A stretch of DNA of 64,000 nucleotides from an uncultured bacterium (GTDB taxonomy: Bacteria; Bacillota_I; Bacilli_A; RFN20; CAG-826). Shown one piece after another: positions 1 to 64,000 of the stretch (positions are counted from its first letter, which is position 1; each line of letters begins with the position of its first letter). The notes beneath the pieces are model-generated. The model saw only the letters and a list, made by a program, of their open reading frames with translations, was not told the DNA's origin and ran no database searches. The DNA lies in the NCBI GenBank assembly GCA_949291375.1, contig CASEVI010000003.1:78224-142223 (forward strand), written 5' to 3'. The position numbers and the translations under genes are program-made.

Positions 1-494
1 TTGCACATATTTTTTTAGCAAAATTAGAAAATGAGTACCATAAAGACATTACAATTATCACTCAAAATATTGATAACCTTCATCAAGAAGCAGGGAGTAA
101 AAACGTAATTGAACTTCATGGTTCAATAATGAGAAATTATTGTGAGAAATGTGGAAGATTTTATTCTTTAAGTGACATTTTAAAAATGGATAATATTCCA
201 CTTTGCCCAATTTGTGGAGGATATATAAAACCGGATGTAGTTTTATATGAAGAACCATTGAATAATAACATAATAACAAAAGCATTGATTTCTTTAGAAG
301 AGGCAGATTTATTAATAATCGGAGGAACTTCATTAAATGTTTATCCTGCTTCTTCTTTTATTTCTTATTTTTTTGGAGATAATATTTTTGTAATAAATAA
401 AGAAGAATTAAATATTAATCGAAAAATAAAGGGTGTAATATATCTCCCGATTGGTGAAACTTTTAAAATGGTTGATAATGTTTATTCTAAATAA
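1..494 (+). CDS. NAD-dependent protein deacylase (sirtuin), 5' end missing
   Basis: This is the C-terminal two thirds of a Sir2/CobB-family enzyme, which removes acyl groups from lysines using NAD+. The reading frame is open from base 3. It shows the family signature TQNIDNLHQEAGS, the catalytic histidine in IELHGS, four zinc-binding cysteines in two CxxC pairs (CEKCG and CPICG), and the late Rossmann motif IIGGTSLNVYP. The N-terminal GAG motif that starts the NAD fold lies outside the window. The stop is at 492-494, followed by a strong hairpin terminator. Substrate cannot be told from sequence. Confidence 0.93.
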   Translation, partial: AHIFLAKLENEYHKDITIITQNIDNLHQEAGSKNVIELHGSIMRNYCEKCGRFYSLSDILKMDNIPLCPICGGYIKPDVVLYEEPLNNNIITKALISLEEADLLIIGGTSLNVYPASSFISYFFGDNIFVINKEELNINRKIKGVIYLPIGETFKMVDNVYSK

Positions 495-514
495 CCTTAT
501 TTAAAAGAGCCTAA

Positions 515-555
515 AAAAATACATACCCTTTTTAAAATCAAGTGTATGTATTTTT
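515..555. terminator. Bidirectional intrinsic terminator
   Basis: Perfect 12-bp inverted repeat, AAAAATACATAC and GTATGTATTTTT, with A-rich and T-rich flanks on the two strands. It sits between the convergent sirtuin and upp genes and can end both transcripts. Confidence 0.8.
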
Positions 556-576
556 AATTATTATTTAATTATTAAA

Positions 577-1203
577 TTAATACGTTCCAAAAATTCTATC
601 TCCAGCATCACCTAATCCTGGAATAATATACCCTTTTTCGTTTAATTTTTCGTCTAAAGCACAAAGATAAATTTCTACATCTGGATGAGTTTCACTAACC
701 TTTTTTACACCTTCAGGAGCACCAACTAAACAAAGTAAACGAACATTTTTATATCCTTTAGCTTTTATTAATTTAATTGCATCACAAGCACTACCTCCAG
801 TAGCAAGCATTGGATCGCAAACTAAAACAAGTGGTTTTTCAACTTTAGGTAATTTACAAAAATATTCAACTGGTTCTAACGTTTCTTCGTTTCGATACAT
901 TCCAATATGACCGATTCTTGCTGTAGGAAGCATATTAATTACTCCATTGCTCATTCCTATACCTGCTCTTAAAATAGGAACAACTACTAAAGAATATTCT
1001 AATCCTAATTTGTCAATAATCGCACCAGTAGGAGTTTTTATCTTTTTACCTGTTGGAACAACTTTTAAATCTTTATAAACTTCATAAGTCATTAAAGATG
1101 CGATTTCATCCAGCAAAGTTCTAAAATCTTTACTATTTGTTCGTTCATCTCTCATCTTATTAAGTTTCATAGTAATTAATGGATGATTAACTAAATGTAA
1201 CAT
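577..1203 (-). CDS. upp: Uracil phosphoribosyltransferase
   Basis: Cytoplasmic pyrimidine salvage enzyme that makes UMP from uracil and PRPP. The 208-residue length matches the family (about 209). The PRPP-binding loop reads VCDPMLATGGSACDAI near residues 128-143, and the uracil-binding C-terminus has GDAGDRIFGT. The start ATG is preceded at ideal spacing by AAGGAGG. It stands alone, convergent with the sirtuin gene. No upstream riboswitch or attenuator is visible. Confidence 0.97.
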   Translation of the reverse strand: MLHLVNHPLITMKLNKMRDERTNSKDFRTLLDEIASLMTYEVYKDLKVVPTGKKIKTPTGAIIDKLGLEYSLVVVPILRAGIGMSNGVINMLPTARIGHIGMYRNEETLEPVEYFCKLPKVEKPLVLVCDPMLATGGSACDAIKLIKAKGYKNVRLLCLVGAPEGVKKVSETHPDVEIYLCALDEKLNEKGYIIPGLGDAGDRIFGTY

Positions 1204-1235
1204 ATGTTCCTCCTTTATTTAAAACATTCTTTTTA

Positions 1236-1272
1236 AATAAAAAAAATATCAAAGAGAATATCTTTGATATTT
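1236..1272 (-). terminator. Intrinsic terminator of the aldo/keto reductase gene
   Basis: Perfect 11-bp inverted repeat AAATATCAAAG / CTTTGATATTT (1244-1254 and 1262-1272). Read on the minus strand it is followed by a run of eight T, so it ends the gene at 1377-2513 before upp begins. Confidence 0.8.
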
Positions 1273-1376
1273 TTAATACTAATGGGTTCTTAATTTATTT
1301 AAAAAAGCGTTTCTTTTTTTCATTTCGATAAAATTATACTACTCTTACTTAATATTTTTAATAGTTAATTAACTTT

Positions 1377-2513
1377 TTATTTTTCAAAAGTATTAGCAAC
1401 TTTAACAAGCAAATCTCTTACTTTTAAATGTTGAGGGCAAATTTTTTCGCATTTCCCACATTTAATACAATCGCTTGCTTTACCATTTTCGCTAGTATGA
1501 TGTTTATATGAATCAAATGCACTATCTTCTTTAAATAATAAATAATTATTATAACAAGTAAATAATGAAGGTATTTTAATATGTTTTGGGCAACCATCAA
1601 TGCAATATTTACAAGCTGTACACGCAATAGTAGGAATTTCATTAAAAATATTAACTACTTCTTTTAAAACATCTTTTTCTTTTTCATTTAATGGTACAAA
1701 TTCTTTCATAAATGAAACGTTATCGATAACTTGATCCATATAACTCATACCACTTAAAACCATAAAAACATTATCAAAACTTGCTGCAAATCGAATAGCA
1801 TAAGATGCATTTGATCCATTATTTAATTCTTTTATTAATTTATCTGCTTTAATAGGCAAATTAACTAATCGGCCCCCTTTAACAGGTTCCATAACGATAA
1901 CAGGTTTATTATATTTAAGACAAACTTCATAACATTTTCTTGATTGAACATCATTACTATCATAATCAAGATAATTAAATTGTAGTTGAACAACTTCAAT
2001 CTCAGGATGATCAATTAAAATTTTCTCTAAAAATTCGGCAGAATCATGAAAAGATATTCCGATATGTTTAATTTTTCCTTCTTCTTTTAATTTTTTCGCA
2101 ACTTCATAGGCATGAGCATTTTGATATTGTTCATAATTATTTCTACTTTGAGCATGCATTAAATAAAAATCAAAATAAGAAACCCCACAACATTCAAGTT
2201 GAAGATTAAAAAGTGGAATAATATCTTCTTCGTTTTTAAAACATGACGAAGACAATTTGTTTGTTAAAACAAATTCTTCTCTTTTATATTTTTTAACCAA
2301 ACATTCCTTTAAAGCTTTTTCACTTTCTCCATGAAGATAAACATGGGCAGTATCAAAATAGTTAAAACCATTACTAATAAAATAATCAACCATTTCTTGG
2401 AATTTAACTAAATCAACTTTATTATTTTCATCTAAAGGGAGTCTCATAACCCCAAAACCAAAATTTTTATTAATATTATAAAAAGGATGCGACATAATTT
2501 TCTCCTGAGCCAT
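1377..2513 (-). CDS. Aldo/keto reductase with C-terminal ferredoxin domain
   Basis: Predicted cytoplasmic oxidoreductase. Residues 1-280 form the aldo/keto reductase TIM barrel, with YFDTAHVYLHGESE carrying the catalytic Asp/Tyr region and ECCGVSYFDFYLMH following. The C-terminal part (about 295-378) holds two ferredoxin-type cluster motifs, CTACKYCIDGCP and CIKCGKCEKICP, each CxxCxxCxxxCP. This fused architecture is common in anaerobes and implies electron transfer through [4Fe-4S] clusters; the physiological substrate is unknown. It is monocistronic, divergent from the ABC gene at 2775. Confidence 0.92.
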   Translation of the reverse strand: MAQEKIMSHPFYNINKNFGFGVMRLPLDENNKVDLVKFQEMVDYFISNGFNYFDTAHVYLHGESEKALKECLVKKYKREEFVLTNKLSSSCFKNEEDIIPLFNLQLECCGVSYFDFYLMHAQSRNNYEQYQNAHAYEVAKKLKEEGKIKHIGISFHDSAEFLEKILIDHPEIEVVQLQFNYLDYDSNDVQSRKCYEVCLKYNKPVIVMEPVKGGRLVNLPIKADKLIKELNNGSNASYAIRFAASFDNVFMVLSGMSYMDQVIDNVSFMKEFVPLNEKEKDVLKEVVNIFNEIPTIACTACKYCIDGCPKHIKIPSLFTCYNNYLLFKEDSAFDSYKHHTSENGKASDCIKCGKCEKICPQHLKVRDLLVKVANTFEK

Positions 2514-2774
2514 TAATTATTTTTTAAAATAAAATAAAAATAAAATCAATAATTACTTTTAATTAAATGTGGCCAAAATAAAATTGAACATTTATTTTTA
2601 ATGATATTTATCGACATTTTATTAATATTTCAATTTTGTTGAATAAAATATATTAAAAATTGACATTAATATAAATTCAATAACCTTGATTTCTAGTTTT
2701 AATTACTACATACTGCTAATTTCTTTCTACTTTCAATAGATAACAATTTCATTTTTTTCCGTTAAAATTAAAGC

Positions 2775-3524
2775 ATGAAAAAGAAAGAAGTAATTAAAAC
2801 TGAAGACTTAAATACAAAGAATGGATATTTAGTTGAATTTAAAAATGTTTCAAAAATTTATAAGGTCGGAACAGAAGAAATAAAAGCTAATGATCATCTC
2901 TCTTTTAATATTAAAAGAAAAGAATTTACTATTATTGTTGGTCCATCTGGAAGTGGAAAAACAACACTTTTAAATTTGCTTGGAGGAATGGATACGCTAT
3001 CTAGTGGACATATAATAGTTGATGGGGAGGATATTTCATCATATAACGATAAAAAACTTACATTATTTAGAAGAAATGCTATTGGATTTGTTTTCCAATT
3101 TTATAATCTAATGCCTAATTTAACAGCAATAGATAATATCTCTATTGCAACTGAAATTTGTAAAAATCCTTTAAAAAGTATCGATGCTTTGAAACTTGTT
3201 GGTTTAATAAATAGAAAAGATAATTATCCATCACAACTTAGTGGTGGTGAACAACAAAGAGTCTCTATTGCTAGAGCATTAGCAAAAAATCCTAAGCTTT
3301 TACTTTGCGATGAACCAACCGGGGCTTTAGATTATCAAACAGGGAAAATGATTCTAAAAGTTCTTTATGATTTATGCAAAAAAGAAGAAAAAACTGTAAT
3401 CGTTATTACACACAATACTGCTTTATGCGCGATGGCAGATCATGTTTTACATATTAAAAATGGGACTATTGTTAAAGAAGAATATAATGAAAATCCAACA
3501 CCTATTGAAAATATTGAATGGTAA
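2775..3524 (+). CDS. ABC transporter ATPase, MacB/LolD type
   Basis: Energises the FtsX-type permease encoded 6 bases downstream. The 249-residue protein has Walker A GPSGSGKTT near residue 57, signature LSGGEQQR, Walker B LLLCDEPTGALD with catalytic Glu, and an H-loop (ITHN). The sequence around VFQFYNLMPNLTAIDN is typical of the MacB/LolD group, which drives mechanotransmission or lipoprotein/peptide export rather than import. Substrate is unknown. The 260-base divergent gap to the AKR gene should hold both promoters. Confidence 0.93.
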   Translation: MKKKEVIKTEDLNTKNGYLVEFKNVSKIYKVGTEEIKANDHLSFNIKRKEFTIIVGPSGSGKTTLLNLLGGMDTLSSGHIIVDGEDISSYNDKKLTLFRRNAIGFVFQFYNLMPNLTAIDNISIATEICKNPLKSIDALKLVGLINRKDNYPSQLSGGEQQRVSIARALAKNPKLLLCDEPTGALDYQTGKMILKVLYDLCKKEEKTVIVITHNTALCAMADHVLHIKNGTIVKEEYNENPTPIENIEW

Positions 3525-3530
3525 TAAATC

Positions 3531-6161
3531 ATGAGTTCGAAAACTTATTTAAAATATTTATTTAAATCTATTAAAGAAAATTTTAGCCGATTATGTGCAA
3601 TATCCTTAATTATTTTATTAGGGACAGGTTTTATTGTTGGCTTGCAATCTAGTGGACCAGATTTAAAAGCCACAGTTAATACTTATTTTAATAATACAAA
3701 CTTTTACGATATTTCTATTCAATCAAATATAGGTTTAAATAATGATAGCATCTATGAATTAAGAAATAACATATCTTCGATAGATGAAATTGAATCATTT
3801 TATCAATTGGATAGATTTACATATATAAACGGTTCAAAAAGTGAAAGTAGAATTATTTATAAAGATTTAGTAAATAGCCAAATTGATAAATTAACTTTAA
3901 TTGAAGGTAGAATGCCTACACAAGAACACGAATGTGTTGCATTAAAAACTTATAATGAAGAAAGCATTCAAATTAGCGACGTAATAAATTTTGATGAGTA
4001 TTATTTTAGAGTTGTTGGATTAGTAAATGATCCATCATATCTTTCACATACGACTGAAACTACTACTATTGGAAGTGGGAGTTTAGATAATGTTATTTAT
4101 ATTGATAGCGGATTAGAAATAATTGATGAATTCAATACACCAACAATAATCAAATTAACTTTTAATAAAGACGATATTTCATCAACGTTTGATGATGAAT
4201 ATAACGACTTTATTGAAGAAAAAAAGAAGAAAATCGAAAATTTAGAAGATGATATTATTTCTTCTCAAATTTCTTATTTAGAAACTAATATTAGACAGGA
4301 AGTTGAAAAAGCAATTGAAGAAGAAATGAGGGCAACTTTAAAAGAGCAAATACCAAATATTACCGATTCTCTTTTAGAAACTTTAATTAACGCCTATAAA
4401 AATGGCGATGATTTTAAAAATTTAGTTAATGAACAAACCGAAATACAATTAAATGAAATTATTAATAAAACGACTCCTCAAATTTATATTTTGACTAGAA
4501 ATGAAAACCAAAGCTACGCAACTTTTAAAATCGATAGTGAAAAAATTGTTGCTTTAGCTGCAGTTTTTCCTATATTTTTCTATGGAATAGCCCTTTTAGT
4601 TTCAATTACATCCATCACTCGTTTAGTAAATAAAGACCGTTCTCAAATTGGAACGTTAAAGTCATTAGGATATAGCAAATTAAAAATTTATAATAAATAT
4701 CTATTTTTTGGCTTATTAACATCAATTATAGGTTCAATATTAGCAATAGCTGTTGGTTTATTTGTTTTGCCAACAATTATCATTACAATATATGGTTCTT
4801 TATATAATATTATCAATATTGTATACATTTTTGATACATTTAGTGTTTTATCTGCTACCCTTATAATGATTGTTTTAATTCTTTTAACAATAAGCATTAT
4901 TTCAATTAATGTATTAAAAGAAAATAGCGCTTCTCTTTTAATTCCAAAAGCTCCTAAAGCAGGTAAAAAGATTTTAATTGAACGAATTTCTTTTATATGG
5001 AAACATTTTAAATTTAAAACTAAATCAATGTTAAGAAATGTATTTACCTTTAAAAAAAATTTAATAATGATGTTAATAGGAATTGGTGGTTGTACTGCTA
5101 TATTACTTACAGCATTCGGACTTTCTGATTCTTTAAGCGTTATAAATAAAGACCAATTTGACAAAATAATTAATTATGATTTAATAGTTCAAAGCGAAAA
5201 TATTGAAGAAACAAAAAAATTATTTAAAGATGAGGATTTTGAAAAAATAGCAAGTTTATATTATGAAAGTAAAATAAATAATTTTTCTTCATCATCGACA
5301 TCTTATGACGAAAAAGATAATATTGATGTTTATTTATTAGGTGGAAATGATGATTTAAGTGGTATTATTGGGTTTGATGAAAAAATTGACTTTAACGATA
5401 ATTCAGTAATTATTAGCGAACAAATCTCTTCACTTTTAAATATAAAAGAAGGTGATTTTATTTATTTAAGTATAACTCCTTCAATTATGGGAAATAATGA
5501 AAATTATGAAGAATATCAAGATATTCCTTTAAAAGTTAGTGATATTACAACTAATTATGTTTCAAATTATGTTTATATAGGTAAAAATATCTATAAAGAA
5601 AAATTTATTAATCTATCAATTAATTCATTATTGTTGAAAAGTTATATGAATGATAATGATTTAAATGAATTTATTAATGAAATTAGTGAAAATTCACTAA
5701 TTTCATCTATTTCTACTACATACTCAACAAGAAATATTTATTCTAATATTTTAGATAATTTAACATCAGTTGTTGTTTTACTTGTATTTTTATCAGGAGC
5801 ATTAATATTTGTTGTTATTTATAATCTTGTTGATATAAATATTGATGAAAGAATTAAAGAAATCGCCACTTTAAGAGTTAATGGTTATACTAGAAGTGAA
5901 ACATTACGATATATTTATCGTGAAATTATCTTTATGAGTATAATTGCTATATTACTTGGATTATTACTTGGTTATTTCCTTCATATATTTGTTATTAATA
6001 CTATTTCAAGTGTTGGGCTTATGTTAGGAGGTTCAATATTTTATCAATCTTATTTATATACAATTTTAATTGTTTCTATCTTTATTGCTTTAACTGCGTT
6101 AATTTTTATTCCTAAAATCAATAAAATTAAAATGAATGAAGTATTAAAGTCTGTTGATTAA
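3531..6161 (+). CDS. FtsX-family ABC permease, large two-module type
   Basis: An 876-residue membrane permease, partner of the preceding ATPase. A transmembrane helix near residues 18-40 is followed by a large extracellular domain to about 335 containing a charged coiled-coil (about 215-275). A first FtsX block of three helices (about 340-465, SITRLVNKDRSQIGTLKSLG) follows, then a second helix-plus-extracellular module (from about 505), and a second FtsX block (about 730-865, ERIKEIATLRVNGYTRSE). This is the MacB-like eight-helix layout of peptide-sensing or export systems. A terminator follows at 6258. Confidence 0.9.
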   Translation: MSSKTYLKYLFKSIKENFSRLCAISLIILLGTGFIVGLQSSGPDLKATVNTYFNNTNFYDISIQSNIGLNNDSIYELRNNISSIDEIESFYQLDRFTYINGSKSESRIIYKDLVNSQIDKLTLIEGRMPTQEHECVALKTYNEESIQISDVINFDEYYFRVVGLVNDPSYLSHTTETTTIGSGSLDNVIYIDSGLEIIDEFNTPTIIKLTFNKDDISSTFDDEYNDFIEEKKKKIENLEDDIISSQISYLETNIRQEVEKAIEEEMRATLKEQIPNITDSLLETLINAYKNGDDFKNLVNEQTEIQLNEIINKTTPQIYILTRNENQSYATFKIDSEKIVALAAVFPIFFYGIALLVSITSITRLVNKDRSQIGTLKSLGYSKLKIYNKYLFFGLLTSIIGSILAIAVGLFVLPTIIITIYGSLYNIINIVYIFDTFSVLSATLIMIVLILLTISIISINVLKENSASLLIPKAPKAGKKILIERISFIWKHFKFKTKSMLRNVFTFKKNLIMMLIGIGGCTAILLTAFGLSDSLSVINKDQFDKIINYDLIVQSENIEETKKLFKDEDFEKIASLYYESKINNFSSSSTSYDEKDNIDVYLLGGNDDLSGIIGFDEKIDFNDNSVIISEQISSLLNIKEGDFIYLSITPSIMGNNENYEEYQDIPLKVSDITTNYVSNYVYIGKNIYKEKFINLSINSLLLKSYMNDNDLNEFINEISENSLISSISTTYSTRNIYSNILDNLTSVVVLLVFLSGALIFVVIYNLVDINIDERIKEIATLRVNGYTRSETLRYIYREIIFMSIIAILLGLLLGYFLHIFVINTISSVGLMLGGSIFYQSYLYTILIVSIFIALTALIFIPKINKIKMNEVLKSVD

Positions 6162-6257
6162 TAAAAATCTAGAAATTGTTTTAAAAATAATTCAAATTCA
6201 TTACTTTTCTTAAAAAAACAAGTTAAATCAATAATATTTGATAAAATAACAAATAAA

Positions 6258-6292
6258 AAATTCGTAGGTTAAAAATATTTACCTACGAATTT
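6258..6292 (+). terminator. Intrinsic terminator of the ABC/FtsX operon
   Basis: Perfect 12-bp inverted repeat AAATTCGTAGGT / ACCTACGAATTT with an 11-base loop, 97 bases after the permease stop. Confidence 0.75.
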
Positions 6293-6406
6293 AATGAGTT
6301 GTTATAATTTTAAAATTAATCAATAATTCCTTTTTTATAATTAATATTAAAGGCTTTAGAAAGTTCTTTTAAATTATCGCTGCTAATTGATTGAACAATA
6401 TGTTTA

Positions 6407-6481
6407 TCACATATTTTCATATGTGTTTTTCATATTCAAAATTAATAAATTGTTTTTAATGTTTTCTATCATTGTATTCAT
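6407..6481 (-). pseudogene. Remnant of IS21 helper gene istB (N-terminus only)
   Basis: A 24-codon frame starting MNTMIENIKNN whose ATG overlaps the TGA of the istA remnant as ATGA. That overlap is the standard istA/istB arrangement of IS21 elements. The frame is cut by TGA after ENM. The rest of the ATPase is absent, though an open stretch in another frame (DKHIVQSISSDNLKELSKAF) may be residual. Identification rests mainly on position. Confidence 0.4.
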
Positions 6482-7088
6482 ACATTATAATCTCCTAAAT
6501 TTATATTATGAAAATCAAGATTGCTCTCAATTAATGTGTTATCTTCGCTATAATCACTATTTTCAAGTATTGTTTTATAATGTTTTGAATCTATTATCAT
6601 TTTATTTTTTTCTATAGAAATCGGATGGGAAGCTATTTTTTCACTATTACAATAAATATTCAAAATAGTTCCAATTTTTGTAACAACAACGTTTCTTTCT
6701 ATAAAGTTTGAAGGTACAGAATATTTGCTATTTTCAAATGAAATTAAACAATCTTTCCAACTTTTCTTACTGATGTTTTATCGATTATATATATTCGGCT
6801 TATTGGATTTAATTTTTCTAATTTAAATCTAACTTTTGGAATTTCATTTGTTGTTGAATGAATTTTCGAATTTACTTTTTCACACCAATCATAAGCTTCT
6901 TTATTTAAATCATCTAAATCCCTAAACTTTCTATCAACCATAAAGTTTTCTTGAACATATCTTACTGTTCTTTCGACTTTGCCTTTAGTTTGACCTCTAT
7001 AAGGTTTGCATAAAACCGTTTTAAAACCAAAAAAGTCCGCAAAATCCTCAAATTCTTGATTTAATTTAGAATCTTTTTGTTTTAACAA
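6478..7088 (-). pseudogene. Remnant of IS21-family transposase istA (C-terminal part, frameshifted)
   Basis: The upstream piece (6744-7088) contains the diagnostic IS21 stretch GFKTVLCKPYRGQTKGKVER, the last part of the DDE integrase core. That frame stops after VRKVGKIV. A single-base frame change near 6745-6755 restores DCLISFENSKYSVPSNF, continuing to NIYCNSEKIASHP and ending in GDYNV, which resembles the family's C-terminal beta domain. The N-terminal HTH and the first catalytic Asp residues are missing, so the copy is dead. Confidence 0.75.
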
Positions 7089-7208
7089 TCTTTTAATAAC
7101 AACTTGTTAATTGCCAAAATTTCTAAAGATAGTTTATTCAAATTGTTTAAAGAAATTTACTCATTCAAAGTGAGTATTTTTTTATTAAAATTTAAATGAA
7201 AGAAAAAA

Positions 7209-7249
7209 AGCTAAAGTTATTTCTGATTGGAGTCAACTTAACTTTAGCT
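7209..7249. repeat. 11-bp perfect inverted repeat near IS remnant
   Basis: AGCTAAAGTTA (7209-7219) and TAACTTTAGCT (7239-7249) with a 19-base spacer. It lies between the IS21 remnant and the truncated zinc-ribbon gene. It could be a decayed IS end or a stem-loop in a leader; no T-run follows directly. Confidence 0.5.
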
Positions 7250-7268
7250 ACCTATTTGAGGCAAATTA

Positions 7269-7500
7269 ATGATATTAATTTTAACGGAACTTTTCAATAA
7301 AACAGATGAAAATTTTATAAAAATTTATGAAGAAAATATTGTTAATTGTTTCCATAAATTAATACAAAAACGCTCATATTGTCATTCTGCTGAAATTGTT
7401 GGTAATGGTTATTATTCGAGATGTCTTTTTTATAACGATACAATTAATTACGTAGATATTTATCGAGTAAAATGCAAAAATTGTGGCAAATCAGTATTGA
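7269..7500 (+). pseudogene. Truncated zinc-ribbon (DUF6431-like) mobile-element protein
   Basis: About 77 codons from ATG 7269 read up to the 3' edge of the tRNA-Thr gene. The visible part contains YCHSAEIVGNGYYSR and YRVKCKNCGKS, i.e. CxH...CxxC preceding where DUF6431/ISL3-type transposase-associated proteins continue with HALLP. From 7501 the frame runs into the tRNA gene, so the product is truncated at the junction. It is probably the broken 5' end of a transposase-like gene; family assignment is by resemblance only. Confidence 0.45.
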
Positions 7501-7576
7501 TGGTGCCGGCTAAAGGATTCGAACCTTCGACCTACGCGTTACGAGTGCGTTGCTCTACCACCTAAGCTAAGCCGGC
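7501..7576 (-). tRNA. tRNA-Thr (anticodon CGT)
   Basis: Cloverleaf with acceptor GCCGGCT paired to AGCCGGC, encoded CCA, T-loop GGTTCGAATCC and anticodon loop CTCGTAA. Confidence 0.9.
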
Positions 7577-7664
7577 AAGTAGAGATATTATAAATTAAAA
7601 TAGAATAAAGTTAAAATAAAACTTGATTTAACAATCTTTCAATGGTATATTATTTAAGCACGTT

Positions 7665-7740
7665 GGGTGTTTAGCTCAGCTGGGAGAGCATCTGTTTGAC
7701 GTACAGAAGGTCATAGGTTCGATCCCTATAGCACCCACCA
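7665..7740 (+). tRNA. tRNA-Val (anticodon GAC)
   Basis: Acceptor GGGTGTT, D-arm TTAGCTCAGCTGGGAGAGC, anticodon loop TTGACGT, T-arm ATAGGTTCGATCCCTAT, encoded CCA. A terminator follows. Confidence 0.92.
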
Positions 7741-7753
7741 AATTTAAAGATAT

Positions 7754-7777
7754 AGCCGACTAATGTCGGTTTTTTTA
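7754..7777 (+). terminator. Terminator of tRNA-Val
   Basis: Stem CCGAC/GTCGG with a TAAT loop and a following run of seven T. Confidence 0.8.
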
Positions 7778-7798
7778 AAACAAAAAAGAGAAATAAGA

Positions 7799-8614
7799 TT
7801 ATTCTTCTTTCTCTTTTTTAATATATTTAATATATTCCATTTGTTTATATGAAGATGATGCTTCAACCATCTCTTTATAAGTTTCATTTCTTAAATATTC
7901 TTTATTTTCTTTAATTTCATATCCTTCTTTAGGAAGAATTGGTTTACAAATTATAACTACTTTTCTTGGTTTTTTATTTTTATTCTTTCTTTCTTTAAAT
8001 GTAGTTACTATTGGAAGAATAGGAGCATTATATTTTGCAGGATAATGAAATGCGGCACTTTTAAACGGTCTAATTTTAGTATAAAAAGGCCAAATATGAG
8101 CTTCAGGGAATATTAAAATATGTTCTCTTTTTTTCTTTAAATAATATTCTATCCCTTTCATCATTTTAGCTTGATTTAAAAATGTAGTAGCTAAAGGAAT
8201 ATAGCCGAGTTGACGAGTAAAAAAAGTTAATAATTTTGAACTTAAAATATTAGGATTAGCAACTACATTAACTCTTTTTCTGTTTATAATTAAACATTGA
8301 ATATAGAAAGCATCTTCATTAGAAACATGATTAGCATAAATAAAACCTCCGGTTTTATTTATTTTTAAAATCTTATAATATTCTTTTAAATTTTCTTTAC
8401 CCTTAACTTTCATCCCATTAAAAAGACTATATCCACCTAAAATAGGTTTAGCAAAACACCAATAAAGAATATTACCAAAAGTTTTTTCAAATAAGTTTCT
8501 TTTATATTTATATTTATCATTAACTTCGATTTTATTTAAATCAATGTTTCCAAAATCATCATTTAATTCATCGCTATAATAAATGACTCTTTTATCTTCT
8601 TTTCTTATTTTCAT
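7799..8614 (-). CDS. 1-acyl-glycerol-3-phosphate acyltransferase-like protein (PlsC family)
   Basis: Membrane-associated lysophospholipid acyltransferase of the PlsC/LPLAT fold (271 residues). The catalytic HX4D motif reads NHVSNEDAF. The substrate-phosphate motif reads FPEAHIWP in place of the usual FPEG. A hydrophobic segment precedes the catalytic block. Its start overlaps the end of the glycosyltransferase gene by 23 bases, so the two form an operon and may build one glycolipid. Whether it acts in phosphatidic acid synthesis or modifies a glycolipid cannot be decided. Confidence 0.85.
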   Translation of the reverse strand: MKIRKEDKRVIYYSDELNDDFGNIDLNKIEVNDKYKYKRNLFEKTFGNILYWCFAKPILGGYSLFNGMKVKGKENLKEYYKILKINKTGGFIYANHVSNEDAFYIQCLIINRKRVNVVANPNILSSKLLTFFTRQLGYIPLATTFLNQAKMMKGIEYYLKKKREHILIFPEAHIWPFYTKIRPFKSAAFHYPAKYNAPILPIVTTFKERKNKNKKPRKVVIICKPILPKEGYEIKENKEYLRNETYKEMVEASSSYKQMEYIKYIKKEKEE

Positions 8615-9962
8615 TTTTAATATTCTCTAAAGCCTCCTTATTAGTAATAATACCATCATGTTTAATTTTATCCCAACTAACTCTTTTATATTTATGGAAT
8701 AATCCATCTAAAAACGCAAAAACAAAGTCAGCAAAGAAAAATAAATATGAGAATATAACTTTAATTTGTAATCCTACACTAAATTTTAAATATTTATTTG
8801 AAATAACAAAAGTAATAAACGCGACTAATCCAACAAAAATCCAAAGTATAAAGAAATAAACTAAAACCCAAATAAACATACTTAAAGAAATAAGTTCTAC
8901 TCTAAATACTTCAAAAAAGGCACTAAAAACTAAAGAAGCAATAAAAAAACCTAAAGATATTAAGAAAGCTAAAACTAATAATCCAACTATTACTACAAGT
9001 GGATAAATCGAAACATTAAATTCAAAAAGAGAGGTATTTTGTCTTCCTTTTTTTAAAGCATGATAATTAGGATTATTTTTCTTTTTATATTTTTTATCAT
9101 TAGCAAAATAGCCCCAAACCCATCTTATATGTTGCTTATGAACCACTTTTAAAGTAGTAGCTTGTTCATCATAATATTGAGCAATTGGATAATATTTCAT
9201 TGGAACATTGTGATAATAACAATATTTAGTTAACTCCACATCTTCAGTCATTCCATTAAATATCCATCCTCCTTCGTTATCAATAATATCAAAATCAACA
9301 AAATAGCCTGTTCCTGTTAAGGTCATTTTTTTAAATAAAATACTTCTTCCGTTAGATGTAAATTGATTCATATAAGCAAAAAGTGTTGCACTACATGCGC
9401 TAATCCAATTTGCAGAAGAATTAGTAAAATTACGATAGCCCATACCTACTTTAAATCCGGCGTTTTTAACATCGTTCATTAAATCAATATAATCACTTTT
9501 TGCAACATTATCCGCATCAAAAACAATAAATGCATCATAATAAAGATTATTTTCTTTAATATATTTATAAGCTTCATCAAGAGCGAAGCCTTTAGTTTTT
9601 TTATTAACTAAATCTTTCCTAATAATTACATTAAATTTATATTTTTTGGTTATTTTTACTGTTGGATCATCTTTAGATTCTACAATTACATAAACATCAA
9701 AATATTCACGAGGATATGTTTGATTTTTAAGCGATTCTAAAATGTGGCCAATAACTTGATCTTCATTTCTTGCCGGAACTAAAACAGCATACTTATAATA
9801 AACTTTACCTTTTGGTAATTTTTTATGTTTTTTTAATGATAAAACAAAGTATGCGAAAAAATACCAAAATAGGGAAAGAAATATAATTAAAGCTAATATA
9901 ACAGCAAGTAACAAAGCTTCGCCAGAACGAAGAAACCAACTTGCTAAATTTTCTGCATTCAT
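8592..9962 (-). CDS. Membrane glycosyltransferase, GT2 family
   Basis: Processive-type glycosyltransferase of 456 residues. An N-terminal membrane helix (about 14-40) precedes the GT-A domain with VLVPARNEDQVIGH, the DxD-like VFDADN, the acceptor motif TEDVE and the QxxRW motif QHIRW. Three to four C-terminal helices (about 320-430) give the BcsA/HasA-like topology. Known relatives make glycolipids or polysaccharides from UDP-sugars at the membrane. It is the first gene of the two-gene unit with the PlsC-like acyltransferase. Confidence 0.9.
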   Translation of the reverse strand: MNAENLASWFLRSGEALLLAVILALIIFLSLFWYFFAYFVLSLKKHKKLPKGKVYYKYAVLVPARNEDQVIGHILESLKNQTYPREYFDVYVIVESKDDPTVKITKKYKFNVIIRKDLVNKKTKGFALDEAYKYIKENNLYYDAFIVFDADNVAKSDYIDLMNDVKNAGFKVGMGYRNFTNSSANWISACSATLFAYMNQFTSNGRSILFKKMTLTGTGYFVDFDIIDNEGGWIFNGMTEDVELTKYCYYHNVPMKYYPIAQYYDEQATTLKVVHKQHIRWVWGYFANDKKYKKKNNPNYHALKKGRQNTSLFEFNVSIYPLVVIVGLLVLAFLISLGFFIASLVFSAFFEVFRVELISLSMFIWVLVYFFILWIFVGLVAFITFVISNKYLKFSVGLQIKVIFSYLFFFADFVFAFLDGLFHKYKRVSWDKIKHDGIITNKEALENIKNENKKRR

Positions 9963-10066
9963 TAATAAACATTATAAATAAAAGTTCGGTAAAATCAATT
10001 GTTTTTAATATTTTATAATATAAACACTAGCGCACCTAGTAATTAAAACTAAAAATAAAACTATAA

Positions 10067-10090
10067 TAAAAAAATCACGATTACTCGTGA
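10067..10090 (-). terminator. Terminator of the tRNA cluster
   Basis: On the minus strand TCACGA-GTAA-TCGTGA is followed by a run of seven T, just after the initiator tRNA gene. Confidence 0.8.
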
Positions 10091-10128
10091 CTACATATAT
10101 ATAAACACCATTTAGTGATATTTTTAAA

Positions 10129-10205
10129 TGGTTGCGAGGGCAGGATTTGAACCTGCGACCTCAGGGTTATGAGCCCTACAAGCTACCAGACTGCTCTACC
10201 TCGCG
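10129..10205 (-). tRNA. Initiator tRNA-fMet (anticodon CAT)
   Basis: 77 nt with anticodon loop CTCATAA and encoded CCA. The first base C faces A72 (CGCGAGG versus CCTCGCA), the unpaired 1:72 position that marks the initiator. Confidence 0.93.
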
Positions 10206-10221
10206 ATTTCGTTTTCAATAA

Positions 10222-10312
10222 TGGCGGAGAAAGAGGGATTCGAACCCTCGCAAGACTTGCATCTTCTATCGGTTTTCAAGACCGACCCCTTCAGCCGCTT
10301 GGGTATTTCTCC
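10222..10312 (-). tRNA. tRNA-Ser (anticodon TGA)
   Basis: 91 nt with the long variable arm of serine tRNAs, acceptor GGAGAAA, anticodon loop CTTGAAA and encoded CCA. Confidence 0.92.
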
Positions 10313-10318
10313 TTAAAA

Positions 10319-10395
10319 TGGTGGACCATCTAGGACTTGAACCCAGAACCTAACCGTTATGAGCGGTCCGCTCTAACCAATTGCGCTAATGGTCC
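10319..10395 (-). tRNA. tRNA with CAT anticodon, probably tRNA-Ile2 (lysidine type)
   Basis: 77 nt, acceptor GGACCAT, anticodon loop CTCATAA. Because the cluster also holds an initiator and a GGCAGCG-type elongator Met tRNA, and GGACC- acceptors are typical of Bacilli Ile2, this one is best read as the AUA-decoding isoleucine tRNA. Assignment is by resemblance. Confidence 0.75.
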
Positions 10396-10409
10396 GCGAG
10401 TTTCAAATT

Positions 10410-10486
10410 TGGTAGCAGCGGGGGGACTCGAACCCTCGACGCGCCGGGTATGAGCCGACTGCTCTAACCAACTGAGCTACGCTGCC
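10410..10486 (-). tRNA. Elongator tRNA-Met (anticodon CAT)
   Basis: 77 nt with acceptor GGCAGCG, D-arm TAGCTCAGTTGGTTAGAGC, anticodon CAT and encoded CCA; its body resembles Bacilli elongator Met tRNAs. Confidence 0.85.
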
Positions 10487-10521
10487 ATCTCTATCTAATC
10501 TTCTAAACGTTCTTTTTTTAA

Positions 10522-10595
10522 TGGTGGACCCTAGGAGAATCGAACTCCTAATCCAAGCTTGCAAAGCTAGTGTTATCCCATTTAACTAAGGGCCC
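10522..10595 (-). tRNA. tRNA-Ala (anticodon TGC)
   Basis: 74 nt, acceptor GGGCCCT paired with AGGGTCC (one G-U), anticodon loop TTTGCAA, encoded CCA. First gene of the five-tRNA minus-strand cluster. Confidence 0.9.
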
Positions 10596-10731
10596 AAACG
10601 AATAGCGCTTAATTAATATACCAAGAAACGATATAAAAATCAAGCGCTTAATTTTATTTTATTAAAAATTTTTCATTTTTTAATTAATCATTTTACGATA
10701 AAATTTACATCTACCAGAATTAAAAATAATA

Positions 10732-10917
10732 TTATTTACAACACTTCTTTTTATTGTATTTTTTATTATATTGTTTAACTAATTTATTTTTTGAAGAACA
10801 ACAATCACATTCTGACAAAACAGAGTGACCTTTAATCTTTTTTCTAACAAAATAAATTATAAGTAAAGAAACAATAATAAGAAGAATACAAATTACTAAA
10901 ATATCAATCCATGTCAT
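10732..10917 (-). CDS. FeoB-associated Cys-rich membrane protein
   Basis: A 61-residue protein with one transmembrane helix (about 5-25) and a basic, Cys-rich tail (CDCCSS ... KKCCK). This matches the small FeoB-associated family (PF12669) found after feoB in Firmicutes. It starts 4 bases after feoB and ends the operon. A role in ferrous iron handling at the FeoB exit is supposed for the family but unproven. Confidence 0.85.
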   Translation of the reverse strand: MTWIDILVICILLIIVSLLIIYFVRKKIKGHSVLSECDCCSSKNKLVKQYNKKYNKKKCCK

Positions 10918-10921
10918 AAAT

Positions 10922-13276
10922 TTATGCCTTTAAGATTTTTGCTTTTTGATCTCTTTTTTTATTAATTAAATAAATTAATACAATTGCAAGTATAGCGATT
11001 ACTAAGTAAATAAATACTGCCCACCACCATGTTCCAACAATATAGAATACACTAGAAGCGATATAGGAAGTAACAATCCAAAATAATAACGTACCTTTTA
11101 AAGTTCCCTTCTTTAATTCTCCTTTTGCAGTAGCTACAGCAGCAAAACAAGGAATTGTAGTCATATTAAATACAATAAATGCTAATATTCCAGGTACATT
11201 GATTCCGGTAGAAATAACCATCAAGCCAACATCACTAGCACCTTCAATTGATGCGATTGTAGAAGGTAAAGTAGAAGGATTAACCGCTCCAGCCGCACTC
11301 AAAGCAGCACCTAACATACCAAATGTAGCAATAACATTTTCTTTTGCGATTAAACCAGTAATTGCACCAACTGCAAATACCCAACCAAATTGTCCAAGTT
11401 GAGATCCAAAGCCTAAAGGAGTAAATAAAGGTTGAATTACTTTTCCTATTTGAGCAAGTATTGAATCATCAGTAGTAAATGAGCCTAAAAATTCACCATC
11501 AGCGTATTCAATATATTGCCAATCTGGAGTAAATGATTGTAAGAACCAAATTATAATGTTTGAAACTAAAATGATTGTGAAAGCTTTTTTAACAAAATGC
11601 TTACATTTATCCCAAACATGTAACATCAAAGAGGAAAGTTTAGGCCAGTGATAAGCTGGAAGTTCCATAATAAATGGAGGTGTTTCACCTCTTAATGTTG
11701 TATTTCTCATAATGAGAATAGTTATAATAGCAACAATAATGCCAGTAAAATACATTCCCAATGTAATAATATCAGCATTCGATACATTAAATATTGTAAT
11801 AATAGCTCCAGCACAAGCTGTCAATATAGGTAATTTTGCACTACATGAGAAGAATGGAATAACTCTAATTGTAGCGATTCTTTCTTTTTCTGTAGCTAAT
11901 GTTCTTGTATTTGTCATAGCAGGAACGCTACATCCAAATCCCATTATCATTGGCATAAATGCTCTTCCACTTACACCGAATTTTCTAAATATACGATCAA
12001 GAATGAAAGCGACACGAGCCATATATCCTGTATCTTCTAAGATTGAAAAGAATAAGAATAATAATAAGATTTGTGGTAAGAAACTTAAAACAGAAAATAC
12101 ACCAGCAAGTAAACCATCACATACTAAGGCTTGTGCCCAGTTTGCAGCCCCAGCAACAGACATTCCTGTACCTACTAGTTCAGTTATCCAATCTGTAAAA
12201 CCAACTAAACAAGCTTGTAAAAATACTCCAGGAGATTGAATGCCAGTACCACCAGCAAATATTATCCCTTCCCAAGGCGTTCCTGCAGCAATAACATATT
12301 CACTATCACCAAAAACACCCATTGCATTTAAATAGAACAAATCTTCACCGAATGTGAAATGGAAAATAAAGAACAAAATTACTACGAAAATAATTAATCC
12401 AAGGAATCTATTTGTTAAAACTCTATCAATTCGATCTGATTTAGTTTCGTTTGCAAATCTTTTCTTCTTTCCAGATCTTTCATCACTATTGACTTCTTTA
12501 TGTTTAGTTAAGGCTATGGAATAATGATTTTGAATATATTTATATCGATTATCAGCAATAATAGCTTCAAAATCATTTCCAAATACAGAATCTTTAATAT
12601 CCCCTTTTGCCTCAACAACTAATTGATATTCACGAGGATGATTATTTTTTTCAATATTGTCTTCTTCAACTAATTTGACAGCATGGAATAAAGAATTGTC
12701 TAAGCCATTATTATCTAAAGATTCTTTTACCTTTTTAATAATTGGTCCTACAGATGTATTGATTAATATGCTGCTTCCTTTTCTAGGTGTTCTTGCGCAT
12801 TGAGCAACAACTTCCATTAATTGTTTTAGATTATCTTCCTTTAAAGCACTAATAGGAACAACAGGAACACCTAGACTTTTTGATAATAATTCAACATCGA
12901 TTTTATCTTTATTTTTATCTAAGACATCCATCATATTTAAAGCAACAACAACAGGGACATCCATTTCTAAAATCTGTGTCGTTAAATATAAATTTCTTTC
13001 AAGATTAGTAGCATCAACAAGATTAATAACACAATCTGGTTTTTCATCAATAATGAAATTCCTTGAAATAACTTCTTCTGGTGTGTAAGGAGATAAAGAA
13101 TAAATACCAGGTAAATCGACAATATCTATTGGCTCACTACTCTTTTTATAGACTCCTTCCTTTTTATCAACTGTTACACCAGGCCAGTTTCCAACATGTG
13201 CTGTTGAACCTGTTAAACCGTTAAATAATGTTGTTTTCCCACAATTTGGGTTACCGGCTAAAGCAACTTTAATCAT
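10922..13276 (-). CDS. feoB: Ferrous iron transport protein B
   Basis: GTP-dependent Fe2+ importer in the membrane. The G domain opens the protein: G1 GNPNCGKT at residues 8-15, the G2/G3 region with DLPGIYSL, G4 NMMD. The spacer is followed by the FeoB membrane core with the two gate segments (GCSVPA and FACAAV-like IPCFAAVA). I place the start at ATG 13276 (MIKVALAGNP), preceded by GAGGG at 8 bases, rather than further upstream at 13291. It follows two feoA genes with almost no gap. Confidence 0.96.
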   Translation of the reverse strand: MIKVALAGNPNCGKTTLFNGLTGSTAHVGNWPGVTVDKKEGVYKKSSEPIDIVDLPGIYSLSPYTPEEVISRNFIIDEKPDCVINLVDATNLERNLYLTTQILEMDVPVVVALNMMDVLDKNKDKIDVELLSKSLGVPVVPISALKEDNLKQLMEVVAQCARTPRKGSSILINTSVGPIIKKVKESLDNNGLDNSLFHAVKLVEEDNIEKNNHPREYQLVVEAKGDIKDSVFGNDFEAIIADNRYKYIQNHYSIALTKHKEVNSDERSGKKKRFANETKSDRIDRVLTNRFLGLIIFVVILFFIFHFTFGEDLFYLNAMGVFGDSEYVIAAGTPWEGIIFAGGTGIQSPGVFLQACLVGFTDWITELVGTGMSVAGAANWAQALVCDGLLAGVFSVLSFLPQILLLFLFFSILEDTGYMARVAFILDRIFRKFGVSGRAFMPMIMGFGCSVPAMTNTRTLATEKERIATIRVIPFFSCSAKLPILTACAGAIITIFNVSNADIITLGMYFTGIIVAIITILIMRNTTLRGETPPFIMELPAYHWPKLSSLMLHVWDKCKHFVKKAFTIILVSNIIIWFLQSFTPDWQYIEYADGEFLGSFTTDDSILAQIGKVIQPLFTPLGFGSQLGQFGWVFAVGAITGLIAKENVIATFGMLGAALSAAGAVNPSTLPSTIASIEGASDVGLMVISTGINVPGILAFIVFNMTTIPCFAAVATAKGELKKGTLKGTLLFWIVTSYIASSVFYIVGTWWWAVFIYLVIAILAIVLIYLINKKRDQKAKILKA

Positions 13277-13277
13277 A

Positions 13278-13514
13278 TTATTCGCCCTCAACTTTCATAA
13301 CAACATTTTTGGCTTCACTTTTTCTTAGAGTTAACTCATAATTTCTTATTGTAATTTCAATTGGATCGCCAAGTGGCGCTTTTTTTCTTAAAAATACACT
13401 AGCACCAGGAGTAACACCCATATCAAACAATCTTCTTCGAGTGACTCCCTCTCCATTTACAGCTACTATAATACCTTTTTCTCCTACTTTGAAAGTATCT
13501 AGCGTTTTTTCCAT
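13278..13514 (-). CDS. feoA: FeoA domain protein, second copy
   Basis: Small SH3-like accessory of FeoB (78 residues from ATG 13514, preceded by TAGGAG at 8 bases; an upstream TTG at 13532 is less likely). It has the FeoA pattern GEKGIIVAVNGEGVTRRRLFDMGVTPG (shown in part) and ends in a basic ALRKSEA-like segment. The stop lies directly before the feoB ribosome-binding site, implying coupled translation. Confidence 0.92.
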   Translation of the reverse strand: MEKTLDTFKVGEKGIIVAVNGEGVTRRRLFDMGVTPGASVFLRKKAPLGDPIEITIRNYELTLRKSEAKNVVMKVEGE

Positions 13515-13525
13515 AATAAATACTC

Positions 13526-13738
13526 CTAACAAACAAAAATTGTACTTGCAATAACTTTATCAAGTGCTAATCTTCCATCTTTAATCATAATGACTACGTT
13601 TCCAGAATCCGAAGAAAGAATAGTTATTGTTGAATTTATTGTTATTCCAAGACTTTCTAAATGTTTTTTAACTTTAGGATCTGATGATATCCTTATTACC
13701 CTTAGCGGGGTATTTAAAGGTGCAATTGCAATTGGCAT
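13526..13738 (-). CDS. feoA: FeoA domain protein, first copy
   Basis: A 70-residue SH3-like FeoA protein (RISSDPKVKKHLESLGI, GNVVIMIKDGRLALDK), shorter than the next one. It is the first gene of feoA-feoA-feoB-Cys-rich, preceded by GGAGG. Two tandem, divergent FeoA proteins are common in Firmicutes and probably have different contacts with FeoB. Confidence 0.9.
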   Translation of the reverse strand: MPIAIAPLNTPLRVIRISSDPKVKKHLESLGITINSTITILSSDSGNVVIMIKDGRLALDKVIASTIFVC

Positions 13739-13780
13739 ATATTTTCTAAATCCTCCATTAAATAAACTTGTTATTTAATT

Positions 13781-13800
13781 TTGTTAACCATCGCTAACAA
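13781..13800. promoter_or_regulatory. Candidate metal-regulator operator, proximal
   Basis: Inverted repeat TTGTTA-8-TAACAA in the feo 5' leader, 43 bases before the first feoA ATG. It shares the GTTA...TAAC half-sites with a second palindrome upstream. A DtxR/MntR-type repressor gene lies immediately upstream, making it the likely ligand. That link is inference. Confidence 0.5.
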
Positions 13801-13843
13801 CAACTATATTTAATACCTCTTGCAGAAAAATGTAAAGAAAAAG

Positions 13844-13861
13844 TTTGTTATAGGTAACAAA
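13844..13861. promoter_or_regulatory. Candidate metal-regulator operator, distal
   Basis: Perfect 7-bp inverted repeat TTTGTTA-TAGG-TAACAAA between the regulator gene's stop and the feo promoter. A plausible minus-strand promoter (TTTACA, 17 bases, TTAAAT) lies between the two palindromes. Confidence 0.5.
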
Positions 13862-13883
13862 TATTTTAAAGAAAACCACACAA

Positions 13884-14255
13884 TTAATGTGTGGTATTAT
13901 ATTTTTTTATTGCTTCAATAGTTTCATCGCTTACGACATGCTCTATTTTACACGCATCTTCTTCAGCAACTTCATTTTTAACACCTAATTTAATTAAAAA
14001 TTCAGTTAGTGTTATATGTCTGCTATAAATTTTATTGGCATATTCTTCTCCTTTTTTTAAAAGGATGATTGAATCATTGCTTAATATATCGATATAGCCT
14101 TTATTTTTTAAATTCTGCATAGCTCTAGAAACAGAAGCTCGAGAGAACCCCATTTTATTAGAAATATCTATAGCGTGAACATTTTGTTTTTCACTTTTTA
14201 AAATTAATATTGTTTCTAAATACATCTCTTCACTTTCGTTATAAATTTTGTTCAT
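13884..14255 (-). CDS. DtxR/MntR-family metal-dependent repressor
   Basis: A 123-residue transcription regulator with an N-terminal winged helix (EEMYLETILILKSEKQNVHA, then the recognition helix SRASVSRAMQNLKNKGYI). A dimerisation and metal-binding half contains EEDACKIEHVVSDE, where Cys, Glu and His sit at the positions of known metal ligands. It lacks the C-terminal SH3 domain, as MntR-type proteins do. It lies directly upstream of, and in line with, the feo operon, so Fe2+-dependent control of feo is the natural inference. Confidence 0.88.
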   Translation of the reverse strand: MNKIYNESEEMYLETILILKSEKQNVHAIDISNKMGFSRASVSRAMQNLKNKGYIDILSNDSIILLKKGEEYANKIYSRHITLTEFLIKLGVKNEVAEEDACKIEHVVSDETIEAIKKYNTTH

Positions 14256-14314
14256 TTTAAATTCCTCTATATTTAATATACCATTAGATGAATATTAACT
14301 AAATTGAAAAATTC

Positions 14315-15307
14315 TTAATTATTTCTTCTTTTAGCTAATCTTGCTAATTTATTATCTTTAACTTTTGTTAAGTTGTTGCCAACTATAATATTTAATATAA
14401 CAAAAATAATTATAAAAACAATAATAACTAAAGACATATAAGAAGGCGTAATAGTTAATCCAAAAAATTTATAATCAAAGCCAAAACTATTTTCTAAAGA
14501 GGAAATAAGCTCATTTCCGCCATTAATTCCATTTGTTGGATCTAAAACATAAGTTTTTAACTGATCAAAAGGTTTTAATAAAAAAGCGTATCTAAAAAGC
14601 CCACAGGCATGTGTTGGTGGTAAAAACATACATAAATTATTAACCCAAACAGGCAACATGCTCATTGGCATATAGGCGCCAATTAAAAAACCAATAGCTG
14701 TTGAAAATATGGCAATAATAGATGTTAAACTACTTTCTTTATTCATAAAAGAACAAATAAAAGTAGTCATAAGAGTTGCTGAAACAACGGAAAATACCAA
14801 AACAGCAAATATCGTTAAAAAGTCAGCAAAATTTAAAACAAATTCACCATTGGCAAATAAATAAATAAAGCAAATTAATACAAAAATAAAGTTTATACAA
14901 AAAGTAATAATAAAGTTCGCTAAAAAATATGAACCTATTAAAACAGGTCCTTTTACCGGAGAAGAAATAAAGTCTCTATTTATGCCTCTATCTTTATCAC
15001 GAACAAAAATATAATTTGTTTGTATTGAAACAGTTACAGAAGTAACTGCACAAATTCCGCTTAACATCCATGAATCAATAACAGTCTCTAAAATTTTAAT
15101 TAAAGTATTATTAGTTTTTAAATCTAAATCTTGAAGAATAGTTCTAACACTAGAAATTTCGAGTTCTCTTAAAAATAAAATATAAATTCCTAAAACTATA
15201 ACCGGAACAATTAATGTATAAAGAACCGTTATTTTCGAGCGAAAGAAAACAATTAAATGTCTTTTAGTTAAATTAAAAAATATATTTGCATTTCTTTTTT
15301 TATTCAT
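14315..15307 (-). CDS. ABC-2 type permease
   Basis: Membrane component of an exporter, partner of the fused ATPase encoded upstream. Six hydrophobic segments (near residues 25-45, 95-115, 140-165, 175-200, 210-230 and 295-320 of the product) and the ABC-2 motif region FISSPVKGPVLIGSY are visible. I take ATG 15307 (MNKKRNANIFF) as the start because GGTGAG precedes it and it overlaps the upstream stop in the usual coupled way. Relatives export drugs, lipids or polysaccharide; substrate unknown. Confidence 0.88.
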   Translation of the reverse strand: MNKKRNANIFFNLTKRHLIVFFRSKITVLYTLIVPVIVLGIYILFLRELEISSVRTILQDLDLKTNNTLIKILETVIDSWMLSGICAVTSVTVSIQTNYIFVRDKDRGINRDFISSPVKGPVLIGSYFLANFIITFCINFIFVLICFIYLFANGEFVLNFADFLTIFAVLVFSVVSATLMTTFICSFMNKESSLTSIIAIFSTAIGFLIGAYMPMSMLPVWVNNLCMFLPPTHACGLFRYAFLLKPFDQLKTYVLDPTNGINGGNELISSLENSFGFDYKFFGLTITPSYMSLVIIVFIIIFVILNIIVGNNLTKVKDNKLARLAKRRNN

Positions 15308-17084
15308 TATTCTCACCATTTTCAAAAACAATATTTTTACCAGTTACATTGAGGAACACGTCATCCATATTTCCTTTTAAAAGTTCAAAATCAGTAATAA
15401 AATTAGAATATTTTTCAATTAAGTCTTTCCCTTTTAATGGGGTATCAACAAAAATTTTATATGCCTTTTTGTCAAAATCATAAACAAAATTTTCACTATT
15501 TCCTTTTAAAATTTCTTCAAATTTATCATTTTTCTTTAAAAAAGCTAGAACATAATCGCTGCTATAAACATTCTTCAAATCATTAGGTGTTCCTTGAGCT
15601 ATTATTCTACCTTTATCCATTATAACAACATATGTTGCTTGATCAGCCTCTTCTAAATAATGAGTTGTTAAAAATACTGTCATTCCAGTTTTTTCTCTAA
15701 TTTCATCAATTAGCGTCCAAACATTTAAACGAGTTTTAGGGTCTAAACCAGTCGTTGGTTCATCTAAAATTAATAATTTTGGCTCATGTACCATGGCTCT
15801 AGCGATATCAACTCTTCTCTTTTGACCACCACTTAATTTTTTAACTTGTTGGTTTAAAATTGGCTCTAATTCCAGTAATTCAGTAATTCTTTTTAATTTT
15901 TCATTAGATTCTTTTTTAGTTAAAGAATAAAAAGATGTTCTAATTTTTAAATTTTCTAAAACCGTTAAATCGTTATCAAGAACACTATTTTGAAAAACAA
16001 TTCCGATTTCTTCTTTTATTAATTGATTTTCTTTGTCATTATCAATATCATGTCTACAAACAATAACACGTCCATTATCCTTCTTTAAAATTGAACAGAT
16101 TATATTAATTGTCGTTGATTTACCAGCACCATTAACACCTAAAAAAGCAAACAAACTTCCTTTTTTTACTTTAAAAGAAATATCGTTAACAGCTTTTAAA
16201 CTTCCATAACTTTTTCTTAAATGTTTTATTTCCAAAATAATATCATTCTCTTTAAAACTGCTTTCTATTTTTTTATATTCTTCAAAAATATCGTCAAATT
16301 CATAAATTTTTAAAGATTTATGAACTTTCTCGATTTGCCATTGCTTGATATTATAAACATGGAAAAAAGGAATCCATTTAATGCCTTTACAAAAATGTTT
16401 TATAACAGTATCTTTTTTTACATTTCTTTGTTCATTATATTTACCATCTAAATATAAAGCGTAGCCATGTTTTTTAGCGACGGAATTTAAAGCACTTTGA
16501 TCTAAAAAGAGAAAATGTTTAGTTTTTACTAAATCGAAAACCTCTTTAAAAAAATTAACCTCCCTTGCTTTTTTTAAATTTATAAATAATACGCCAGAAT
16601 TAAAATAATCTTTTCTTATCCAAAATTTCCCCATTTTATCTATAACAATACCTAAAACATAATTATCTATTTCATTCATAGTAAATAATTCTTCTAAAGA
16701 GTTATAAACCATAGTATCACTATCTAAATATAAGATTTTTTCTGGCAAAGAAGGAATTTCTCCAGCACAAAGTCTTAAAAGAGAATATGGAGTAAACCAA
16801 TTATCAAGTTTTTTAAAAGTATCATGATTTTTTAAAATAACTTCTTCTTTATCTAATAAATTAACCTTAGTATTTGAATTATAAACTTTTAATATTGTTT
16901 CGATTTTAGCAATATCTTCTTTTAAAATTGGTATATATTTAGAATTAATATCACTAAAATCAGCAGTTAAAATAAAAATATTAATATTAGAATTTTTATT
17001 TTTCATGACTAAGGATAGGCATGAAAGTAAAATGCCTTTTATTACGGCTCTGTTTCCAGCATATAAAACATTAATATCAACCAT
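15300..17084 (-). CDS. GT8 glycosyltransferase-ABC exporter ATPase fusion
   Basis: One uninterrupted 594-codon frame with two unrelated domains. Residues 1-270 are a GT8 (LgtC/GlgA-like galactosyl/glucosyl) transferase: INVLYAGN at the start, the metal site LYLDSDTMVYN, then NSGVLFINLKK, LDQSALN and KHFCKGIKWIP. Residues 283-590 are an ABC-2 exporter ATPase: Walker A LGVNGAGKSTT, LSGGQKRRVDIARA, LLILDEPTTGLDP, and a C-terminal DUF4162-like tail. The permease gene overlaps its end. I infer that sugar transfer and export of the product are linked. The fusion is unusual to me; a frameshift or assembly error is not needed to produce it. Confidence 0.85.
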   Translation of the reverse strand: MVDINVLYAGNRAVIKGILLSCLSLVMKNKNSNINIFILTADFSDINSKYIPILKEDIAKIETILKVYNSNTKVNLLDKEEVILKNHDTFKKLDNWFTPYSLLRLCAGEIPSLPEKILYLDSDTMVYNSLEELFTMNEIDNYVLGIVIDKMGKFWIRKDYFNSGVLFINLKKAREVNFFKEVFDLVKTKHFLFLDQSALNSVAKKHGYALYLDGKYNEQRNVKKDTVIKHFCKGIKWIPFFHVYNIKQWQIEKVHKSLKIYEFDDIFEEYKKIESSFKENDIILEIKHLRKSYGSLKAVNDISFKVKKGSLFAFLGVNGAGKSTTINIICSILKKDNGRVIVCRHDIDNDKENQLIKEEIGIVFQNSVLDNDLTVLENLKIRTSFYSLTKKESNEKLKRITELLELEPILNQQVKKLSGGQKRRVDIARAMVHEPKLLILDEPTTGLDPKTRLNVWTLIDEIREKTGMTVFLTTHYLEEADQATYVVIMDKGRIIAQGTPNDLKNVYSSDYVLAFLKKNDKFEEILKGNSENFVYDFDKKAYKIFVDTPLKGKDLIEKYSNFITDFELLKGNMDDVFLNVTGKNIVFENGENNE

Positions 17085-17434
17085 AAAATTCTTTTAAATT
17101 CAACTTAATAATAAGATTATAAAATATATAAAAAATATTTGATATATTTATTAATTCTATTTAAAAGAGAACTTTTAAAAACTAGATGAAAAGTTTAAAA
17201 ATCATTGGATTCCCTTATTTAATATCATATTAATAAAAACTTTTTTAATTTGATGTAACTTTTTTCGCTTTTTCTATCATCATTAAATTTATTGGCAACT
17301 TCAATTTTTAATTCACCATGTTTCATTGATTTATCTAGTTTTTATTTAGATATTCTTTTAGAAAATTATTTAAAAAACCTATCATCTTTTTTTAAACTAA
17401 TTTTAATATTACTAATATTCTAAAAAATTAAAAA
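17085..17434. other. Intergenic region without a recognisable gene
   Basis: About 350 bases of very AT-rich DNA between the GT8-ABC gene and tRNA-Pro. One short minus-strand frame (MKHGELKIEVANKF..., about 33 codons, 17240-17320 area) lacks a ribosome-binding site and looks like a relic. I see no conserved RNA. Confidence 0.6.
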
Positions 17435-17454
17435 CCACTCATAAATGTGAGTGG
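17435..17454 (-). terminator. Terminator of tRNA-Pro
   Basis: Stem CCACTCA/TGAGTGG followed on the minus strand by a T-rich stretch. Confidence 0.75.
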
Positions 17455-17470
17455 AAATAATTCATATTAA

Positions 17471-17547
17471 TGGTCGGGGCGACAGGATTTGAACCTGCGG
17501 CCTTCTGCTCCCAAAGCAGACGCGATACCAAGCTACGCTACGCCCCG
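17471..17547 (-). tRNA. tRNA-Pro (anticodon TGG)
   Basis: 77 nt, acceptor CGGGGCG, anticodon loop TTTGGGA, T-arm GGTTCAAATCC, encoded CCA. Confidence 0.92.
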
Positions 17548-17685
17548 AACTATTTAATGCTCAATTATTATATCGAGACTTCGATATAAAATCAATAACA
17601 TTTTAACTTATTTTATCTTTTCATTTTTTCAATTTTCTTGAAGTTAAATAATATCTATGATATATTAATTAAGCATTTTAATTAT

Positions 17686-17760
17686 GCTTCCTTAGCCAAG
17701 TTGGTAAGGCAACTGACTGCAACTCAGTGACCAGTGGTTCAAATCCGCTAGGAAGCTCCA
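17686..17760 (+). tRNA. tRNA-Cys (anticodon GCA), integration target
   Basis: 75 nt, acceptor GCTTCCT/AGGAAGC, anticodon loop CTGCAAC, encoded CCA. Its last 20 bases plus one form the left attachment repeat of the 16.8-kb element; the same 21 bases recur at 34489-34509. The tRNA stays intact after integration. Confidence 0.93.
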
Positions 17761-17761
17761 A
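17741..17761. repeat. attL direct repeat
   Basis: 21-base sequence beginning AAATCCGCTAGG and ending AGCTCCAA, covering the T-arm end and acceptor of tRNA-Cys. It is identical to attR at 34489-34509. Confidence 0.9.
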
Positions 17762-17770
17762 TTTTCAAAT

Positions 17771-17796
17771 AACACGATAATTATCGTGTTTTTTTA
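17771..17796 (+). terminator. Terminator just inside the element's left end
   Basis: A perfect 20-bp palindrome (AACACGATAA/TTATCGTGTT) followed by T7. It ends tRNA-Cys transcription in the integrated state and also lies after the integrase stop on the other strand. It is supplied by the element, not the host. Confidence 0.8.
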
Positions 17797-17801
17797 ATAC
17801 C

Positions 17802-18905
17802 TTAATCATTGAAAATTGTATCAATTGTATCAAACGAAGAAAATTCCTCAGCAACTTTTTTCTTCTTTATAGGTAATATATGTCCATAAACTTCTTCAGT
17901 AACTCTACTTGAAGAATGTCCAACCCATGAAGAAATATATTTAACATCAACATTCTTATTAATTAAAAATGTAACACATGAATGTCTAAATTCATGTGGA
18001 GTTAAAGGATAATCTAATTGTGCTTTATCACTATATTTATTAATCAATCTTCTAATAGTCGATTCACCAATAACTTTATTTTTATAATCTTTTAAATTTA
18101 TTCTTTTTATAAAAATAAAATCATTCTTTTTTAAATTCTTTTCTTTAACAACTAAATCTTTTAATTCTTTTATATTACTAACATAAGGATAATATCTAAC
18201 TGATGAAGAAGTTTTAGTTGTTAAAATTTTTTGTCCTCTACTTCTTGTTTTATTTGTTAATTCTTTATAAATATAAACACGATCACTATAAAAATCTTCT
18301 ACCTTTAATGCTCTTAATTCACCAATTCTTAATCCATAATAAAATAAAAGAGAAAACAATAATCTTTCTTCATTTGTTTCTAAACAATTATAGAATTTTA
18401 AAAATTGTTCACCTGTCCAAATTCTTTTATTAATTCTTTTATTTACTCGATTATTTTTATAAACAAATAAAATATTAGAACTTTCTTTTAAACCATATAA
18501 ATTTAGAAAATTAATAAATGTTTGAGCTACAAAAATAAGTTTATGAATATCTTTATATGAAGAACTATTAATCTGATCACAAACAAAAGTTAAATAATTT
18601 CTAGATAAATTACTTATCTTCCTACCAACAAAATATTTTTTAATATGTTTATTAAAAACTGTCATATTTGTTGAAGAAGATGTTTCTTTATATCTTTTAA
18701 AAATATAATCATCATAAAGATTTAATAAATCATTTATTTCATAATCTTTTTGAACATCGCCATATGAAATATATAAATCTTTTTCACAAGCTTGGGCACT
18801 CTTTTTATCTAAAATAGTTTTACCCAAATATTTTCTGCGTAAAATTTGTCTACCATTTATACAAACTTTTACTATATACCTACCATTTTCTTTATAAATT
18901 GACAT
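17802..18905 (-). CDS. int: Tyrosine recombinase integrase
   Basis: Catalyses site-specific integration and excision at tRNA-Cys. The 367-residue protein has an N-terminal arm-binding region, a SAM-like core-binding domain, and the catalytic domain with Arg in YYGLRIGELRALK, HEFRHS (HxxR), and GHSSSRVTEEVYGHI carrying the second His and the nucleophile Tyr. It lies 40 bases inside attL and is separated from the main operon by a hairpin at 19020, so it probably has its own promoter in 18906-19019. Confidence 0.95.
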   Translation of the reverse strand: MSIYKENGRYIVKVCINGRQILRRKYLGKTILDKKSAQACEKDLYISYGDVQKDYEINDLLNLYDDYIFKRYKETSSSTNMTVFNKHIKKYFVGRKISNLSRNYLTFVCDQINSSSYKDIHKLIFVAQTFINFLNLYGLKESSNILFVYKNNRVNKRINKRIWTGEQFLKFYNCLETNEERLLFSLLFYYGLRIGELRALKVEDFYSDRVYIYKELTNKTRSRGQKILTTKTSSSVRYYPYVSNIKELKDLVVKEKNLKKNDFIFIKRINLKDYKNKVIGESTIRRLINKYSDKAQLDYPLTPHEFRHSCVTFLINKNVDVKYISSWVGHSSSRVTEEVYGHILPIKKKKVAEEFSSFDTIDTIFND

Positions 18906-19019
18906 AAAATAAAAAAATTAGTTTAATATAAATAACAGTATCTTAATTGCTCATCGCAACCGATAAAGGATGATAGTAACCTCGTTTAAAATTCTGAGAT
19001 GAATTATTAACTGGGATAA

Positions 19020-19045
19020 AATAGGTTCAAAATGAAGAACCTATT
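19020..19045. terminator. Hairpin between the main operon and integrase
   Basis: Perfect 9-bp stem AATAGGTTC/GAACCTATT with an 8-base loop. It overlaps the TAG stop of the last operon gene. T7 follows on the plus strand; on the minus strand the tail is only TTTAT-like, so termination of the operon may be partial. Confidence 0.6.
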
Positions 19046-19406
19046 TTTTTATTAAACTTTTTGGTTTTTTCAAACCTTTAGGTGCGTTCCTTAAATGATC
19101 ATAACTAATAACATGAGACTCTTTATAAATACCTGACCATCTTTTTGTTCCTAATTCATAAACCGAATAAGGAACAATTTTCCCATGCTTAGCCATTTCT
19201 AAAGCCTCTTCATCATATATCATTATATTTTTTCCACATTTATATAACGGATGTTCAAGAGATGTAATTGTTCTTACCCTTGCTATTTGTTTTTTACCGT
19301 TTTTCCAGATAACAATAACATTATGAGAACCTTTTGAATTTATTCCTAAAATTCTATTTGAAACACGATAAACTTTATTAAAATTAATAAATTTCCTCTT
19401 TTTCAT
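19041..19406 (-). CDS. Element protein of unknown function, basic
   Basis: 121 residues, strongly basic, no signal or membrane segment. Visible features are a small beta-rich core (KVYRVSNRILGINSKGSHN, VRTITSLEHP) and a tail KRWSGIYKESHVISYDHLR. Similar small proteins that pair VRTITSLE with WSG occur, as far as I recall, on other Firmicutes mobile elements. The stop is TAG, showing that TAG is a genuine stop in this element. Last gene of the main operon. Confidence 0.75.
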   Translation of the reverse strand: MKKRKFINFNKVYRVSNRILGINSKGSHNVIVIWKNGKKQIARVRTITSLEHPLYKCGKNIMIYDEEALEMAKHGKIVPYSVYELGTKRWSGIYKESHVISYDHLRNAPKGLKKPKSLIKK

Positions 19407-19417
19407 ACCGACACCTA

Positions 19418-19816
19418 CTAATCATTAAAAACACTTAATAAATCTTCATAATCATCATCCGGATTATCACATTCATCATTTGGATTCCATTTATCATATT
19501 TAGAACCATACACATATAAAATTAATGAAGCTTCAGGAACTTTATGTTTAAAAAAACTTTTTGAATATAAAGTTCTAAAGGATAAAACAATATCATCATA
19601 ATAATCAGATAAATCTTTATAATGTTCGACTTCAATCTCGCTATCATAACCAATTTTATTCCCATACCTATCTTTCTCTTTATAAAAAACTACTCTTATA
19701 ATATTTGAATAAAGAATTAATTTCTTATATTTAGAATAAAATTCTCTTATAGTAATTTTTTTATCTAATTTATTAAAAACATTATCTTTATAATCATTTA
19801 CTTTAAATTTATTCAT
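19418..19816 (-). CDS. Element protein of unknown function, acidic tail
   Basis: 132 residues, charged, predicted soluble. An N-terminal helical part (FNKLDKKITIREFYSKYKKL) leads to a beta-rich middle and an Asp-rich C-terminus (NPNDECDNPDDDYEDLLS). It begins 6 bases after the rep gene, so it may assist replication. No family recognised. Confidence 0.7.
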   Translation of the reverse strand: MNKFKVNDYKDNVFNKLDKKITIREFYSKYKKLILYSNIIRVVFYKEKDRYGNKIGYDSEIEVEHYKDLSDYYDDIVLSFRTLYSKSFFKHKVPEASLILYVYGSKYDKWNPNDECDNPDDDYEDLLSVFND

Positions 19817-19821
19817 ATCAT

Positions 19822-21048
19822 CTAGCTCAAATTATCATCAACAATAGTTCCAACAAGAGTTTCTATATAATCATCAGGAGTAGAACATCCATCAAGATTA
19901 TCATTTAAAAATGAAACCATTTCTTTAATAGATCCATAAGACAAATTTCCTAAATATTTATCTTTAGCATTATTAACAACAGATAAATCAGTATTTTCTA
20001 ATTTTTCCAAATCAGTAGATAATAAATAATTTATAAAATCATAAAAATTAGAAGGATTTGATAAATAAATAGTTTTTAAAGTTTTAGAAACACTTCTTTT
20101 TAACCAATTTGCTTTTTTTACAATCGTTTTTTCTAAATCATATTGGCATTTAATATCAATTCTATCTGAATCCTTTAATAATTTATCCCAGACATTCCGA
20201 TTTTTACTTCTACCAGCATCATTCTTATTTCTAGTTTCTTTAAACTCAACAATATTCCTTATTAATCCTTTGGCAACAACATCAAAATTCTTTTCATATA
20301 ATGAAATTAAAATTAAATCTTTAATCTCATCAGCAAATTTATCTTTAAATCTAGCTTCAATACGAGTCCAAGATTTTAGATTTAAAACTTTATAATTTTT
20401 TGATTCTCTTTCAGTCTTTTTATCATAAATTTGGAGTTGTCTAGATGACATACGACTTCCAAATGTTATAGAAAAAGATTTAAATTCATTTCCATCTTTT
20501 GAAAACATAATTACTGGAAAAGATTTACAAACCGAACAATATTCATGATTTATTGTTTTTCTAATTAATTTTTCATAATTTAAACAACCAGTAAAATCAT
20601 CATAAGCAATGTCAATTCTTTTCATTTTTCCAAAATTATGAGCAAACTCAAGAAGTTCAATCCAACTTCCACCAAGCTCTTCAAATTTCCTACAACCCTG
20701 ACCTTTTAATTCTAAATGAATTGTTTCACCTTGATTTGAAGAAGTTGTTTCACCACCATAAGAAATATATATAAATTCTTCATAACAAAGTGTATTTTTA
20801 TACCCATTATGTTGAGAGGAAATTGTATATTTATTTTTGTCAATCTTAAGAGCTAAAAATAACTTTTCCATCGTATCACTATCAAAAGAGAAATTTTCAT
20901 CGATAACCATCGAAAAATAATCGATACAAAAGTTTCGTAAATTCGCGGACACTAGGGGGGTATTACTCACCCCCCTAGTGTCAGAGGAATTCTCGACAAA
21001 TTTTGTCAACGAAACATTTAGATCTTTTAAACTATTATTCTTTTTCAT
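19822..21048 (-). CDS. Rolling-circle replication initiator (Rep_trans / RstA-like)
   Basis: Nicks the double-stranded origin and starts rolling-circle replication. The roughly 408-residue protein shows the Rep_trans (PF02486) order: FCIDYFSMVI near the start, the GxxG-type beta region, KRIDIAYDDFTG (metal-site region), RQLQIYDKKTERES with the candidate catalytic Tyr, and WTRIEARFKDKFA. ATG 21048 is preceded by GGAGGA at 8 bases and overlaps the ATPase stop by 14 bases. A 13-bp GC-rich hairpin lies within its 5' end, as in elements whose origin is internal to rep. The family serves pT181 plasmids, ICEBs1-type ICEs and RstA phages. Confidence 0.88.
   Translation of the reverse strand: MKKNNSLKDLNVSLTKFVENSSDTRGVSNTPLVSANLRNFCIDYFSMVIDENFSFDSDTMEKLFLALKIDKNKYTISSQHNGYKNTLCYEEFIYISYGGETTSSNQGETIHLELKGQGCRKFEELGGSWIELLEFAHNFGKMKRIDIAYDDFTGCLNYEKLIRKTINHEYCSVCKSFPVIMFSKDGNEFKSFSITFGSRMSSRQLQIYDKKTERESKNYKVLNLKSWTRIEARFKDKFADEIKDLILISLYEKNFDVVAKGLIRNIVEFKETRNKNDAGRSKNRNVWDKLLKDSDRIDIKCQYDLEKTIVKKANWLKRSVSKTLKTIYLSNPSNFYDFINYLLSTDLEKLENTDLSVVNNAKDKYLGNLSYGSIKEMVSFLNDNLDGCSTPDDYIETLVGTIVDDNLS
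20948..20982. other. Candidate double-strand origin / nick site hairpin
   Basis: Perfect 13-bp inverted repeat GACACTAGGGGGG / CCCCCCTAGTGTC with loop TATTACTCA, inside the rep gene at codons about 22-34. Six consecutive G-C pairs are exceptional in this AT-rich DNA. Rep_trans/MOB-T elements such as ICEBs1 have C/G-run stems at their nick site near or in the initiator gene, so this is the best candidate origin. Confidence 0.7.
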
Positions 21049-23290
21049 CGAAAAAATCCTCCATCTTTTTACTAACATTTTTATCCTTTAATTTCTTCTT
21101 TCTAAATAACTTAAATAACCTGTCGTTAAAATAAGAATGTTGCTCTTCAAGTTCATCCAAAGAAGGATCTAAGGAAGAATATGTATCATCACTATAAATT
21201 CCTTTACTCGATTCACTTAGAACTTCTTTAAAAAGAGAATAATGTGAATCAGTTCTATAAGAATTAGCAAAAGTTTTTGCATTCATTAATGAATATATAA
21301 ATTCTTCACCAACATCTTCTTCTCTTCCTTTAACTAAAAGAGTCAATTTTTTATATGAATATTTATTTGTTAAACGATTATAGTATCTTTCAAAACAATA
21401 AGTCATTTTATTAAAAAGGTAATAGATAACGCCGATTCGATTTCTAGCTTCTTTCATTCTAATATCAACTTTTTTTCTTAAGCGAATAATAGCTCGACAG
21501 ATAATAGCTTCTAAATCCCGAAATTTTAAAGCACATTTATCTTCTACTTTTATTGCTCTAATTAAAGCAGTTGAAATATCTTTATATTTAGAAGCTAAAT
21601 CTCCAAATCGTTGCATATCTAAGAACATTTTTATAAATGGTTTGTAATTTAAAGTACAAACATGTCTAAGCATTTTTAAAATTAAATCAGTTCCATCATT
21701 TAATGGATTTGTTTCATCACTTTTTAAATCATAAATTTTATTTGTATTTTGATTACCTAAATCTTTTTCAGCTTCACTATAAGCAATTACACCAAAAGAA
21801 ATTACTGCTGTTTTTCCTTTATCATTATCCTTATTTTTTCCATAATACTTTTTAATTCTGATCTCATTTAAATCTAATTTATGAGAATAAGATTTAAAGT
21901 GATCATAATCTTTTTCATTAAGGAAAAAATATTGAGAAATATATTTAGGAAAATAACCATCCTTAATTACTTCTTCAACAATATGAATTGCATAATTTGA
22001 ATAGATAAAAGATTTTTGACAAGCAAAGTAGAAATAATTTTTAGCATATTCAATTAAAATCTTTCTAACTGAAATTTTATAAATTCCATTCCAATAATAA
22101 TCTTTATAAATTTTAAATTTATAACCAAAATAATATTCATTTTTTCTATTTGTTAAAGAATTATCAGCAACATTAAATCTTTTTTCTAACAATTCTTCTA
22201 TTTGAGCATGATTATAAATCATTCCTTTAAAAGATAAATAATCGATATATTTTTCTAATCTTACAAAATTAAAATAAGGTAAATAAGATCTATATAAATA
22301 AAGATTATCTTCTAATTCATATCGATAAATTTTGCTTTGCGTTAAAGCAAAATCCGTAATCATTGAAGTTTTATATCCTCCCATTAAACCATCGACTAAA
22401 TTAATCATTCCTAAATGGCGAGAACAAAAATCCATATTATTTCCTTCAAGTCTTAAAAGTCTTACCAATGCTCTAGCTTTTCTTCTTTTATCAATATATA
22501 GGTAAATAAGAACAATCCAGATAATTAATGGAACACTTATTAATATTGGATAAATTAGATAAATTGAAGAAAAAATAAATTTTAAAATTAAAATTAAATC
22601 AAAGGATGAAGAAAATAAGAAGAAATAAGAAAAGAAATCTAAAATAATAGAAATAACATTTATATAAAAAAGAATTAAAAAAATATAACTTGTTAAAAAT
22701 TTATGATCATTAATATATTCATAAAACTCTTTTATAAATATAAATACTGGATGAAAAACTTTATAATTAAATCTTTCTAATTTTAAATAATTATTCGTGT
22801 ATCCAATTTTAGATATGTCCAGAGGATTAAAGAAAATTGATGAAAAAATAAGCTTCAAAGAAAAGATTAAAATAATCAATAAAACTAATAAATTTGCATA
22901 AGATAAAACATTTAATAATAATCCAAAATAATTAATAAACGATTCTAAATTAAAAACAATAAATATCCAATTTTTTAAATATTCAATAATTAATTCAATA
23001 TTAAAAGGCAATATAAATTTAGGAATGGCATCTAGCACTGGTGAACTAGATACCACTCCTAAATTTATATCAACAATTAAATCAAAAGTTGTATAAACAC
23101 TATTTCCATCCATCTTAAAAATAGATAAAAAATAATTTTTAATTGATTCAAAAAGGAATAAAAAAGAAAAACCAATCCTGTAAAAAGAGGAAAAAGAAAA
23201 AATGGATCCTAAAATCAAAATCAAAAGAAGGATAAAAATAGCTAATAATAAATATTTTTTATTTTTAATAAAATTAACGATTGACTTCAT
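21035..23290 (-). CDS. Zot/pI-like morphogenesis ATPase with polytopic N-terminus
   Basis: A 751-residue membrane ATPase. The N-terminal 270 residues carry about five to six hydrophobic helices (near 14-40, 105-150, 190-225, 230-270). The P-loop variant GLMGGYKTS at about 308 opens the nucleotide domain, a Walker B-like strand reads TAVISFGVIAYSEAEKD, and LRHVCTLNYKPF...DMQRFGDLASKY matches the LRH...Q(R)xxDL sensor region typical of Zot/pI. The C-terminal 200 residues are charged and cytoplasmic. Filamentous phages use pI to extrude virions. An FtsK/VirD4-type coupling ATPase is the alternative, but those keep a canonical GxxGxGK[ST] and have fewer helices. It overlaps its neighbours on both sides. 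Confidence 0.6.
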   Translation of the reverse strand: MKSIVNFIKNKKYLLLAIFILLLILILGSIFSFSSFYRIGFSFLFLFESIKNYFLSIFKMDGNSVYTTFDLIVDINLGVVSSSPVLDAIPKFILPFNIELIIEYLKNWIFIVFNLESFINYFGLLLNVLSYANLLVLLIILIFSLKLIFSSIFFNPLDISKIGYTNNYLKLERFNYKVFHPVFIFIKEFYEYINDHKFLTSYIFLILFYINVISIILDFFSYFFLFSSSFDLILILKFIFSSIYLIYPILISVPLIIWIVLIYLYIDKRRKARALVRLLRLEGNNMDFCSRHLGMINLVDGLMGGYKTSMITDFALTQSKIYRYELEDNLYLYRSYLPYFNFVRLEKYIDYLSFKGMIYNHAQIEELLEKRFNVADNSLTNRKNEYYFGYKFKIYKDYYWNGIYKISVRKILIEYAKNYFYFACQKSFIYSNYAIHIVEEVIKDGYFPKYISQYFFLNEKDYDHFKSYSHKLDLNEIRIKKYYGKNKDNDKGKTAVISFGVIAYSEAEKDLGNQNTNKIYDLKSDETNPLNDGTDLILKMLRHVCTLNYKPFIKMFLDMQRFGDLASKYKDISTALIRAIKVEDKCALKFRDLEAIICRAIIRLRKKVDIRMKEARNRIGVIYYLFNKMTYCFERYYNRLTNKYSYKKLTLLVKGREEDVGEEFIYSLMNAKTFANSYRTDSHYSLFKEVLSESSKGIYSDDTYSSLDPSLDELEEQHSYFNDRLFKLFRKKKLKDKNVSKKMEDFFDEKE

Positions 23291-23612
23291 AAAAATAACA
23301 ATTTCCTTCTATAAACCATAATTTAGAACTATTAATAACGAAAAAATTAAAGTCTTTACTACTTATTTTTCCTTCTTCTAAAGTGAATAAAAATGTCGAT
23401 GAATTTTCTTTAGAATAATAAGAAGCTATTTCTTTATTAAAAAGAAAAACCATTGTTTCATCTTTATTCATATAATATTTATTTACTATTTCATCTAAAG
23501 AAACATGAATTCCAGAAGATAAATCGACTAGTGGCTTAATAAAATAAAAACCAATTATAAAAACTAAAATAATAGTTAAAATAATGAGTAAAAATTTATA
23601 TTTATCTTTCAT
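23274..23612 (-). CDS. Small membrane-anchored element protein
   Basis: 112 residues with an N-terminal anchor (about residues 6-27, FLLIILTIILVFIIGFYFI) and a short extracellular beta-rich domain. The end overlaps the ATPase start by 17 bases, so the two are translationally coupled and probably act together in the envelope. A minor virion or secretion-channel role is possible; no family recognised. Confidence 0.75.
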   Translation of the reverse strand: MKDKYKFLLIILTIILVFIIGFYFIKPLVDLSSGIHVSLDEIVNKYYMNKDETMVFLFNKEIASYYSKENSSTFLFTLEEGKISSKDFNFFVINSSKLWFIEGNCYFYEVNR

Positions 23613-23676
23613 TAAGCCACCAGTCCTTTAATTTGAAATAATTGATATTTATAGTTTTTTTTGCTAATATCTTTGT

Positions 23677-23751
23677 AGTAGGTGCCTAAATTTAAGGCTT
23701 AATCGCTATAATTTATTTATAGCCAAAGCTAAATAATTAGCTTTACCTACT
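23677..23751 (+). ncRNA. Cloverleaf-like structured element
   Basis: Within 75 bases four nested stems pair without mismatch: P1 AGTAGGT/ACCTACT (677-683 with 745-751), P2 GCCT/AGGC, P3 GCTATAA/TTATAGC, P4 AAAGCTAA/TTAGCTTT. On the plus strand T7 follows immediately. It fills the only sizeable gap in the middle of the operon and overlaps the next gene's stop. It could be a counter-transcribed regulatory RNA, a single-strand origin or a packaging signal; it has no tRNA consensus. Confidence 0.6.
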
Positions 23752-24039
23752 TTTTTTATTATTCATTAACCAATTATCAATTTCTTTTTTATCTCTATCT
23801 GTAAAATAAAATTTTCTTTTATTTGCTTTTACACCAGATTTATCTTTATTTAAATATTTTCTTACATATGTTTTTTTACCAAACTTATTTGGTTTTTCTA
23901 ATTCAATATACGAATCACCAGATGGTTTATGAGTTAAATCCATATTTTCCCATATTTTTCCATCATCATTAATTGTTACAGCAGTATGTTTTCTTCTTCT
24001 ATTAAAAAAGACATCCCGTTTTTTTGATCTTTTAGCCAT
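23743..24039 (-). CDS. Small basic element protein, type A
   Basis: 98 residues, very basic (KRSKKRDVFFNRRRKHTAVTI at the start) with a compact beta-rich body and FYFTDRDKKEIDNWL near the end. It has the same plan as the 102-residue product of 29876-30184: His-rich opening, a middle ELEKPN..KK..Y..R element and a terminal [YF]F.TD.D.K.I..[WY]L. Nucleic-acid binding is likely from charge alone. Confidence 0.72.
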   Translation of the reverse strand: MAKRSKKRDVFFNRRRKHTAVTINDDGKIWENMDLTHKPSGDSYIELEKPNKFGKKTYVRKYLNKDKSGVKANKRKFYFTDRDKKEIDNWLMNNKKSR

Positions 24040-24044
24040 AAACT

Positions 24045-25841
24045 TTATTTCCTTTTATTAGAAGATTTAGTTTTATATTTCTTCTTACCTTTAAATTTAG
24101 AAGCTATCCATTTAAAAGGTTTAACAAAAAGGAAATTAATAATGTCTTTAAAAGAAATACCTAATAAATTAAAAACAAAATTCAATAAAATAATTAAAAT
24201 TATAATCAACACTACACCAGCAACAATTTTCAAGAATTCAATTAACCCATAAAGAAAATCTTTACTAGGATTTTCTGGCTTTGTTGTATCAGAAACTATA
24301 TCTAATGGATTAGAAATAGCTGGAATAATCTTTTTATTTCCTTCTTTTTCAAATGTTAAAGAAATAATATCAAAATCTAAAAATATACTTTGTTTTGATA
24401 CATATCCATCTCTTCCAATCGCACTTAAATCACCATATCTATAATCTAATAATCCATAAGTAAAATAATCAGTTAATGAATACCTTAAAACATATGTTGA
24501 TTCATTATTTTTTGATGAATTTAATACAAAATCATTAAATTCATCAATATCATCTTCATCGATAAATATTTCATCACTATTTTTCTTAGAATCAACTTTT
24601 TCAATTAAAGAAACTTCTAATTCTTCATTTTTTCCAAAAACAGTATTCCAAAATCTATCCCAAGAAGAATTCCCTTCATAAATAAGAAGATTTTCATTAT
24701 CTAAAGAAGAAATATTTATTTGATTGTAGCCTTCTTTATGACCTTCATCTATACCATCAAATAAATCATTTGAAATTCCTTTATAATTAGATCCTAAATA
24801 ATAAGATTTATCATAATCATAAATATAATTTAATATTTCTTCAGAAGAAATTTCTTTTTCACCATTTTCACCACCATCAAATAAAATTGTTATTAAATTA
24901 TTCTTTTCAAATGGTAGAAATAAATCAGAAGCTTCAAATCCTGCACCCTCAAAAGTATAATATTCGGTATTTGTATTAATTTCACCTTGATAATCAAATA
25001 ATAATGCAAATTCTGGATGATTATCTTTAGTTGTTTTAACACCAACATAATCTTTTAAAGTTTCGTAAACATTTGATTTTATTACAACAATATCAGCTAA
25101 TCTATATTCATAGTATTCAGCATTAATATTTGTTAATTCACCATATTTATCTAAATAATCATTTGGAATAGAGAAATAAACAGAATTTAAATCTTTTTGC
25201 TTAAAATCACCTACATTATCATGAAAACGATAATAAGAAGAATGAACATCCAAATCCAAAGTTGTTAATTCTTCATATTTTCTAGATAATGTCGAAACAC
25301 TATTTCCATTTATTCCTTTAGCATATCCTTTATAGTAAGCTTCTTGACCTATTTTAAATTCAGTAGCATTTCTTTCGCCTTGCTTTAATAATTCAATTCC
25401 ACCGATTTTATAAATTCTTTCATTTTTATCTAATCTATCTAAAATAACTTTTTTATTTGTATTGTTTAAAACAACTTCAAACTTATAAACATTCTTCTCT
25501 TTTTCTAGAAACTTTAAACTATACTTTTGGTAGTAATCAATACTACCAAAAGATATAGATATTTTATTTAAAGATACGCCGCTAGTTAATTTAAATGATG
25601 ATGGCAATGCTAAATAAATTAATAAAGAAAATTTACTATCATCACCATAACAATATTCATAAAAATCAATTAAAGTTACATTAGAAACTAAATTAAAATC
25701 ATTTACATTAAACTCTGAATTATTAAAATCTTCACTAATTGAAGACGTTGATATTAATGGATCATAATTTTTAAAACCAATTAATCCAGTAGAATTAGCT
25801 AAAATAGTTAATACAATAAATCCTTTATTTAACCAAACCAT
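24045..25841 (-). CDS. Large extracellular protein with C-terminal membrane anchor
   Basis: About 598 residues with a hydrophobic N-terminal signal (MVWLNKGFIVLTILANSTG), a long Asn/Tyr/Asp-rich extracellular region, one strong membrane helix near 545-575 and a basic cytoplasmic tail (KFKGKKKYKTKSSNKRK). This topology matches filamentous-phage adsorption proteins (pIII type), which stay membrane-anchored by their C-terminus until release. ATG 25841 follows the upstream TAG directly, suggesting coupled translation. No domain was recognised, so the role is inferred from topology and place. Confidence 0.72.
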   Translation of the reverse strand: MVWLNKGFIVLTILANSTGLIGFKNYDPLISTSSISEDFNNSEFNVNDFNLVSNVTLIDFYEYCYGDDSKFSLLIYLALPSSFKLTSGVSLNKISISFGSIDYYQKYSLKFLEKEKNVYKFEVVLNNTNKKVILDRLDKNERIYKIGGIELLKQGERNATEFKIGQEAYYKGYAKGINGNSVSTLSRKYEELTTLDLDVHSSYYRFHDNVGDFKQKDLNSVYFSIPNDYLDKYGELTNINAEYYEYRLADIVVIKSNVYETLKDYVGVKTTKDNHPEFALLFDYQGEINTNTEYYTFEGAGFEASDLFLPFEKNNLITILFDGGENGEKEISSEEILNYIYDYDKSYYLGSNYKGISNDLFDGIDEGHKEGYNQINISSLDNENLLIYEGNSSWDRFWNTVFGKNEELEVSLIEKVDSKKNSDEIFIDEDDIDEFNDFVLNSSKNNESTYVLRYSLTDYFTYGLLDYRYGDLSAIGRDGYVSKQSIFLDFDIISLTFEKEGNKKIIPAISNPLDIVSDTTKPENPSKDFLYGLIEFLKIVAGVVLIIILIILLNFVFNLLGISFKDIINFLFVKPFKWIASKFKGKKKYKTKSSNKRK

Positions 25842-25842
25842 A

Positions 25843-26952
25843 CTAATTATCAAAATCCGATTTTGTCAAATCAAGGTAATCTCCTTTTTCAACTAAAACA
25901 TTTTGTTTAACAATTTCTAAAGTTTCAGGATTTTCCCAAAATTCAACTTTTTTATAGAATCCATCACCACCACATTGAATATTTGAACATTCAGCACAAT
26001 TTAAATAATCACTCCATTTCATTTCTAGACCACAGGCATGGCATAAGATTTGATAAAAATGATTATATTGACTTAAATCTTCATCTGGATTTTCAGGTTC
26101 TTCAATCTCATCGGCTTTTTCATAAATATATAAATCACAATGAGTTCCTTGAATTGAGGATAAATCATAATCAATTAATACATCTCTAGGAATAGTTTGA
26201 TCACTAGCCCAAACTGAAGATAAAACATATTGTAAGGTAACTGATGATGAAACATTTTTAACGACATAAGATTGTCCACCTAAATAACCATCATCATCGT
26301 TTTTATAATCAACATATAACAAAACACTTAAATCGAAATTTTTATTATCTTCCTCATCCTCTAATGGTTTTCCATTATATAAATAAACTCCAAAATTCAA
26401 CCCATCCATATATGAAGAAGAAAAATTTAAATTATAATCATTAAATTTTGTATATTTTTCTTTCAATAAATTGAAAGCATTCGTAATAGACAATTCATAA
26501 TCTAAAACATCGTTAATCGTATAAATTTGATCATGATTATAAGAACCATCTATTCCTTCATTTGACAAATAAACATCAACATTTATATCAAAAAATTTAG
26601 CTTCATCATCATTATTATTTTCATCTTCCTTTAAATAATAGAAATTAACAATTAAATCCTCTTTAATATTAATGTTCCAGGAAGTTATATCTTTTTTATA
26701 ATATTTATAACCTTCAATATTAATTTTATAATCACTAAGATTTAAAAGATAACCATCATCAACTTCAAAACTACTACCTAAATTCAAATCTATAACATCA
26801 TCTTTATAATAATTAATTGAAACATGATGTTTTTCCTTTACCTCTTCTTTAGGATTAGATAATTCATACATTCCATATCCCAAACCACCAATAGCTCCAA
26901 CACATAAAATTGAAGCTAATAAACCTAAAACTAATTTAATATTCTTTTTCAT
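25843..26952 (-). CDS. Secreted or anchored protein with C-terminal CHAC/CGGDG motif
   Basis: 369 residues with an N-terminal membrane segment (LVLGLLASILCVGAIGGLGY), an acidic beta-rich body and a Cys-rich C-terminus. The latter reads CHACGLEMKW then CAECSNIQCGGDG, four or more cysteines able to bind zinc or form disulfides. The same CHAC...CGGDG module ends the neighbouring protein encoded at 26961-28325. Probably extracellular and part of the element's surface or virion set. Confidence 0.72.
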   Translation of the reverse strand: MKKNIKLVLGLLASILCVGAIGGLGYGMYELSNPKEEVKEKHHVSINYYKDDVIDLNLGSSFEVDDGYLLNLSDYKINIEGYKYYKKDITSWNINIKEDLIVNFYYLKEDENNNDDEAKFFDINVDVYLSNEGIDGSYNHDQIYTINDVLDYELSITNAFNLLKEKYTKFNDYNLNFSSSYMDGLNFGVYLYNGKPLEDEEDNKNFDLSVLLYVDYKNDDDGYLGGQSYVVKNVSSSVTLQYVLSSVWASDQTIPRDVLIDYDLSSIQGTHCDLYIYEKADEIEEPENPDEDLSQYNHFYQILCHACGLEMKWSDYLNCAECSNIQCGGDGFYKKVEFWENPETLEIVKQNVLVEKGDYLDLTKSDFDN

Positions 26953-26960
26953 AATTTTAC

Positions 26961-28325
26961 CTACGCATTGCTAACTTTATTAAATACTTCAGTCTGATAA
27001 GAACATCTTGAACATTGTTGAATTTCATATACATTTGCTTTCCCATCTCCACCACAATTAATATTTGTGCATTCATAAGATTTTGTAGAAGAATTATAGG
27101 AAAGTAAAAGATTACAAGCATGACAATACCTTTTATATGTATATGTATGTTCTAAAGCATGACCTAATGCACTTATGGTTGTACCACCACTTGTAGATGA
27201 ACATCTAGAACATTTATATTTAGCAGTTTTCCCACTACTTGTACATGTAGCACTTGTACCCGAAGAAACTAAAACTGAATAATCATGTCCTAAAGCATCT
27301 ATCGTTTCAGTATCAATATCCGTTATTGTCTTCATTGACCTTGTTCCTCCTGAATAATAAACATCGCCACAATATTCACATGTATGTTTATATTCAGTTG
27401 TATAGTGATAATATGTTCCTGTTCTTGTTCTTTTTTTAGTTCCAGATGTTGTACAAGTGGCTGCTTTAGTTGTAGTCCAACTACCCCAACTGCCCCAAGA
27501 AGTAGTTGTATCATAAGCATTCTTATAAACAGTTTGAGTGTAAGAATGAGAACCATTATTAGTTGTATAAGAAGCATAAACAGGTATTGTTAATGCTTTA
27601 TCTTCATGACCTTCTGGAGTAATAGTAAGTTCAATCGATGAAGAATTAACTGCACTATTCATTCTTATATAATTTCCACTAATAACGACTCCACTTCCAC
27701 TAACACTATAAGATACTGGAACACTTTCACTCATCTCATAAAGTGAAGTTAATAAAACTAGATTATCATAACTAAATGAATATGAACTCATTCCTGGACA
27801 ACTTTTAGATCTTGTTCCAGTTAATTCAATTTCACTAACTAAAGGTGTAATTTCAAAATTATCTTTATAAATTGCTTTACAAGAATAAGATATATTTTCA
27901 AAATAAACACTTCTTGCAGTAATAGTTATTTCGCCTTCAAAAGGTGCTAAACAAACTAATGTAGCAATTGATGAATCATTACTATCAACATCAATTCTTA
28001 CAACACTAGGATTTGAAGATTCCCAAATAGTATCAGTTAAACAACCTTCAGGTTGATAATTAGCCTTAACAGTAACTTCACCATATTCAGATGAACTTGT
28101 CGCCATTGTTCTATTAAATGAGAGAGTAGAAGGTAAGCCAATAATTGGTTTACCTTCTACTTCATTATGATTATGTTCATTTTCACATATTGTAGAAGAA
28201 CAACAATCATCACAATTTAATAAAGAATCATTATTTATAGATGAAACATTAGATGAAGAAATATTTAATAAAGAAGAAAGAAATGCAAAGCAATAAACTG
28301 ATAAATTTCTTAATACTTTATTCAT
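26961..28325 (-). CDS. Secreted Big-type protein with Cys-rich tail
   Basis: About 454 residues with a signal peptide (VLRNLSVYCFAFLSSLLNISS). A bacterial Ig-like (Big_2) segment spans about 65-160 (TIWESSNPSVVRIDV is the typical WxSSNPxVxxVD pattern), and repeats of CxxC-type knuckles follow (TCEYCGD, KCSRCSS, YCHACNL, CTNINCGGDG, CSRCSYQ). A Ser/Thr/Trp-rich linker lies between. ATG 28325 with AGGTG upstream is preferred to GTG 28334. Likely displayed outside the cell and possibly adhesive. Confidence 0.75.
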   Translation of the reverse strand: MNKVLRNLSVYCFAFLSSLLNISSSNVSSINNDSLLNCDDCCSSTICENEHNHNEVEGKPIIGLPSTLSFNRTMATSSSEYGEVTVKANYQPEGCLTDTIWESSNPSVVRIDVDSNDSSIATLVCLAPFEGEITITARSVYFENISYSCKAIYKDNFEITPLVSEIELTGTRSKSCPGMSSYSFSYDNLVLLTSLYEMSESVPVSYSVSGSGVVISGNYIRMNSAVNSSSIELTITPEGHEDKALTIPVYASYTTNNGSHSYTQTVYKNAYDTTTSWGSWGSWTTTKAATCTTSGTKKRTRTGTYYHYTTEYKHTCEYCGDVYYSGGTRSMKTITDIDTETIDALGHDYSVLVSSGTSATCTSSGKTAKYKCSRCSSTSGGTTISALGHALEHTYTYKRYCHACNLLLSYNSSTKSYECTNINCGGDGKANVYEIQQCSRCSYQTEVFNKVSNA

Positions 28326-28334
28326 ACATTTCAC

Positions 28335-29453
28335 CTAATTTTTACCTATCTCAATATCACTACCATCACCAATTTGTACTGATTCAGGATAAATAACTGT
28401 TTCTGGTTCAATATCTAAATTAATACTCTTAGAATAAGAACCTTTTGTTGCAGTGATTTTAAAATCACCTGAACAAGCTTTTAACTTAGCATTCATTGCA
28501 TTTCTTCCTGCTCCAGTTAAAACATTTACACCAGTGAAATTACCAGCAGCTGAATAGAACTCATTAATTGAAAATTCTGTGCCATTTCCATTTGTTCCAT
28601 CATTTTTCTTAAAATCATAATTAATTGTATAATCACTAATTAATGATGAATAAGATACAGAAACAGGACTTTCATCAACTTGTTCAATTGTTCCAGCTGA
28701 ATAAGTTGGTTCAACCGTATAAGTTAATATATCACCATTATTTAAAACTTTATCTTCTACTGCTCCAGTTAAAGTTAAATTTAAACCTGTTAATTGTTTA
28801 TAAAAATTAACTGAACATGTTGCTGTTACAGGAAGAATATCATTTGCTGTAGCTGTAACTTTTAAAGTTGCAGTATGATTAAATGCGGCTAAAACTTTAA
28901 CAGTTACATTTTTAGTATTAGCATTTTCTAAAACGATATAATTAGAAATATCATCGCTTCCAGTCCATGATATTTCCCAAACAAATTCTGTAAATTCTTC
29001 AGCTTCAATAGGTTCAACTTCAGCATTTAATGTAATTATTTGAGGATAAGTAATTGATGTTCCTGCAGCTAATGGTTTAACATCATTAAACCCTCTTGCT
29101 GAAACTCCATTTCTTCGAACTGATTTATCTTCTTCATAAGTAAGAGTATCAACTACTTCTTCCTTATTCATATCATCATCAGATCTAGAATTACCGAAAT
29201 TTAATGAACCTGAAGGAATCTTATAAGTTTTAGTAGTATCAGTTTTATCAACATCTAAACTTTCTAATCTTTCTGTTGTTGAAACTTCACCTTCTTCTTT
29301 TCCATCGTTAATTAAATCTTCAAAATTACTTCCCCAATTTTCAGTATTCCAATCACTAAATCCTTTTGAGGCAACTCCTAAAGCACCAACTCCAGCTGCA
29401 ACAACTAAAAGTGCAACTGTACATCCGATAATTGTTTTTGTTTTATTTTTCAT
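28335..29453 (-). CDS. Secreted or anchored Ig-like repeat protein
   Basis: 372 residues with an N-terminal membrane segment (IIGCTVALLVVAAGVGALGVA). A body of two Big/Ig-like beta domains is suggested by ITLNAEVEPIEAEEFTEFVW..., the WxxxWTGSDD region and ATLKVTATANDILPVTATCS. It is the first of the four extracellular genes and lies 9 bases upstream of the Big-type protein. A structural virion role or host adhesion is possible; no homolog recognised. Confidence 0.72.
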   Translation of the reverse strand: MKNKTKTIIGCTVALLVVAAGVGALGVASKGFSDWNTENWGSNFEDLINDGKEEGEVSTTERLESLDVDKTDTTKTYKIPSGSLNFGNSRSDDDMNKEEVVDTLTYEEDKSVRRNGVSARGFNDVKPLAAGTSITYPQIITLNAEVEPIEAEEFTEFVWEISWTGSDDISNYIVLENANTKNVTVKVLAAFNHTATLKVTATANDILPVTATCSVNFYKQLTGLNLTLTGAVEDKVLNNGDILTYTVEPTYSAGTIEQVDESPVSVSYSSLISDYTINYDFKKNDGTNGNGTEFSINEFYSAAGNFTGVNVLTGAGRNAMNAKLKACSGDFKITATKGSYSKSINLDIEPETVIYPESVQIGDGSDIEIGKN

Positions 29454-29496
29454 TTTCTTAAATTAAATCTCACTTTCCACCAGTGTAATAATTAAT

Positions 29497-29718
29497 TTAT
29501 TTTCTTCTTTTATTTTTTCTAGCTAATCTTCTAGCTTGTTTAATTTGTTTTTTATTACTCCTATAATTCTGTAAATGTAAAGCATATTCATAATTCTGAT
29601 GATTTTTCATAACTTTATTAAAAGTTTCCCGGTCACCTTTTTTAGAAGCTTCTTCTAACTTTCTTTCACTCTCATGATATTTACCTTCTAAATGCTTTCT
29701 AGGAGTATATTTAGCCAT
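29497..29718 (-). CDS. Small highly basic element protein
   Basis: About 73 residues from MAKYTPRKH, Lys/Arg-rich and almost entirely helical (ESERKLEEASKKGDRETFNK), ending ARRLARKNKRRK. The frame stays open upstream to 29796, so the start is uncertain; no candidate has a clear ribosome-binding site. Nucleic-acid binding is likely from charge. Confidence 0.6.
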   Translation of the reverse strand: MAKYTPRKHLEGKYHESERKLEEASKKGDRETFNKVMKNHQNYEYALHLQNYRSNKKQIKQARRLARKNKRRK

Positions 29719-29813
29719 ATTTCTTTGAATCGAACTAAATAAATGAAAATTCTTTAAATTCATAATTTTATAAAAATATTGCATATAGATTTTCATTATG
29801 ATTAAATAATTTT

Positions 29814-29877
29814 AGTGCCAATTACTTATTGCCTGTATTTATTAATACGGGCTGAATTCATGGCACTTTTTTTATTT
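29814..29877 (+). ncRNA. Two-tier hairpin with T-run
   Basis: Outer stem AGTGCCA/TGGCACT (29814-29820, 29861-29867) encloses an inner stem GCCTGTATT/AATACGGGC (29831-29839, 29844-29852; one G-T). T7 follows on the plus strand. It sits in the operon gap between two small genes that are themselves minus-strand. It has the same layout as the cloverleaf at 23677: closed outer stem, inner hairpin, plus-strand T-run. Confidence 0.55.
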
Positions 29878-30184
29878 ATTTTTTCTTTTTATTAGAAAGA
29901 TAATCTAATATTTTCTTCAAATCTGAATCAGTTAAGAAATAAGAATCTTGAACTTTTCCATATTCTTTCTTATTTCTTTTATACACTCGTCTTTGAAAAT
30001 AACATGGTTTTTTACTATTAGGTTTTATATTCCTATCAAGTTTTACATTACTGCTTTTAGCCCTCTTTGGGACAGAAGTAAATTGAATAGACTTATAATC
30101 ATTTTTAACTTCATCAATAATATAATTAGGATGACCACCTTTCTTTAACTTTCTAAAATGAAAATCTTTTTTATTTTTATAAAT
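29876..30184 (-). CDS. Small basic element protein, type B, with ATT start
   Basis: 102 codons starting at ATT 30184, the only codon at correct distance (8 bases) from a perfect GGAGG; no ATG, GTG or TTG exists nearby in frame. The product is basic (GGHPNYIIDEVKND, VPKRAKSSNVKLD, KKPCYFQRRVYKRNKKEYG) and ends YFLTDSDLKKILDYL, like the protein of 23743-24039. The GGAGG lies inside the last codons of the preceding frame. An ATA at 30190 is a less likely start. Confidence 0.65.
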   Translation of the reverse strand: MYKNKKDFHFRKLKKGGHPNYIIDEVKNDYKSIQFTSVPKRAKSSNVKLDRNIKPNSKKPCYFQRRVYKRNKKEYGKVQDSYFLTDSDLKKILDYLSNKKKK

Positions 30185-30186
30185 AT

Positions 30187-30489
30187 TTATAACCTCCTCT
30201 TTTTTCTTTTTAAAATACGATAACAGTCAAAATCATGGCCGTTATAGCCTTTACCATTTTTTATTTTAGATTCAATCCACATCTTAGCATCTTTATAATT
30301 TTTTTCTTTTTCTTCTTTTTTTAATTTCCTTTTTTTATCCTGGATTAAATCAAAACATCTTTTATGATAATTGCCATTAATAGCAGCCTTTTTTTCTGCA
30401 TCATCATCATGACGATTTGCAAGTATAGCTCTTCTAAAATTTATACGAGCCTATCTATCATGAGCCTTTAAACTTTTAAAATAATTCAT
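30187..30489 (-). pseudogene. Small basic element gene interrupted by TAG
   Basis: A 100-codon frame starts MNYFKSLKAHDR, hits TAG at codon 13 (30451-30453), then continues without interruption as ARINFRRAILANRHDDDAEK to KRKKRRL and TAA. The downstream part has protein-like composition and leads straight into the ribosome-binding site of the next gene. TAG serves as a true stop elsewhere in the element, so this is best read as a fresh nonsense mutation. Restart at an unseen codon or readthrough remain possible. Confidence 0.6.
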
Positions 30490-30522
30490 AAATTATTTTT
30501 TAAAACCTTTGTAAACATAAAC

Positions 30523-30549
30523 ATCTTCTTTATTAACCGAAAAGAAGAT
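30523..30549. repeat. 9-bp hairpin in operon leader
   Basis: ATCTTCTTT (30523-30531) and AAAGAAGAT (30541-30549) with a 9-base loop, between the SSB-like gene and the TAG-interrupted gene. No T-run follows on the minus strand, so it is more likely an mRNA processing or stability element than a terminator. Confidence 0.45.
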
Positions 30550-30583
30550 TAAAGAAACGGAAGGAGAAAATATTTGAAAAAAA

Positions 30584-31075
30584 CTAATTTTCGAAATAAC
30601 CTAATCCTTCTTCTAATTCTTTTGAAGGACATGTAACCCAATTAATAGGTTTCATTACTCCATTTTTAATCCAAATATCTAATAATGTTTTCTCTCTATT
30701 GTTTATCAAAGTTGTAAAATAACATCCTGTTCCAACAAGAAGTTGAGCTTGATAATATTCACTTCCATTTTTATCAATTCCATTTACATATCTAACAAAT
30801 GCTTGAATTGTAAATTCTCTTCCTAATACATTAATATTTCTAATTTCACCAATAAGAAGAACAGCATTTTCATCTAATCTGAAATTTAAATGTCCTTTTC
30901 CAAATGGAATAGATCCTGAATAATTAACTCCATATCTTGTTTTAATAGTTCTTACTGTAAAAGGAACAGTATCTAATTTAGCAACATCTTCCTTTTTAAG
31001 TTCATTTAATTTTTTAAATTCATTTTGATTATTATTAATATTTACTTTTTTATTTTCATTTAAATTTTCTACCAT
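30584..31075 (-). CDS. Candidate ssDNA-binding protein of the element
   Basis: 163 residues. After a charged, Asn/Lys-rich leader the body is beta-rich (VPFTVRTIKTRYGVNYSGSI, GHLNFRLDENAVLLIGEIRN, FTIQAFVRYVNGID). It is first in the main operon, as gene V-type binding proteins often are in filamentous phages, and an OB-like fold is plausible. No family motif is recognised, so the function is inferred from position and composition only. GAGG lies at good distance from ATG. Confidence 0.55.
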   Translation of the reverse strand: MVENLNENKKVNINNNQNEFKKLNELKKEDVAKLDTVPFTVRTIKTRYGVNYSGSIPFGKGHLNFRLDENAVLLIGEIRNINVLGREFTIQAFVRYVNGIDKNGSEYYQAQLLVGTGCYFTTLINNREKTLLDIWIKNGVMKPINWVTCPSKELEEGLGYFEN

Positions 31076-31140
31076 ATTTTTACCTCACTATATGCTTTCT
31101 TTCGGCAAAGCTAACCCATTTTTAAATATTTAAAATCCTT

Positions 31141-31146
31141 TATAAT
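31141..31146 (+). promoter_or_regulatory. -10 box upstream of small plus-strand gene
   Basis: Perfect TATAAT 21 bases before a strongly ribosome-binding-site-led ATG (31167). The -35 region is poor (ATTTTT at 17 bases). Confidence 0.45.
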
Positions 31147-31166
31147 AACTAATGAAAGGAGGTTTT

Positions 31167-31301
31167 ATGAAATATAGAATTAACGATATTGTTTACATTT
31201 TAGTAAATTCAATACCAACAAAATGCATTGTAATTGGTTTAAACCCAATTATTTATGGAACAAAGTTTGATTATTTACTAGCTTATAAATTAAATAACTA
31301 A
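31167..31301 (+). CDS. 44-residue plus-strand peptide
   Basis: Begins MKYRINDIVYILVNSIPT and ends LLAYKLNN, with AAAGGAGG four bases before the ATG and TATAAT upstream. It runs against the surrounding minus-strand genes at the head of the main operon, a place suited to a small regulator. Composition resembles short mobile-element proteins with an SH3-like start (INDIVYIL). Function unknown. Confidence 0.6.
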   Translation: MKYRINDIVYILVNSIPTKCIVIGLNPIIYGTKFDYLLAYKLNN

Positions 31302-31314
31302 CTCCATAAATGTT

Positions 31315-31443
31315 TTATTGGCGAAGAAGAGATATTAAATGATTTTGTTCCAATAAATCAAAGAAATCAGCACTAATATCAATTCTCACTATTTTTTTAT
31401 CGTTTAAATAAACTTTTACTACAAATTCCTCAATATTATTCAT
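31315..31443 (-). CDS. 42-residue element peptide
   Basis: Product MNNIEEFVVKVYLNDKKIVR followed by IDISADFFDLLEQ. It is preceded by GTGAGG and ends TAA. Acidic and amphipathic, mixed strand and helix. It converges with the 44-residue peptide with only 13 bases between stops. Function unknown. Confidence 0.55.
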   Translation of the reverse strand: MNNIEEFVVKVYLNDKKIVRIDISADFFDLLEQNHLISLLRQ

Positions 31444-31469
31444 ATAACCTCACTTTCAGATTTCAAGGA

Positions 31470-31721
31470 CTAAATTCTTGAAATCTTTTTTCTTAATTTA
31501 GACATATAAGCTTTAGAATTATCTTTTCTAGCATTAAGATAACCAACTCTATAAGCTTTATCTTCTTTTGATAAACGAATTAATTTTCCATTTATTAATT
31601 TTGGCTCAATCATATTTGTTAATTTACTACCTACTTTAAGTTCAGCTAGATACTTTCTAGCTTTCTCATCAGGATTCAGCAAATATATCTTTTTGCCATT
31701 TTTATTAGTTAAAACTTTCAT
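31470..31721 (-). CDS. Small basic element protein
   Basis: 83 residues (MKVLTNKNGKKIYLLNPDEK ... YMSKLRKKISRI), lysine-rich, soluble. It sits in the early minus-strand block that starts at the divergent promoter near 32720. Function unknown; the tail LNARKDNSKAYMSKLRKK suggests a helical nucleic-acid contact. Confidence 0.6.
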   Translation of the reverse strand: MKVLTNKNGKKIYLLNPDEKARKYLAELKVGSKLTNMIEPKLINGKLIRLSKEDKAYRVGYLNARKDNSKAYMSKLRKKISRI

Positions 31722-31775
31722 TTAATCTCCTATGGATCATTAATCCTTTTAAATTCTAATAAATACATACAAACC

Positions 31776-31892
31776 TCACTTTTTCTTTACATTTTTTCTT
31801 TTGTTTGATTTAATATTTTTACTCCTAGATGATGTTACATCACTTTTATTAGCTGATGCCGAGGGAGTTTTTTTATTGTTCTTCAATATCAT
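31776..31892 (-). CDS. 38-residue Ser/Lys-rich peptide, doubtful
   Basis: ATG 31892 to TGA encodes a very basic peptide (NKKTPSASANKSDVTSSRSK, then repeated KxNxK). No clear ribosome-binding site is visible. It may be a real small nucleic-acid binding peptide or a chance frame. Confidence 0.3.
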   Translation of the reverse strand: MILKNNKKTPSASANKSDVTSSRSKNIKSNKRKNVKKK

Positions 31893-31906
31893 ATTTGTAA
31901 TACATA

Positions 31907-32095
31907 CTAATATCCCTTATCAAAACCAAACATCTTTGCATATCGATATAAAGAAAGCCATAAATATTGTTTTTCTTTAAAATAATCTTTATATCTTTGA
32001 GGATATTTATCCTTAAGATATTTTTCAGCTTCTAATTGAAGATCTATTTTTGGAAATAGAATCTTTTCTGAAACTATTATTTTTTCTTTTTCCAT
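31907..32095 (-). CDS. Small element protein, helical
   Basis: 62 residues from ATG 32095, with AAGGAG eight bases upstream (an in-frame GTG at 32098 is closer). Sequence includes LQLEAEKYLKDKYPQRYKDY and WLSLYRYAKMFGFDKGY. Soluble and amphipathic; function unknown. It overlaps the upstream frame's TGA. Confidence 0.55.
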   Translation of the reverse strand: MEKEKIIVSEKILFPKIDLQLEAEKYLKDKYPQRYKDYFKEKQYLWLSLYRYAKMFGFDKGY

Positions 32096-32250
32096 CACCA
32101 GTACTCCTTATATTCATCTACTTCATCTAAACAAACAACAATATGATTTAAATAATTTTCAATAATCTCTGGAACATCTGAGTTCACAATACCACAGAAA
32201 TCTAGTTGAAGTTCTTTTGCTATGTCCAAAAAATTTAAGTCGATATCCAG
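32095..32250 (-). pseudogene. Small acidic frame, apparently frameshifted at its start
   Basis: An ordered protein-like sequence (LDIDLNFLDIAKELQLDFCG ... LDEVDEYKEYW) is open from 32250 with no ATG/GTG at its head. An ATG with a good AAAGGA site lies at 32252-32254 but in the +1-shifted frame, which ends after 31 codons. One extra base after that ATG would explain both facts. A CTG start at 32250 is the alternative. Confidence 0.35.
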
Positions 32251-32269
32251 TCATAAATTTATTTTCCTT

Positions 32270-32473
32270 TTAAACGATTTTGATATTTTGAACGAATATC
32301 CGTTTCTCTAACAATTCATCCCATTCATCTTCTAAACCTTTCCAAACTCTAACAAGATATTCTTTGAAATTATAAAGAAGATAAACTCTGTAATATCCTG
32401 TTAAATATTCATACTCGATTCTTTCAACCTTACATTTCTGAAGTTTTCCTTCTACATAAATCTTTTGATACAT
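32270..32473 (-). CDS. Small element protein, Tyr-rich
   Basis: 67 residues from ATG 32473 (MYQKIYVEGKLQKCKVERIE), preceded by AGAGG. The body is beta-rich (YEYLTGYYRVYLLYNFKEYL) with a helical end. It overlaps the preceding gene by 43 bases. Function unknown; second gene of the early block. Confidence 0.6.
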   Translation of the reverse strand: MYQKIYVEGKLQKCKVERIEYEYLTGYYRVYLLYNFKEYLVRVWKGLEDEWDELLEKRIFVQNIKIV

Positions 32474-32675
32474 AAGGAAACCTCTTAACTTTCTTAAACT
32501 TTCCAGGTTTAATTTCTTCAAATTTTTCGATTACAACTTCTGTATATTCATCCTCCAAAAATCCACTTAAATACTCAATTGCACTAGAAAGTGCATAACG
32601 ATAAGTCTTAAATAATCCTATCGTTTCTTCATTGATTTCATCTTTTACTCGATAAATTTTCCTCGCATTATTCAT
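32430..32675 (-). CDS. Small element protein, first gene after the divergent promoter
   Basis: 81 residues from ATG 32675 (MNNARKIYRVKDEINEETIG), with GGTGAGGA just upstream. Segments YRYALSSAIEYLSGFLEDEY and FEEIKPGKFKKVKRFPYV suggest an alpha/beta fold. It is the first product made from the promoter opposite the repressor, the usual place for an excisionase or early regulator, though I see no such motif. Confidence 0.6.
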   Translation of the reverse strand: MNNARKIYRVKDEINEETIGLFKTYRYALSSAIEYLSGFLEDEYTEVVIEKFEEIKPGKFKKVKRFPYVSKDLCRRKTSEM

Positions 32676-32692
32676 ATTCCTCACCAGTGAAT

Positions 32693-32709
32693 TAGTCATA
32701 TTTTGACTA
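32693..32709. promoter_or_regulatory. Candidate repressor operator
   Basis: Inverted repeat TAGTCA-TATTT-TGACTA located just downstream of the minus-strand -10 box and overlapping the likely -35 (TTGACT) of the plus-strand repressor promoter. Binding here by the Cro/CI-type protein of 32790-33125 would control both directions. Confidence 0.55.
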
Positions 32710-32718
32710 AAACTAACT

Positions 32719-32747
32719 CTAATATATATATATATGAATAATGTCAA
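32719..32747 (-). promoter_or_regulatory. Strong minus-strand promoter of the element
   Basis: Perfect -35 TTGACA, a 17-base spacer and -10 TATTAG on the minus strand. It drives the early small-gene block. It faces the plus-strand repressor promoter, candidate TTGACT with TATATA at 16-18 bases. Confidence 0.7.
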
Positions 32748-32789
32748 GTTAAAATTCACCGAATAAACAAAAATATGTAAAATGAAAGC

Positions 32790-33125
32790 ATGAACAACTT
32801 AAAAATGTTGAGAAATCTCAACAAATTAACACAAACCGAAATTGCCAAAATTTTAGGAATAGAACAATCAACATACGGTAAATATGAAAGAAACGAAATT
32901 CCTTTAAATGAAATTTATGCAAAAAAATTAGCTGATTATTATAATGTTTCAGTTTCTTTTATATTAAATGATAAAAATACAGAAATCATTATAACCAAAG
33001 AACAATATAAAGACTTATTAAAAGCTAGAGACACAATTAATAACATTGAAAAAGTTTATTCAAATAAAGTTAATATTGAAAATAATTATGGAACTATTAA
33101 TTTTAATCAGGAGGATAAAAAATAA
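32790..33125 (+). CDS. XRE-family (Cro/CI-type) repressor
   Basis: 111-residue DNA-binding regulator. The N-terminal HTH reads LRNLNKLTQTEIAKILGIEQ and continues STYGKYERNE. A following linker and helix include ITKEQYKDLLKARDTINNIE. It is the first gene of the plus-strand module and lies opposite the early promoter with an operator between them, so it should keep the element quiet. Its TAA overlaps the ATG of the nuclease gene. Confidence 0.9.
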   Translation: MNNLKMLRNLNKLTQTEIAKILGIEQSTYGKYERNEIPLNEIYAKKLADYYNVSVSFILNDKNTEIIITKEQYKDLLKARDTINNIEKVYSNKVNIENNYGTINFNQEDKK

Positions 33126-33817
33126 TGTTAAATTTATTAGATGAAATTGAAAGATCACAATATTTATTTCCATCAACAATAAAAGAAATTGATGAAATGA
33201 ATGGCGAAGAATTTGAAGATTTTCTTTTTTGGTATTTTAAAAAGAATAATTACGATGTATCAATCACATCAAAAACAAATGATTTTGGCATTGATTTAAT
33301 AGTTTCTTTTAATAATCCAAAAACAAACAAAAAAGAAAACATTGGCATTCAAGCTAAAAGATGGTCTACTCCAATTCCTAAAAGTGAACTTACTAAAATG
33401 CTTGAAGCAAAAGATTATTATAAATTAGACCATCAATTTTTAATCACAACTTCAAGACCTACTTCAGAAGCTAACCATTTTGCAAAAAATCACGAAATTT
33501 TAATAAAGGGTAGAGAATTTATCTATCAAATGTTAGATGAACTTAAAAAAATGAATAATATTAAATTTAGAAAATTAAATCAAAAATTTAAAACATATGA
33601 TCCAGATATAAACATATTAGAAAAACTAATTTACTTTAGGAATCAAAAATCTAAAGAAGAAAAAATTCCTACATATATGATTTTTTCAAATGATACTGCA
33701 AAAGAAATTGCAACTATTAAGCCGAAAAATATAAACGATTTAAAAGCAATTTCTGGCATAGGCGAAAAGAAAATTGAAAAATATGGACAAGAAATTTTAA
33801 AACTAATTAATGAATAA
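33125..33817 (+). CDS. Mrr-type restriction endonuclease with HRDC-like domain
   Basis: 230 residues. Residues 18-135 form an Mrr_cat PD-(D/E)xK nuclease: NGEEFEDFLFWYFKKNNYDV, then the catalytic Asp in FGIDLIV and QAKRW (QxK). Residues about 160-230 resemble an HRDC domain (PTYMIFSNDTAKEIA, ISGIGEKKIEKYGQEIL), which binds nucleic acid in RecQ and RNase D. Mrr proteins cut modified or foreign DNA. Placement between two regulators in the same operon (overlaps of 1 and 8 bases) suggests tightly controlled defence carried by the element. Confidence 0.85.
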   Translation: MLNLLDEIERSQYLFPSTIKEIDEMNGEEFEDFLFWYFKKNNYDVSITSKTNDFGIDLIVSFNNPKTNKKENIGIQAKRWSTPIPKSELTKMLEAKDYYKLDHQFLITTSRPTSEANHFAKNHEILIKGREFIYQMLDELKKMNNIKFRKLNQKFKTYDPDINILEKLIYFRNQKSKEEKIPTYMIFSNDTAKEIATIKPKNINDLKAISGIGEKKIEKYGQEILKLINE

Positions 33818-34082
33818 ACTAAAATATTACAGACAAAAAAATAACTATTCCCAAAAAGAAATAGCTAATTATTTACTGATAACACAGCCTAACTATTCCA
33901 ACATAGAAACTGGAAAAGTTAAGTTAAATTTTAATTATGCTAATTTATTAGCTTCTTTATATAAAATTCCTGTATCAGATTTAATTGATGATAAAAATGG
34001 AATCTTCATAACTAAAGATGAATTTAAAATTTTAATTAAAGCTAAAAAAGTTATTTCTGATATCGAAAATAAAATTAAATAA
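33810..34082 (+). CDS. Second XRE-family regulator
   Basis: 90 residues with an N-terminal HTH (YRQKNNYSQKEIANYLLITQ, then PNYSNIETGK). The C-terminal ITKDEFKILIKAKKVISDIE is clearly related to the tail of the first repressor (ITKEQYKDLLKARDTINNIE). The pair therefore look like diverged duplicates flanking the nuclease. It may act as a control protein for the nuclease. Confidence 0.85.
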   Translation: MNKLKYYRQKNNYSQKEIANYLLITQPNYSNIETGKVKLNFNYANLLASLYKIPVSDLIDDKNGIFITKDEFKILIKAKKVISDIENKIK

Positions 34083-34170
34083 TTAATCCTCGGTGTTTTC
34101 ATTAATATTTTTATTTACCAATAAATAGGAATATTTTTTAAAATATTTCCTTGAAAGGATAAATAAAAAA

Positions 34171-34266
34171 ATGAATGAAAACAAGAAAAAAGGATTAGAA
34201 CTAGCACTTCTAATCCTCAAGATTATTTTAGTAATACTAGAAATAATCATTTCCTTGATTGGATAG
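34171..34266 (+). CDS. 31-residue hydrophobic peptide
   Basis: Sequence begins MNENKKKGLELALLILKIIL and ends IIISLIG, i.e. a charged head and one membrane helix. GAAAGGA lies 11 bases before the ATG. A perfect 9-bp inverted repeat (34192-34216) lies inside the coding region. Size and shape recall type I toxin peptides or small holin-like proteins, but this is resemblance only. Confidence 0.55.
   Translation: MNENKKKGLELALLILKIILVILEIIISLIG
34192..34216. repeat. Perfect 9-bp hairpin inside the small peptide gene
   Basis: GGATTAGAA and TTCTAATCC with loop CTAGCAC. There is no T-run, so it is not a terminator. It would fold the mRNA shortly after the start codon. Confidence 0.6.
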
Positions 34267-34488
34267 TTTATTTTAAAACAAATAAACATAGAAGTTCAAG
34301 ACCTAATCTTTTTCTACTCAACACCCTACCTTCTCACCACACCCAATAATTATTTAATTAACTTAAAAAGTTCTTGATACAATTTTGATACAAATAATAA
34401 AAATTAAAAATTTTTATATAAATAAACTTTATAAAACAATCATTTAAATAAATAAAATATTTATTTTATTTATAATTTTTATGAAAAT

Positions 34489-34509
34489 AAATCCGCTAGG
34501 AAGCTCCAA
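34489..34509. repeat. attR direct repeat
   Basis: Identical 21 bases to attL at 17741-17761 and the right border of the element. The surrounding 120 bases contain no further tRNA sequence. Confidence 0.9.
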
Positions 34510-34521
34510 AAAATAAAAATT

Positions 34522-34556
34522 AACGCGCTTAACTTCAAAAGTTTGCGCGCTTTTAT
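34522..34556. terminator. Terminator beyond attR
   Basis: Imperfect stem built from CGCGC...AACTT and AGTT...GCGC followed by T4-A-T4 on the plus strand. It is probably the native tRNA-Cys terminator displaced by integration, and may also end the DUF2130 gene. Confidence 0.6.
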
Positions 34557-34557
34557 T

Positions 34558-35949
34558 TTATTTTTCTAGCTTATCAATTTTTTTAGATATTTTTATAATG
34601 TCAAAACGATCAACTTTATTTTTAATTTCAAGAATATAATCATTTATAACTTTATTTGCATCATCGATAATCGAATTAGCGGTTGAAATTATTCTTTCAG
34701 CATTATCTTTTATAGCGATAATTTTTTTATTTATTTTTTCAGTATAACTTTCTAAATATGTAGCTTTAAGTTTATTAAATTCATCAATAATATTTTGCTT
34801 TTCTTCAAATTCAATATTTTCTTTATTGGCTTTAAGTAATATTTCTCGATATTTTAAAGCTAATACATTAACTAATGATAAAAAAGTAATAAAATAGGGA
34901 GGTCTAACAACATACATATTTTCATATCCTATAACTTTTTTTATTGGAGCATCATTTTCATCATTCCATTCTAATTCACTAACTAACAAAGCATATTCAC
35001 AGTTCTTCTTATTTCTATCTTTATCAAGTTTAGCATAATGATCGCTATTATTCTTTTTATTTGTACTAACATTACTTTCATTTTTCATTTCTAAACAAAC
35101 AGAAGTCAATAATTCTTCTTTTTTAAAAGAACTGTCAGCATAACTTTCAAAGATAAAATCAGCTTTAGTTCCCCTTGTTTCATCTTCTTCTTTTATCGCG
35201 ATATTATCTTTATAAAATTTGCAGTTATTAAAACCGCTTAATGAATAGTTTTGATATTCTTCATTGGCCCATCTTTCTAATTTTTCACCTAATGTTTTGC
35301 TATTTTGAAAACCTTTATTTAAATTTAAACGATTGATTTCACTACTTTGGAAAGCAATTTGATCATCTTTTTCTTTTATTTTTTTATTAAATTCATTTTC
35401 AAATTGTAACTTTAATAAAGAAATACTATTTTCTTTATCTTTTTTCAAACTATCGTTTTCTTTTTTTAAATCATTAATTTCTTTTTCTAAACTTAAACGA
35501 AGATTTAATTTCTCATTTTCTATTTTTGAAGATTCATTAGATTTTAATAAAGCTAATTCTTCTTTTATTTTTAAATATTCATCTTCTTTTTCTTTCAATA
35601 TAATTTGGTATTCTTCTTTTAAATGATTGCTTATTTCATTTTCTTTTATTTTTATATCGTTCTCTTTTGTCTTATTTAAAGAGTCAATTTCTTTTTTTAA
35701 AGTTTCAATAGAAATATCTTTATTTTTTAATTCATCAATATATTGAGCTTTTAATTCATTTTCTTTATTTTTAATAGCATCTTCAATTAATTTATTGATA
35801 TGAGTATTTTTTTCTTTTTCAATTAAAGATAAAAGATAAGAATTGTCAATAGAGGTAATTTTTTCTAAATCTATAATATCGCCTTTCTTAGCGTCTTCTT
35901 CGATACGTAATGTCTTTTGATCAATAATACTAACGTTAATTTCACTCAT
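34558..35949 (-). CDS. DUF2130 coiled-coil protein with nuclease-like core
   Basis: 463 residues. The N-terminal half (about 50-215) is a long coiled coil rich in Lys/Glu. The C-terminal half is the DUF2130 domain: LGEKLERWANEEYQN, then GTKADFIFE and SVCLEMKNE, which together give the D...ExK arrangement of PD-(D/E)xK nucleases. Cellular role is unknown; proteins of this family are widespread chromosomal genes. It lies just outside attR and is monocistronic. Confidence 0.85.
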   Translation of the reverse strand: MSEINVSIIDQKTLRIEEDAKKGDIIDLEKITSIDNSYLLSLIEKEKNTHINKLIEDAIKNKENELKAQYIDELKNKDISIETLKKEIDSLNKTKENDIKIKENEISNHLKEEYQIILKEKEDEYLKIKEELALLKSNESSKIENEKLNLRLSLEKEINDLKKENDSLKKDKENSISLLKLQFENEFNKKIKEKDDQIAFQSSEINRLNLNKGFQNSKTLGEKLERWANEEYQNYSLSGFNNCKFYKDNIAIKEEDETRGTKADFIFESYADSSFKKEELLTSVCLEMKNESNVSTNKKNNSDHYAKLDKDRNKKNCEYALLVSELEWNDENDAPIKKVIGYENMYVVRPPYFITFLSLVNVLALKYREILLKANKENIEFEEKQNIIDEFNKLKATYLESYTEKINKKIIAIKDNAERIISTANSIIDDANKVINDYILEIKNKVDRFDIIKISKKIDKLEK

Positions 35950-36051
35950 TATTTTTCTCCTTTTTTATAAAAACATTTCTTTAATATTATATTGTATATT
36001 TATCTTTTTATCAGTGAATTTAAAAAATAATAGTGACAGAAAGAACAAACA

Positions 36052-36093
36052 AAAAACTGTTAAGAATACTTTTTTTATTTCTTAACAGTTTTT
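36052..36093 (-). terminator. Terminator of the pot operon
   Basis: Perfect 15-bp inverted repeat AAAAACTGTTAAGAA / TTCTTAACAGTTTTT, 8 bases after the potD stop on the minus strand. Confidence 0.85.
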
Positions 36094-36100
36094 ATTTATC

Positions 36101-37807
36101 CTATTTATTTACTACTCTTAATCTTTTTCTTCTTTTTAGTTTATACATTCTAATTAATTTATAAGAACCTAAATAACCTAAAACTAAAACAACAAAAGTA
36201 AGAAGAGTGATAACTATCCATAAAGGAAGTGGATTTACTTTAACATCTTCCCACATAGAAACAATTTTATCGTTTTGAACTCCATAATCATTCATAACAT
36301 ATAAAGTATTTGTATCACTTGCTTCTGGATATTGAGCAGTTAATAATCTTCCTTCAAATGAAGATGGGTCATAATGAATTAATATTTTAATTTCACCATT
36401 TTCATCTTTAGAAAAAGTAAATACTCTATCATCAACTTCTTCTTCTAATAATGTTTCACTAACATAAGATAAGTCAACGCTAAATGAATCAACATCTTTA
36501 TCGATATTAAAAAAAGGTGTTATATCATATGTTTCATAACTACTTAAATCTTCATCATCATCGCCATCACTATAATCATAGCTATATAACATATAAGCAA
36601 GCATTGCATTATCAATTTCATCAGATGAAGAATTTGAAGTTATAAAAGATGTATAGCCATTATAGTAGACATTTGCAATAGCATTTTCAGGGGAAGATAA
36701 ATAATCTAAAAATTCTAATGTATATTTGTATTGGTCGCTTGAATAATAATTTTCATCTTTTTGTAAAGGGGTCGCAAAACAATCCATCCAAACATTAGCT
36801 CCGATTTCAGGGATAGTATAATATAATTCAACAATATCATCTCTGACTATCGTCCAATCATCATCGGCATAATATCCTCTATTAATTGAATTAACAGCAT
36901 CGCCACTCCAAGCAACATTTACTCCAATTTTTTTAGTAACTATATCATTTTTACCACTGTCTACTTCAAAACCAAAAATATTCGATTTTAATTCAATCAA
37001 CTTGTTTTTAATTAATTCAATAGTTTCATCACTACAATCATTGAATTTTTCATTTCGTTGTTCGTAAGAATCAGTTGTATTTAAATAATAATCTTTAAAA
37101 ACTTCAAAATTACCAATTGCATAAGTATCTCTCATTGAATCTTTTATTGATTGAGTACCAGCAATTAGATCATCCCATAAAAATGAATATCCATCTTCGC
37201 TAGAAAAAATGTCAATTATTTTTTCTTTTCTTTCTTCATAAGTTAAATCTTTCCATTGTGGATCATTATCAAATTTGCTGCTATTAGTAGTTAAAACATA
37301 ATCAGGATTAAATAAAATACCTAAAGTTCCCCGCATATATCCAGCAGCATAATCTGCTAAAGTAAATGTTCCTAAATCATTATTTACACTTAAAAGATTA
37401 AGCTTACCGCTATTATCATCAAAACTATGTAAATACTTTGTTGTATATTTAGTGTAGTTTGGAAGTTGTGAAAAATCTAATGTATGTAAAAAACCTTCGT
37501 TAGCCAGTCTTTGAACCATATATTCGCTACAGCAAATTAAATCATAAGTTGTTTTCCCAGTTTTTAAAGAATTATACATTGTTTCGTTAGTGTCATATGT
37601 ATCATAAATAACACTTACATTTTTCCCATCTCTTTCATAAATCATTTCCGAAAAAGAATCTAATAACTCCATGTCAATATAATCTTCTGCATTTAAAACA
37701 TGAACATAAATTACATCTTCATTTTCAATGGAATTATGTTGAGCACAAGATGTAATGCCGTTGAGTAAAAAAGGAGTAAGCAATAATGATATATAACTTT
37801 TTTTCAT
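36101..37807 (-). CDS. potD: Spermidine/putrescine-binding lipoprotein, with C-terminal membrane anchor
   Basis: Extracytoplasmic polyamine receptor of the PotABCD importer. ATG 37807 (MKKSYISLL) is preceded by GGAGG and opens a lipoprotein signal ending NGITSC. The PotD-like fold follows (YDLICCSEYMVQRLANEGFL, NVAWSGDAVNSINRGYY, FMDCFATP-like MDCFATPLQKD). At about 568 residues it is much longer than usual (about 350). It carries an extra acidic domain and a C-terminal helix plus basic tail (PLWIVITLLTFVVLVLGYLG), giving double membrane attachment. Confidence 0.88.
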   Translation of the reverse strand: MKKSYISLLLTPFLLNGITSCAQHNSIENEDVIYVHVLNAEDYIDMELLDSFSEMIYERDGKNVSVIYDTYDTNETMYNSLKTGKTTYDLICCSEYMVQRLANEGFLHTLDFSQLPNYTKYTTKYLHSFDDNSGKLNLLSVNNDLGTFTLADYAAGYMRGTLGILFNPDYVLTTNSSKFDNDPQWKDLTYEERKEKIIDIFSSEDGYSFLWDDLIAGTQSIKDSMRDTYAIGNFEVFKDYYLNTTDSYEQRNEKFNDCSDETIELIKNKLIELKSNIFGFEVDSGKNDIVTKKIGVNVAWSGDAVNSINRGYYADDDWTIVRDDIVELYYTIPEIGANVWMDCFATPLQKDENYYSSDQYKYTLEFLDYLSSPENAIANVYYNGYTSFITSNSSSDEIDNAMLAYMLYSYDYSDGDDDEDLSSYETYDITPFFNIDKDVDSFSVDLSYVSETLLEEEVDDRVFTFSKDENGEIKILIHYDPSSFEGRLLTAQYPEASDTNTLYVMNDYGVQNDKIVSMWEDVKVNPLPLWIVITLLTFVVLVLGYLGSYKLIRMYKLKRRKRLRVVNK

Positions 37808-37808
37808 C

Positions 37809-38648
37809 TTAAAAATTCCTCCTTCTTTTAGCTCTATTTTTTGTTTTGTTTTGATAGATTGTAATACCGATAACAACAATCAAAACAACAAAGAAAATAA
37901 TTGTAGTTAATGCACGTAACTCCGGTGGAATAGGTCCTTTTTTAATTTTTGCCTGAACTAAAGTTGACAAAGTTTCAATAGCATTCTCTCCGCTAAGTAG
38001 CCCTGGACCACGAGTAAATGCGGTTACAATAAAATCATCTAAAGATAAAGTAATTGCTAAAATAAAACCGGATAAAATTCCTGGCAATAGCTGAGGAATC
38101 ATAACTTTAGATAAAGCTTTTTTTGGAGAACATCCTAAATCTAAGGCAGCTTCGTATAAAGAGGGATCCATTTGTTGAAGTTTTGGTTTAACGTTTAAAT
38201 AAACAAATGGTGCGCTTAATATTACATGTCCAACCAATAAAGTCCAAAAAGAAAATAAATTTTCTTTAAAAATTGTATTACCTAAAAAGACGAACATAAC
38301 AACTAAACTTAAAGCAATAACAATCTCTGGATTAACAACAGGCAGTTGATTTAAATTTTCATAAAGTGCTCTAGTTCTTTTTTTAGAATAAAAAGCTCCA
38401 ATCGCACCTGTTACACCTAAAAATGTAGAAACAACAGCACTAATAACAGCAATTATTAAAGTATTTCCTAAAGCAATCATCGTTTCCTTTGAATTGAAAA
38501 GATTTGCAAATAATTCTAACGAAAAGCCGTTCCAATCACCAATATATGTAGTATTAGTAAAAGAAAAAGCTATAAGAACAAAAATAGGAACGTAAGTAAT
38601 TAATAAAACAAGATATACAAAAGTATATTTAAAAGCCTTTTTTACCAT
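37809..38648 (-). CDS. potC: Spermidine/putrescine ABC permease PotC
   Basis: 279-residue inner-membrane permease with six helices and the binding-protein-dependent EAA loop EAALDLGCSPKKALSKVMIP. GGAGG precedes the ATG at nine bases, and the start overlaps the potB stop (ATGGTAA). potD follows directly. Confidence 0.92.
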   Translation of the reverse strand: MVKKAFKYTFVYLVLLITYVPIFVLIAFSFTNTTYIGDWNGFSLELFANLFNSKETMIALGNTLIIAVISAVVSTFLGVTGAIGAFYSKKRTRALYENLNQLPVVNPEIVIALSLVVMFVFLGNTIFKENLFSFWTLLVGHVILSAPFVYLNVKPKLQQMDPSLYEAALDLGCSPKKALSKVMIPQLLPGILSGFILAITLSLDDFIVTAFTRGPGLLSGENAIETLSTLVQAKIKKGPIPPELRALTTIIFFVVLIVVIGITIYQNKTKNRAKRRRNF

Positions 38649-39439
38649 CTCGAACTTCCTCCTTCTTGATCTTTTTCAGTGTAATTTCTAGTAACAAGCA
38701 TGGAGATACAAACAATGGCTAACATAATAATTGCCATAAATGATGCACTATTCCATTGATTATTAGAAAATCCTAAATAAATCGAATTACCGAAAAGAAT
38801 TATTTTTCCTTCACTTAATGTTTCTGGAATAACATATGAAGACATAGTAGGCATAAATACCATTTGTGCTGCACTAACTACTCCAGGAATAGTTTGTGGA
38901 AAAATTGATTTTGTAAAAACTTGAAATCTATTGCAACCTAAATCTGATGCCGCTTCAGTTTGAGCTTTATCAAGCTTAAGCATCGTTGAATATAAAGGCA
39001 AAATAACAAATGGAAGATAGTTATAAAATAACCCAATAAATGTAGCAATGTATGGGTGTTGCCCTCCACTTAAACCAATCCAGGTCAACACATCCCTTGT
39101 TGCTCCAGTTCTTAAAACAAAATTTATCCACATTGGCATAACAAATAACATGACAACAACATAATTAAATTTAGCCTTTGATGAAGCAAGGATATAAGAA
39201 ATAGGATAACCAATTAATAAGCAAACAATCGTATTGATTACGCTAAATAACAAAGATTGAATTAAAACATTAATTTTATTGGTTGAGGTGAAAAAACCAA
39301 CTAATGAATCAAATGAAAAATTTCCGTTTGAATCAGTAAAAGCATAAAAGAGAATGAATAAAATTGGAATAACAACAAAAAGTATCAAAAATATGAAATA
39401 TGGAATGCAAAGTTGCTTCCTTTGTAAACTAAATCTCAT
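38642..39439 (-). CDS. potB: Spermidine/putrescine ABC permease PotB
   Basis: About 265-residue permease with six helices and the EAA loop EAASDLGCNRFQVFTKSIFP. ATG 39439 (MRFSLQRKQL) is chosen because GAGG sits nine bases upstream; a TTG at 39448 overlaps potA. Pairs with PotC to form the channel. Confidence 0.92.
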   Translation of the reverse strand: MRFSLQRKQLCIPYFIFLILFVVIPILFILFYAFTDSNGNFSFDSLVGFFTSTNKINVLIQSLLFSVINTIVCLLIGYPISYILASSKAKFNYVVVMLFVMPMWINFVLRTGATRDVLTWIGLSGGQHPYIATFIGLFYNYLPFVILPLYSTMLKLDKAQTEAASDLGCNRFQVFTKSIFPQTIPGVVSAAQMVFMPTMSSYVIPETLSEGKIILFGNSIYLGFSNNQWNSASFMAIIMLAIVCISMLVTRNYTEKDQEGGSSRW

Positions 39440-41099
39440 AGTTGCCAACCTCTTTTTTAAGTCTTAATTTAATATCATCTTTATTAATATGAATTCCAAC
39501 TTTATCATTAAGGTTATAAGTATATGAAGAAAGACAAACAAAATCTTCCTCATTTTCAGTTCTAACAATATATTGATAGTGATCACCTTTATAAACGCTA
39601 TCAACAATTTCACCGACGATTTGAGAATTTTCACTTTCAATATCATCGATAATTTCAATTTTGTCTAATCCAACTTCTGCTACAACATCAGCATCATTAA
39701 AATCGTATTTCTTACCTTTTTTATCAATAACATAACCATCTTCTTCTCTTCCCCCTTCAACAAGTTGAAGAATATTACAATCAAATGGTACATCATCAAT
39801 ACAAACTTGATTATTTTTATTTATCCAAGCATCAGTATAAATATTTGTAGTAAAGTCTTTCTTCATAATTTGAATTGAATCAGGATAAATATCTAATCCA
39901 ACAACTTCACCAACACCATATTCTTTAGTTGATTTAATCATAACTTCGTTTTTTCCAACCAAAGCAATATATTGATAATTAACTCCCTTAAAAATCTTAG
40001 TTATGATTTTGCAATTAATCATTCCTTCATTTTCGTTTTTAATGATGATATCTTCTGGACGAATGACGACATCAACTTTTTCATTAATTGGGAAGTTGTC
40101 TAAACAATCAAAATTATGATCTAAGAATCTAACACTCATTTTTTTAATCATTGTTGCATTATAAATATTTGATTCACCAATAAAATCAGCAACAAATGCA
40201 TTTTTAGGTTCGTCATAAATTTCTTTTGGTTTACCTATTTGTTGAATAAGACCGTCTTTCATAACAACGATTGTATCTGACATTGTCAATGCTTCTTCTT
40301 GATCATGAGTAACATAAATAAATGTAATACCAAGTTTAGTATGCATTTCTTTTAATTCGATTTGCATATCTTTTCTCATTTTTAAATCTAGAGCACCTAA
40401 AGGTTCATCTAAAAGCAAAATTTCAGGCTCATTAACAATCGCTCTAGCAATAGCGACCCTTTGTTGTTGTCCGCCTGAAAGAGTTGATATATCACGATCT
40501 TCCAAAGCTTCAAGATCAACTATTTTTAAAGCTTTAGCAACCTTCTCGTCTATTTCTTTTTCACTTAGCTTTTTATATTTATAGGCTTGTTCGGTTGTTG
40601 ATTTTGCTTTTTCTAAAGCGGCATTATATTCATTAAGTTTAGCTACTTTTTCTTCTTCGCTTAAATGTTTATTCTTCTTAGTTAAATTAATCTCTCTTTT
40701 TAAATTCTTAACTTTATTTTTATTAATTTTTAAGATAGGATTTCCAGCTTTATCTTTTAAAGGTATAGCAATTTTTTTAAGTTTTAACCCAAAAGCAATA
40801 TTATCATATACATCTAAATGAGGGAAAAGCGCATATCGTTGAAAGACCATATTAATTGGTCTTTTATTTGGCGGAAGATTTGAAATGTCTTTTCCGTTTA
40901 ATAAAATTTCACCTTTAGAAGGAAATTCAAAACCGGCTATCATTCTTAATGTAGTAGATTTTCCACATCCAGAAGGTCCTAAAAAAGTAACGAATTCTCC
41001 TTTTCTCACATAGAAATTAAAATTATCAACTGCTATTGTCCCGTCTTCATAGATTTTAGAAACGTTTTTAAGTTCAATAATATAGTTCTTATTATCCAT
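39429..41099 (-). CDS. potA: Spermidine/putrescine ABC ATPase PotA, long form
   Basis: Cytoplasmic ATPase of the polyamine importer. Walker A LGPSGCGKST lies near residue 40, Q-loop VFQRYALFPH, signature LSGGQQQRVAIARA, Walker B LLLDEPLGALD. At 556 residues it is far longer than E. coli PotA (378). A charged helical insert of about 70 residues (about 112-182) separates the Q-loop from the signature. The C-terminus has two successive TOBE-like repeats (CKIITKIFKGVNYQYIALVG and GEIVDSVYKGDHYQYIVRTE). Mycoplasma PotA proteins have a similar size. Confidence 0.93.
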   Translation of the reverse strand: MDNKNYIIELKNVSKIYEDGTIAVDNFNFYVRKGEFVTFLGPSGCGKSTTLRMIAGFEFPSKGEILLNGKDISNLPPNKRPINMVFQRYALFPHLDVYDNIAFGLKLKKIAIPLKDKAGNPILKINKNKVKNLKREINLTKKNKHLSEEEKVAKLNEYNAALEKAKSTTEQAYKYKKLSEKEIDEKVAKALKIVDLEALEDRDISTLSGGQQQRVAIARAIVNEPEILLLDEPLGALDLKMRKDMQIELKEMHTKLGITFIYVTHDQEEALTMSDTIVVMKDGLIQQIGKPKEIYDEPKNAFVADFIGESNIYNATMIKKMSVRFLDHNFDCLDNFPINEKVDVVIRPEDIIIKNENEGMINCKIITKIFKGVNYQYIALVGKNEVMIKSTKEYGVGEVVGLDIYPDSIQIMKKDFTTNIYTDAWINKNNQVCIDDVPFDCNILQLVEGGREEDGYVIDKKGKKYDFNDADVVAEVGLDKIEIIDDIESENSQIVGEIVDSVYKGDHYQYIVRTENEEDFVCLSSYTYNLNDKVGIHINKDDIKLRLKKEVGNYEI

Positions 41100-41233
41100 A
41101 AAACTAAGCCCCCTATTACCTGCCCTAAAAATTTTAAAACATTGAAAAAAATATAAGTGTTTTCTATATAAAAATCAATAATTTTTTTTAATTATTTTTC
41201 CAATAATTTTTTTATCCTTTTTTTTAAAAAAAC

Positions 41234-41268
41234 AAAAATGCGATAAAATCGGAATTTATCGCATTTTT
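41234..41268. terminator. Bidirectional terminator after purA
   Basis: Perfect 14-bp inverted repeat AAAAATGCGATAAA / TTTATCGCATTTTT between purA and potA. The remaining sequence between 41100 and 41315 is AT-rich and should hold the pot promoter. Confidence 0.85.
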
Positions 41269-41315
41269 TTAAACTTTTTTTCTATAAGAATTTAATCAAA
41301 AATTTAATCTATTTT

Positions 41316-42608
41316 TTAAAAAATTTCTTCACGAATAATTGTTTGTTCTTTCGATGGTCCAACCGAGACAATTACAATTTTAATTTTTAAATAATCTTCT
41401 ATAAATTTGATATATTCTTTTGCTTCATTAGGTAGATTTTCATAACTATTTAAAGTTGAAATATCATTGCCTTTAAAAGACTTAAAAGTTTTATAAATTG
41501 GCTTTGCACGGTATTGTTCTTTTAAAGAAGTTGGTAAGTAATCAATTTGTTTACCATCAAGTTCATAAGCAACACAAACTTTAATTTCGTCAAAGGACGA
41601 AAAAATATCCAAAAGCATTAAAGCAGCATATTTAAATCCATTAACCGATTTAGAGTATTTTAATTGTACTAAGTCTAACCATCCAATTCTTCTAGGACGA
41701 TGTGTATTAACACCGTATTCATGAGCAAGCTCACGAATTAAGTCAGCATTTTTATCAAAAAATTCAGTTACAAATGGTCCTTCTCCAACTCTTGTTGTAT
41801 AAGATTTAATTATTCCAATGCAATCATTTACATATCCTAATCCTATGCCTGACCCACATATGGCCCCTCCAGCATTAACCGAGGAAGAAGTAACATAAGG
41901 GAACGTGCCAAAATCAATGTCAAGCATAGTTCCTTGAGCACCTTCAAAAAGAATTTTTTTATTTTGTTCCCTCAAATTATGAATATATGAAACTGTTTCT
42001 TTGACATGTGGGGCAATTAATTCTTTTGCTTTTAAATAAGCTTCAATAGTTTCTTCATAAGAAATTTTATTACCACCATAAAATTCAATGAGTTGGTTTT
42101 TCTCTTCAAGTTTATTTTTATAAATAGTTTCAAAATCTTCATCTAAAAAATCACACATACGTAATGATGATCTCTCGGCTTTATCAGTATATGATGGCCC
42201 AATACCTTTTTTCGTTGTCCCGATAAATTTATCTTTTAATTTAGTTTCTTTTAATCCATCAAGTTCTATATCATAACTCATATCAAGAGTGGCTCGTGAA
42301 GAAATAACTAAATTGTTTAATGTATAACCTTCAGAAAGTAACTCTTTCATTTCTTTTGCTAAAGATAACGGATTTATTACCATCCCATTCCCCATAATAT
42401 TAATTTTGTCTTCATAAAAAATACCGCTAGGAATAGATCTTAAGTGAAATTCTTTATTGTTAAATTTTACAGTGTGACCAGCATTATCACCACCTTGATA
42501 ACGAACAATAACATCAGCCTTTGAAGCTAAATAATTCGCAATTTTTCCCTTTCCTTCATCACCCCGTTGAGCTCCAACAACGACTAATCCATTAATTGAA
42601 TGTTCCAT
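41316..42608 (-). CDS. purA: Adenylosuccinate synthase
   Basis: Converts IMP and aspartate to adenylosuccinate with GTP. The 430-residue protein has the N-terminal GTP site GAQRGDEGKGK (the usual Trp before Gly is Arg here), HTVKFN, STKKGIGP-like TTKKGIGPSYTDKAERS, EGAQGTMLDID and THRPRRIGWLD. It stands 41 bases downstream of purB in the same direction, so both AMP-forming steps are co-expressed. Confidence 0.97.
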   Translation of the reverse strand: MEHSINGLVVVGAQRGDEGKGKIANYLASKADVIVRYQGGDNAGHTVKFNNKEFHLRSIPSGIFYEDKINIMGNGMVINPLSLAKEMKELLSEGYTLNNLVISSRATLDMSYDIELDGLKETKLKDKFIGTTKKGIGPSYTDKAERSSLRMCDFLDEDFETIYKNKLEEKNQLIEFYGGNKISYEETIEAYLKAKELIAPHVKETVSYIHNLREQNKKILFEGAQGTMLDIDFGTFPYVTSSSVNAGGAICGSGIGLGYVNDCIGIIKSYTTRVGEGPFVTEFFDKNADLIRELAHEYGVNTHRPRRIGWLDLVQLKYSKSVNGFKYAALMLLDIFSSFDEIKVCVAYELDGKQIDYLPTSLKEQYRAKPIYKTFKSFKGNDISTLNSYENLPNEAKEYIKFIEDYLKIKIVIVSVGPSKEQTIIREEIF

Positions 42609-42649
42609 ATATTTCTCCTTAAAAAATATAAAAATAGGTTGAAAACAAC

Positions 42650-43951
42650 CTATTTAATTCCAATAGTTTTATAAATATTCTCTATATTCTTAAAATAGTA
42701 CCCATAAGAGAATAATTCATTTAATTCGTCACTAGTTAATAATGTTTTGAAATATAAATCATTATTTAATAAATCTTTTAAATTAATGTTTTCATTTATC
42801 GCCTTAAAAGCTAATTTTTGAATATTATCATAAACTTCTTCTCTTGAATGAGTTGAATATTTATCTAAAACATAATTTAAAACTCTTCCAGAAAAAATAA
42901 TTCCATTGTCCATTTCGATATCTTTAATCATTTTTTCTTTATCAACATCTAAATCCGTTAAAACTTTATCCATTCTCCTTAAAATATAAATTAAAAGTGA
43001 GATATCATCATTTATATAAATTCTTTCATTTGAAGAATGAGATATATCTCTTTCGTGCCATAAATCATTATTCTCTATTGCCATATATAATGAAGAAATT
43101 ATATATCTAGCTAAACCGGCAACATTTTCACTACTAATTGGATTCTTTTTATGTGGCATTGCACTGCTGCCTTTTTGGTTTTGATAAAAATGCTCCCCGA
43201 CCTCTTTAACTTCACTTCTTGAAAGATGGCGTATTTCTGTCGAAATTTTTGTTAATAAAGAAGCAATCGCAACCATCGAAAAAGTAAAACCCATCAAACG
43301 ATCTCTTGATAAAACTTGTGTTGAACTATTTGGTCTATTTAAAACTAACTCTTTTGCAACAATCTCCTCAAGTTCATATGGTAAATTTGCGAAATTTCCA
43401 ACCGTTCCGCTTATTTTTGCGCAGCAAACATTATTAAGTTCATCAATAAATCTCTTTTTACAGCGCATGAGTTCATCATAATAAATTGCAAATTTTAAAC
43501 CAAAAGAGGTAATTTCAGCATGCATCCCGTGACTTCTTCCGATAATTGGAGTAAATTCATAGGTTAAAGCCATATTTTTTAATGTAGTCAAAAATTTATC
43601 GATTTCAATTAAAACGAAACTTGATGCATCTTTAATCTGCAAAGAAAGAGCGGTATCAACAACATCTGTTGATGTTAAATTATAATGCACCCATCTTTTT
43701 TCATCACCTAAAAATGTAGATAATGATCTTGTAAAAGCGATTACATCATGCCTTGTTTCTTTTTCAATTTTATTAATTAAAGAAACATCTACTTTTGACT
43801 TTGCTTTAATTTTTAAATAATCTTCATTAGGAACAATACCAAGATCAACATAGGCTTTAATAACAGCAAGTTCGACTTTTAAAAAGTATTTATATCTGCT
43901 ATCTAAAGAGAAAATATTTTCTATTTCATCAATTCGATATCTTTCAATCAT
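42650..43951 (-). CDS. purB: Adenylosuccinate lyase
   Basis: Splits adenylosuccinate to AMP and fumarate, and SAICAR in purine synthesis. The start MIERYRIDEIENIFS at 43951 follows the argS stop by four bases. The fumarase-superfamily signature SSAMPHKKNPISSEN and the catalytic His regions (VHYNLTSTDVVDTA, GRSHGMHAE) are present. Length about 433, normal for the family. Confidence 0.96.
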   Translation of the reverse strand: MIERYRIDEIENIFSLDSRYKYFLKVELAVIKAYVDLGIVPNEDYLKIKAKSKVDVSLINKIEKETRHDVIAFTRSLSTFLGDEKRWVHYNLTSTDVVDTALSLQIKDASSFVLIEIDKFLTTLKNMALTYEFTPIIGRSHGMHAEITSFGLKFAIYYDELMRCKKRFIDELNNVCCAKISGTVGNFANLPYELEEIVAKELVLNRPNSSTQVLSRDRLMGFTFSMVAIASLLTKISTEIRHLSRSEVKEVGEHFYQNQKGSSAMPHKKNPISSENVAGLARYIISSLYMAIENNDLWHERDISHSSNERIYINDDISLLIYILRRMDKVLTDLDVDKEKMIKDIEMDNGIIFSGRVLNYVLDKYSTHSREEVYDNIQKLAFKAINENINLKDLLNNDLYFKTLLTSDELNELFSYGYYFKNIENIYKTIGIK

Positions 43952-43955
43952 AAAA

Positions 43956-45596
43956 CTACATCTTTTCCTTTGCTTCAACACCTAAAAGTGTCAAAGAAGA
44001 TTTTAAAACAATGCTTAAAGATTTTAATAAAGATAATCTTTCGCTAGTTAATTCCTTATTATTTTCATCTATAACACGATTTTCATTATAGTAAGAATGG
44101 AATGTTTGAGCTAATTTATATACATAATTGCATAATTTATTTACTTCTTTGCTTAAAGCGATATCTTCAATCTCTTTAGGAAAACTATCAATTAATTTAA
44201 TTAACTCGATTTCTTTATCATTTGTTAAAAGTGGGTATTCATCTTTAACAACAAAAGAAGAATTTTTTGACAAAATAGAAGCAATTCTAGCATAAGCATA
44301 TTGAATGTAATAAACAGGATTATCCGCAGATTGTTTTCTCGCTAAAGATAAATCAAAATCTAAATGGGAATCGATAGGTTTTGAAATAAAGAAATAACGA
44401 GCAACATCAACCCCAACATCTTCACAAAGTTCTCTAATAGTAACTGCGTTGCCAGTTCTTTTAGACATCTTAACTTCTTCTCCGTTTTCCATAAGTCTGA
44501 CTATTTGAACAATTAAAACTTTTAAAGCTTCAGGATTATATCCCATTATTTTAATACCAGCTTTTAATCTAGCAATATATCCATGATGATCAGCGCCTAA
44601 AATATCAATTAATTCATCATAGCCACGATCAAATTTATCTTTATGATAAGCAATATCTGGCGTGAGATATGTTAAAGAACCGTCACTTTTAATTAAAACA
44701 CGGTCTTTGTCATCTCCAAATTCAGTTGTTTTAAGCCATAAAGCACCTTGTGATTCATAACAATAAGGGGATTTTTTTAAAAATTCTAAAGTTTTTTTAA
44801 CCTTTAAAGATGAATAAAGTTCCCTTTCGCTTTGATAGTGATCAAAACTAACTCTATATAAGTCTAAATCTTTCTTAATTTTATTTAGTTCAAGTTCAAT
44901 ACCTATATTTTTAAAATGTTCTATAGCTTCTTCTTCGCTAACTTTTAACCATTTATCCCCATCTTCATCCTTAATTTTTGAAGCTAAAATTTTAACATCT
45001 TGCCCTTGATAACCGACTTTATCCAAATTAATAGGCAAAGATAAAGATTCTTTATATCTTTCATGAAGAGAATTAGCTAAAACATTAATTTGATTTCCAG
45101 CATCATTAACATAGTATTCTCTTAAAACATCATAGTTGGCAAATTTCATTATTCTAGTTAAGGCATCACCGTATGCAGCGCCTCTAGCGTGGCCTAAATG
45201 TAAATCTCCGGTTGGATTAGCACTAACATATTCAACCATTATTCTTCCATTCTTTTTAATTCCGCGACCATAATTATCATTTTCTTCTAAAACTTTTTTA
45301 ATTACACTAGTTAAACTTCCCTGATTTAAGAAAAAATTTATAAAACCTGGATTAACAACTTCAACATTTTTAATTAAAGAATAATTTAAAAAACCATCTT
45401 TTAATGAATTTGCGATATTAATAGGTGAATTATGTAAAACCTTTGCAAGTCTCATTGCGATGTTTGTTGAATAATCGCCATGAACCTTATCTTTTGGAAT
45501 TTCAATCATAACTAAATTATCTTTGTCATCATAATTTAATTTTTCTTTTAACACGTTTTTAATAATATCAATCAATTTATTAGAAATTTCACTCAT
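43956..45596 (-). CDS. argS: Arginyl-tRNA synthetase
   Basis: Class I aminoacyl-tRNA synthetase, 546 residues. The N-terminal Add-1 domain is followed by SANPTGDLHLGHARGAAYGD with the HIGH-type motif, the KMSKRTGN signature, and the C-terminal DALR anticodon-binding domain. It is first in the argS-purB-purA unit. No T-box is visible in the 137 bases between it and tRNA-Arg, which is transcribed the other way. Confidence 0.97.
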   Translation of the reverse strand: MSEISNKLIDIIKNVLKEKLNYDDKDNLVMIEIPKDKVHGDYSTNIAMRLAKVLHNSPINIANSLKDGFLNYSLIKNVEVVNPGFINFFLNQGSLTSVIKKVLEENDNYGRGIKKNGRIMVEYVSANPTGDLHLGHARGAAYGDALTRIMKFANYDVLREYYVNDAGNQINVLANSLHERYKESLSLPINLDKVGYQGQDVKILASKIKDEDGDKWLKVSEEEAIEHFKNIGIELELNKIKKDLDLYRVSFDHYQSERELYSSLKVKKTLEFLKKSPYCYESQGALWLKTTEFGDDKDRVLIKSDGSLTYLTPDIAYHKDKFDRGYDELIDILGADHHGYIARLKAGIKIMGYNPEALKVLIVQIVRLMENGEEVKMSKRTGNAVTIRELCEDVGVDVARYFFISKPIDSHLDFDLSLARKQSADNPVYYIQYAYARIASILSKNSSFVVKDEYPLLTNDKEIELIKLIDSFPKEIEDIALSKEVNKLCNYVYKLAQTFHSYYNENRVIDENNKELTSERLSLLKSLSIVLKSSLTLLGVEAKEKM

Positions 45597-45733
45597 AATA
45601 ACTTTCCTTTACCAAGATAAAAATATATCATATTTCTAATATTAAATATATATTTAATATTATGTTTGTTTAATACCAACTAAAATTTAATTTGAAATTA
45701 ATTTTACTTAGTGGTATTATAATGAAGCATTTT

Positions 45734-45810
45734 GGCCTTGTAGCTCAGTTGGATAGAGCAACAGCCTTCTAAGCTGTGGGTCAGGCGTTCGAGTCGCCTC
45801 AAGGTCACCA
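45734..45810 (+). tRNA. tRNA-Arg (anticodon TCT)
   Basis: 77 nt, acceptor GGCCTTG/CAAGGTC, anticodon loop CTTCTAA, encoded CCA. Divergent from argS. Confidence 0.92.
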
Positions 45811-45821
45811 GAATTAAATTT

Positions 45822-45846
45822 AACGCGATGACTATCGCGTTTTTTT
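45822..45846 (+). terminator. Terminator of tRNA-Arg
   Basis: Stem AACGCGAT/ATCGCGTT with loop GACT and T7. Confidence 0.85.
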
Positions 45847-45861
45847 CTTTCTTAAAAGAAA

Positions 45862-45903
45862 CGCTAATTTATTTTTACCGTAAAGTAAAAGATATCCACC
45901 ATC
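45862..45903. repeat. 42-bp direct repeat, left copy, flanking the IS66 element
   Basis: Begins CGCTAATTTATTTTTACCG and ends GATATCCACCATC. The same 42 bases recur at 48484-48525 immediately outside the other IS end. Its second half, GTAAAGTAAAAGATATCCACC, resembles the IS terminal repeat itself. Confidence 0.85.
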
Positions 45904-45941
45904 GTAAAAGTAAAAGATATCCACCATCTTCATAAAATTAA

Positions 45942-45962
45942 CCAGGAATTCCCAGTTCCTGG
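45942..45962 (-). terminator. Hairpin at the end of the IS66 transposase
   Basis: Stem CCAGGAA/TTCCTGG with a 7-base loop, followed by T-rich sequence on both strands, between the tnpC stop and the left IS end. Confidence 0.65.
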
Positions 45963-46002
45963 TTTTTAAAACCGCCATTTTCCGCCAACGGCGAATTTGG
46001 CA

Positions 46003-47624
46003 CTACTCCTTATTTAGACTAAATTTTTCTTTTATATTTTTTGAATAGAGTAATAAATTATCAATACTGATTATATCAATATTGTCACATACATATGTAA
46101 GATAGTCATAAATATCTAACAAATTTATTTTTGCTGTTCTTACAATTGAGAATAATATTGCCATAATTTGCGCTCCATCATAACTTTTTTAAGTCATAAA
46201 TATTTTTCTTTGCAAAAAGAAAGGTTTTATTGCTCTTTCTGCTATATTATTTGTTAAATCAACACAAGGATTGTTTAAAAAAGTAAGTAAGTCTAAACTT
46301 ATTTTTTTGAAATAATTAAAAGCGTCGTCTAAAGCTGATCCTTGTTTAGTACGTGTTGTATATATTAATTTAAATATTTTATTTATTATTGGTTTTTCAT
46401 CTTTCCGTCTTAATTTTTTTATTTCGTAATAACTTCGTACTTTTTTCTGTATCTCTTTCTCTTTATCAAATAAAATTTTTATTAAGTTTAAAGTCTCAGC
46501 GGCTTTTGAATTTGAAAGATTTTTTGAATCGATTGTTTTAACAATATTAGAAAATCTTCTTCTTACATGTACCCAGCATCTTTGTAAATTTATATTTTTA
46601 TACTCTTTTTTTAATGAATCATAGCCAGGATAATCATCACAGACAATAACGCCAGAAAAATTTTTGAAAAAATCTTTTAGATGTTTAGATTCTCTACTCG
46701 CTTTAAAGTCGTAAATATTAATTTGGTTACCATAAAATGATGATGAATAAAGAAAAACATACGATTTTTTCTGTCTTTTTCATCTTTTGGTTTTGCATTA
46801 ATAACCAAAGTTGTTTCATCGGCATGAATAACTTTTGATTCGTTTGACAGTAAATCAGTTTTCATTTTCTCATAAATTGGCAAAAGTCGATCGGATAATC
46901 TTTCCGTATAATTTCCTAAACATTGTTTAGAAATAGGGAAACCAATTTGTTCTTTGATGTAACTTGCTAAATGTTCAAAAGGAATACCCAATTCATATTT
47001 ATTAAACGCAATAAAAGAAGCGAATGAAGATGTCAATATAGAATTTGGAAAAGGTGTATTCACCAAAGGATAATATATTTCATTATTTTCTTTATTACAT
47101 TTTGGGCATTTAAAATTTTCTTTAATAATTTTTGTAACTATAATTTCTGGCATTTTTGTTTCAACTAAATACGATATATCTTCAGTAAATTTTATTAGTT
47201 TTTCCCCACATTTAGGACATACTGTTTCATCTGGTTTCATTATTATTGTTTTTGAAACATGTTTTTCAAAGTCATAGTCTTGGAACTTCTTTTTATGAAT
47301 TTCACCTTTTTTTGACTTTGCTTTTTTTATCTCTGATTCAGCCTCATCAAGAATAAATTTGCTTTTTTCACTTTTTGAAACAAAAGGAAGTGCTTTCAAA
47401 ATTTTATGCTTAGATGAAAGCTGTTCATATTTTTCTAATAGTGTATTGTATTCGAGATTTTGTTTTCTTAATTTAAGATTCAACTCTTCATTTTCTTTTT
47501 TTAAAATTTCATTATTTTTTTCTAGTTTTTCTATGTTTTTAATTTGTTCTAACAACTCATTTTTTTGCTGAAGAATAATATTTTCTAACTGTTTTATGTA
47601 TTCTTTATCATTATTTATTTTCAT
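46003..47624 (-). pseudogene. IS66 transposase TnpC, frameshifted and with an internal stop
   Basis: The N-terminal 315 codons are open: coiled-coil start, zinc ribbon TVCPKCGEKLIKF and FKCPKCNKEN, then IPFEHLASYIKEQIGFPISK and VIHADETTLVI with catalytic Asp. A one-base change near 46740 shifts the frame. The downstream frame continues with SGVIVCDDYPGYDS, RCWVHVRRRF and NNIAERAIKPFF, then meets TAA at 46189-46191, and resumes with YDGAQIMAILFSIVRTAKIN to the TAG at 46003. Confidence 0.9.
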
Positions 47625-47663
47625 AATTAATTATAACATTTTTTGCGCAAAAAATAAAGAAAA

Positions 47664-47690
47664 AACACCGATAATTATCGTGTTTTTCTG
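47664..47690 (-). terminator. Hairpin between tnpB and tnpC
   Basis: Near-perfect palindrome ACACCGATAATTATCGTGT with flanking A and T runs. It may reduce tnpC expression relative to tnpA and tnpB. It closely resembles the unrelated terminator next to tRNA-Cys. Confidence 0.45.
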
Positions 47691-47711
47691 TGTTTTTTAA
47701 TATACATTTTT

Positions 47712-48059
47712 TTAAAAACAAGCGCCTTCAAGATTTGGTTTTTTCTTAGTTTCAATAACTTCTAAACCTTTTAAAAACATTGTAAGTTGTTGAGGTTTTA
47801 TTTCTAAGGAAGAAATATCTTGGTCAGGTATCTTGAACTTATTACTCCCTAATTTATTTTGTAATAGCCAATAACCATAATCATCTTCATAATAAATTTT
47901 GACTTGTTTTCTGTTCTTAGATACAAATATAAAAACAGATCTTGATATTTCGATTGGTGAAAAATTTAGAGATACTAAAATTTGAGCTTTTTTAATACCA
48001 AACTTCATACTTATACAATTTGAGTAAAAGTATATCTTTCTAGATTTAAAGATGTTCAT
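47712..48059 (-). CDS. IS66 Orf2-like accessory protein TnpB
   Basis: 115 residues of the IS66 Orf2 family: SMKFGIKKAQILV near the start, then FIFVSKNRKQVKIYYEDDYG and WLLQNKLGSNKFKIPD, the pattern FvF.nrr...K.L..D..G...L.KRL..G.F. It overlaps tnpA by 14 bases. Required with TnpA for transposition of IS66 elements, although the biochemical role is not settled. Confidence 0.88.
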   Translation of the reverse strand: MNIFKSRKIYFYSNCISMKFGIKKAQILVSLNFSPIEISRSVFIFVSKNRKQVKIYYEDDYGYWLLQNKLGSNKFKIPDQDISSLEIKPQQLTMFLKGLEVIETKKKPNLEGACF

Positions 48060-48411
48060 AAATTCTATCTAAAAGTATTTCCGCTTGTTCAAGAGATGTT
48101 GAAATTTTTAAACCTTTAAATTCAATCATGACTATAGAATGATCGAAACGAGTAAACCTTTTTTTATATTTTTGCTCATCGCTAAGTAGATTAACTGTGA
48201 CATCATTGTCTTTTATTAAAATATCATCGTAATTATCAAAATTTGATACATTAATAAAATTTCCACTTAAGTTGTTATAAGCATTAACCCAATCTCTCAA
48301 TGTTTCTCTAGAAATGTTTTTTTCTCTAGCAAATTCGCTAACTGTTTTCCCTGAAAGTCTATATTCTTTCACGGTATTAAATCTTTGTTGGTCTGTATAA
48401 AATTTTCCCAT
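48046..48411 (-). CDS. IS66 accessory protein TnpA with helix-turn-helix
   Basis: 121 residues beginning with a transposase-type HTH (DQQRFNTVKEYRLSGKTVSE, then FAREKNISRETLRDWVNAY). It is the first gene of the IS and probably binds its ends. The gene begins 52 bases inside the right inverted repeat. Intact. Confidence 0.85.
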   Translation of the reverse strand: MGKFYTDQQRFNTVKEYRLSGKTVSEFAREKNISRETLRDWVNAYNNLSGNFINVSNFDNYDDILIKDNDVTVNLLSDEQKYKKRFTRFDHSIVMIEFKGLKISTSLEQAEILLDRIYEHL

Positions 48412-48483
48412 TTGAATTTCCTCCGCAATAATATCATAGGAAAATCAGAAAATTTAAAAAGTGTGGATATCTTTTACTTTTAC

Positions 48484-48525
48484 CGCTAATTTATTTTTAC
48501 CGTAAAGTAAAAGATATCCACCATC
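48484..48525. repeat. 42-bp direct repeat, right copy
   Basis: Identical to 45862-45903. The two copies abut the two outer ends of the IS exactly. Confidence 0.85.
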
Positions 48526-48850
48526 ATTATTTTTAAGATTTTAAATATTTTTATTTTTAGACTACAAAGTTTTATTTTTTTATTATGTGTTAAGGAAAAA
48601 CAAAGATTATTTAAAATAGTAATTTTTCAAAGAATAGAAATAAAAATTACTTTTTGATATCAATTATTTCACATGAAATCGGATTCGAAAGAAAAATGTT
48701 TCGAATTAAACTTTTTAAAAAATAAACCTAAACTTTTTTTAAAAGGACGTGAATATTATTCTCTTGTCACATCATTCTTGTATGTTACTAGGGTTGGGAT
48801 TCCAATTATTATAAAAATCCCATTTTTATAATATATTTATTTGTAAAGTA
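48526..48850. other. AT-rich gap with one small frame
   Basis: About 325 bases between the IS and the DUF3137 gene. It contains the doubtful 52-codon plus-strand frame at 48673. An inverted repeat (GGGATT near 48794, AATCCC near 48816) followed by T5 may terminate transcription in the plus direction. Nothing else recognised. Confidence 0.5.
48673..48831 (+). CDS. 52-residue frame, possible relic
   Basis: Product starts MKSDSKEKCFELNFLKNKPK and ends VTRVGIPIIIKIPFL. No convincing ribosome-binding site precedes it. The hydrophobic end and a following hairpin could mark a small membrane peptide or the end of a decayed gene. Confidence 0.25.
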   Translation: MKSDSKEKCFELNFLKNKPKLFLKGREYYSLVTSFLYVTRVGIPIIIKIPFL

Positions 48851-49804
48851 TTATTTATTTAAATCTAATGCTTTAAAAAAATCTAGAGGTAGTTCAAATT
48901 GTTTTTTCATTCTTAAATACTCTTTTTCATCAAATTGCTTATCAATATTTAACCCATAAATAATTGGATGTATTTTTAAGAAAACATAAACCTTATTTTT
49001 ATTAAAAATAATAGAAAAATTATTATAACTATTAGCTGCAAGTTTTTTATCTTTTAAAGATTTAAATAAATTTGATAAGCCAATAATTGTTTTTGGAGAA
49101 ATTACTTTAAAAGCAAATAATTTATCATTAGAAAAGACATCAAACATATCATTAAATTCATTAGATTCATATCTAACTTTTTCTAAAAAATTACCATTAA
49201 TATTTATAGAATTTTCTCCAATATTTTTAGTAAAACGAATATATAAAATAGTATTTTCAATATTATTACCTTTAAAAATATTTGAATCTTTTAAATCAAA
49301 AATAATAATAGTTCCATCTATAGGCACGCTAGAAATTTTGGACCCATTTTTATCTGTTACAACTTGGCTATATTGAAAATTAAAATTTGAAAAATAAAAC
49401 ATTTTTGAATCTATCTTACCTTCAAAAGATTTTTCAAAACTATAACATAATGGTTTCTCCAAAATTAAATTATCATCAAATAATTCAATATTAAAATATT
49501 TATTATTAAATTTTGAATATTCTGGATAAATCTCCTTAATCGCTCTTTTTTCGATATAAATTAATAATTTAATATATTTATTGTCGTTATTTTCAAAACT
49601 CAAAGCAAAAGTAATAATCGATAAAACAATAATCGCAATTCCTAAATAAAGAAAAAAATTATCGAACGGATTATATTTATCTAAATAAATATTTAAAATA
49701 AAAAATATAAGACCGATTAAAAGAACGAAAAAACTAATAATAGTAAATAAGTCTTTTTTAAATTTAAATTTTTTTCTTTCTTTTTCTACTTTTTTAAATA
49801 TCAC
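48851..49804 (-). CDS. DUF3137 family membrane protein
   Basis: 317 residues with two N-terminal membrane helices (about 20-42 and 50-68) and a cytoplasmic beta-rich DUF3137 domain (FEGKIDSKMFYFSNFNFQYS, GTIIIFDLKDSNIFKG, FKVISPKTIIGLSNLFKSLK, FNKNKVYVFLKI). Function of the family is unknown. It overlaps the DUF1275 gene by four bases, so the two are co-translated. Confidence 0.75.
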   Translation of the reverse strand: MIFKKVEKERKKFKFKKDLFTIISFFVLLIGLIFFILNIYLDKYNPFDNFFLYLGIAIIVLSIITFALSFENNDNKYIKLLIYIEKRAIKEIYPEYSKFNNKYFNIELFDDNLILEKPLCYSFEKSFEGKIDSKMFYFSNFNFQYSQVVTDKNGSKISSVPIDGTIIIFDLKDSNIFKGNNIENTILYIRFTKNIGENSININGNFLEKVRYESNEFNDMFDVFSNDKLFAFKVISPKTIIGLSNLFKSLKDKKLAANSYNNFSIIFNKNKVYVFLKIHPIIYGLNIDKQFDEKEYLRMKKQFELPLDFFKALDLNK

Positions 49805-50565
49805 TCTTTAATTTTACCATCTATTGAAATAAAAGGTTTGATTTTATAGCATAAAACTAAATTAACTATAAGTAATAAGATTGTTATTAGATAAATGAAA
49901 TTTTGATTAAATTCAAAATTTCTAATATTTATAGAAAATAGCTGATCTTTAAATGATAAAAAGGTAAAAGATAAAGCAACTCCAACAATAAAAGAAATAA
50001 TTGTTGTTAAATAAGATTCAAATTTTTTTAATTCAACTTTGTTATGTTCTTCTTCATATTTAAAAAATAAAGAAGTTACCATTCTTATATTATTTGTCAT
50101 CATTGTCGGAACAAAAACAATATCATTAAAATACGTAAAAGTATTTAATAAAACTATTCCAAAAAATGTATTAACAAATATTGATAATAAATTTGAAAAA
50201 TTGAACCCTTCATAAATAAGATCTCTAGGAATAAAAAGATATAAAAAACTTAAAATTAGTAATAAAACTATTGAAAAAGTGTTATATGATATGTGCTTTT
50301 TTATAATAATTCTTTTTTTTAGAAATAGAATTAAAAGAATTCCAAAAATAAAAATGATTAAGGAAATTAATGGATATATATAAGAATAACGATTCCCATT
50401 AAAAGCATTATAAAAAATTGAAATAAGATTTCCTGTTTGCATAAATGTAAACATTCCATCATTAAAATAAGATAACGCTTCAATTAATCCGCCAATAAAA
50501 GCAAAGTTTATAAAAACGAATATGTATTTTAAATAAATATTTCTTTTTATTTTTTTATTTTCCAT
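49801..50565 (-). CDS. YoaK-like membrane protein (DUF1275)
   Basis: 254 residues, about six membrane helices. The family hallmark is present near the start: FIGGLIEALSYFNDGMFTFM then QTGNLISIFYN. DUF1275 proteins are widespread inner-membrane proteins without established function. It is followed by the DUF3137 gene and preceded by the HAD gene, all on the minus strand. Confidence 0.82.
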   Translation of the reverse strand: MENKKIKRNIYLKYIFVFINFAFIGGLIEALSYFNDGMFTFMQTGNLISIFYNAFNGNRYSYIYPLISLIIFIFGILLILFLKKRIIIKKHISYNTFSIVLLLILSFLYLFIPRDLIYEGFNFSNLLSIFVNTFFGIVLLNTFTYFNDIVFVPTMMTNNIRMVTSLFFKYEEEHNKVELKKFESYLTTIISFIVGVALSFTFLSFKDQLFSINIRNFEFNQNFIYLITILLLIVNLVLCYKIKPFISIDGKIKE

Positions 50566-50575
50566 AAATATTTCT

Positions 50576-51235
50576 TTAATTAATTAATGAATCTATAAAT
50601 TCTTTTAATTCGGCAAAAGTATTTACGACTTTAAAATTATTATTTTCTTTAAGGACATTCTTGCTTTTTTCATCTACATACATTCCTACACTACAAATTT
50701 TAACATCTACCTCTTTGCAAGAATTAATATCGTTTAAAGTGTCTCCAAAGTAAATAAGTTGATCATTAGTTAATGAATAATCTTTTTCGAGTTTTTTAAA
50801 ACTATCGGGTTTATTTACCCCATAAAAAGACCCACAGTAAATATCATCAAAAATATCTTCTAAATTAAAATACTTTAAAGAAATTAATGTCGAATCTTTA
50901 CTTCTTCCGGTTACTAAAAATAATTTGAAGCCTTTATCTTTAATACTTTTTAATAATTCTAAATATTCTTTATCAAATCCATCTTTAAAAAGTTTTTCCT
51001 CTAATAATTCATATTCTTCTAAATAATATTTAAAAGCTAAAGCAGCTTTTTCTTTATTTTTCATTAATCTATAAAAAACGCCTTCTTCATCTGGACCATA
51101 ATTAGAAATTACTTCTTCTATGCTTACTTTTTTCCCCATTACTTTTTCATATCCTTTAAAGAAGGAGCCAACAACTAAATAGTCGCTATTTAATAAAGTA
51201 TTGTCGAAATCGAAAACAAATGCTTTAATATTCAT
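50576..51235 (-). CDS. HAD-superfamily phosphatase (phosphoglycolate phosphatase-like)
   Basis: About 219 residues from ATG 51235 (MNIKAFVFDFDNTLLNSDY), preceded by GGGGAT. Motif I is DFDNT, motif II LVTGRS, the lysine lies in YGVNKPDSF, and motif IV is YFGDTLND. An alpha-helical cap lies between motifs I and II. The substrate cannot be named from sequence; relatives act on small sugar phosphates or phosphoglycolate. Confidence 0.88.
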   Translation of the reverse strand: MNIKAFVFDFDNTLLNSDYLVVGSFFKGYEKVMGKKVSIEEVISNYGPDEEGVFYRLMKNKEKAALAFKYYLEEYELLEEKLFKDGFDKEYLELLKSIKDKGFKLFLVTGRSKDSTLISLKYFNLEDIFDDIYCGSFYGVNKPDSFKKLEKDYSLTNDQLIYFGDTLNDINSCKEVDVKICSVGMYVDEKSKNVLKENNNFKVVNTFAELKEFIDSLIN

Positions 51236-51300
51236 ATTTATCCCCATTTTTTTCTTGATTTTTACTTTCTTTTTCTTTATATTATTAAGCGTACGTAGAA

Positions 51301-51415
51301 AGAAAAAGCGTCCGCTCTTCACCAGATCTATCGAATAGATTGGTAAATGCTACAAAATTATAACACTTATATTATGATTTTTAACGGACGAATTTCTATT
51401 GTCCGTTTTTATTTT
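51301..51415 (+). promoter_or_regulatory. infC leader attenuator (L20-type leader candidate)
   Basis: A hairpin ACCAGATCTAT-CGA-ATAGATTGGT (51321-51344) is followed by a terminator AACGGAC/GTCCGTT plus T5 (51383-51415). GTCCG at 51310-51314 is identical to the terminator's right arm, so it can pair with CGGAC (385-389) as an antiterminator. Ribosomal protein L20 controls this operon in Bacilli by such a switch; the ligand here is inferred. Confidence 0.6.
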
Positions 51416-51453
51416 CTAAAAACGATTAATGCTATTTAAGGAGGTATTGAAGT

Positions 51454-52014
51454 ATAGCTAACAATCAAAACCCTTATCAAGGGAATAAAAATCGCACAAA
51501 CAAAAATGGCGATTTAGTCAATGAGTTTATTCGTTTTCCAGAAGTCCTTGTTATTGGACCAAATGGAGAAAGTCTTGGAAAAATGTCCAAATTCGATGCT
51601 TTAAGAAAAGCTGAAGAATACAATCTTGATTTATTATGCGTAGCACCTAATGCTAAGCCACCAGTCTGTAAAATCTTAAATTATGGTAAATACAGATATG
51701 AGTCGCAAAAAAAAGCAAAAGAGGCTAAGAAAAATCAAAAGATCATTGAAATAAAAGAAATACAATTAACTCCTAAAATTGGCGAGCACGATTTATTAAC
51801 AAAAGTCAAAGCCGCACTTAAGTTTTTAGAAGATGGAAACAAGATTAAAGTTGGAGTTCGTTTTAAAGGAAGAGAATTATCTCACGTTGAAGTTGGGGAA
51901 GCTGTTTTAAATAAATTCCTCGAATTAACAAAGGATAGCGCTTCCGTTGATAAAGCTCCTACTCTTGATGGAAAATGGCTAACAGCTGTTTTATCAAGCA
52001 AAGTCAAAAAGTAG
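51454..52014 (+). CDS. infC: Translation initiation factor IF-3, ATA start
   Basis: 186 codons. The IF3 N-domain (GESLGKMSKFDALRKAEEYN, LLCVAPNAKPPVCKI) and C-domain (KEIQLTPKIGEHDLLTKVKA) are complete only if translation begins upstream of the first ATG (51583). In frame, the only candidate below AAGGAGG (51438-51444) is ATA at 51454, nine bases away; a TGA precedes it. IF3 genes classically use rare start codons, which IF3 itself discriminates against, giving autoregulation. First gene of infC-rpmI-rplT. Confidence 0.92.
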   Translation: MANNQNPYQGNKNRTNKNGDLVNEFIRFPEVLVIGPNGESLGKMSKFDALRKAEEYNLDLLCVAPNAKPPVCKILNYGKYRYESQKKAKEAKKNQKIIEIKEIQLTPKIGEHDLLTKVKAALKFLEDGNKIKVGVRFKGRELSHVEVGEAVLNKFLELTKDSASVDKAPTLDGKWLTAVLSSKVKK

Positions 52015-52032
52015 AAAGAAGGAGATAAGAAT

Positions 52033-52227
52033 ATGCCAAAAATGAAAAGTAAAAAAGCTTTAACAAAAAGAGTCCATGTTACTGCTTCTGGCAAGGTTAC
52101 AAGACATCATGCATATGTTTCACACCTCGCACCACACAAGACTCATAAACAAAAAAGACATTTAAGAAAAGCAACTTCAGTTTCAAAATCAGATATGAAG
52201 AGACTTAAATATCTTATTCAAGAATAG
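52033..52227 (+). CDS. rpmI: Ribosomal protein L35 (bL35)
   Basis: 64 residues, very basic: [20 protein letters not shown] and [20 protein letters not shown] are the family's start. Preceded by AAGGAG, 19 bases after infC. Confidence 0.97.
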
Positions 52228-52246
52228 TTAAAGAAAGGAGAATTTT

Positions 52247-52597
52247 ATGAGAGTAAAAGGTGGAACAGTTACACATAAGAGAAGAAAAAGAATATTAAAA
52301 CAAGCTAAAGGTTTCTTTGGAAGTAAGCATTTACTCTTCAAGACTGCTAAAGAGCAAGTCATGAGAAGTAAAAGATATGCATATATTTCTAGAAAAGACA
52401 GAAAAAGTGATTTTAGAAAATTATGGATTAAAAGAATCAATGCTGCTTGCAGATTAAATGATATTTCTTATTCTAAATTTATGCATGGCTTAAAAGTTGC
52501 AAAAATTGACTTAAATAGAAAAATGCTTTCAGAAATCGCTATTCACGATGAAAAAGGTTTTGCTGAATTAGTTAAAATTGCAAAAAAAGCAAAATAA
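52247..52597 (+). CDS. rplT: Ribosomal protein L20 (bL20)
   Basis: 116 residues, [21 protein letters not shown] and [18 protein letters not shown] are diagnostic. It binds 23S rRNA early in 50S assembly and is the expected repressor of its own operon through the leader at 51301. Confidence 0.97.
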
Positions 52598-52621
52598 GCA
52601 AAATATTTTACATTTCTAAAT

Positions 52622-52653
52622 AAGCACATTTATAATAAATGTGCTTTTATTTT
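52622..52653 (+). terminator. Terminator of infC-rpmI-rplT
   Basis: 11-bp stem AAGCACATTTA/TAAATGTGCTT followed by T-rich sequence that directly abuts the ferritin ribosome-binding site (TTTGGAGGA), so ferritin may partly depend on readthrough. Confidence 0.8.
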
Positions 52654-52669
52654 TGGAGGAAATAATAAA

Positions 52670-53158
52670 ATGCTATCAGAAAATTTATCAAAATTGATGA
52701 TTAATCAAATAAATAAAGAATTATATTCTTCATATCTTTATTTATCTATTGCAAACTTTTACGAAGAAAAAGGTTTAAAAGGATTCTCAAATTGGTTTAA
52801 AAAACAAGCCGAGGAAGAAAAAGAACATGCTGAAAAATTTATCGAATATTTACATGATAATAATGAGCATGTTACATTCGAATCAATAGAAGCTCCTAAA
52901 AATGAATTTAAAGATTATAAAGAACCTTTATCCATTCAAATTGCTCATGAAAAATATGTCACAAGTTTGATTAATGCTTTATATAGACAAGCTCTTGATG
53001 ATAATGATTATCGTTCTCTTAATTTCTTAAATTGGTTCATAAATGAACAAGCTGAGGAAGAAAAAACAGCCCAAGATTTATTAACTACTTTTGAATATTT
53101 TTCTCAAAATATCAAAGATATTTACGAATTTAATGAATGTTTGGGATCAAGAAAATAA
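52670..53158 (+). CDS. ftnA: Non-haem ferritin
   Basis: 162-residue iron storage protein of the FtnA type. Ferroxidase residues are in YSSYLYLSIANFYEEKG and QAEEEKEHAEKF (ExxH). The second half-site lies in FINEQAEEEKTAQDLL. Forms a 24-mer that oxidises and stores Fe2+; it complements the feo operon at 10.7-13.7 kb. GGAGG precedes the ATG. Confidence 0.95.
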   Translation: MLSENLSKLMINQINKELYSSYLYLSIANFYEEKGLKGFSNWFKKQAEEEKEHAEKFIEYLHDNNEHVTFESIEAPKNEFKDYKEPLSIQIAHEKYVTSLINALYRQALDDNDYRSLNFLNWFINEQAEEEKTAQDLLTTFEYFSQNIKDIYEFNECLGSRK

Positions 53159-53160
53159 TA

Positions 53161-53192
53161 TTAAAAGCACCGCTTGCATGTGGTGCTTTTAA
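53161..53192. terminator. Bidirectional terminator between ferritin and thiI
   Basis: Perfect 11-bp inverted repeat TTAAAAGCACC/GGTGCTTTTAA with A and T tails; it separates convergent genes. Confidence 0.85.
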
Positions 53193-54356
53193 TTATTCTT
53201 TTATAACCTTAAGTTCAGTATGCTCAATAGCTTCATTAAGTAATGTTTCAAAATCAAATTTCTCTTCTATTTTTAAACATTCACTTATTTTTGGCATCGT
53301 TTTAGGTTTTTTAATAGGAAATATTGTACAGCAATCTTCATATGGTCTAATGGAAATTTCATATGTATTTATTTTTTTAGCTATAGCAATAATTTCGGTT
53401 TTATCATAAGTTGCTAAAGGACGAATAATCGGATAATTAGTAACTGCGTTTATAGTATTTAAAGATTCTAATGTTTGTGATGCAACTTGTCCGATACTTT
53501 CACCATTGCTTATTGCAAAAATATGAAGTTTTCTTGCTAATTTTTCGGCTAATCTATACATCATTCTTCTCATAATAGTGACTTCATATCCTTCAAAAGA
53601 ATGATTATAAATTTCTTCTTGAATTTTAGTAAATGGAACAATATATAAATTAATCTTATTTTGATAGATATTTAAAGATCTTAAAATATCTTCAAGCTTA
53701 TATATAACTGCAACAGAAGTATATGGAGGAGAAGCAAAATGAATGAAAGAAAGTTCTACTCCTCTTTTCATTAAAAGATAAGAAGCAACAGGAGAATCAA
53801 TCCCGCCTGAAAGCATCATTAAACTTCTTCCAATAGCTCCTTTTGGATAACCGCCCATTCCTTTGATAGTTTCAAAAAACATATAAGCTCCATCATCTCT
53901 AATTTCTATTGAAAGTAAGATATCAGGGTTGTGTACATCTACTTTTAAAGACGTATTTTTTAAAATTTTAGAAGCGATTTCACGATTAATTTCATCGCTA
54001 ACATAAGGATAAGATTTATCAATTCTTCTTGTTTTGACTTTAAAAGTTTTACCGACTTCTTTTTTTATTTCTTCTAAAGCAATATCTTTTAAATTTTCTA
54101 AATCGCAATCTTTTATTTTCTTAGCAAGAGAAAAAGAGTACATACCACTAATTTCTTTTAGTATTTCGATTAAATTTGGAATTTCTTCCTTTAAATCTAA
54201 ATAAATGTGGTCATGTCTTTTTCTCATTTCGTAAGAATTTTCATATTCTTTTAAATGATTATTAATTGAAGAAGCAAGACGATTAATAAAATCTTTCTTG
54301 TTTTTTCCTTTAGTAGACATTTCTCCAAAACGAACAATAATAGTATTAAATTCCAT
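53193..54356 (-). CDS. thiI: tRNA 4-thiouridine synthase ThiI (no rhodanese domain)
   Basis: 387 residues. An N-terminal ferredoxin-like plus THUMP region (about 1-165) precedes the adenylating PP-loop domain with MLSGGIDSPVASYLLMKRG. A C-terminal EDCCTIF cysteine pair is present. It lacks the rhodanese extension of E. coli ThiI, as in Bacillus, where a dedicated cysteine desulfurase (NifZ) encoded next door supplies sulfur. The adjacent desulfurase gene here fits that model. Start is 3 bases after the desulfurase stop. Confidence 0.93.
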   Translation of the reverse strand: MEFNTIIVRFGEMSTKGKNKKDFINRLASSINNHLKEYENSYEMRKRHDHIYLDLKEEIPNLIEILKEISGMYSFSLAKKIKDCDLENLKDIALEEIKKEVGKTFKVKTRRIDKSYPYVSDEINREIASKILKNTSLKVDVHNPDILLSIEIRDDGAYMFFETIKGMGGYPKGAIGRSLMMLSGGIDSPVASYLLMKRGVELSFIHFASPPYTSVAVIYKLEDILRSLNIYQNKINLYIVPFTKIQEEIYNHSFEGYEVTIMRRMMYRLAEKLARKLHIFAISNGESIGQVASQTLESLNTINAVTNYPIIRPLATYDKTEIIAIAKKINTYEISIRPYEDCCTIFPIKKPKTMPKISECLKIEEKFDFETLLNEAIEHTELKVIKE

Positions 54357-54358
54357 AA

Positions 54359-55501
54359 TTACTTACCTTTTATAGTGCTTAGAAGTTCTTTTAATGTTTT
54401 TACGAAAATATTAATTTCTTCTAAGTTGTTATATTTAGAAAAAGAAATTCTAATTGAGTTAGAAGCTTCTTTTTCATTTTTTGTTAATTCATAAATTACG
54501 TGTGAAATAACCTTTAATTTAGAAGAGCAAGAAGACTTTGTAGAGACATAAATTTCTTTATTTGACAAAGCTTCAACAACTATACTAGATTCTTTGCTTA
54601 AAGTCGATAAATTTAGAATAAACGGGCAATGCTTTTTAAATTCATCATGAACTTTAATCCCTTCAATTTTATTTAATTCTTTTAAAGCAAAATCAAATAA
54701 TGATTTTATATAAGTATAATTTTTATCAAAATCTCTAATATATTTTTGAATTATAAAAGAGAAAGAGTGAATTAATGGATAAGATAATGTCCCACTTCGT
54801 AAATTAAACTCTTGGCCACCACCATAAACAAGTGGTTCTAATTCGATTTTTCTCGATTTTATCAAAGCGCCAATACCTTTTATTCCGTGAATTTTATATG
54901 AAGAAATAGTAAACATATCAAAAAGAGAGCAATTAACTTTTTCCTTCCCAATAGTTTGGGCTAAATCACTATGAAAAACTACTTTTTTATTGTTCGATTT
55001 ATTAATGACATCTTTTATCTCTTCTAAATTTAAAACACACCCGCACTCATTATTTACATGCATTAAAGAAACGAGGATTGTATCATCTCTTAAAACACTT
55101 TTAAAATAATCTAAATCTATAGTTCCATTTGATTTTACATCCAGATAAGTTACTTCAAAACCTTCGTTTTCTAATTCTTTAAAAACATTTAAAACCGAAG
55201 GATGTTCTATTTTAGAAGTAATTAAATGCTTTCCTTTGTTTTTATTTTTACGAGCATATCCTAAAATAGCTAAGTTGTTTGATTCGGTAGCACCGCTTGT
55301 AAAAATAACATCATAAATCGATGGATTTATTTTTAGAGCATTTAAAATATCTCTTTTAAAATTAACAATATCATAATTTTCTTTCATTCCAAAACCATTT
55401 AAAGATGATGGATTGGCAAAATTATTATTATTATCTTTAATGAAAAGTTTGAGCACTTCTTCATCAACAATTGTGCTTCCAGCATTATCTAAATATATCA
55501 T
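54359..55501 (-). CDS. Cysteine desulfurase (NifS/NifZ type)
   Basis: 380-residue PLP enzyme that moves sulfur from cysteine to an acceptor, most likely ThiI encoded next. MIYLDNAGSTIVDEEVL is the typical start. The PLP-lysine region reads TISSYKIHGIKGIGAL, and the catalytic cysteine lies in STKSSCSSKL. It can also support Fe-S assembly for the hydrogenase and AKR. It lies 2 bases after ezrA, a NifZ-ThiI-EzrA neighbourhood familiar from Bacilli. Confidence 0.93.
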   Translation of the reverse strand: MIYLDNAGSTIVDEEVLKLFIKDNNNNFANPSSLNGFGMKENYDIVNFKRDILNALKINPSIYDVIFTSGATESNNLAILGYARKNKNKGKHLITSKIEHPSVLNVFKELENEGFEVTYLDVKSNGTIDLDYFKSVLRDDTILVSLMHVNNECGCVLNLEEIKDVINKSNNKKVVFHSDLAQTIGKEKVNCSLFDMFTISSYKIHGIKGIGALIKSRKIELEPLVYGGGQEFNLRSGTLSYPLIHSFSFIIQKYIRDFDKNYTYIKSLFDFALKELNKIEGIKVHDEFKKHCPFILNLSTLSKESSIVVEALSNKEIYVSTKSSCSSKLKVISHVIYELTKNEKEASNSIRISFSKYNNLEEINIFVKTLKELLSTIKGK

Positions 55502-55503
55502 AA

Positions 55504-57240
55504 TTATCTAGAAACCTTATCTTTATCTTCGATACGATTAATAATTGTTTCGCTCATATCATAAGCGGACTTATATTCACCATTAAAGAATAATGATTCA
55601 GCTTGAGTTAATAAATTATGAACATCAGCAAATTTCATTCTATCTCTATTAATTAACATAATATTATCAATTGATAATAATCGATAAGAAGACAAGGAAT
55701 CAACTTCAGAAAAAACTTTCAAACATAATTCTTCTAATTTATTCACTAAATCATCTAGTTTAATAACATCAATAGGCAATGTTTTTAAAGTAATAGAAAC
55801 TTCATCCATCAAAGAATATGCATTGTTAATATCTTCATTAAATTTTATCTCAACTGATTCGTTATTAAATTCTCTAAGAATTGCCTCACATTTTTTTAAT
55901 TTTAAATAACGATTATTGATAAGTTCATAAGCTTTATCTGTATCAGATTTTAACGAAGAAAGATATTTTGAATATTCGTCATAATGTGTTTTGCAATCCT
56001 CTACCCCTTTTTTTAGATCATTAATTTTATTTAAAAGATCTGTATAATAAGTTTTTTCAAGTCCGTGTACAAAGAAATCTACTCTTCTTTTAAACTTTGA
56101 TAAAGTGTCAAGTTCATCTGATAAATTCTTTAATTTTTCTTGATTTGCATCATCGATAATATAATATTTTTCAAAATCAGGAATCGAATTGTTGAGTTTA
56201 ATAATATCCTTTTCTAAAAGAGTATAAGAAACCATTACATCATGGTAAACATCATTGAATTTATTTCTAGCATCTTCTTCTGAATCCATTCCTGAATCTA
56301 AACGAGTTAAAATATTATGTAATGCTTCAATTTTTTCTCCAGCACCATTAATTTTTAATTCTTTAAAATTATTTCTTAAAGAAACTAAAACATTTTTAAT
56401 GTTTTCCATTTCATCTTCAACATTTAAATGTCTTAAAGGTAATTCACTTAAAACTAATGCGTGATATTTATCTAAAACTTTCCCCATTTCTTTAGGAACA
56501 ATATCATTAACTTCTCCTAAATATGATGGCATCACTTCTAGTATTTTTTTAAGTTCGGTTAATACTTTTGCAAGAGTTGGTAAAAGTTCTTTTGCTTCAT
56601 CATATTGAGCGGTATCAACAAAATCTTCAAATTTAGTAAATCTTTTATCAATATTAACAAAAACCTTATCAAATTGTTCTTGAAGTGGAGATAATGAATC
56701 ATAAACTTTTTCATATAAAGATTTAACTTCTCTATATTTATCTTTTAGCATTAAAGAATCTTTACGACAATCTTCTTCTGGACGAATAACGACTTCTAAG
56801 TCTTTATTTAATTCATTTACAGATTTTTCATAATCGGTAAAAAAATGAATATTATCGGAATAAATTTTTTTATATCCTTTAACATTTTTATCTTCAACAT
56901 AAACAGCTAAAGCGTTTAATAAATCAGCGACATTTGCATCTTTTTCATCTTTAATTTCATTAAAACGATTTAAATATTCATTATAAACATCAATATAAAG
57001 AAGATTTATTTGAGAGATTGATTCTAATCTTGAAAGATATTGAGAATCTTGAATCATTAATAAAGAGTTTAAATATTTATATTTTTTATTTAATTCATTA
57101 AAAGATTTTCTAATTCTCATTCTTGAAAATATGAATGCCTCTAATAAAGAAAAAATTATGACAAGCGCTAAAACAGCGATAATTGCAATTACTATAATTA
57201 TAAAAGTTAAACTATCTAATCCTAAAATTTCACCATTCAT
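55504..57240 (-). CDS. ezrA: Septation ring regulator EzrA
   Basis: 578 residues with one N-terminal membrane helix (about 12-32) and a long cytoplasmic series of spectrin-like coiled-coil repeats (for example LMIQDSQYLSRLESISQINL, NNFKELKINGAGEKIEALHN). EzrA limits FtsZ ring formation and recruits division enzymes. Its presence shows a cell-wall-dividing Bacilli-type cell rather than a true mollicute. First gene of the ezrA-desulfurase-thiI unit. Confidence 0.92.
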   Translation of the reverse strand: MNGEILGLDSLTFIIIVIAIIAVLALVIIFSLLEAFIFSRMRIRKSFNELNKKYKYLNSLLMIQDSQYLSRLESISQINLLYIDVYNEYLNRFNEIKDEKDANVADLLNALAVYVEDKNVKGYKKIYSDNIHFFTDYEKSVNELNKDLEVVIRPEEDCRKDSLMLKDKYREVKSLYEKVYDSLSPLQEQFDKVFVNIDKRFTKFEDFVDTAQYDEAKELLPTLAKVLTELKKILEVMPSYLGEVNDIVPKEMGKVLDKYHALVLSELPLRHLNVEDEMENIKNVLVSLRNNFKELKINGAGEKIEALHNILTRLDSGMDSEEDARNKFNDVYHDVMVSYTLLEKDIIKLNNSIPDFEKYYIIDDANQEKLKNLSDELDTLSKFKRRVDFFVHGLEKTYYTDLLNKINDLKKGVEDCKTHYDEYSKYLSSLKSDTDKAYELINNRYLKLKKCEAILREFNNESVEIKFNEDINNAYSLMDEVSITLKTLPIDVIKLDDLVNKLEELCLKVFSEVDSLSSYRLLSIDNIMLINRDRMKFADVHNLLTQAESLFFNGEYKSAYDMSETIINRIEDKDKVSR

Positions 57241-57393
57241 ATGTTTTTAACCTCAAACATTATTTTATTATAAATAGCAATTATTTTCTATTAAATTTAT
57301 TGATATTTTAGACATATTTTCTAAGCAAGTTAAATGCCATAGATTTTTTAAAATTAGAAAAGTATATTTTTATACAAAGTATAAAAATATTAG

Positions 57394-57422
57394 AAGACAA
57401 ATTTTGATTTATCAATTATAAT
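57394..57422 (+). promoter_or_regulatory. Promoter of the DUF3800-associated RNA
   Basis: AAGACA, a 17-base spacer and a perfect TATAAT (57417-57422) precede the structured RNA, placing the transcript start near 57429. Confidence 0.6.
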
Positions 57423-57428
57423 AAAGGA

Positions 57429-57543
57429 GCAGAAATTATTTACTGCCAATCTGTGATAGATGAACATAATGTTTAAGCGACTTATTAAGTCGTCATCCAC
57501 GGACATGACCATCTAGATTATTTTTAGTATTCTAGATGGTCAT
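57429..57543 (+). ncRNA. Structured leader RNA upstream of DUF3800
   Basis: A composite stem GTG-ATAG-ATGA / TCAT-C-CAC (57453-57463 with 57493-57500) encloses hairpin CGACTT/AAGTCG (57478-57492). A very stable terminator follows, ATGACCATCTAGA/TCTAGATGGTCAT (57505-57517, 57531-57543), with T5. The DUF3800 start codon lies 26 bases further on. RNA motifs upstream of DUF3800 genes have been described, and this may be one or a new variant. Confidence 0.6.
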
Positions 57544-57568
57544 ATTTTTATCACTTTTTTATAAAATT

Positions 57569-58306
57569 ATGAGTAATCTTTTTGTTTTTAGCGACGAATC
57601 AGGGGTATTTGATAATCTCCATTATCAATATTATTGCTTTGGGGGCATAATTTTTCTTTCAAAAGAAGAAAAAAATCAAGCTGCTAGAAATTTTCATCAT
57701 GTCGAAAAGATTATTAAAGAAAAACTAGAAATATCTGGAGAAATGAAGGCGGCTGCTTTAAAAAATAAATACAAATACAAATTATTAAAATCAATTTCTT
57801 CCTTTACTATTTTTGGAGTAGTTATCGATTTAAATAAAGTTAATAAAAATATTTTTTTAGACAAGAAAACAAAACAACGTTATCTTGATTTTGCTTATAA
57901 ACTTGGGCTTAAAAATGCTTTTAAAGATTTAATTGAAGAAGGAATCATTTTTCAAAATGACATTTCTAATATTTATGTAAATTGTGATGAACATGTTACT
58001 GCGACTAATGGAATTTATGAACTTCAAGAATCACTCGAAAACGAATTTAAAAGAGGCACATATAATTATAATTATAATGAATTTTATGAGCCATTATTTA
58101 AAAAATTATCTTCAGTTCAAGTTAAATTTTGTGATTCGAAAAATAATGTTTATATTCGTATGGCCGATATTATTGCTAATTATATTTATAAAATGGCTAA
58201 TTATAATTTAACTACTGCTTTTAGAATTCATATTAAAAACTTACCATCAGATAAACTATTTAAACTATTAAATAATGCTAATAATTTATCGATTACCACA
58301 CACTAA
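57569..58306 (+). CDS. DUF3800 family protein
   Basis: 245 residues from MSNLFVFSDESGVFDN (ATG 57569). The first acidic motif FSDESG and the distal MADIIANYIYK mark the DUF3800 fold, thought to be RNase H-like. FGGIIF and EISGEMKAAALKNKYKYKLL are also typical. The function of the family is unresolved; it is common near phages and structured RNAs. No good ribosome-binding site is visible, so expression may depend on the upstream RNA. The first 11 codons sometimes assigned upstream (57536) overlap the terminator and are unlikely to be used. Confidence 0.85.
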   Translation: MSNLFVFSDESGVFDNLHYQYYCFGGIIFLSKEEKNQAARNFHHVEKIIKEKLEISGEMKAAALKNKYKYKLLKSISSFTIFGVVIDLNKVNKNIFLDKKTKQRYLDFAYKLGLKNAFKDLIEEGIIFQNDISNIYVNCDEHVTATNGIYELQESLENEFKRGTYNYNYNEFYEPLFKKLSSVQVKFCDSKNNVYIRMADIIANYIYKMANYNLTTAFRIHIKNLPSDKLFKLLNNANNLSITTH

Positions 58307-58317
58307 TTATCAAAAAT

Positions 58318-58340
58318 AGTTGATTTTAATCAACTTTTAT
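58318..58340 (+). terminator. Terminator of DUF3800
   Basis: Stem AGTTGAT/ATCAACT with a 4-base loop and T4 tail. Confidence 0.7.
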
Positions 58341-58532
58341 TGTATTTTATTTAAGCATTTAAATGCAGCTTATAAATACTTTCGGCCCAATGAATGAACC
58401 TTAAATTAACTTAAAAAGGAATAAAGTAGACTTAGCTACAAGTTGAAATAGTAAAAATCATTCATCCGCGAAATGGAATTTATATTCTTGCTTTTATTTA
58501 GATGCAAATCAAAATAAAAGGAGAACAAAAAA
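58341..58532 (+). promoter_or_regulatory. Folded rpsD leader, S4-type candidate
   Basis: About 190 untranslated bases before rpsD. CGG...ATGAATGA (58383-58397) pairs with TCATTCAT-CCG (58458-58468). Smaller pairings (GTAG/CTAC, AACTT/AAGTT) lie inside. S4 represses its own synthesis in Firmicutes through a leader of this kind, so autoregulation is likely, though I cannot align it to the known consensus. Confidence 0.5.
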
Positions 58533-59135
58533 ATGAGAAATTTTGATTCAAAATGGAAACGTTCCAGAAGACTTAACTTTTCGCTTTCTGAAACAGGAAA
58601 AGAATTAAAGAAAAGAGCTTATGCACCAGGTCAACACGGGCAAGATAAGAAAAAACTATCTGAATATGGCCGTCAATTATCTGAAAAACAAAAATTAAGA
58701 GATCTTTATGGAGTTAATGAAAAACAATTCGTTAGATTATTCAAGATTGCTTCAGCTTCACACGAAGTTACTGGTACAGCATTTATGATTCTTCTCGAAT
58801 CAAGACTTGATAACTTAGTTTATCGTATGGGTTTTGCATCAACAAGACCTCAAGCAAGACAACTTGTTAATCACGGACACATTTTAGTTAATGGTAAAAA
58901 AATCGATATTCCTTCATATCTTTGCAAAGTCGGTGATAAAATCACTTTAAAAGATAAGAGTAAAGATTTAGCAATTGTCAAAGCAAGTTTAGAAGCAAGT
59001 GCTGCTACTCCACGCTATATTACAGTTGATAAAGAAAAGAAAGAAGGAAGTTTCGATAGACTTCCAGAAAGAAGTGAATTAAGTCAAGAAATTAATGAAT
59101 CATTAATCGTTGAATTCTATAATAGAAAATTATAA
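58533..59135 (+). CDS. rpsD: Ribosomal protein S4 (uS4)
   Basis: 200 residues. N-terminal [19 protein letters not shown] is the non-zinc form. [20 protein letters not shown] and the S4 RNA-binding domain ([40 protein letters not shown]) are clear. Primary 16S rRNA binder. Preceded by AAGGAG. Confidence 0.97.
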
Positions 59136-59156
59136 TTTCAAAGATATTTCGTTCAT

Positions 59157-59190
59157 AAAAAATCGGATTATTTTATCCGATTTTTTCTTT
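59157..59190 (+). terminator. Terminator of rpsD
   Basis: Stem AAATCGGAT/ATCCGATTT with a 6-base loop and T6 tail. Confidence 0.85.
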
Positions 59191-59250
59191 TTTATATGAA
59201 AATTTATTATATTATCGATATAATATTAAGACTTGAAAGTAGGTATAAAT

Positions 59251-60381
59251 ATGAAAAAAGAAGATATCAAACTCGATTTAAATAATAATTTAGTAAATTT
59301 ATCTAATTCACTATTAAAATTTTATGATTGTGATATTTTTCATCCTTCAATTCCATATATTGATGAAATTTTAAAAAAAAGGAAAAATAAAAAAATATGT
59401 ATTTTACTTTATGATGGTTTTGGGAAAATTATATTTGATACCTATAAAGATGATATTCCTTTTTTAAATTCGCATATTTTTAAAACTTTTTCTTCTATTT
59501 ATCCACCAACAACTGTCGCTGCTACTGATGCTTTTTTAACAGGAAAATATCCACGTGAAAACGGATTTGTAGGATGGAATCAATATTTTAAAAATATTGA
59601 TAAATTTATAGATGTATTTTTAAATAAAGATTCAGTTAACGATGAAATTATTAAAGATGATGTTACAAAATCCTTTTTAAAACCTAAATTTATTGATGAA
59701 ATTATTAATGAAAAAAATAATAAAGAGATTGCTACGATAATTAAATCTCTATCATATAAAAATGAAGATAAACATGATGATTTTGATAAATTTTTTAAAG
59801 TAGTTAATGACTCTTTAAAAAAATATGACTTTATTTACGCTTATTCAACAGAACCAGATCATACCATTCATGAAACTGGTATAAAAAGCGAAAAAATTAA
59901 AAATATTCTTATTTATTTAGAAAATAAAACAAAATATTTAATTAATAATAATCCAGACACTTTATTTATTCTTATCGCTGATCATGGTTTCAAAGATATC
60001 GAATACATTCCTTTAAATGAAGATAATGAATTAATCGAAACATTAAAAGATGAATCAAAAAACGCTATTTTTACTATCGAACCACGTTTTGCTTCATTTT
60101 TTGTAAAAGATAAAGAAAAATTTATAGAAATTTATAATAAAAAATATAAAGATTATTTCATTTTAATGAGTAAAGACGAATTATTAAATAATGATATTTT
60201 GGGTCCAACAAATAGCTATCTTAATAAATATTGTGACTATACTTTAGGAGATTATATTCTTTTAGCTACTTCTTCATATATGTTTAGCAATAAAAAATCA
60301 AAAGATTTTGAAATGAAAGGAACTCATGCTGGAGTTACAAAAGATGAATTAGCTTTATATTTAGCTATATTTAATAAATAG
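59251..60381 (+). CDS. Type I phosphodiesterase/nucleotide pyrophosphatase family protein
   Basis: About 376 residues of the alkaline-phosphatase superfamily (Phosphodiest, PF01663). Metal ligands appear as LLYDGFGK, the nucleophile Thr in PPTTVAATDAFLTGKYP, TEPDHTIHETG, LIADHGF and KGTHAG. No signal peptide is seen, so it is likely cytoplasmic or peripheral. ATG 59251 with GTAGGT upstream is preferred over a TTG at 59233. Substrate unknown. Confidence 0.88.
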   Translation: MKKEDIKLDLNNNLVNLSNSLLKFYDCDIFHPSIPYIDEILKKRKNKKICILLYDGFGKIIFDTYKDDIPFLNSHIFKTFSSIYPPTTVAATDAFLTGKYPRENGFVGWNQYFKNIDKFIDVFLNKDSVNDEIIKDDVTKSFLKPKFIDEIINEKNNKEIATIIKSLSYKNEDKHDDFDKFFKVVNDSLKKYDFIYAYSTEPDHTIHETGIKSEKIKNILIYLENKTKYLINNNPDTLFILIADHGFKDIEYIPLNEDNELIETLKDESKNAIFTIEPRFASFFVKDKEKFIEIYNKKYKDYFILMSKDELLNNDILGPTNSYLNKYCDYTLGDYILLATSSYMFSNKKSKDFEMKGTHAGVTKDELALYLAIFNK

Positions 60382-60386
60382 ATTAA

Positions 60387-61031
60387 TTATTTATTCTTTT
60401 TGTGTTTTCTTTTTGAAGTTATTTTTAATTTATTTTGATTATCTTTAATCTCTTTATCATTATAGTCACCAATATAAATTTCAAAATCTTTATGATGTTT
60501 TATAATTCCGATAATTGTCAAAATAATCCCGATTATTCCTAATACAAAAATAGGTATTCCAATAATAAAAGAAGTTATATAAACATCTATTTTTTGATAA
60601 AAAACGCAAAATAAAACACCAACGGCAATTAAAATTAAACAGCCAATAAATTGAAAAAGATTAAATAAACTTCTTAAAGAAATTCTTTTTAAAATTATAA
60701 ATTTAATAATAAAAATAACACCTAATCCGATTAAAAAAACTCCAATTACAATAGGTATAGACAAAACAAATATTTTAGGAAATAAAAAAATAATAACACT
60801 TAAAGCGATTATTAATAAATAAGCTAAAATCATGAAAAAATTTTTTGATTGATTAATAAACGTAAAAACTATTAATAAAATTGAAATTAATAACAATATT
60901 GAAGCAATTAAATAACCTAAAAAGATATCCATATTAGGATGAGAGGAAAATATACAAAATAATAAGCCGATAACTATTAAAATAATTGAAACTAATAATT
61001 TTAAATAGTTATATTTTTTAATAATATTCAT
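60387..61031 (-). CDS. Multispanning membrane protein, HdeD/DUF308-like
   Basis: 214 residues, six or more strongly hydrophobic segments in pairs with short Asn/Ser turns, and a basic C-terminal tail (KLKITSKRKHKKNK). The pattern of paired helices with IGLLFCIFS-like and VGVLFCVFYQKID repeats resembles HdeD/DUF308 proteins. Convergent with the phosphodiesterase gene. Function unknown. Confidence 0.6.
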   Translation of the reverse strand: MNIIKKYNYLKLLVSIILIVIGLLFCIFSSHPNMDIFLGYLIASILLLISILLIVFTFINQSKNFFMILAYLLIIALSVIIFLFPKIFVLSIPIVIGVFLIGLGVIFIIKFIILKRISLRSLFNLFQFIGCLILIAVGVLFCVFYQKIDVYITSFIIGIPIFVLGIIGIILTIIGIIKHHKDFEIYIGDYNDKEIKDNQNKLKITSKRKHKKNK

Positions 61032-61114
61032 ACCTATAATTATTATATGAGAAAAATAAAAATATGTCCCAATACTTTCTTAAGTAGGGACATATTTTAT
61101 TTATTTATATTGAC

Positions 61115-62899
61115 TTATTCACCGATTTTTAAATCAGGATATCTTTCTCTCGATGGATTATAGAAAGTATGTAATAATTTATGAGCTTTTTTAGAACCAT
61201 ATTCACATAAATAATCCTCATAAAGTTTCTTAATATCTGGATTTAAATGACTTCTTCTAACCTTTCTGTTACGATCTTCTTCATATAATACTTTTGCTCT
61301 TTTAGCAACATAAGTATCAAGAATATTATCTTCTTCTTTAGGGAGGAATAAAGGAGTCACATATGGTTGACCTCCTCCGTTAATACATCCGCCTGGACAT
61401 CCCATAATTTCAATAAAATCATATTTTGATTTGCCTTCTTTTATTTCATCTAATAAAATCTTAGCATTTTTCATTCCCGAAGCCATTGCAACGTTATACG
61501 TATTGCCTAAAATCTTTAAAGAAGCTTCTTTTATTCCTTCAAGACCACGGCAAGGTGTAAATTCAATTGGTTCAAGTTCATTTGAAGTTAAAATATAATA
61601 AGCAGTTCTTAATGCTGCTTCCATAACTCCGCCTGTAACTCCAAAAATAACACCAGCTCCACTATAATCACCAATTAAATCATCATCAAATTCTTCTGAT
61701 GGTAATTTTTCCCAATTAATACCGCTTCTTTTGATGATTTGAGCTAATTCACGAGTCGTTAAAACAACATCAACATCAGCAATTCCATCTACTTTATTAC
61801 CATCTCTTTCTTTCTCATACTTTTTAGCTGTACAAGGCATAATTGAAACAACACAAATTTGTGATCTATCTATATTATGCTTTTCAGCATAATAAGATTT
61901 AATAATTGCTCCAACCATTTCATGAGGAGATTTACAAGTAGATAAATGAGGTAAAAGTTCTGGATAATAATATTCACAATAATTTACCCATCCTGGAGAA
62001 CATGACGTAATCATTGGACCAGGAGTTTTCGTAATAACTCTATGAACAAATTCATTTGCTTCTTCACAAATAGTCAAATCAGCACCAAAGTTAGTATCAA
62101 ATACGCGATAAAATCCTAAACGATGTAACGCAGCAACCATTTTGCCTCTTGAATTTGTTCCAATAGGATCACCAAATTCTTCTCCTAAAGCGGTTCTTAC
62201 TGCAGGAGCAGTTTGTACTATAACATATTTTCCTTCTTTAAATGCTTCATCAAGTTTTTCAATTTCACTATGTTCCATTAACGCACCAGTTGGGCAAACT
62301 AAAGTACATTGACCACATTGAATGCAAGGAACATTATTAAAAGAACGATTTCCAGCAGGAGAAACAATAGTTTTAAACCCTCTATTTTCAAATCCTAAAA
62401 TACCAATTCCTTGAGCATCTTTACAAGCTTCAATGCATCTTCCACATAAAATACATTTTGAAGTATCTCTAATTAATCCTGGGGCTACATCATCATAAGT
62501 TGTTGGAGTCTTTTCACCAACATAAACTTCAGGTCTAGCACCAACTCTTCTCGCAACTTCAAGAAGTTCACATTGTCCATTTTTTCTACATGCTTGACAA
62601 TTGTAATAATGATTTGAAAGTAATAATTCGACACTAGTTCTTCTAGCAATAACTGCTGAAGGATCAGAAATAGAAATCTTCATTCCATCTCTAACAGGAT
62701 AAGCACACGAAGGAACAAGTCTTCTTTCTCCTTCTACCTTAACTAAACAAACTCTACATGAAGCTAAAGAACATCTTCCCTTTTTATAAGTACAAAGGCT
62801 TGGAATATTATATCCACAGATTTTAGCAGCCTCTAAAATTGTTAAATCATCATCAACAAGGTAAGGTTTATTTTCAATATATATAGTAATTTTTGCCAT
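61115..62899 (-). CDS. hydA: [FeFe] hydrogenase catalytic subunit
   Basis: 594 residues. An N-terminal [2Fe-2S] domain (CTYKKGRCSLASCRVCLVKV) is followed by the His-Cys3 motif (HYYNCQACRKNGQCELL). Two [4Fe-4S] motifs (CILCGRCIEACKDAQGI, CIQCGQCTLVCP) come next, then the H-cluster domain with TSCSPGWVNYCE, MPCTAKKYE and GCPGGCINGGGQP. A small-subunit-like tail ends at GE. It makes H2 from reduced ferredoxin and/or NADH, probably as part of an electron-bifurcating HydABC complex with the NuoF-like subunit encoded 12 bases upstream. Confidence 0.97.
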   Translation of the reverse strand: MAKITIYIENKPYLVDDDLTILEAAKICGYNIPSLCTYKKGRCSLASCRVCLVKVEGERRLVPSCAYPVRDGMKISISDPSAVIARRTSVELLLSNHYYNCQACRKNGQCELLEVARRVGARPEVYVGEKTPTTYDDVAPGLIRDTSKCILCGRCIEACKDAQGIGILGFENRGFKTIVSPAGNRSFNNVPCIQCGQCTLVCPTGALMEHSEIEKLDEAFKEGKYVIVQTAPAVRTALGEEFGDPIGTNSRGKMVAALHRLGFYRVFDTNFGADLTICEEANEFVHRVITKTPGPMITSCSPGWVNYCEYYYPELLPHLSTCKSPHEMVGAIIKSYYAEKHNIDRSQICVVSIMPCTAKKYEKERDGNKVDGIADVDVVLTTRELAQIIKRSGINWEKLPSEEFDDDLIGDYSGAGVIFGVTGGVMEAALRTAYYILTSNELEPIEFTPCRGLEGIKEASLKILGNTYNVAMASGMKNAKILLDEIKEGKSKYDFIEIMGCPGGCINGGGQPYVTPLFLPKEEDNILDTYVAKRAKVLYEEDRNRKVRRSHLNPDIKKLYEDYLCEYGSKKAHKLLHTFYNPSRERYPDLKIGE

Positions 62900-62911
62900 A
62901 TTCTTCGCCCC

Positions 62912-64000
62912 CTACTTTTTACTAATTGCTCCAAATTTACAAGAACTTAAGCAACTACCACACTTTATACATTTACTTTGATCAATAACAAATGGAGTTT
63001 TTCCAATTGTTCCACTTATTGCATTAACTGGGCAATTTCTTGAACAAAGTGAACATTTTTTACATTTTTCTGGGTCAATTACAAATGAAATTAAATTCTT
63101 ACAAATTCCAGCATCACATTTTTTATCAGTAACATGTCTTTCATAGACATCTCTAAATTTAGAAAGCGTTGATAAAACAGGGTTTGGAGCCGTCTGTCCT
63201 AAACCACATAAAGAACCAACTCTAATAGATTCTGATAGTGTTTCCAACTTGTCTAAATCCTCCATGGTTGCTTTTCCATCAGTAACTTTTGTTAATATTT
63301 CCAATAAACGCTTGGTACCAATACGACATTGAGAACATTTTCCACAACTTTCATCGCAAATAAATTCAAGATAGAATTTTGCGACATCAACCATGCAGTT
63401 ATCTTCGTCCATGACAATAGCACCACCACTACCCATCATTGAACCTTTTGCAATTAAATTATCAAAATCAATTGGAGTATCCAATTCATTCATGGTCAAA
63501 CATCCACCAGAAGGTCCTCCAGTTTGAATAGCTTGGAAACGTTTATCATTTGGAATTCCGCCACCAATATCAAAAATAAGTTCACGTAAAGTTGTTCCCA
63601 TAGGAACTTCAACTAAACCAACATTTTTAACCTTTCCGCCTAGCGCAAAGACTTTTGTTCCTTTACTCTTTTCAGTTCCAACTTTAGCAAATTCAGCACC
63701 GCCAACTCTTAAAATATAAGGGATATTAGCTAAAGTTTCGACATTATTAATAATTGTAGGTTTATCCCATAATCCTTTTACAGCTGGGAATGGAGGTCTT
63801 GGACGAGGCATGCCTCTTTTTCCTTCGATTGAATTCAACAAAGCGGTTTCTTCTCCACAAACAAAAGCTCCAGCTCCTAAACGGACATGACATCTAAAGC
63901 TAAAGCCACTACCTAAAATATTGTCACCTAAAAGGCCGATTTCTTCTAATTCTTTTATAGCTAAAGTTAATCTTTTAACAGCAACTGGATATTCTGCACG
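62912..64000 (-). CDS. hydB: NuoF-like hydrogenase subunit HydB, 5' end missing
   Basis: C-terminal 363 codons of an NADH:flavin subunit, open to the window edge. Visible are the FMN/NADH region ([33 protein letters not shown]), the [4Fe-4S] ligand motif [14 protein letters not shown], and a ferredoxin tail with [15 protein letters not shown] and [12 protein letters not shown]. This is the HydB architecture of bifurcating hydrogenases. A HydC-like subunit is expected beyond the window. Confidence 0.95.

Follow-up and report, generated by a model that had tools for sequence, protein, structure and literature searches.

MprF, the lysyl-phosphatidylglycerol synthase/flippase, consists of an aminoacyltransferase and a PF03706 flippase domain, so that a single chain both modifies a lipid and flips the product. 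In the synthesis and export of lipochitooligosaccharides (NodC-NodIJ), a glycosyltransferase gene adjoins those of a DrrA-like ATPase and an ABC-2 permease, and NodC itself is, as far as we know, not fused to the exporter ATPase. The placing of the GT2 enzyme NodC beside NodIJ-type exporters arose independently in two lineages (PMC4447401). For PF03706, the flippase domain of MprF, a general flippase role has been proposed (PMC5898192), and two operons that combine a glycosyltransferase with an MprF-like flippase, hexSDF (PMC10128005) and gpgSDF (PMC12713373), make glycolipids, the flippases being predicted and the flipping unproven; taken together, the cited papers show the flippase activity of PF03706 proteins only in part. 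Among exporters of the Drr type, DrrABC is needed for the mycobacterial lipid PDIM to reach the cell surface (PMC4183827).

Here, we describe a gene from a group of uncultured gut bacteria that joins a GT8 glycosyltransferase to an ABC-2 exporter ATPase and is followed by an overlapping permease gene (Table 1; the window is the whole analysed stretch of 64,000 nucleotides). Its two-step logic is similar to that of MprF, but the fused parts are a GT8 enzyme and an ABC ATPase, the permease is separate, and neither MprF domain was found by Pfam in the fusion or the permease. The likeness to HexSDF and GpgSDF lies in the pairing of a glycosyltransferase with a dedicated predicted flippase in one glycolipid operon (PMC10128005, PMC12713373); these systems, however, employ separate genes, enzymes of the MGDG-synthase type or of GT4, a deacetylase, and a PF03706-type flippase rather than an ABC exporter. 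NodC differs in being a GT2 and not a GT8 enzyme, and the NodI models fail here. The DrrAB daunorubicin exporters and the mycobacterial DrrABC share the ATPase type, the C-terminal domain and the ABC-2 permease, but they have no glycosyltransferase domain and the window ATPase falls under the TIGR01188 cut-off. LgtC, GlyE and WbbM share the GT8 fold and the DxD metal site, although these solved enzymes are without an ABC ATPase fusion. Each domain family is known by itself, while the libraries and literature searched describe neither the fusion of GT8 or GT2 to an ABC ATPase nor the glycosyltransferase-linked exporter subfamily: Pfam and NCBIfam contain no model for the combination of GT8 with ABC_tran, and no description of it was found in the literature searched (where most subscription journals fall outside coverage), in agreement with an earlier note on this DNA that knew of no standard family with this arrangement.

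Table 1. Positions of the module, its parts and other features in the window (residues are those of the fusion protein)
Feature	Position	Strand	Basis or remark
MntR/IdeR-like metal-dependent repressor	13884..14255	-	about 60 bp 3' of the permease, same direction
ABC-2 permease (ABC2_membrane, PF01061)	14315..15307	-	45.1 bits vs cut-off 26.9; ATG at 15307
GT8-ABC fusion gene, 594 aa	15300..17084	-	single frame, ATG start; both Pfam domains pass their cut-offs; shared by 17 genomes
GT8 glycosyltransferase domain, residues 1-276	16257..17084	-	Pfam, invariant catalytic positions, LgtC-like fold (Z 24.8)
Inter-domain linker, residues 277-281	16242..16256	-	predicted model: helix 264-276, strand from 282
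ATPase domain of the ABC-2 exporter, ending in a DrrA/ABCA-like C-terminal domain; residues 282-594	15300..16241	-	Pfam, drrA model, structure matches
Terminator-like stem downstream of the module	13895-13875		after the MntR-like gene
Terminator-like stem upstream of the fusion	17454-17435		after a tRNA
tRNA-adjacent integrative element	17686-29453
Tyrosine integrase of the element	17802-18905
Rolling-circle Rep_trans protein of the element	19822-21078
Five large ORFs of the element (751, 602, 369, 457, 372 aa)	21035-29453		no Pfam match
DUF3800-I RNA family match	57422-57553		70.8 bits; overlaps the start of ORF 57536-58306

The fusion gene and its permease

Both halves of the fusion and the permease have intact signatures. 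The claim of the earlier note that one continuous frame encodes a complete GT8 enzyme and a complete exporter ATPase holds, as both Pfam domains lie well above their cut-offs (Glyco_transf_8, PF01501, residues 6-229, 68.0 bits against a gathering cut-off of 24.3; ABC_tran, PF00005, residues 299-445, 124.8 bits against 25) and all of the motifs it quoted are there (LYLDSDT, in which D121/D123 form the DxD; GVNGAGKST, the Walker A; LSGGQKRR, the signature). It had placed the junction at about codons 265-290, and the predicted model puts it within that range, between the end of the C-terminal GT8 helix and the first ABC strand. Domain boundaries are approximate (the DrrA-like ABC-2 part covers about residues 282-584), the linker varies by about 10-13 residues in length between fusion members, and the whole-fusion model reaches a pTM of only 0.60, too low for a reading of how the two domains are oriented to each other.

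The GT8 domain was modelled with a pLDDT of 94 and has, by this prediction, a GT-A fold of the GT8 type. Its best structural match is LgtC (Z 24.8, 2.6 A, 236 residues), followed by UGGT, WbbM (Z 23.7) and GlyE, and the match to glycogenin is weaker (Z 19.6). The positions of note are D121/D123, N162, D195/Q196, NEQR 217-220 and K229/H230/F231; D121, D123, N162, D195, Q196 and H230, along with others, are invariant in 29 related GT8 sequences, and the DxD and KHF are kept even by the most divergent fusions. The latter come from genus g31 (three of the 17 fusion genomes), where the GT8 half has diverged strongly and several acceptor- and donor-side motifs are lost: at L196:2482-4245, L197:4016-5785 and L198:3278-5029 the fused GT8 retains DxD and KHF, whereas the YFN, DQ and NEQR motifs are gone. 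These fusions may have altered catalysis, a changed substrate or a binding-only role.

In the ATPase half, the Walker A, signature and Walker B motifs are invariant among the fusion relatives, and the structure matches include T. maritima TM_1403 (Z 29.3), human ABCA4 (Z 27.5 over 302 residues) and NosF. The best NCBIfam model is drrA (TIGR01188), which scores 258.8 bits, below its cut-off of 312.45; judged by this model, the window ATPase resembles DrrA ATPases and is not a member. The NodI models remain far below their cut-offs (TIGR01288, 163.8 against 424; NF010060, 184.6 against 521). The DrrA1-3_C C-terminal domain was found in the ATPases of relatives, and Pfam found in the ATPase no C-terminal carbohydrate-binding domain of the Wzt type (a domain present in part of the Wzt family). 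At residue 344 (window 16053-16055) the window protein has an arginine where a glycine is nearly invariant in other fusions (VCRHD vs VCGHD), and this arginine is absent from its nearest relatives.

The permease gene shares its first 8 bp with the end of the fusion gene and a Shine-Dalgarno-like GGTGAG lies directly 5' of its ATG, the layout that would be expected for translational coupling of the two. By its composition (PF00005 ATPase and PF01061 permease) the pair can be assigned to the ABC-2 exporter class. The MntR-like gene next to the permease is restricted to the nearest relatives (FeoA/FeoB genes come next) and lies outside the module, although in the window species it is possibly co-transcribed with it, as the terminator-like stems are placed upstream of the fusion and after the MntR-like gene (Table 1).

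Pairwise dN/dS values reveal purifying selection on the two halves (GT8, about 0.10-0.23; ABC, about 0.08-0.16). At the GT8/ATPase junction the fusion members have no start codon in common (the codon is TTG in the window and CTG, ATG, CTA or TTA in relatives), and an internal translation start yielding a free ATPase was accordingly rejected.

Distribution, separate-gene relatives and exchange of the glycosyltransferase

The full fusion, free of stops and 62-97% identical, is present in 8 of the 26 genomes of the window genus. At the family level, 17 genomes from six genera carry some version of it (g1, 8; g7, 3; g31, 3; and g13, g18 and g27), with identities of about 40-53% outside the window genus, and none was found beyond the family in a sample of 395 class and 392 phylum genomes. 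Because the flanking genes differ between lineages, the GT8-exporter module is self-contained. As an observation apart, genes for a MobA-like nucleotidyltransferase and a CofD-like protein lie upstream of the fusion in genus g7 (L050, L056, L059). The opposite strand there carries an ATP-grasp gene, and a related ATP-grasp gene also neighbours the standalone GT8 in L049.

A scan of public genomes recovered 80 GT8 relatives. In 14 Clostridia loci the GT8, the ATPase (about 60% identical to that of the window) and the permease are three consecutive separate genes, mostly with gaps or overlaps below 30 bp. The distance from GT8 to ATPase is between -92 and +24 bp (where overlaps are longest, the start codon may have been set too far upstream), and six loci have the ATPase in frame with the GT8 past its stop, at 3, 3, 3, 3, 6 and 24 bp; hence, little more than the loss of a stop codon would be needed for fusion. 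The earlier note had reasoned that relatives with two separate genes, together with a frameshift or deletion at the junction of this assembly, would refute the fusion: such relatives do exist, whereas the junction defect is not borne out, since 17 genomes have the two halves fused in frame.

In the ATPase and permease tree, in which some branches are long, the rows with a fused GT8 fall into two groups, and their placement in a single clade was rejected (AU p 0.00015). Either two or more fusions took place, or one fusion was followed by splitting and replacement; label counts cannot separate gain from loss. The GT8 tree, poorly resolved at depth, is consistent with a separate recruitment in Clostridia.

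With the permease as a search handle, we found sister exporters that are linked to a different glycosyltransferase. Five of them (G061, G062, G064, G003, G152) have a gene for a GT2 enzyme with transmembrane segments directly upstream, and in a sixth (G006) this gene is downstream. G002 (L010:184-2457; one genome only) encodes a protein of 757 aa in which a GT2 membrane glycosyltransferase is fused to an ATPase of the same type. The exchange can be followed within genus g27, where G149 and G150 have the order ATPase-permease-GT2 and G148 shows the same synteny with an N-terminal GT8 on the ATPase. By type these GT2 enzymes are processive synthases, and they match the EpsU, PgaC and NodC models weakly; the exporters they accompany are a nearer analogue of NodC-NodIJ than the window fusion is. 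All GT8- and GT2-linked exporters stand on one side of the ATPase-permease tree (support 99), where the single unlinked row is G026, a close exporter that no glycosyltransferase adjoins; the other side holds nine rows without GT8 or GT2. Separately, a more distant exporter of this type (G157) is directly preceded by a Gly_transf_sug gene that is apparently split into two ORFs (L205:4878-5602).

Lipid genes beside the exporter-less GT8 relatives

A gene for an MprF-type flippase (LPG_synthase_TM, PF03706) is present in 29 of the 54 exporter-less GT8 loci (adjacent and on the same strand in 17) and absent from the other 25, whereas it occurs at none of the 26 exporter-linked loci. The contrast (Fisher p 6e-7) is only indicative, as the loci are phylogenetically non-independent. 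It does not extend to whole genomes: 24 of the 26 genomes of the window genus have PF03706 elsewhere, irrespective of the fusion, and exclusion at the genome level was rejected. Acyltransferases of the PlsC type lie near GT8 in Anaeroplasmataceae, and in L075 and L076 a PlsC-GT8-GT2-PlsC cluster (about 5220-8781), without an exporter, is an apparent lipid glycosylation locus. The parsimonious reading of these neighbourhoods is that the GT8 enzyme makes a glycolipid, whose transport would fall to a PF03706 protein in some loci and to the ABC exporter in others.

Candidate functions of the module

We reason that the fusion and its permease form a self-contained module that glycosylates and exports a membrane lipid, a reading to which we give a probability of about one half. 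What has been observed is the fusion, its conservation and the selection acting on it, the linkage of GT8 and GT2 enzymes to one exporter subfamily, and the association of GT8 with PF03706 and PlsC; from these we infer the lipid acceptor, the addition of the sugar, the export of the glycosylated product and the stoichiometry. In this reading, the GT8 domain would take the sugar from a nucleotide-sugar donor and, with the help of a divalent metal, add it to a lipid at the cytoplasmic face; the ATPase joined to it would, with the permease of the next gene, flip or export the glycolipid. The expected complex would hold two GT8-ATPase chains and two permeases, with two sugar-adding sites per exporter, and the fusion would keep enzyme and exporter local and in a 1:1 ratio. 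The earlier note had suggested that sugar addition could be coupled to the export of a lipid or peptide; coupling to lipid export is the reading that best suits the genomic context, and the analysis turned up no evidence either way on a peptide.

The acceptor could instead be a lipid-linked or polymeric saccharide (a polyprenyl-phosphate sugar or a short glycan), with the exporter acting as a small Wzm/Wzt-like glycan exporter. The processive-type GT2 enzymes of the sister exporters, with their EpsU, PgaC and NodC resemblance, would suit this role, as would the structural closeness of the GT8 domain of WbbM, an O-antigen enzyme; yet no other glycan-assembly genes recur beside the module and the C-terminus of the ATPase is DrrA/ABCA-like, without the Wzt-type carbohydrate-binding domain, and we consider this alternative unlikely, though the strongest of those weighed.

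It is improbable that the module serves detoxification, with the GT8 enzyme inactivating an antibiotic or a host-derived toxic amphiphile and a drug-exporter-like ABC system expelling the conjugate. The ATPase is indeed nearest to a drug-resistance model (drrA), and the module is compact and patchily distributed; against this, purifying selection has preserved the GT8 half across long distances and its active site does not vary, the neighbours of its standalone relatives are lipid and not resistance genes, and the linked GT2 enzymes are not a drug-modifying class.

Glycosylation of the exporter itself (as in glycogenin), or gating of the ATPase through the sensing of a nucleotide sugar, seems more doubtful still. 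Glycogenin does belong to the GT8 family, and the motifs that the g31 fusions keep and lose would suit a binding or regulatory function in that genus. The same type of GT8 is, however, a separate gene in 14 operons and exporter-free in 54 loci, its fold is closer to LgtC, and its swap for an unrelated GT2 would be hard to explain by self-glycosylation; the self-glycosylating exporter offered as an example in the earlier note thus finds no support, given also the flippase and acyltransferase genes beside the standalone relatives.

An assembly artefact or a chance read-through joining two genes, which the separate-gene relatives (some with an in-frame ATPase 3-24 bp past the GT8 stop) might suggest, is negligible and assembly error was rejected, since the fusion is conserved in frame in 17 genomes, down to 62% identity in the genus and about 40-53% outside it, with no conserved internal start.

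Returning to the glycosylation and export of a membrane lipid, we tentatively propose that the GT8 and GT2 systems may represent an undescribed class of ATP-driven synthase-exporters, in which unrelated glycosyltransferases were independently joined to the ATPase of one ABC-2 subfamily, so that glycolipid synthesis and translocation take place in one complex. If true, this class would be the ABC-powered counterpart of MprF. The exchange of GT8 for GT2 on one exporter, each with its fusion, provides natural pairs for learning what the exporter recognizes, and for annotation the standalone genes may act as a marker, as GT8 genes of this kind probably have a part in lipid metabolism in gut Clostridia and Anaeroplasmataceae. 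The translocation of newly synthesized glycolipids in bacteria is poorly understood, and for many of them the flippase is a prediction or has yet to be named; here, the fusion points to an enzyme together with the transporter of the same product and reduces the question to two genes.
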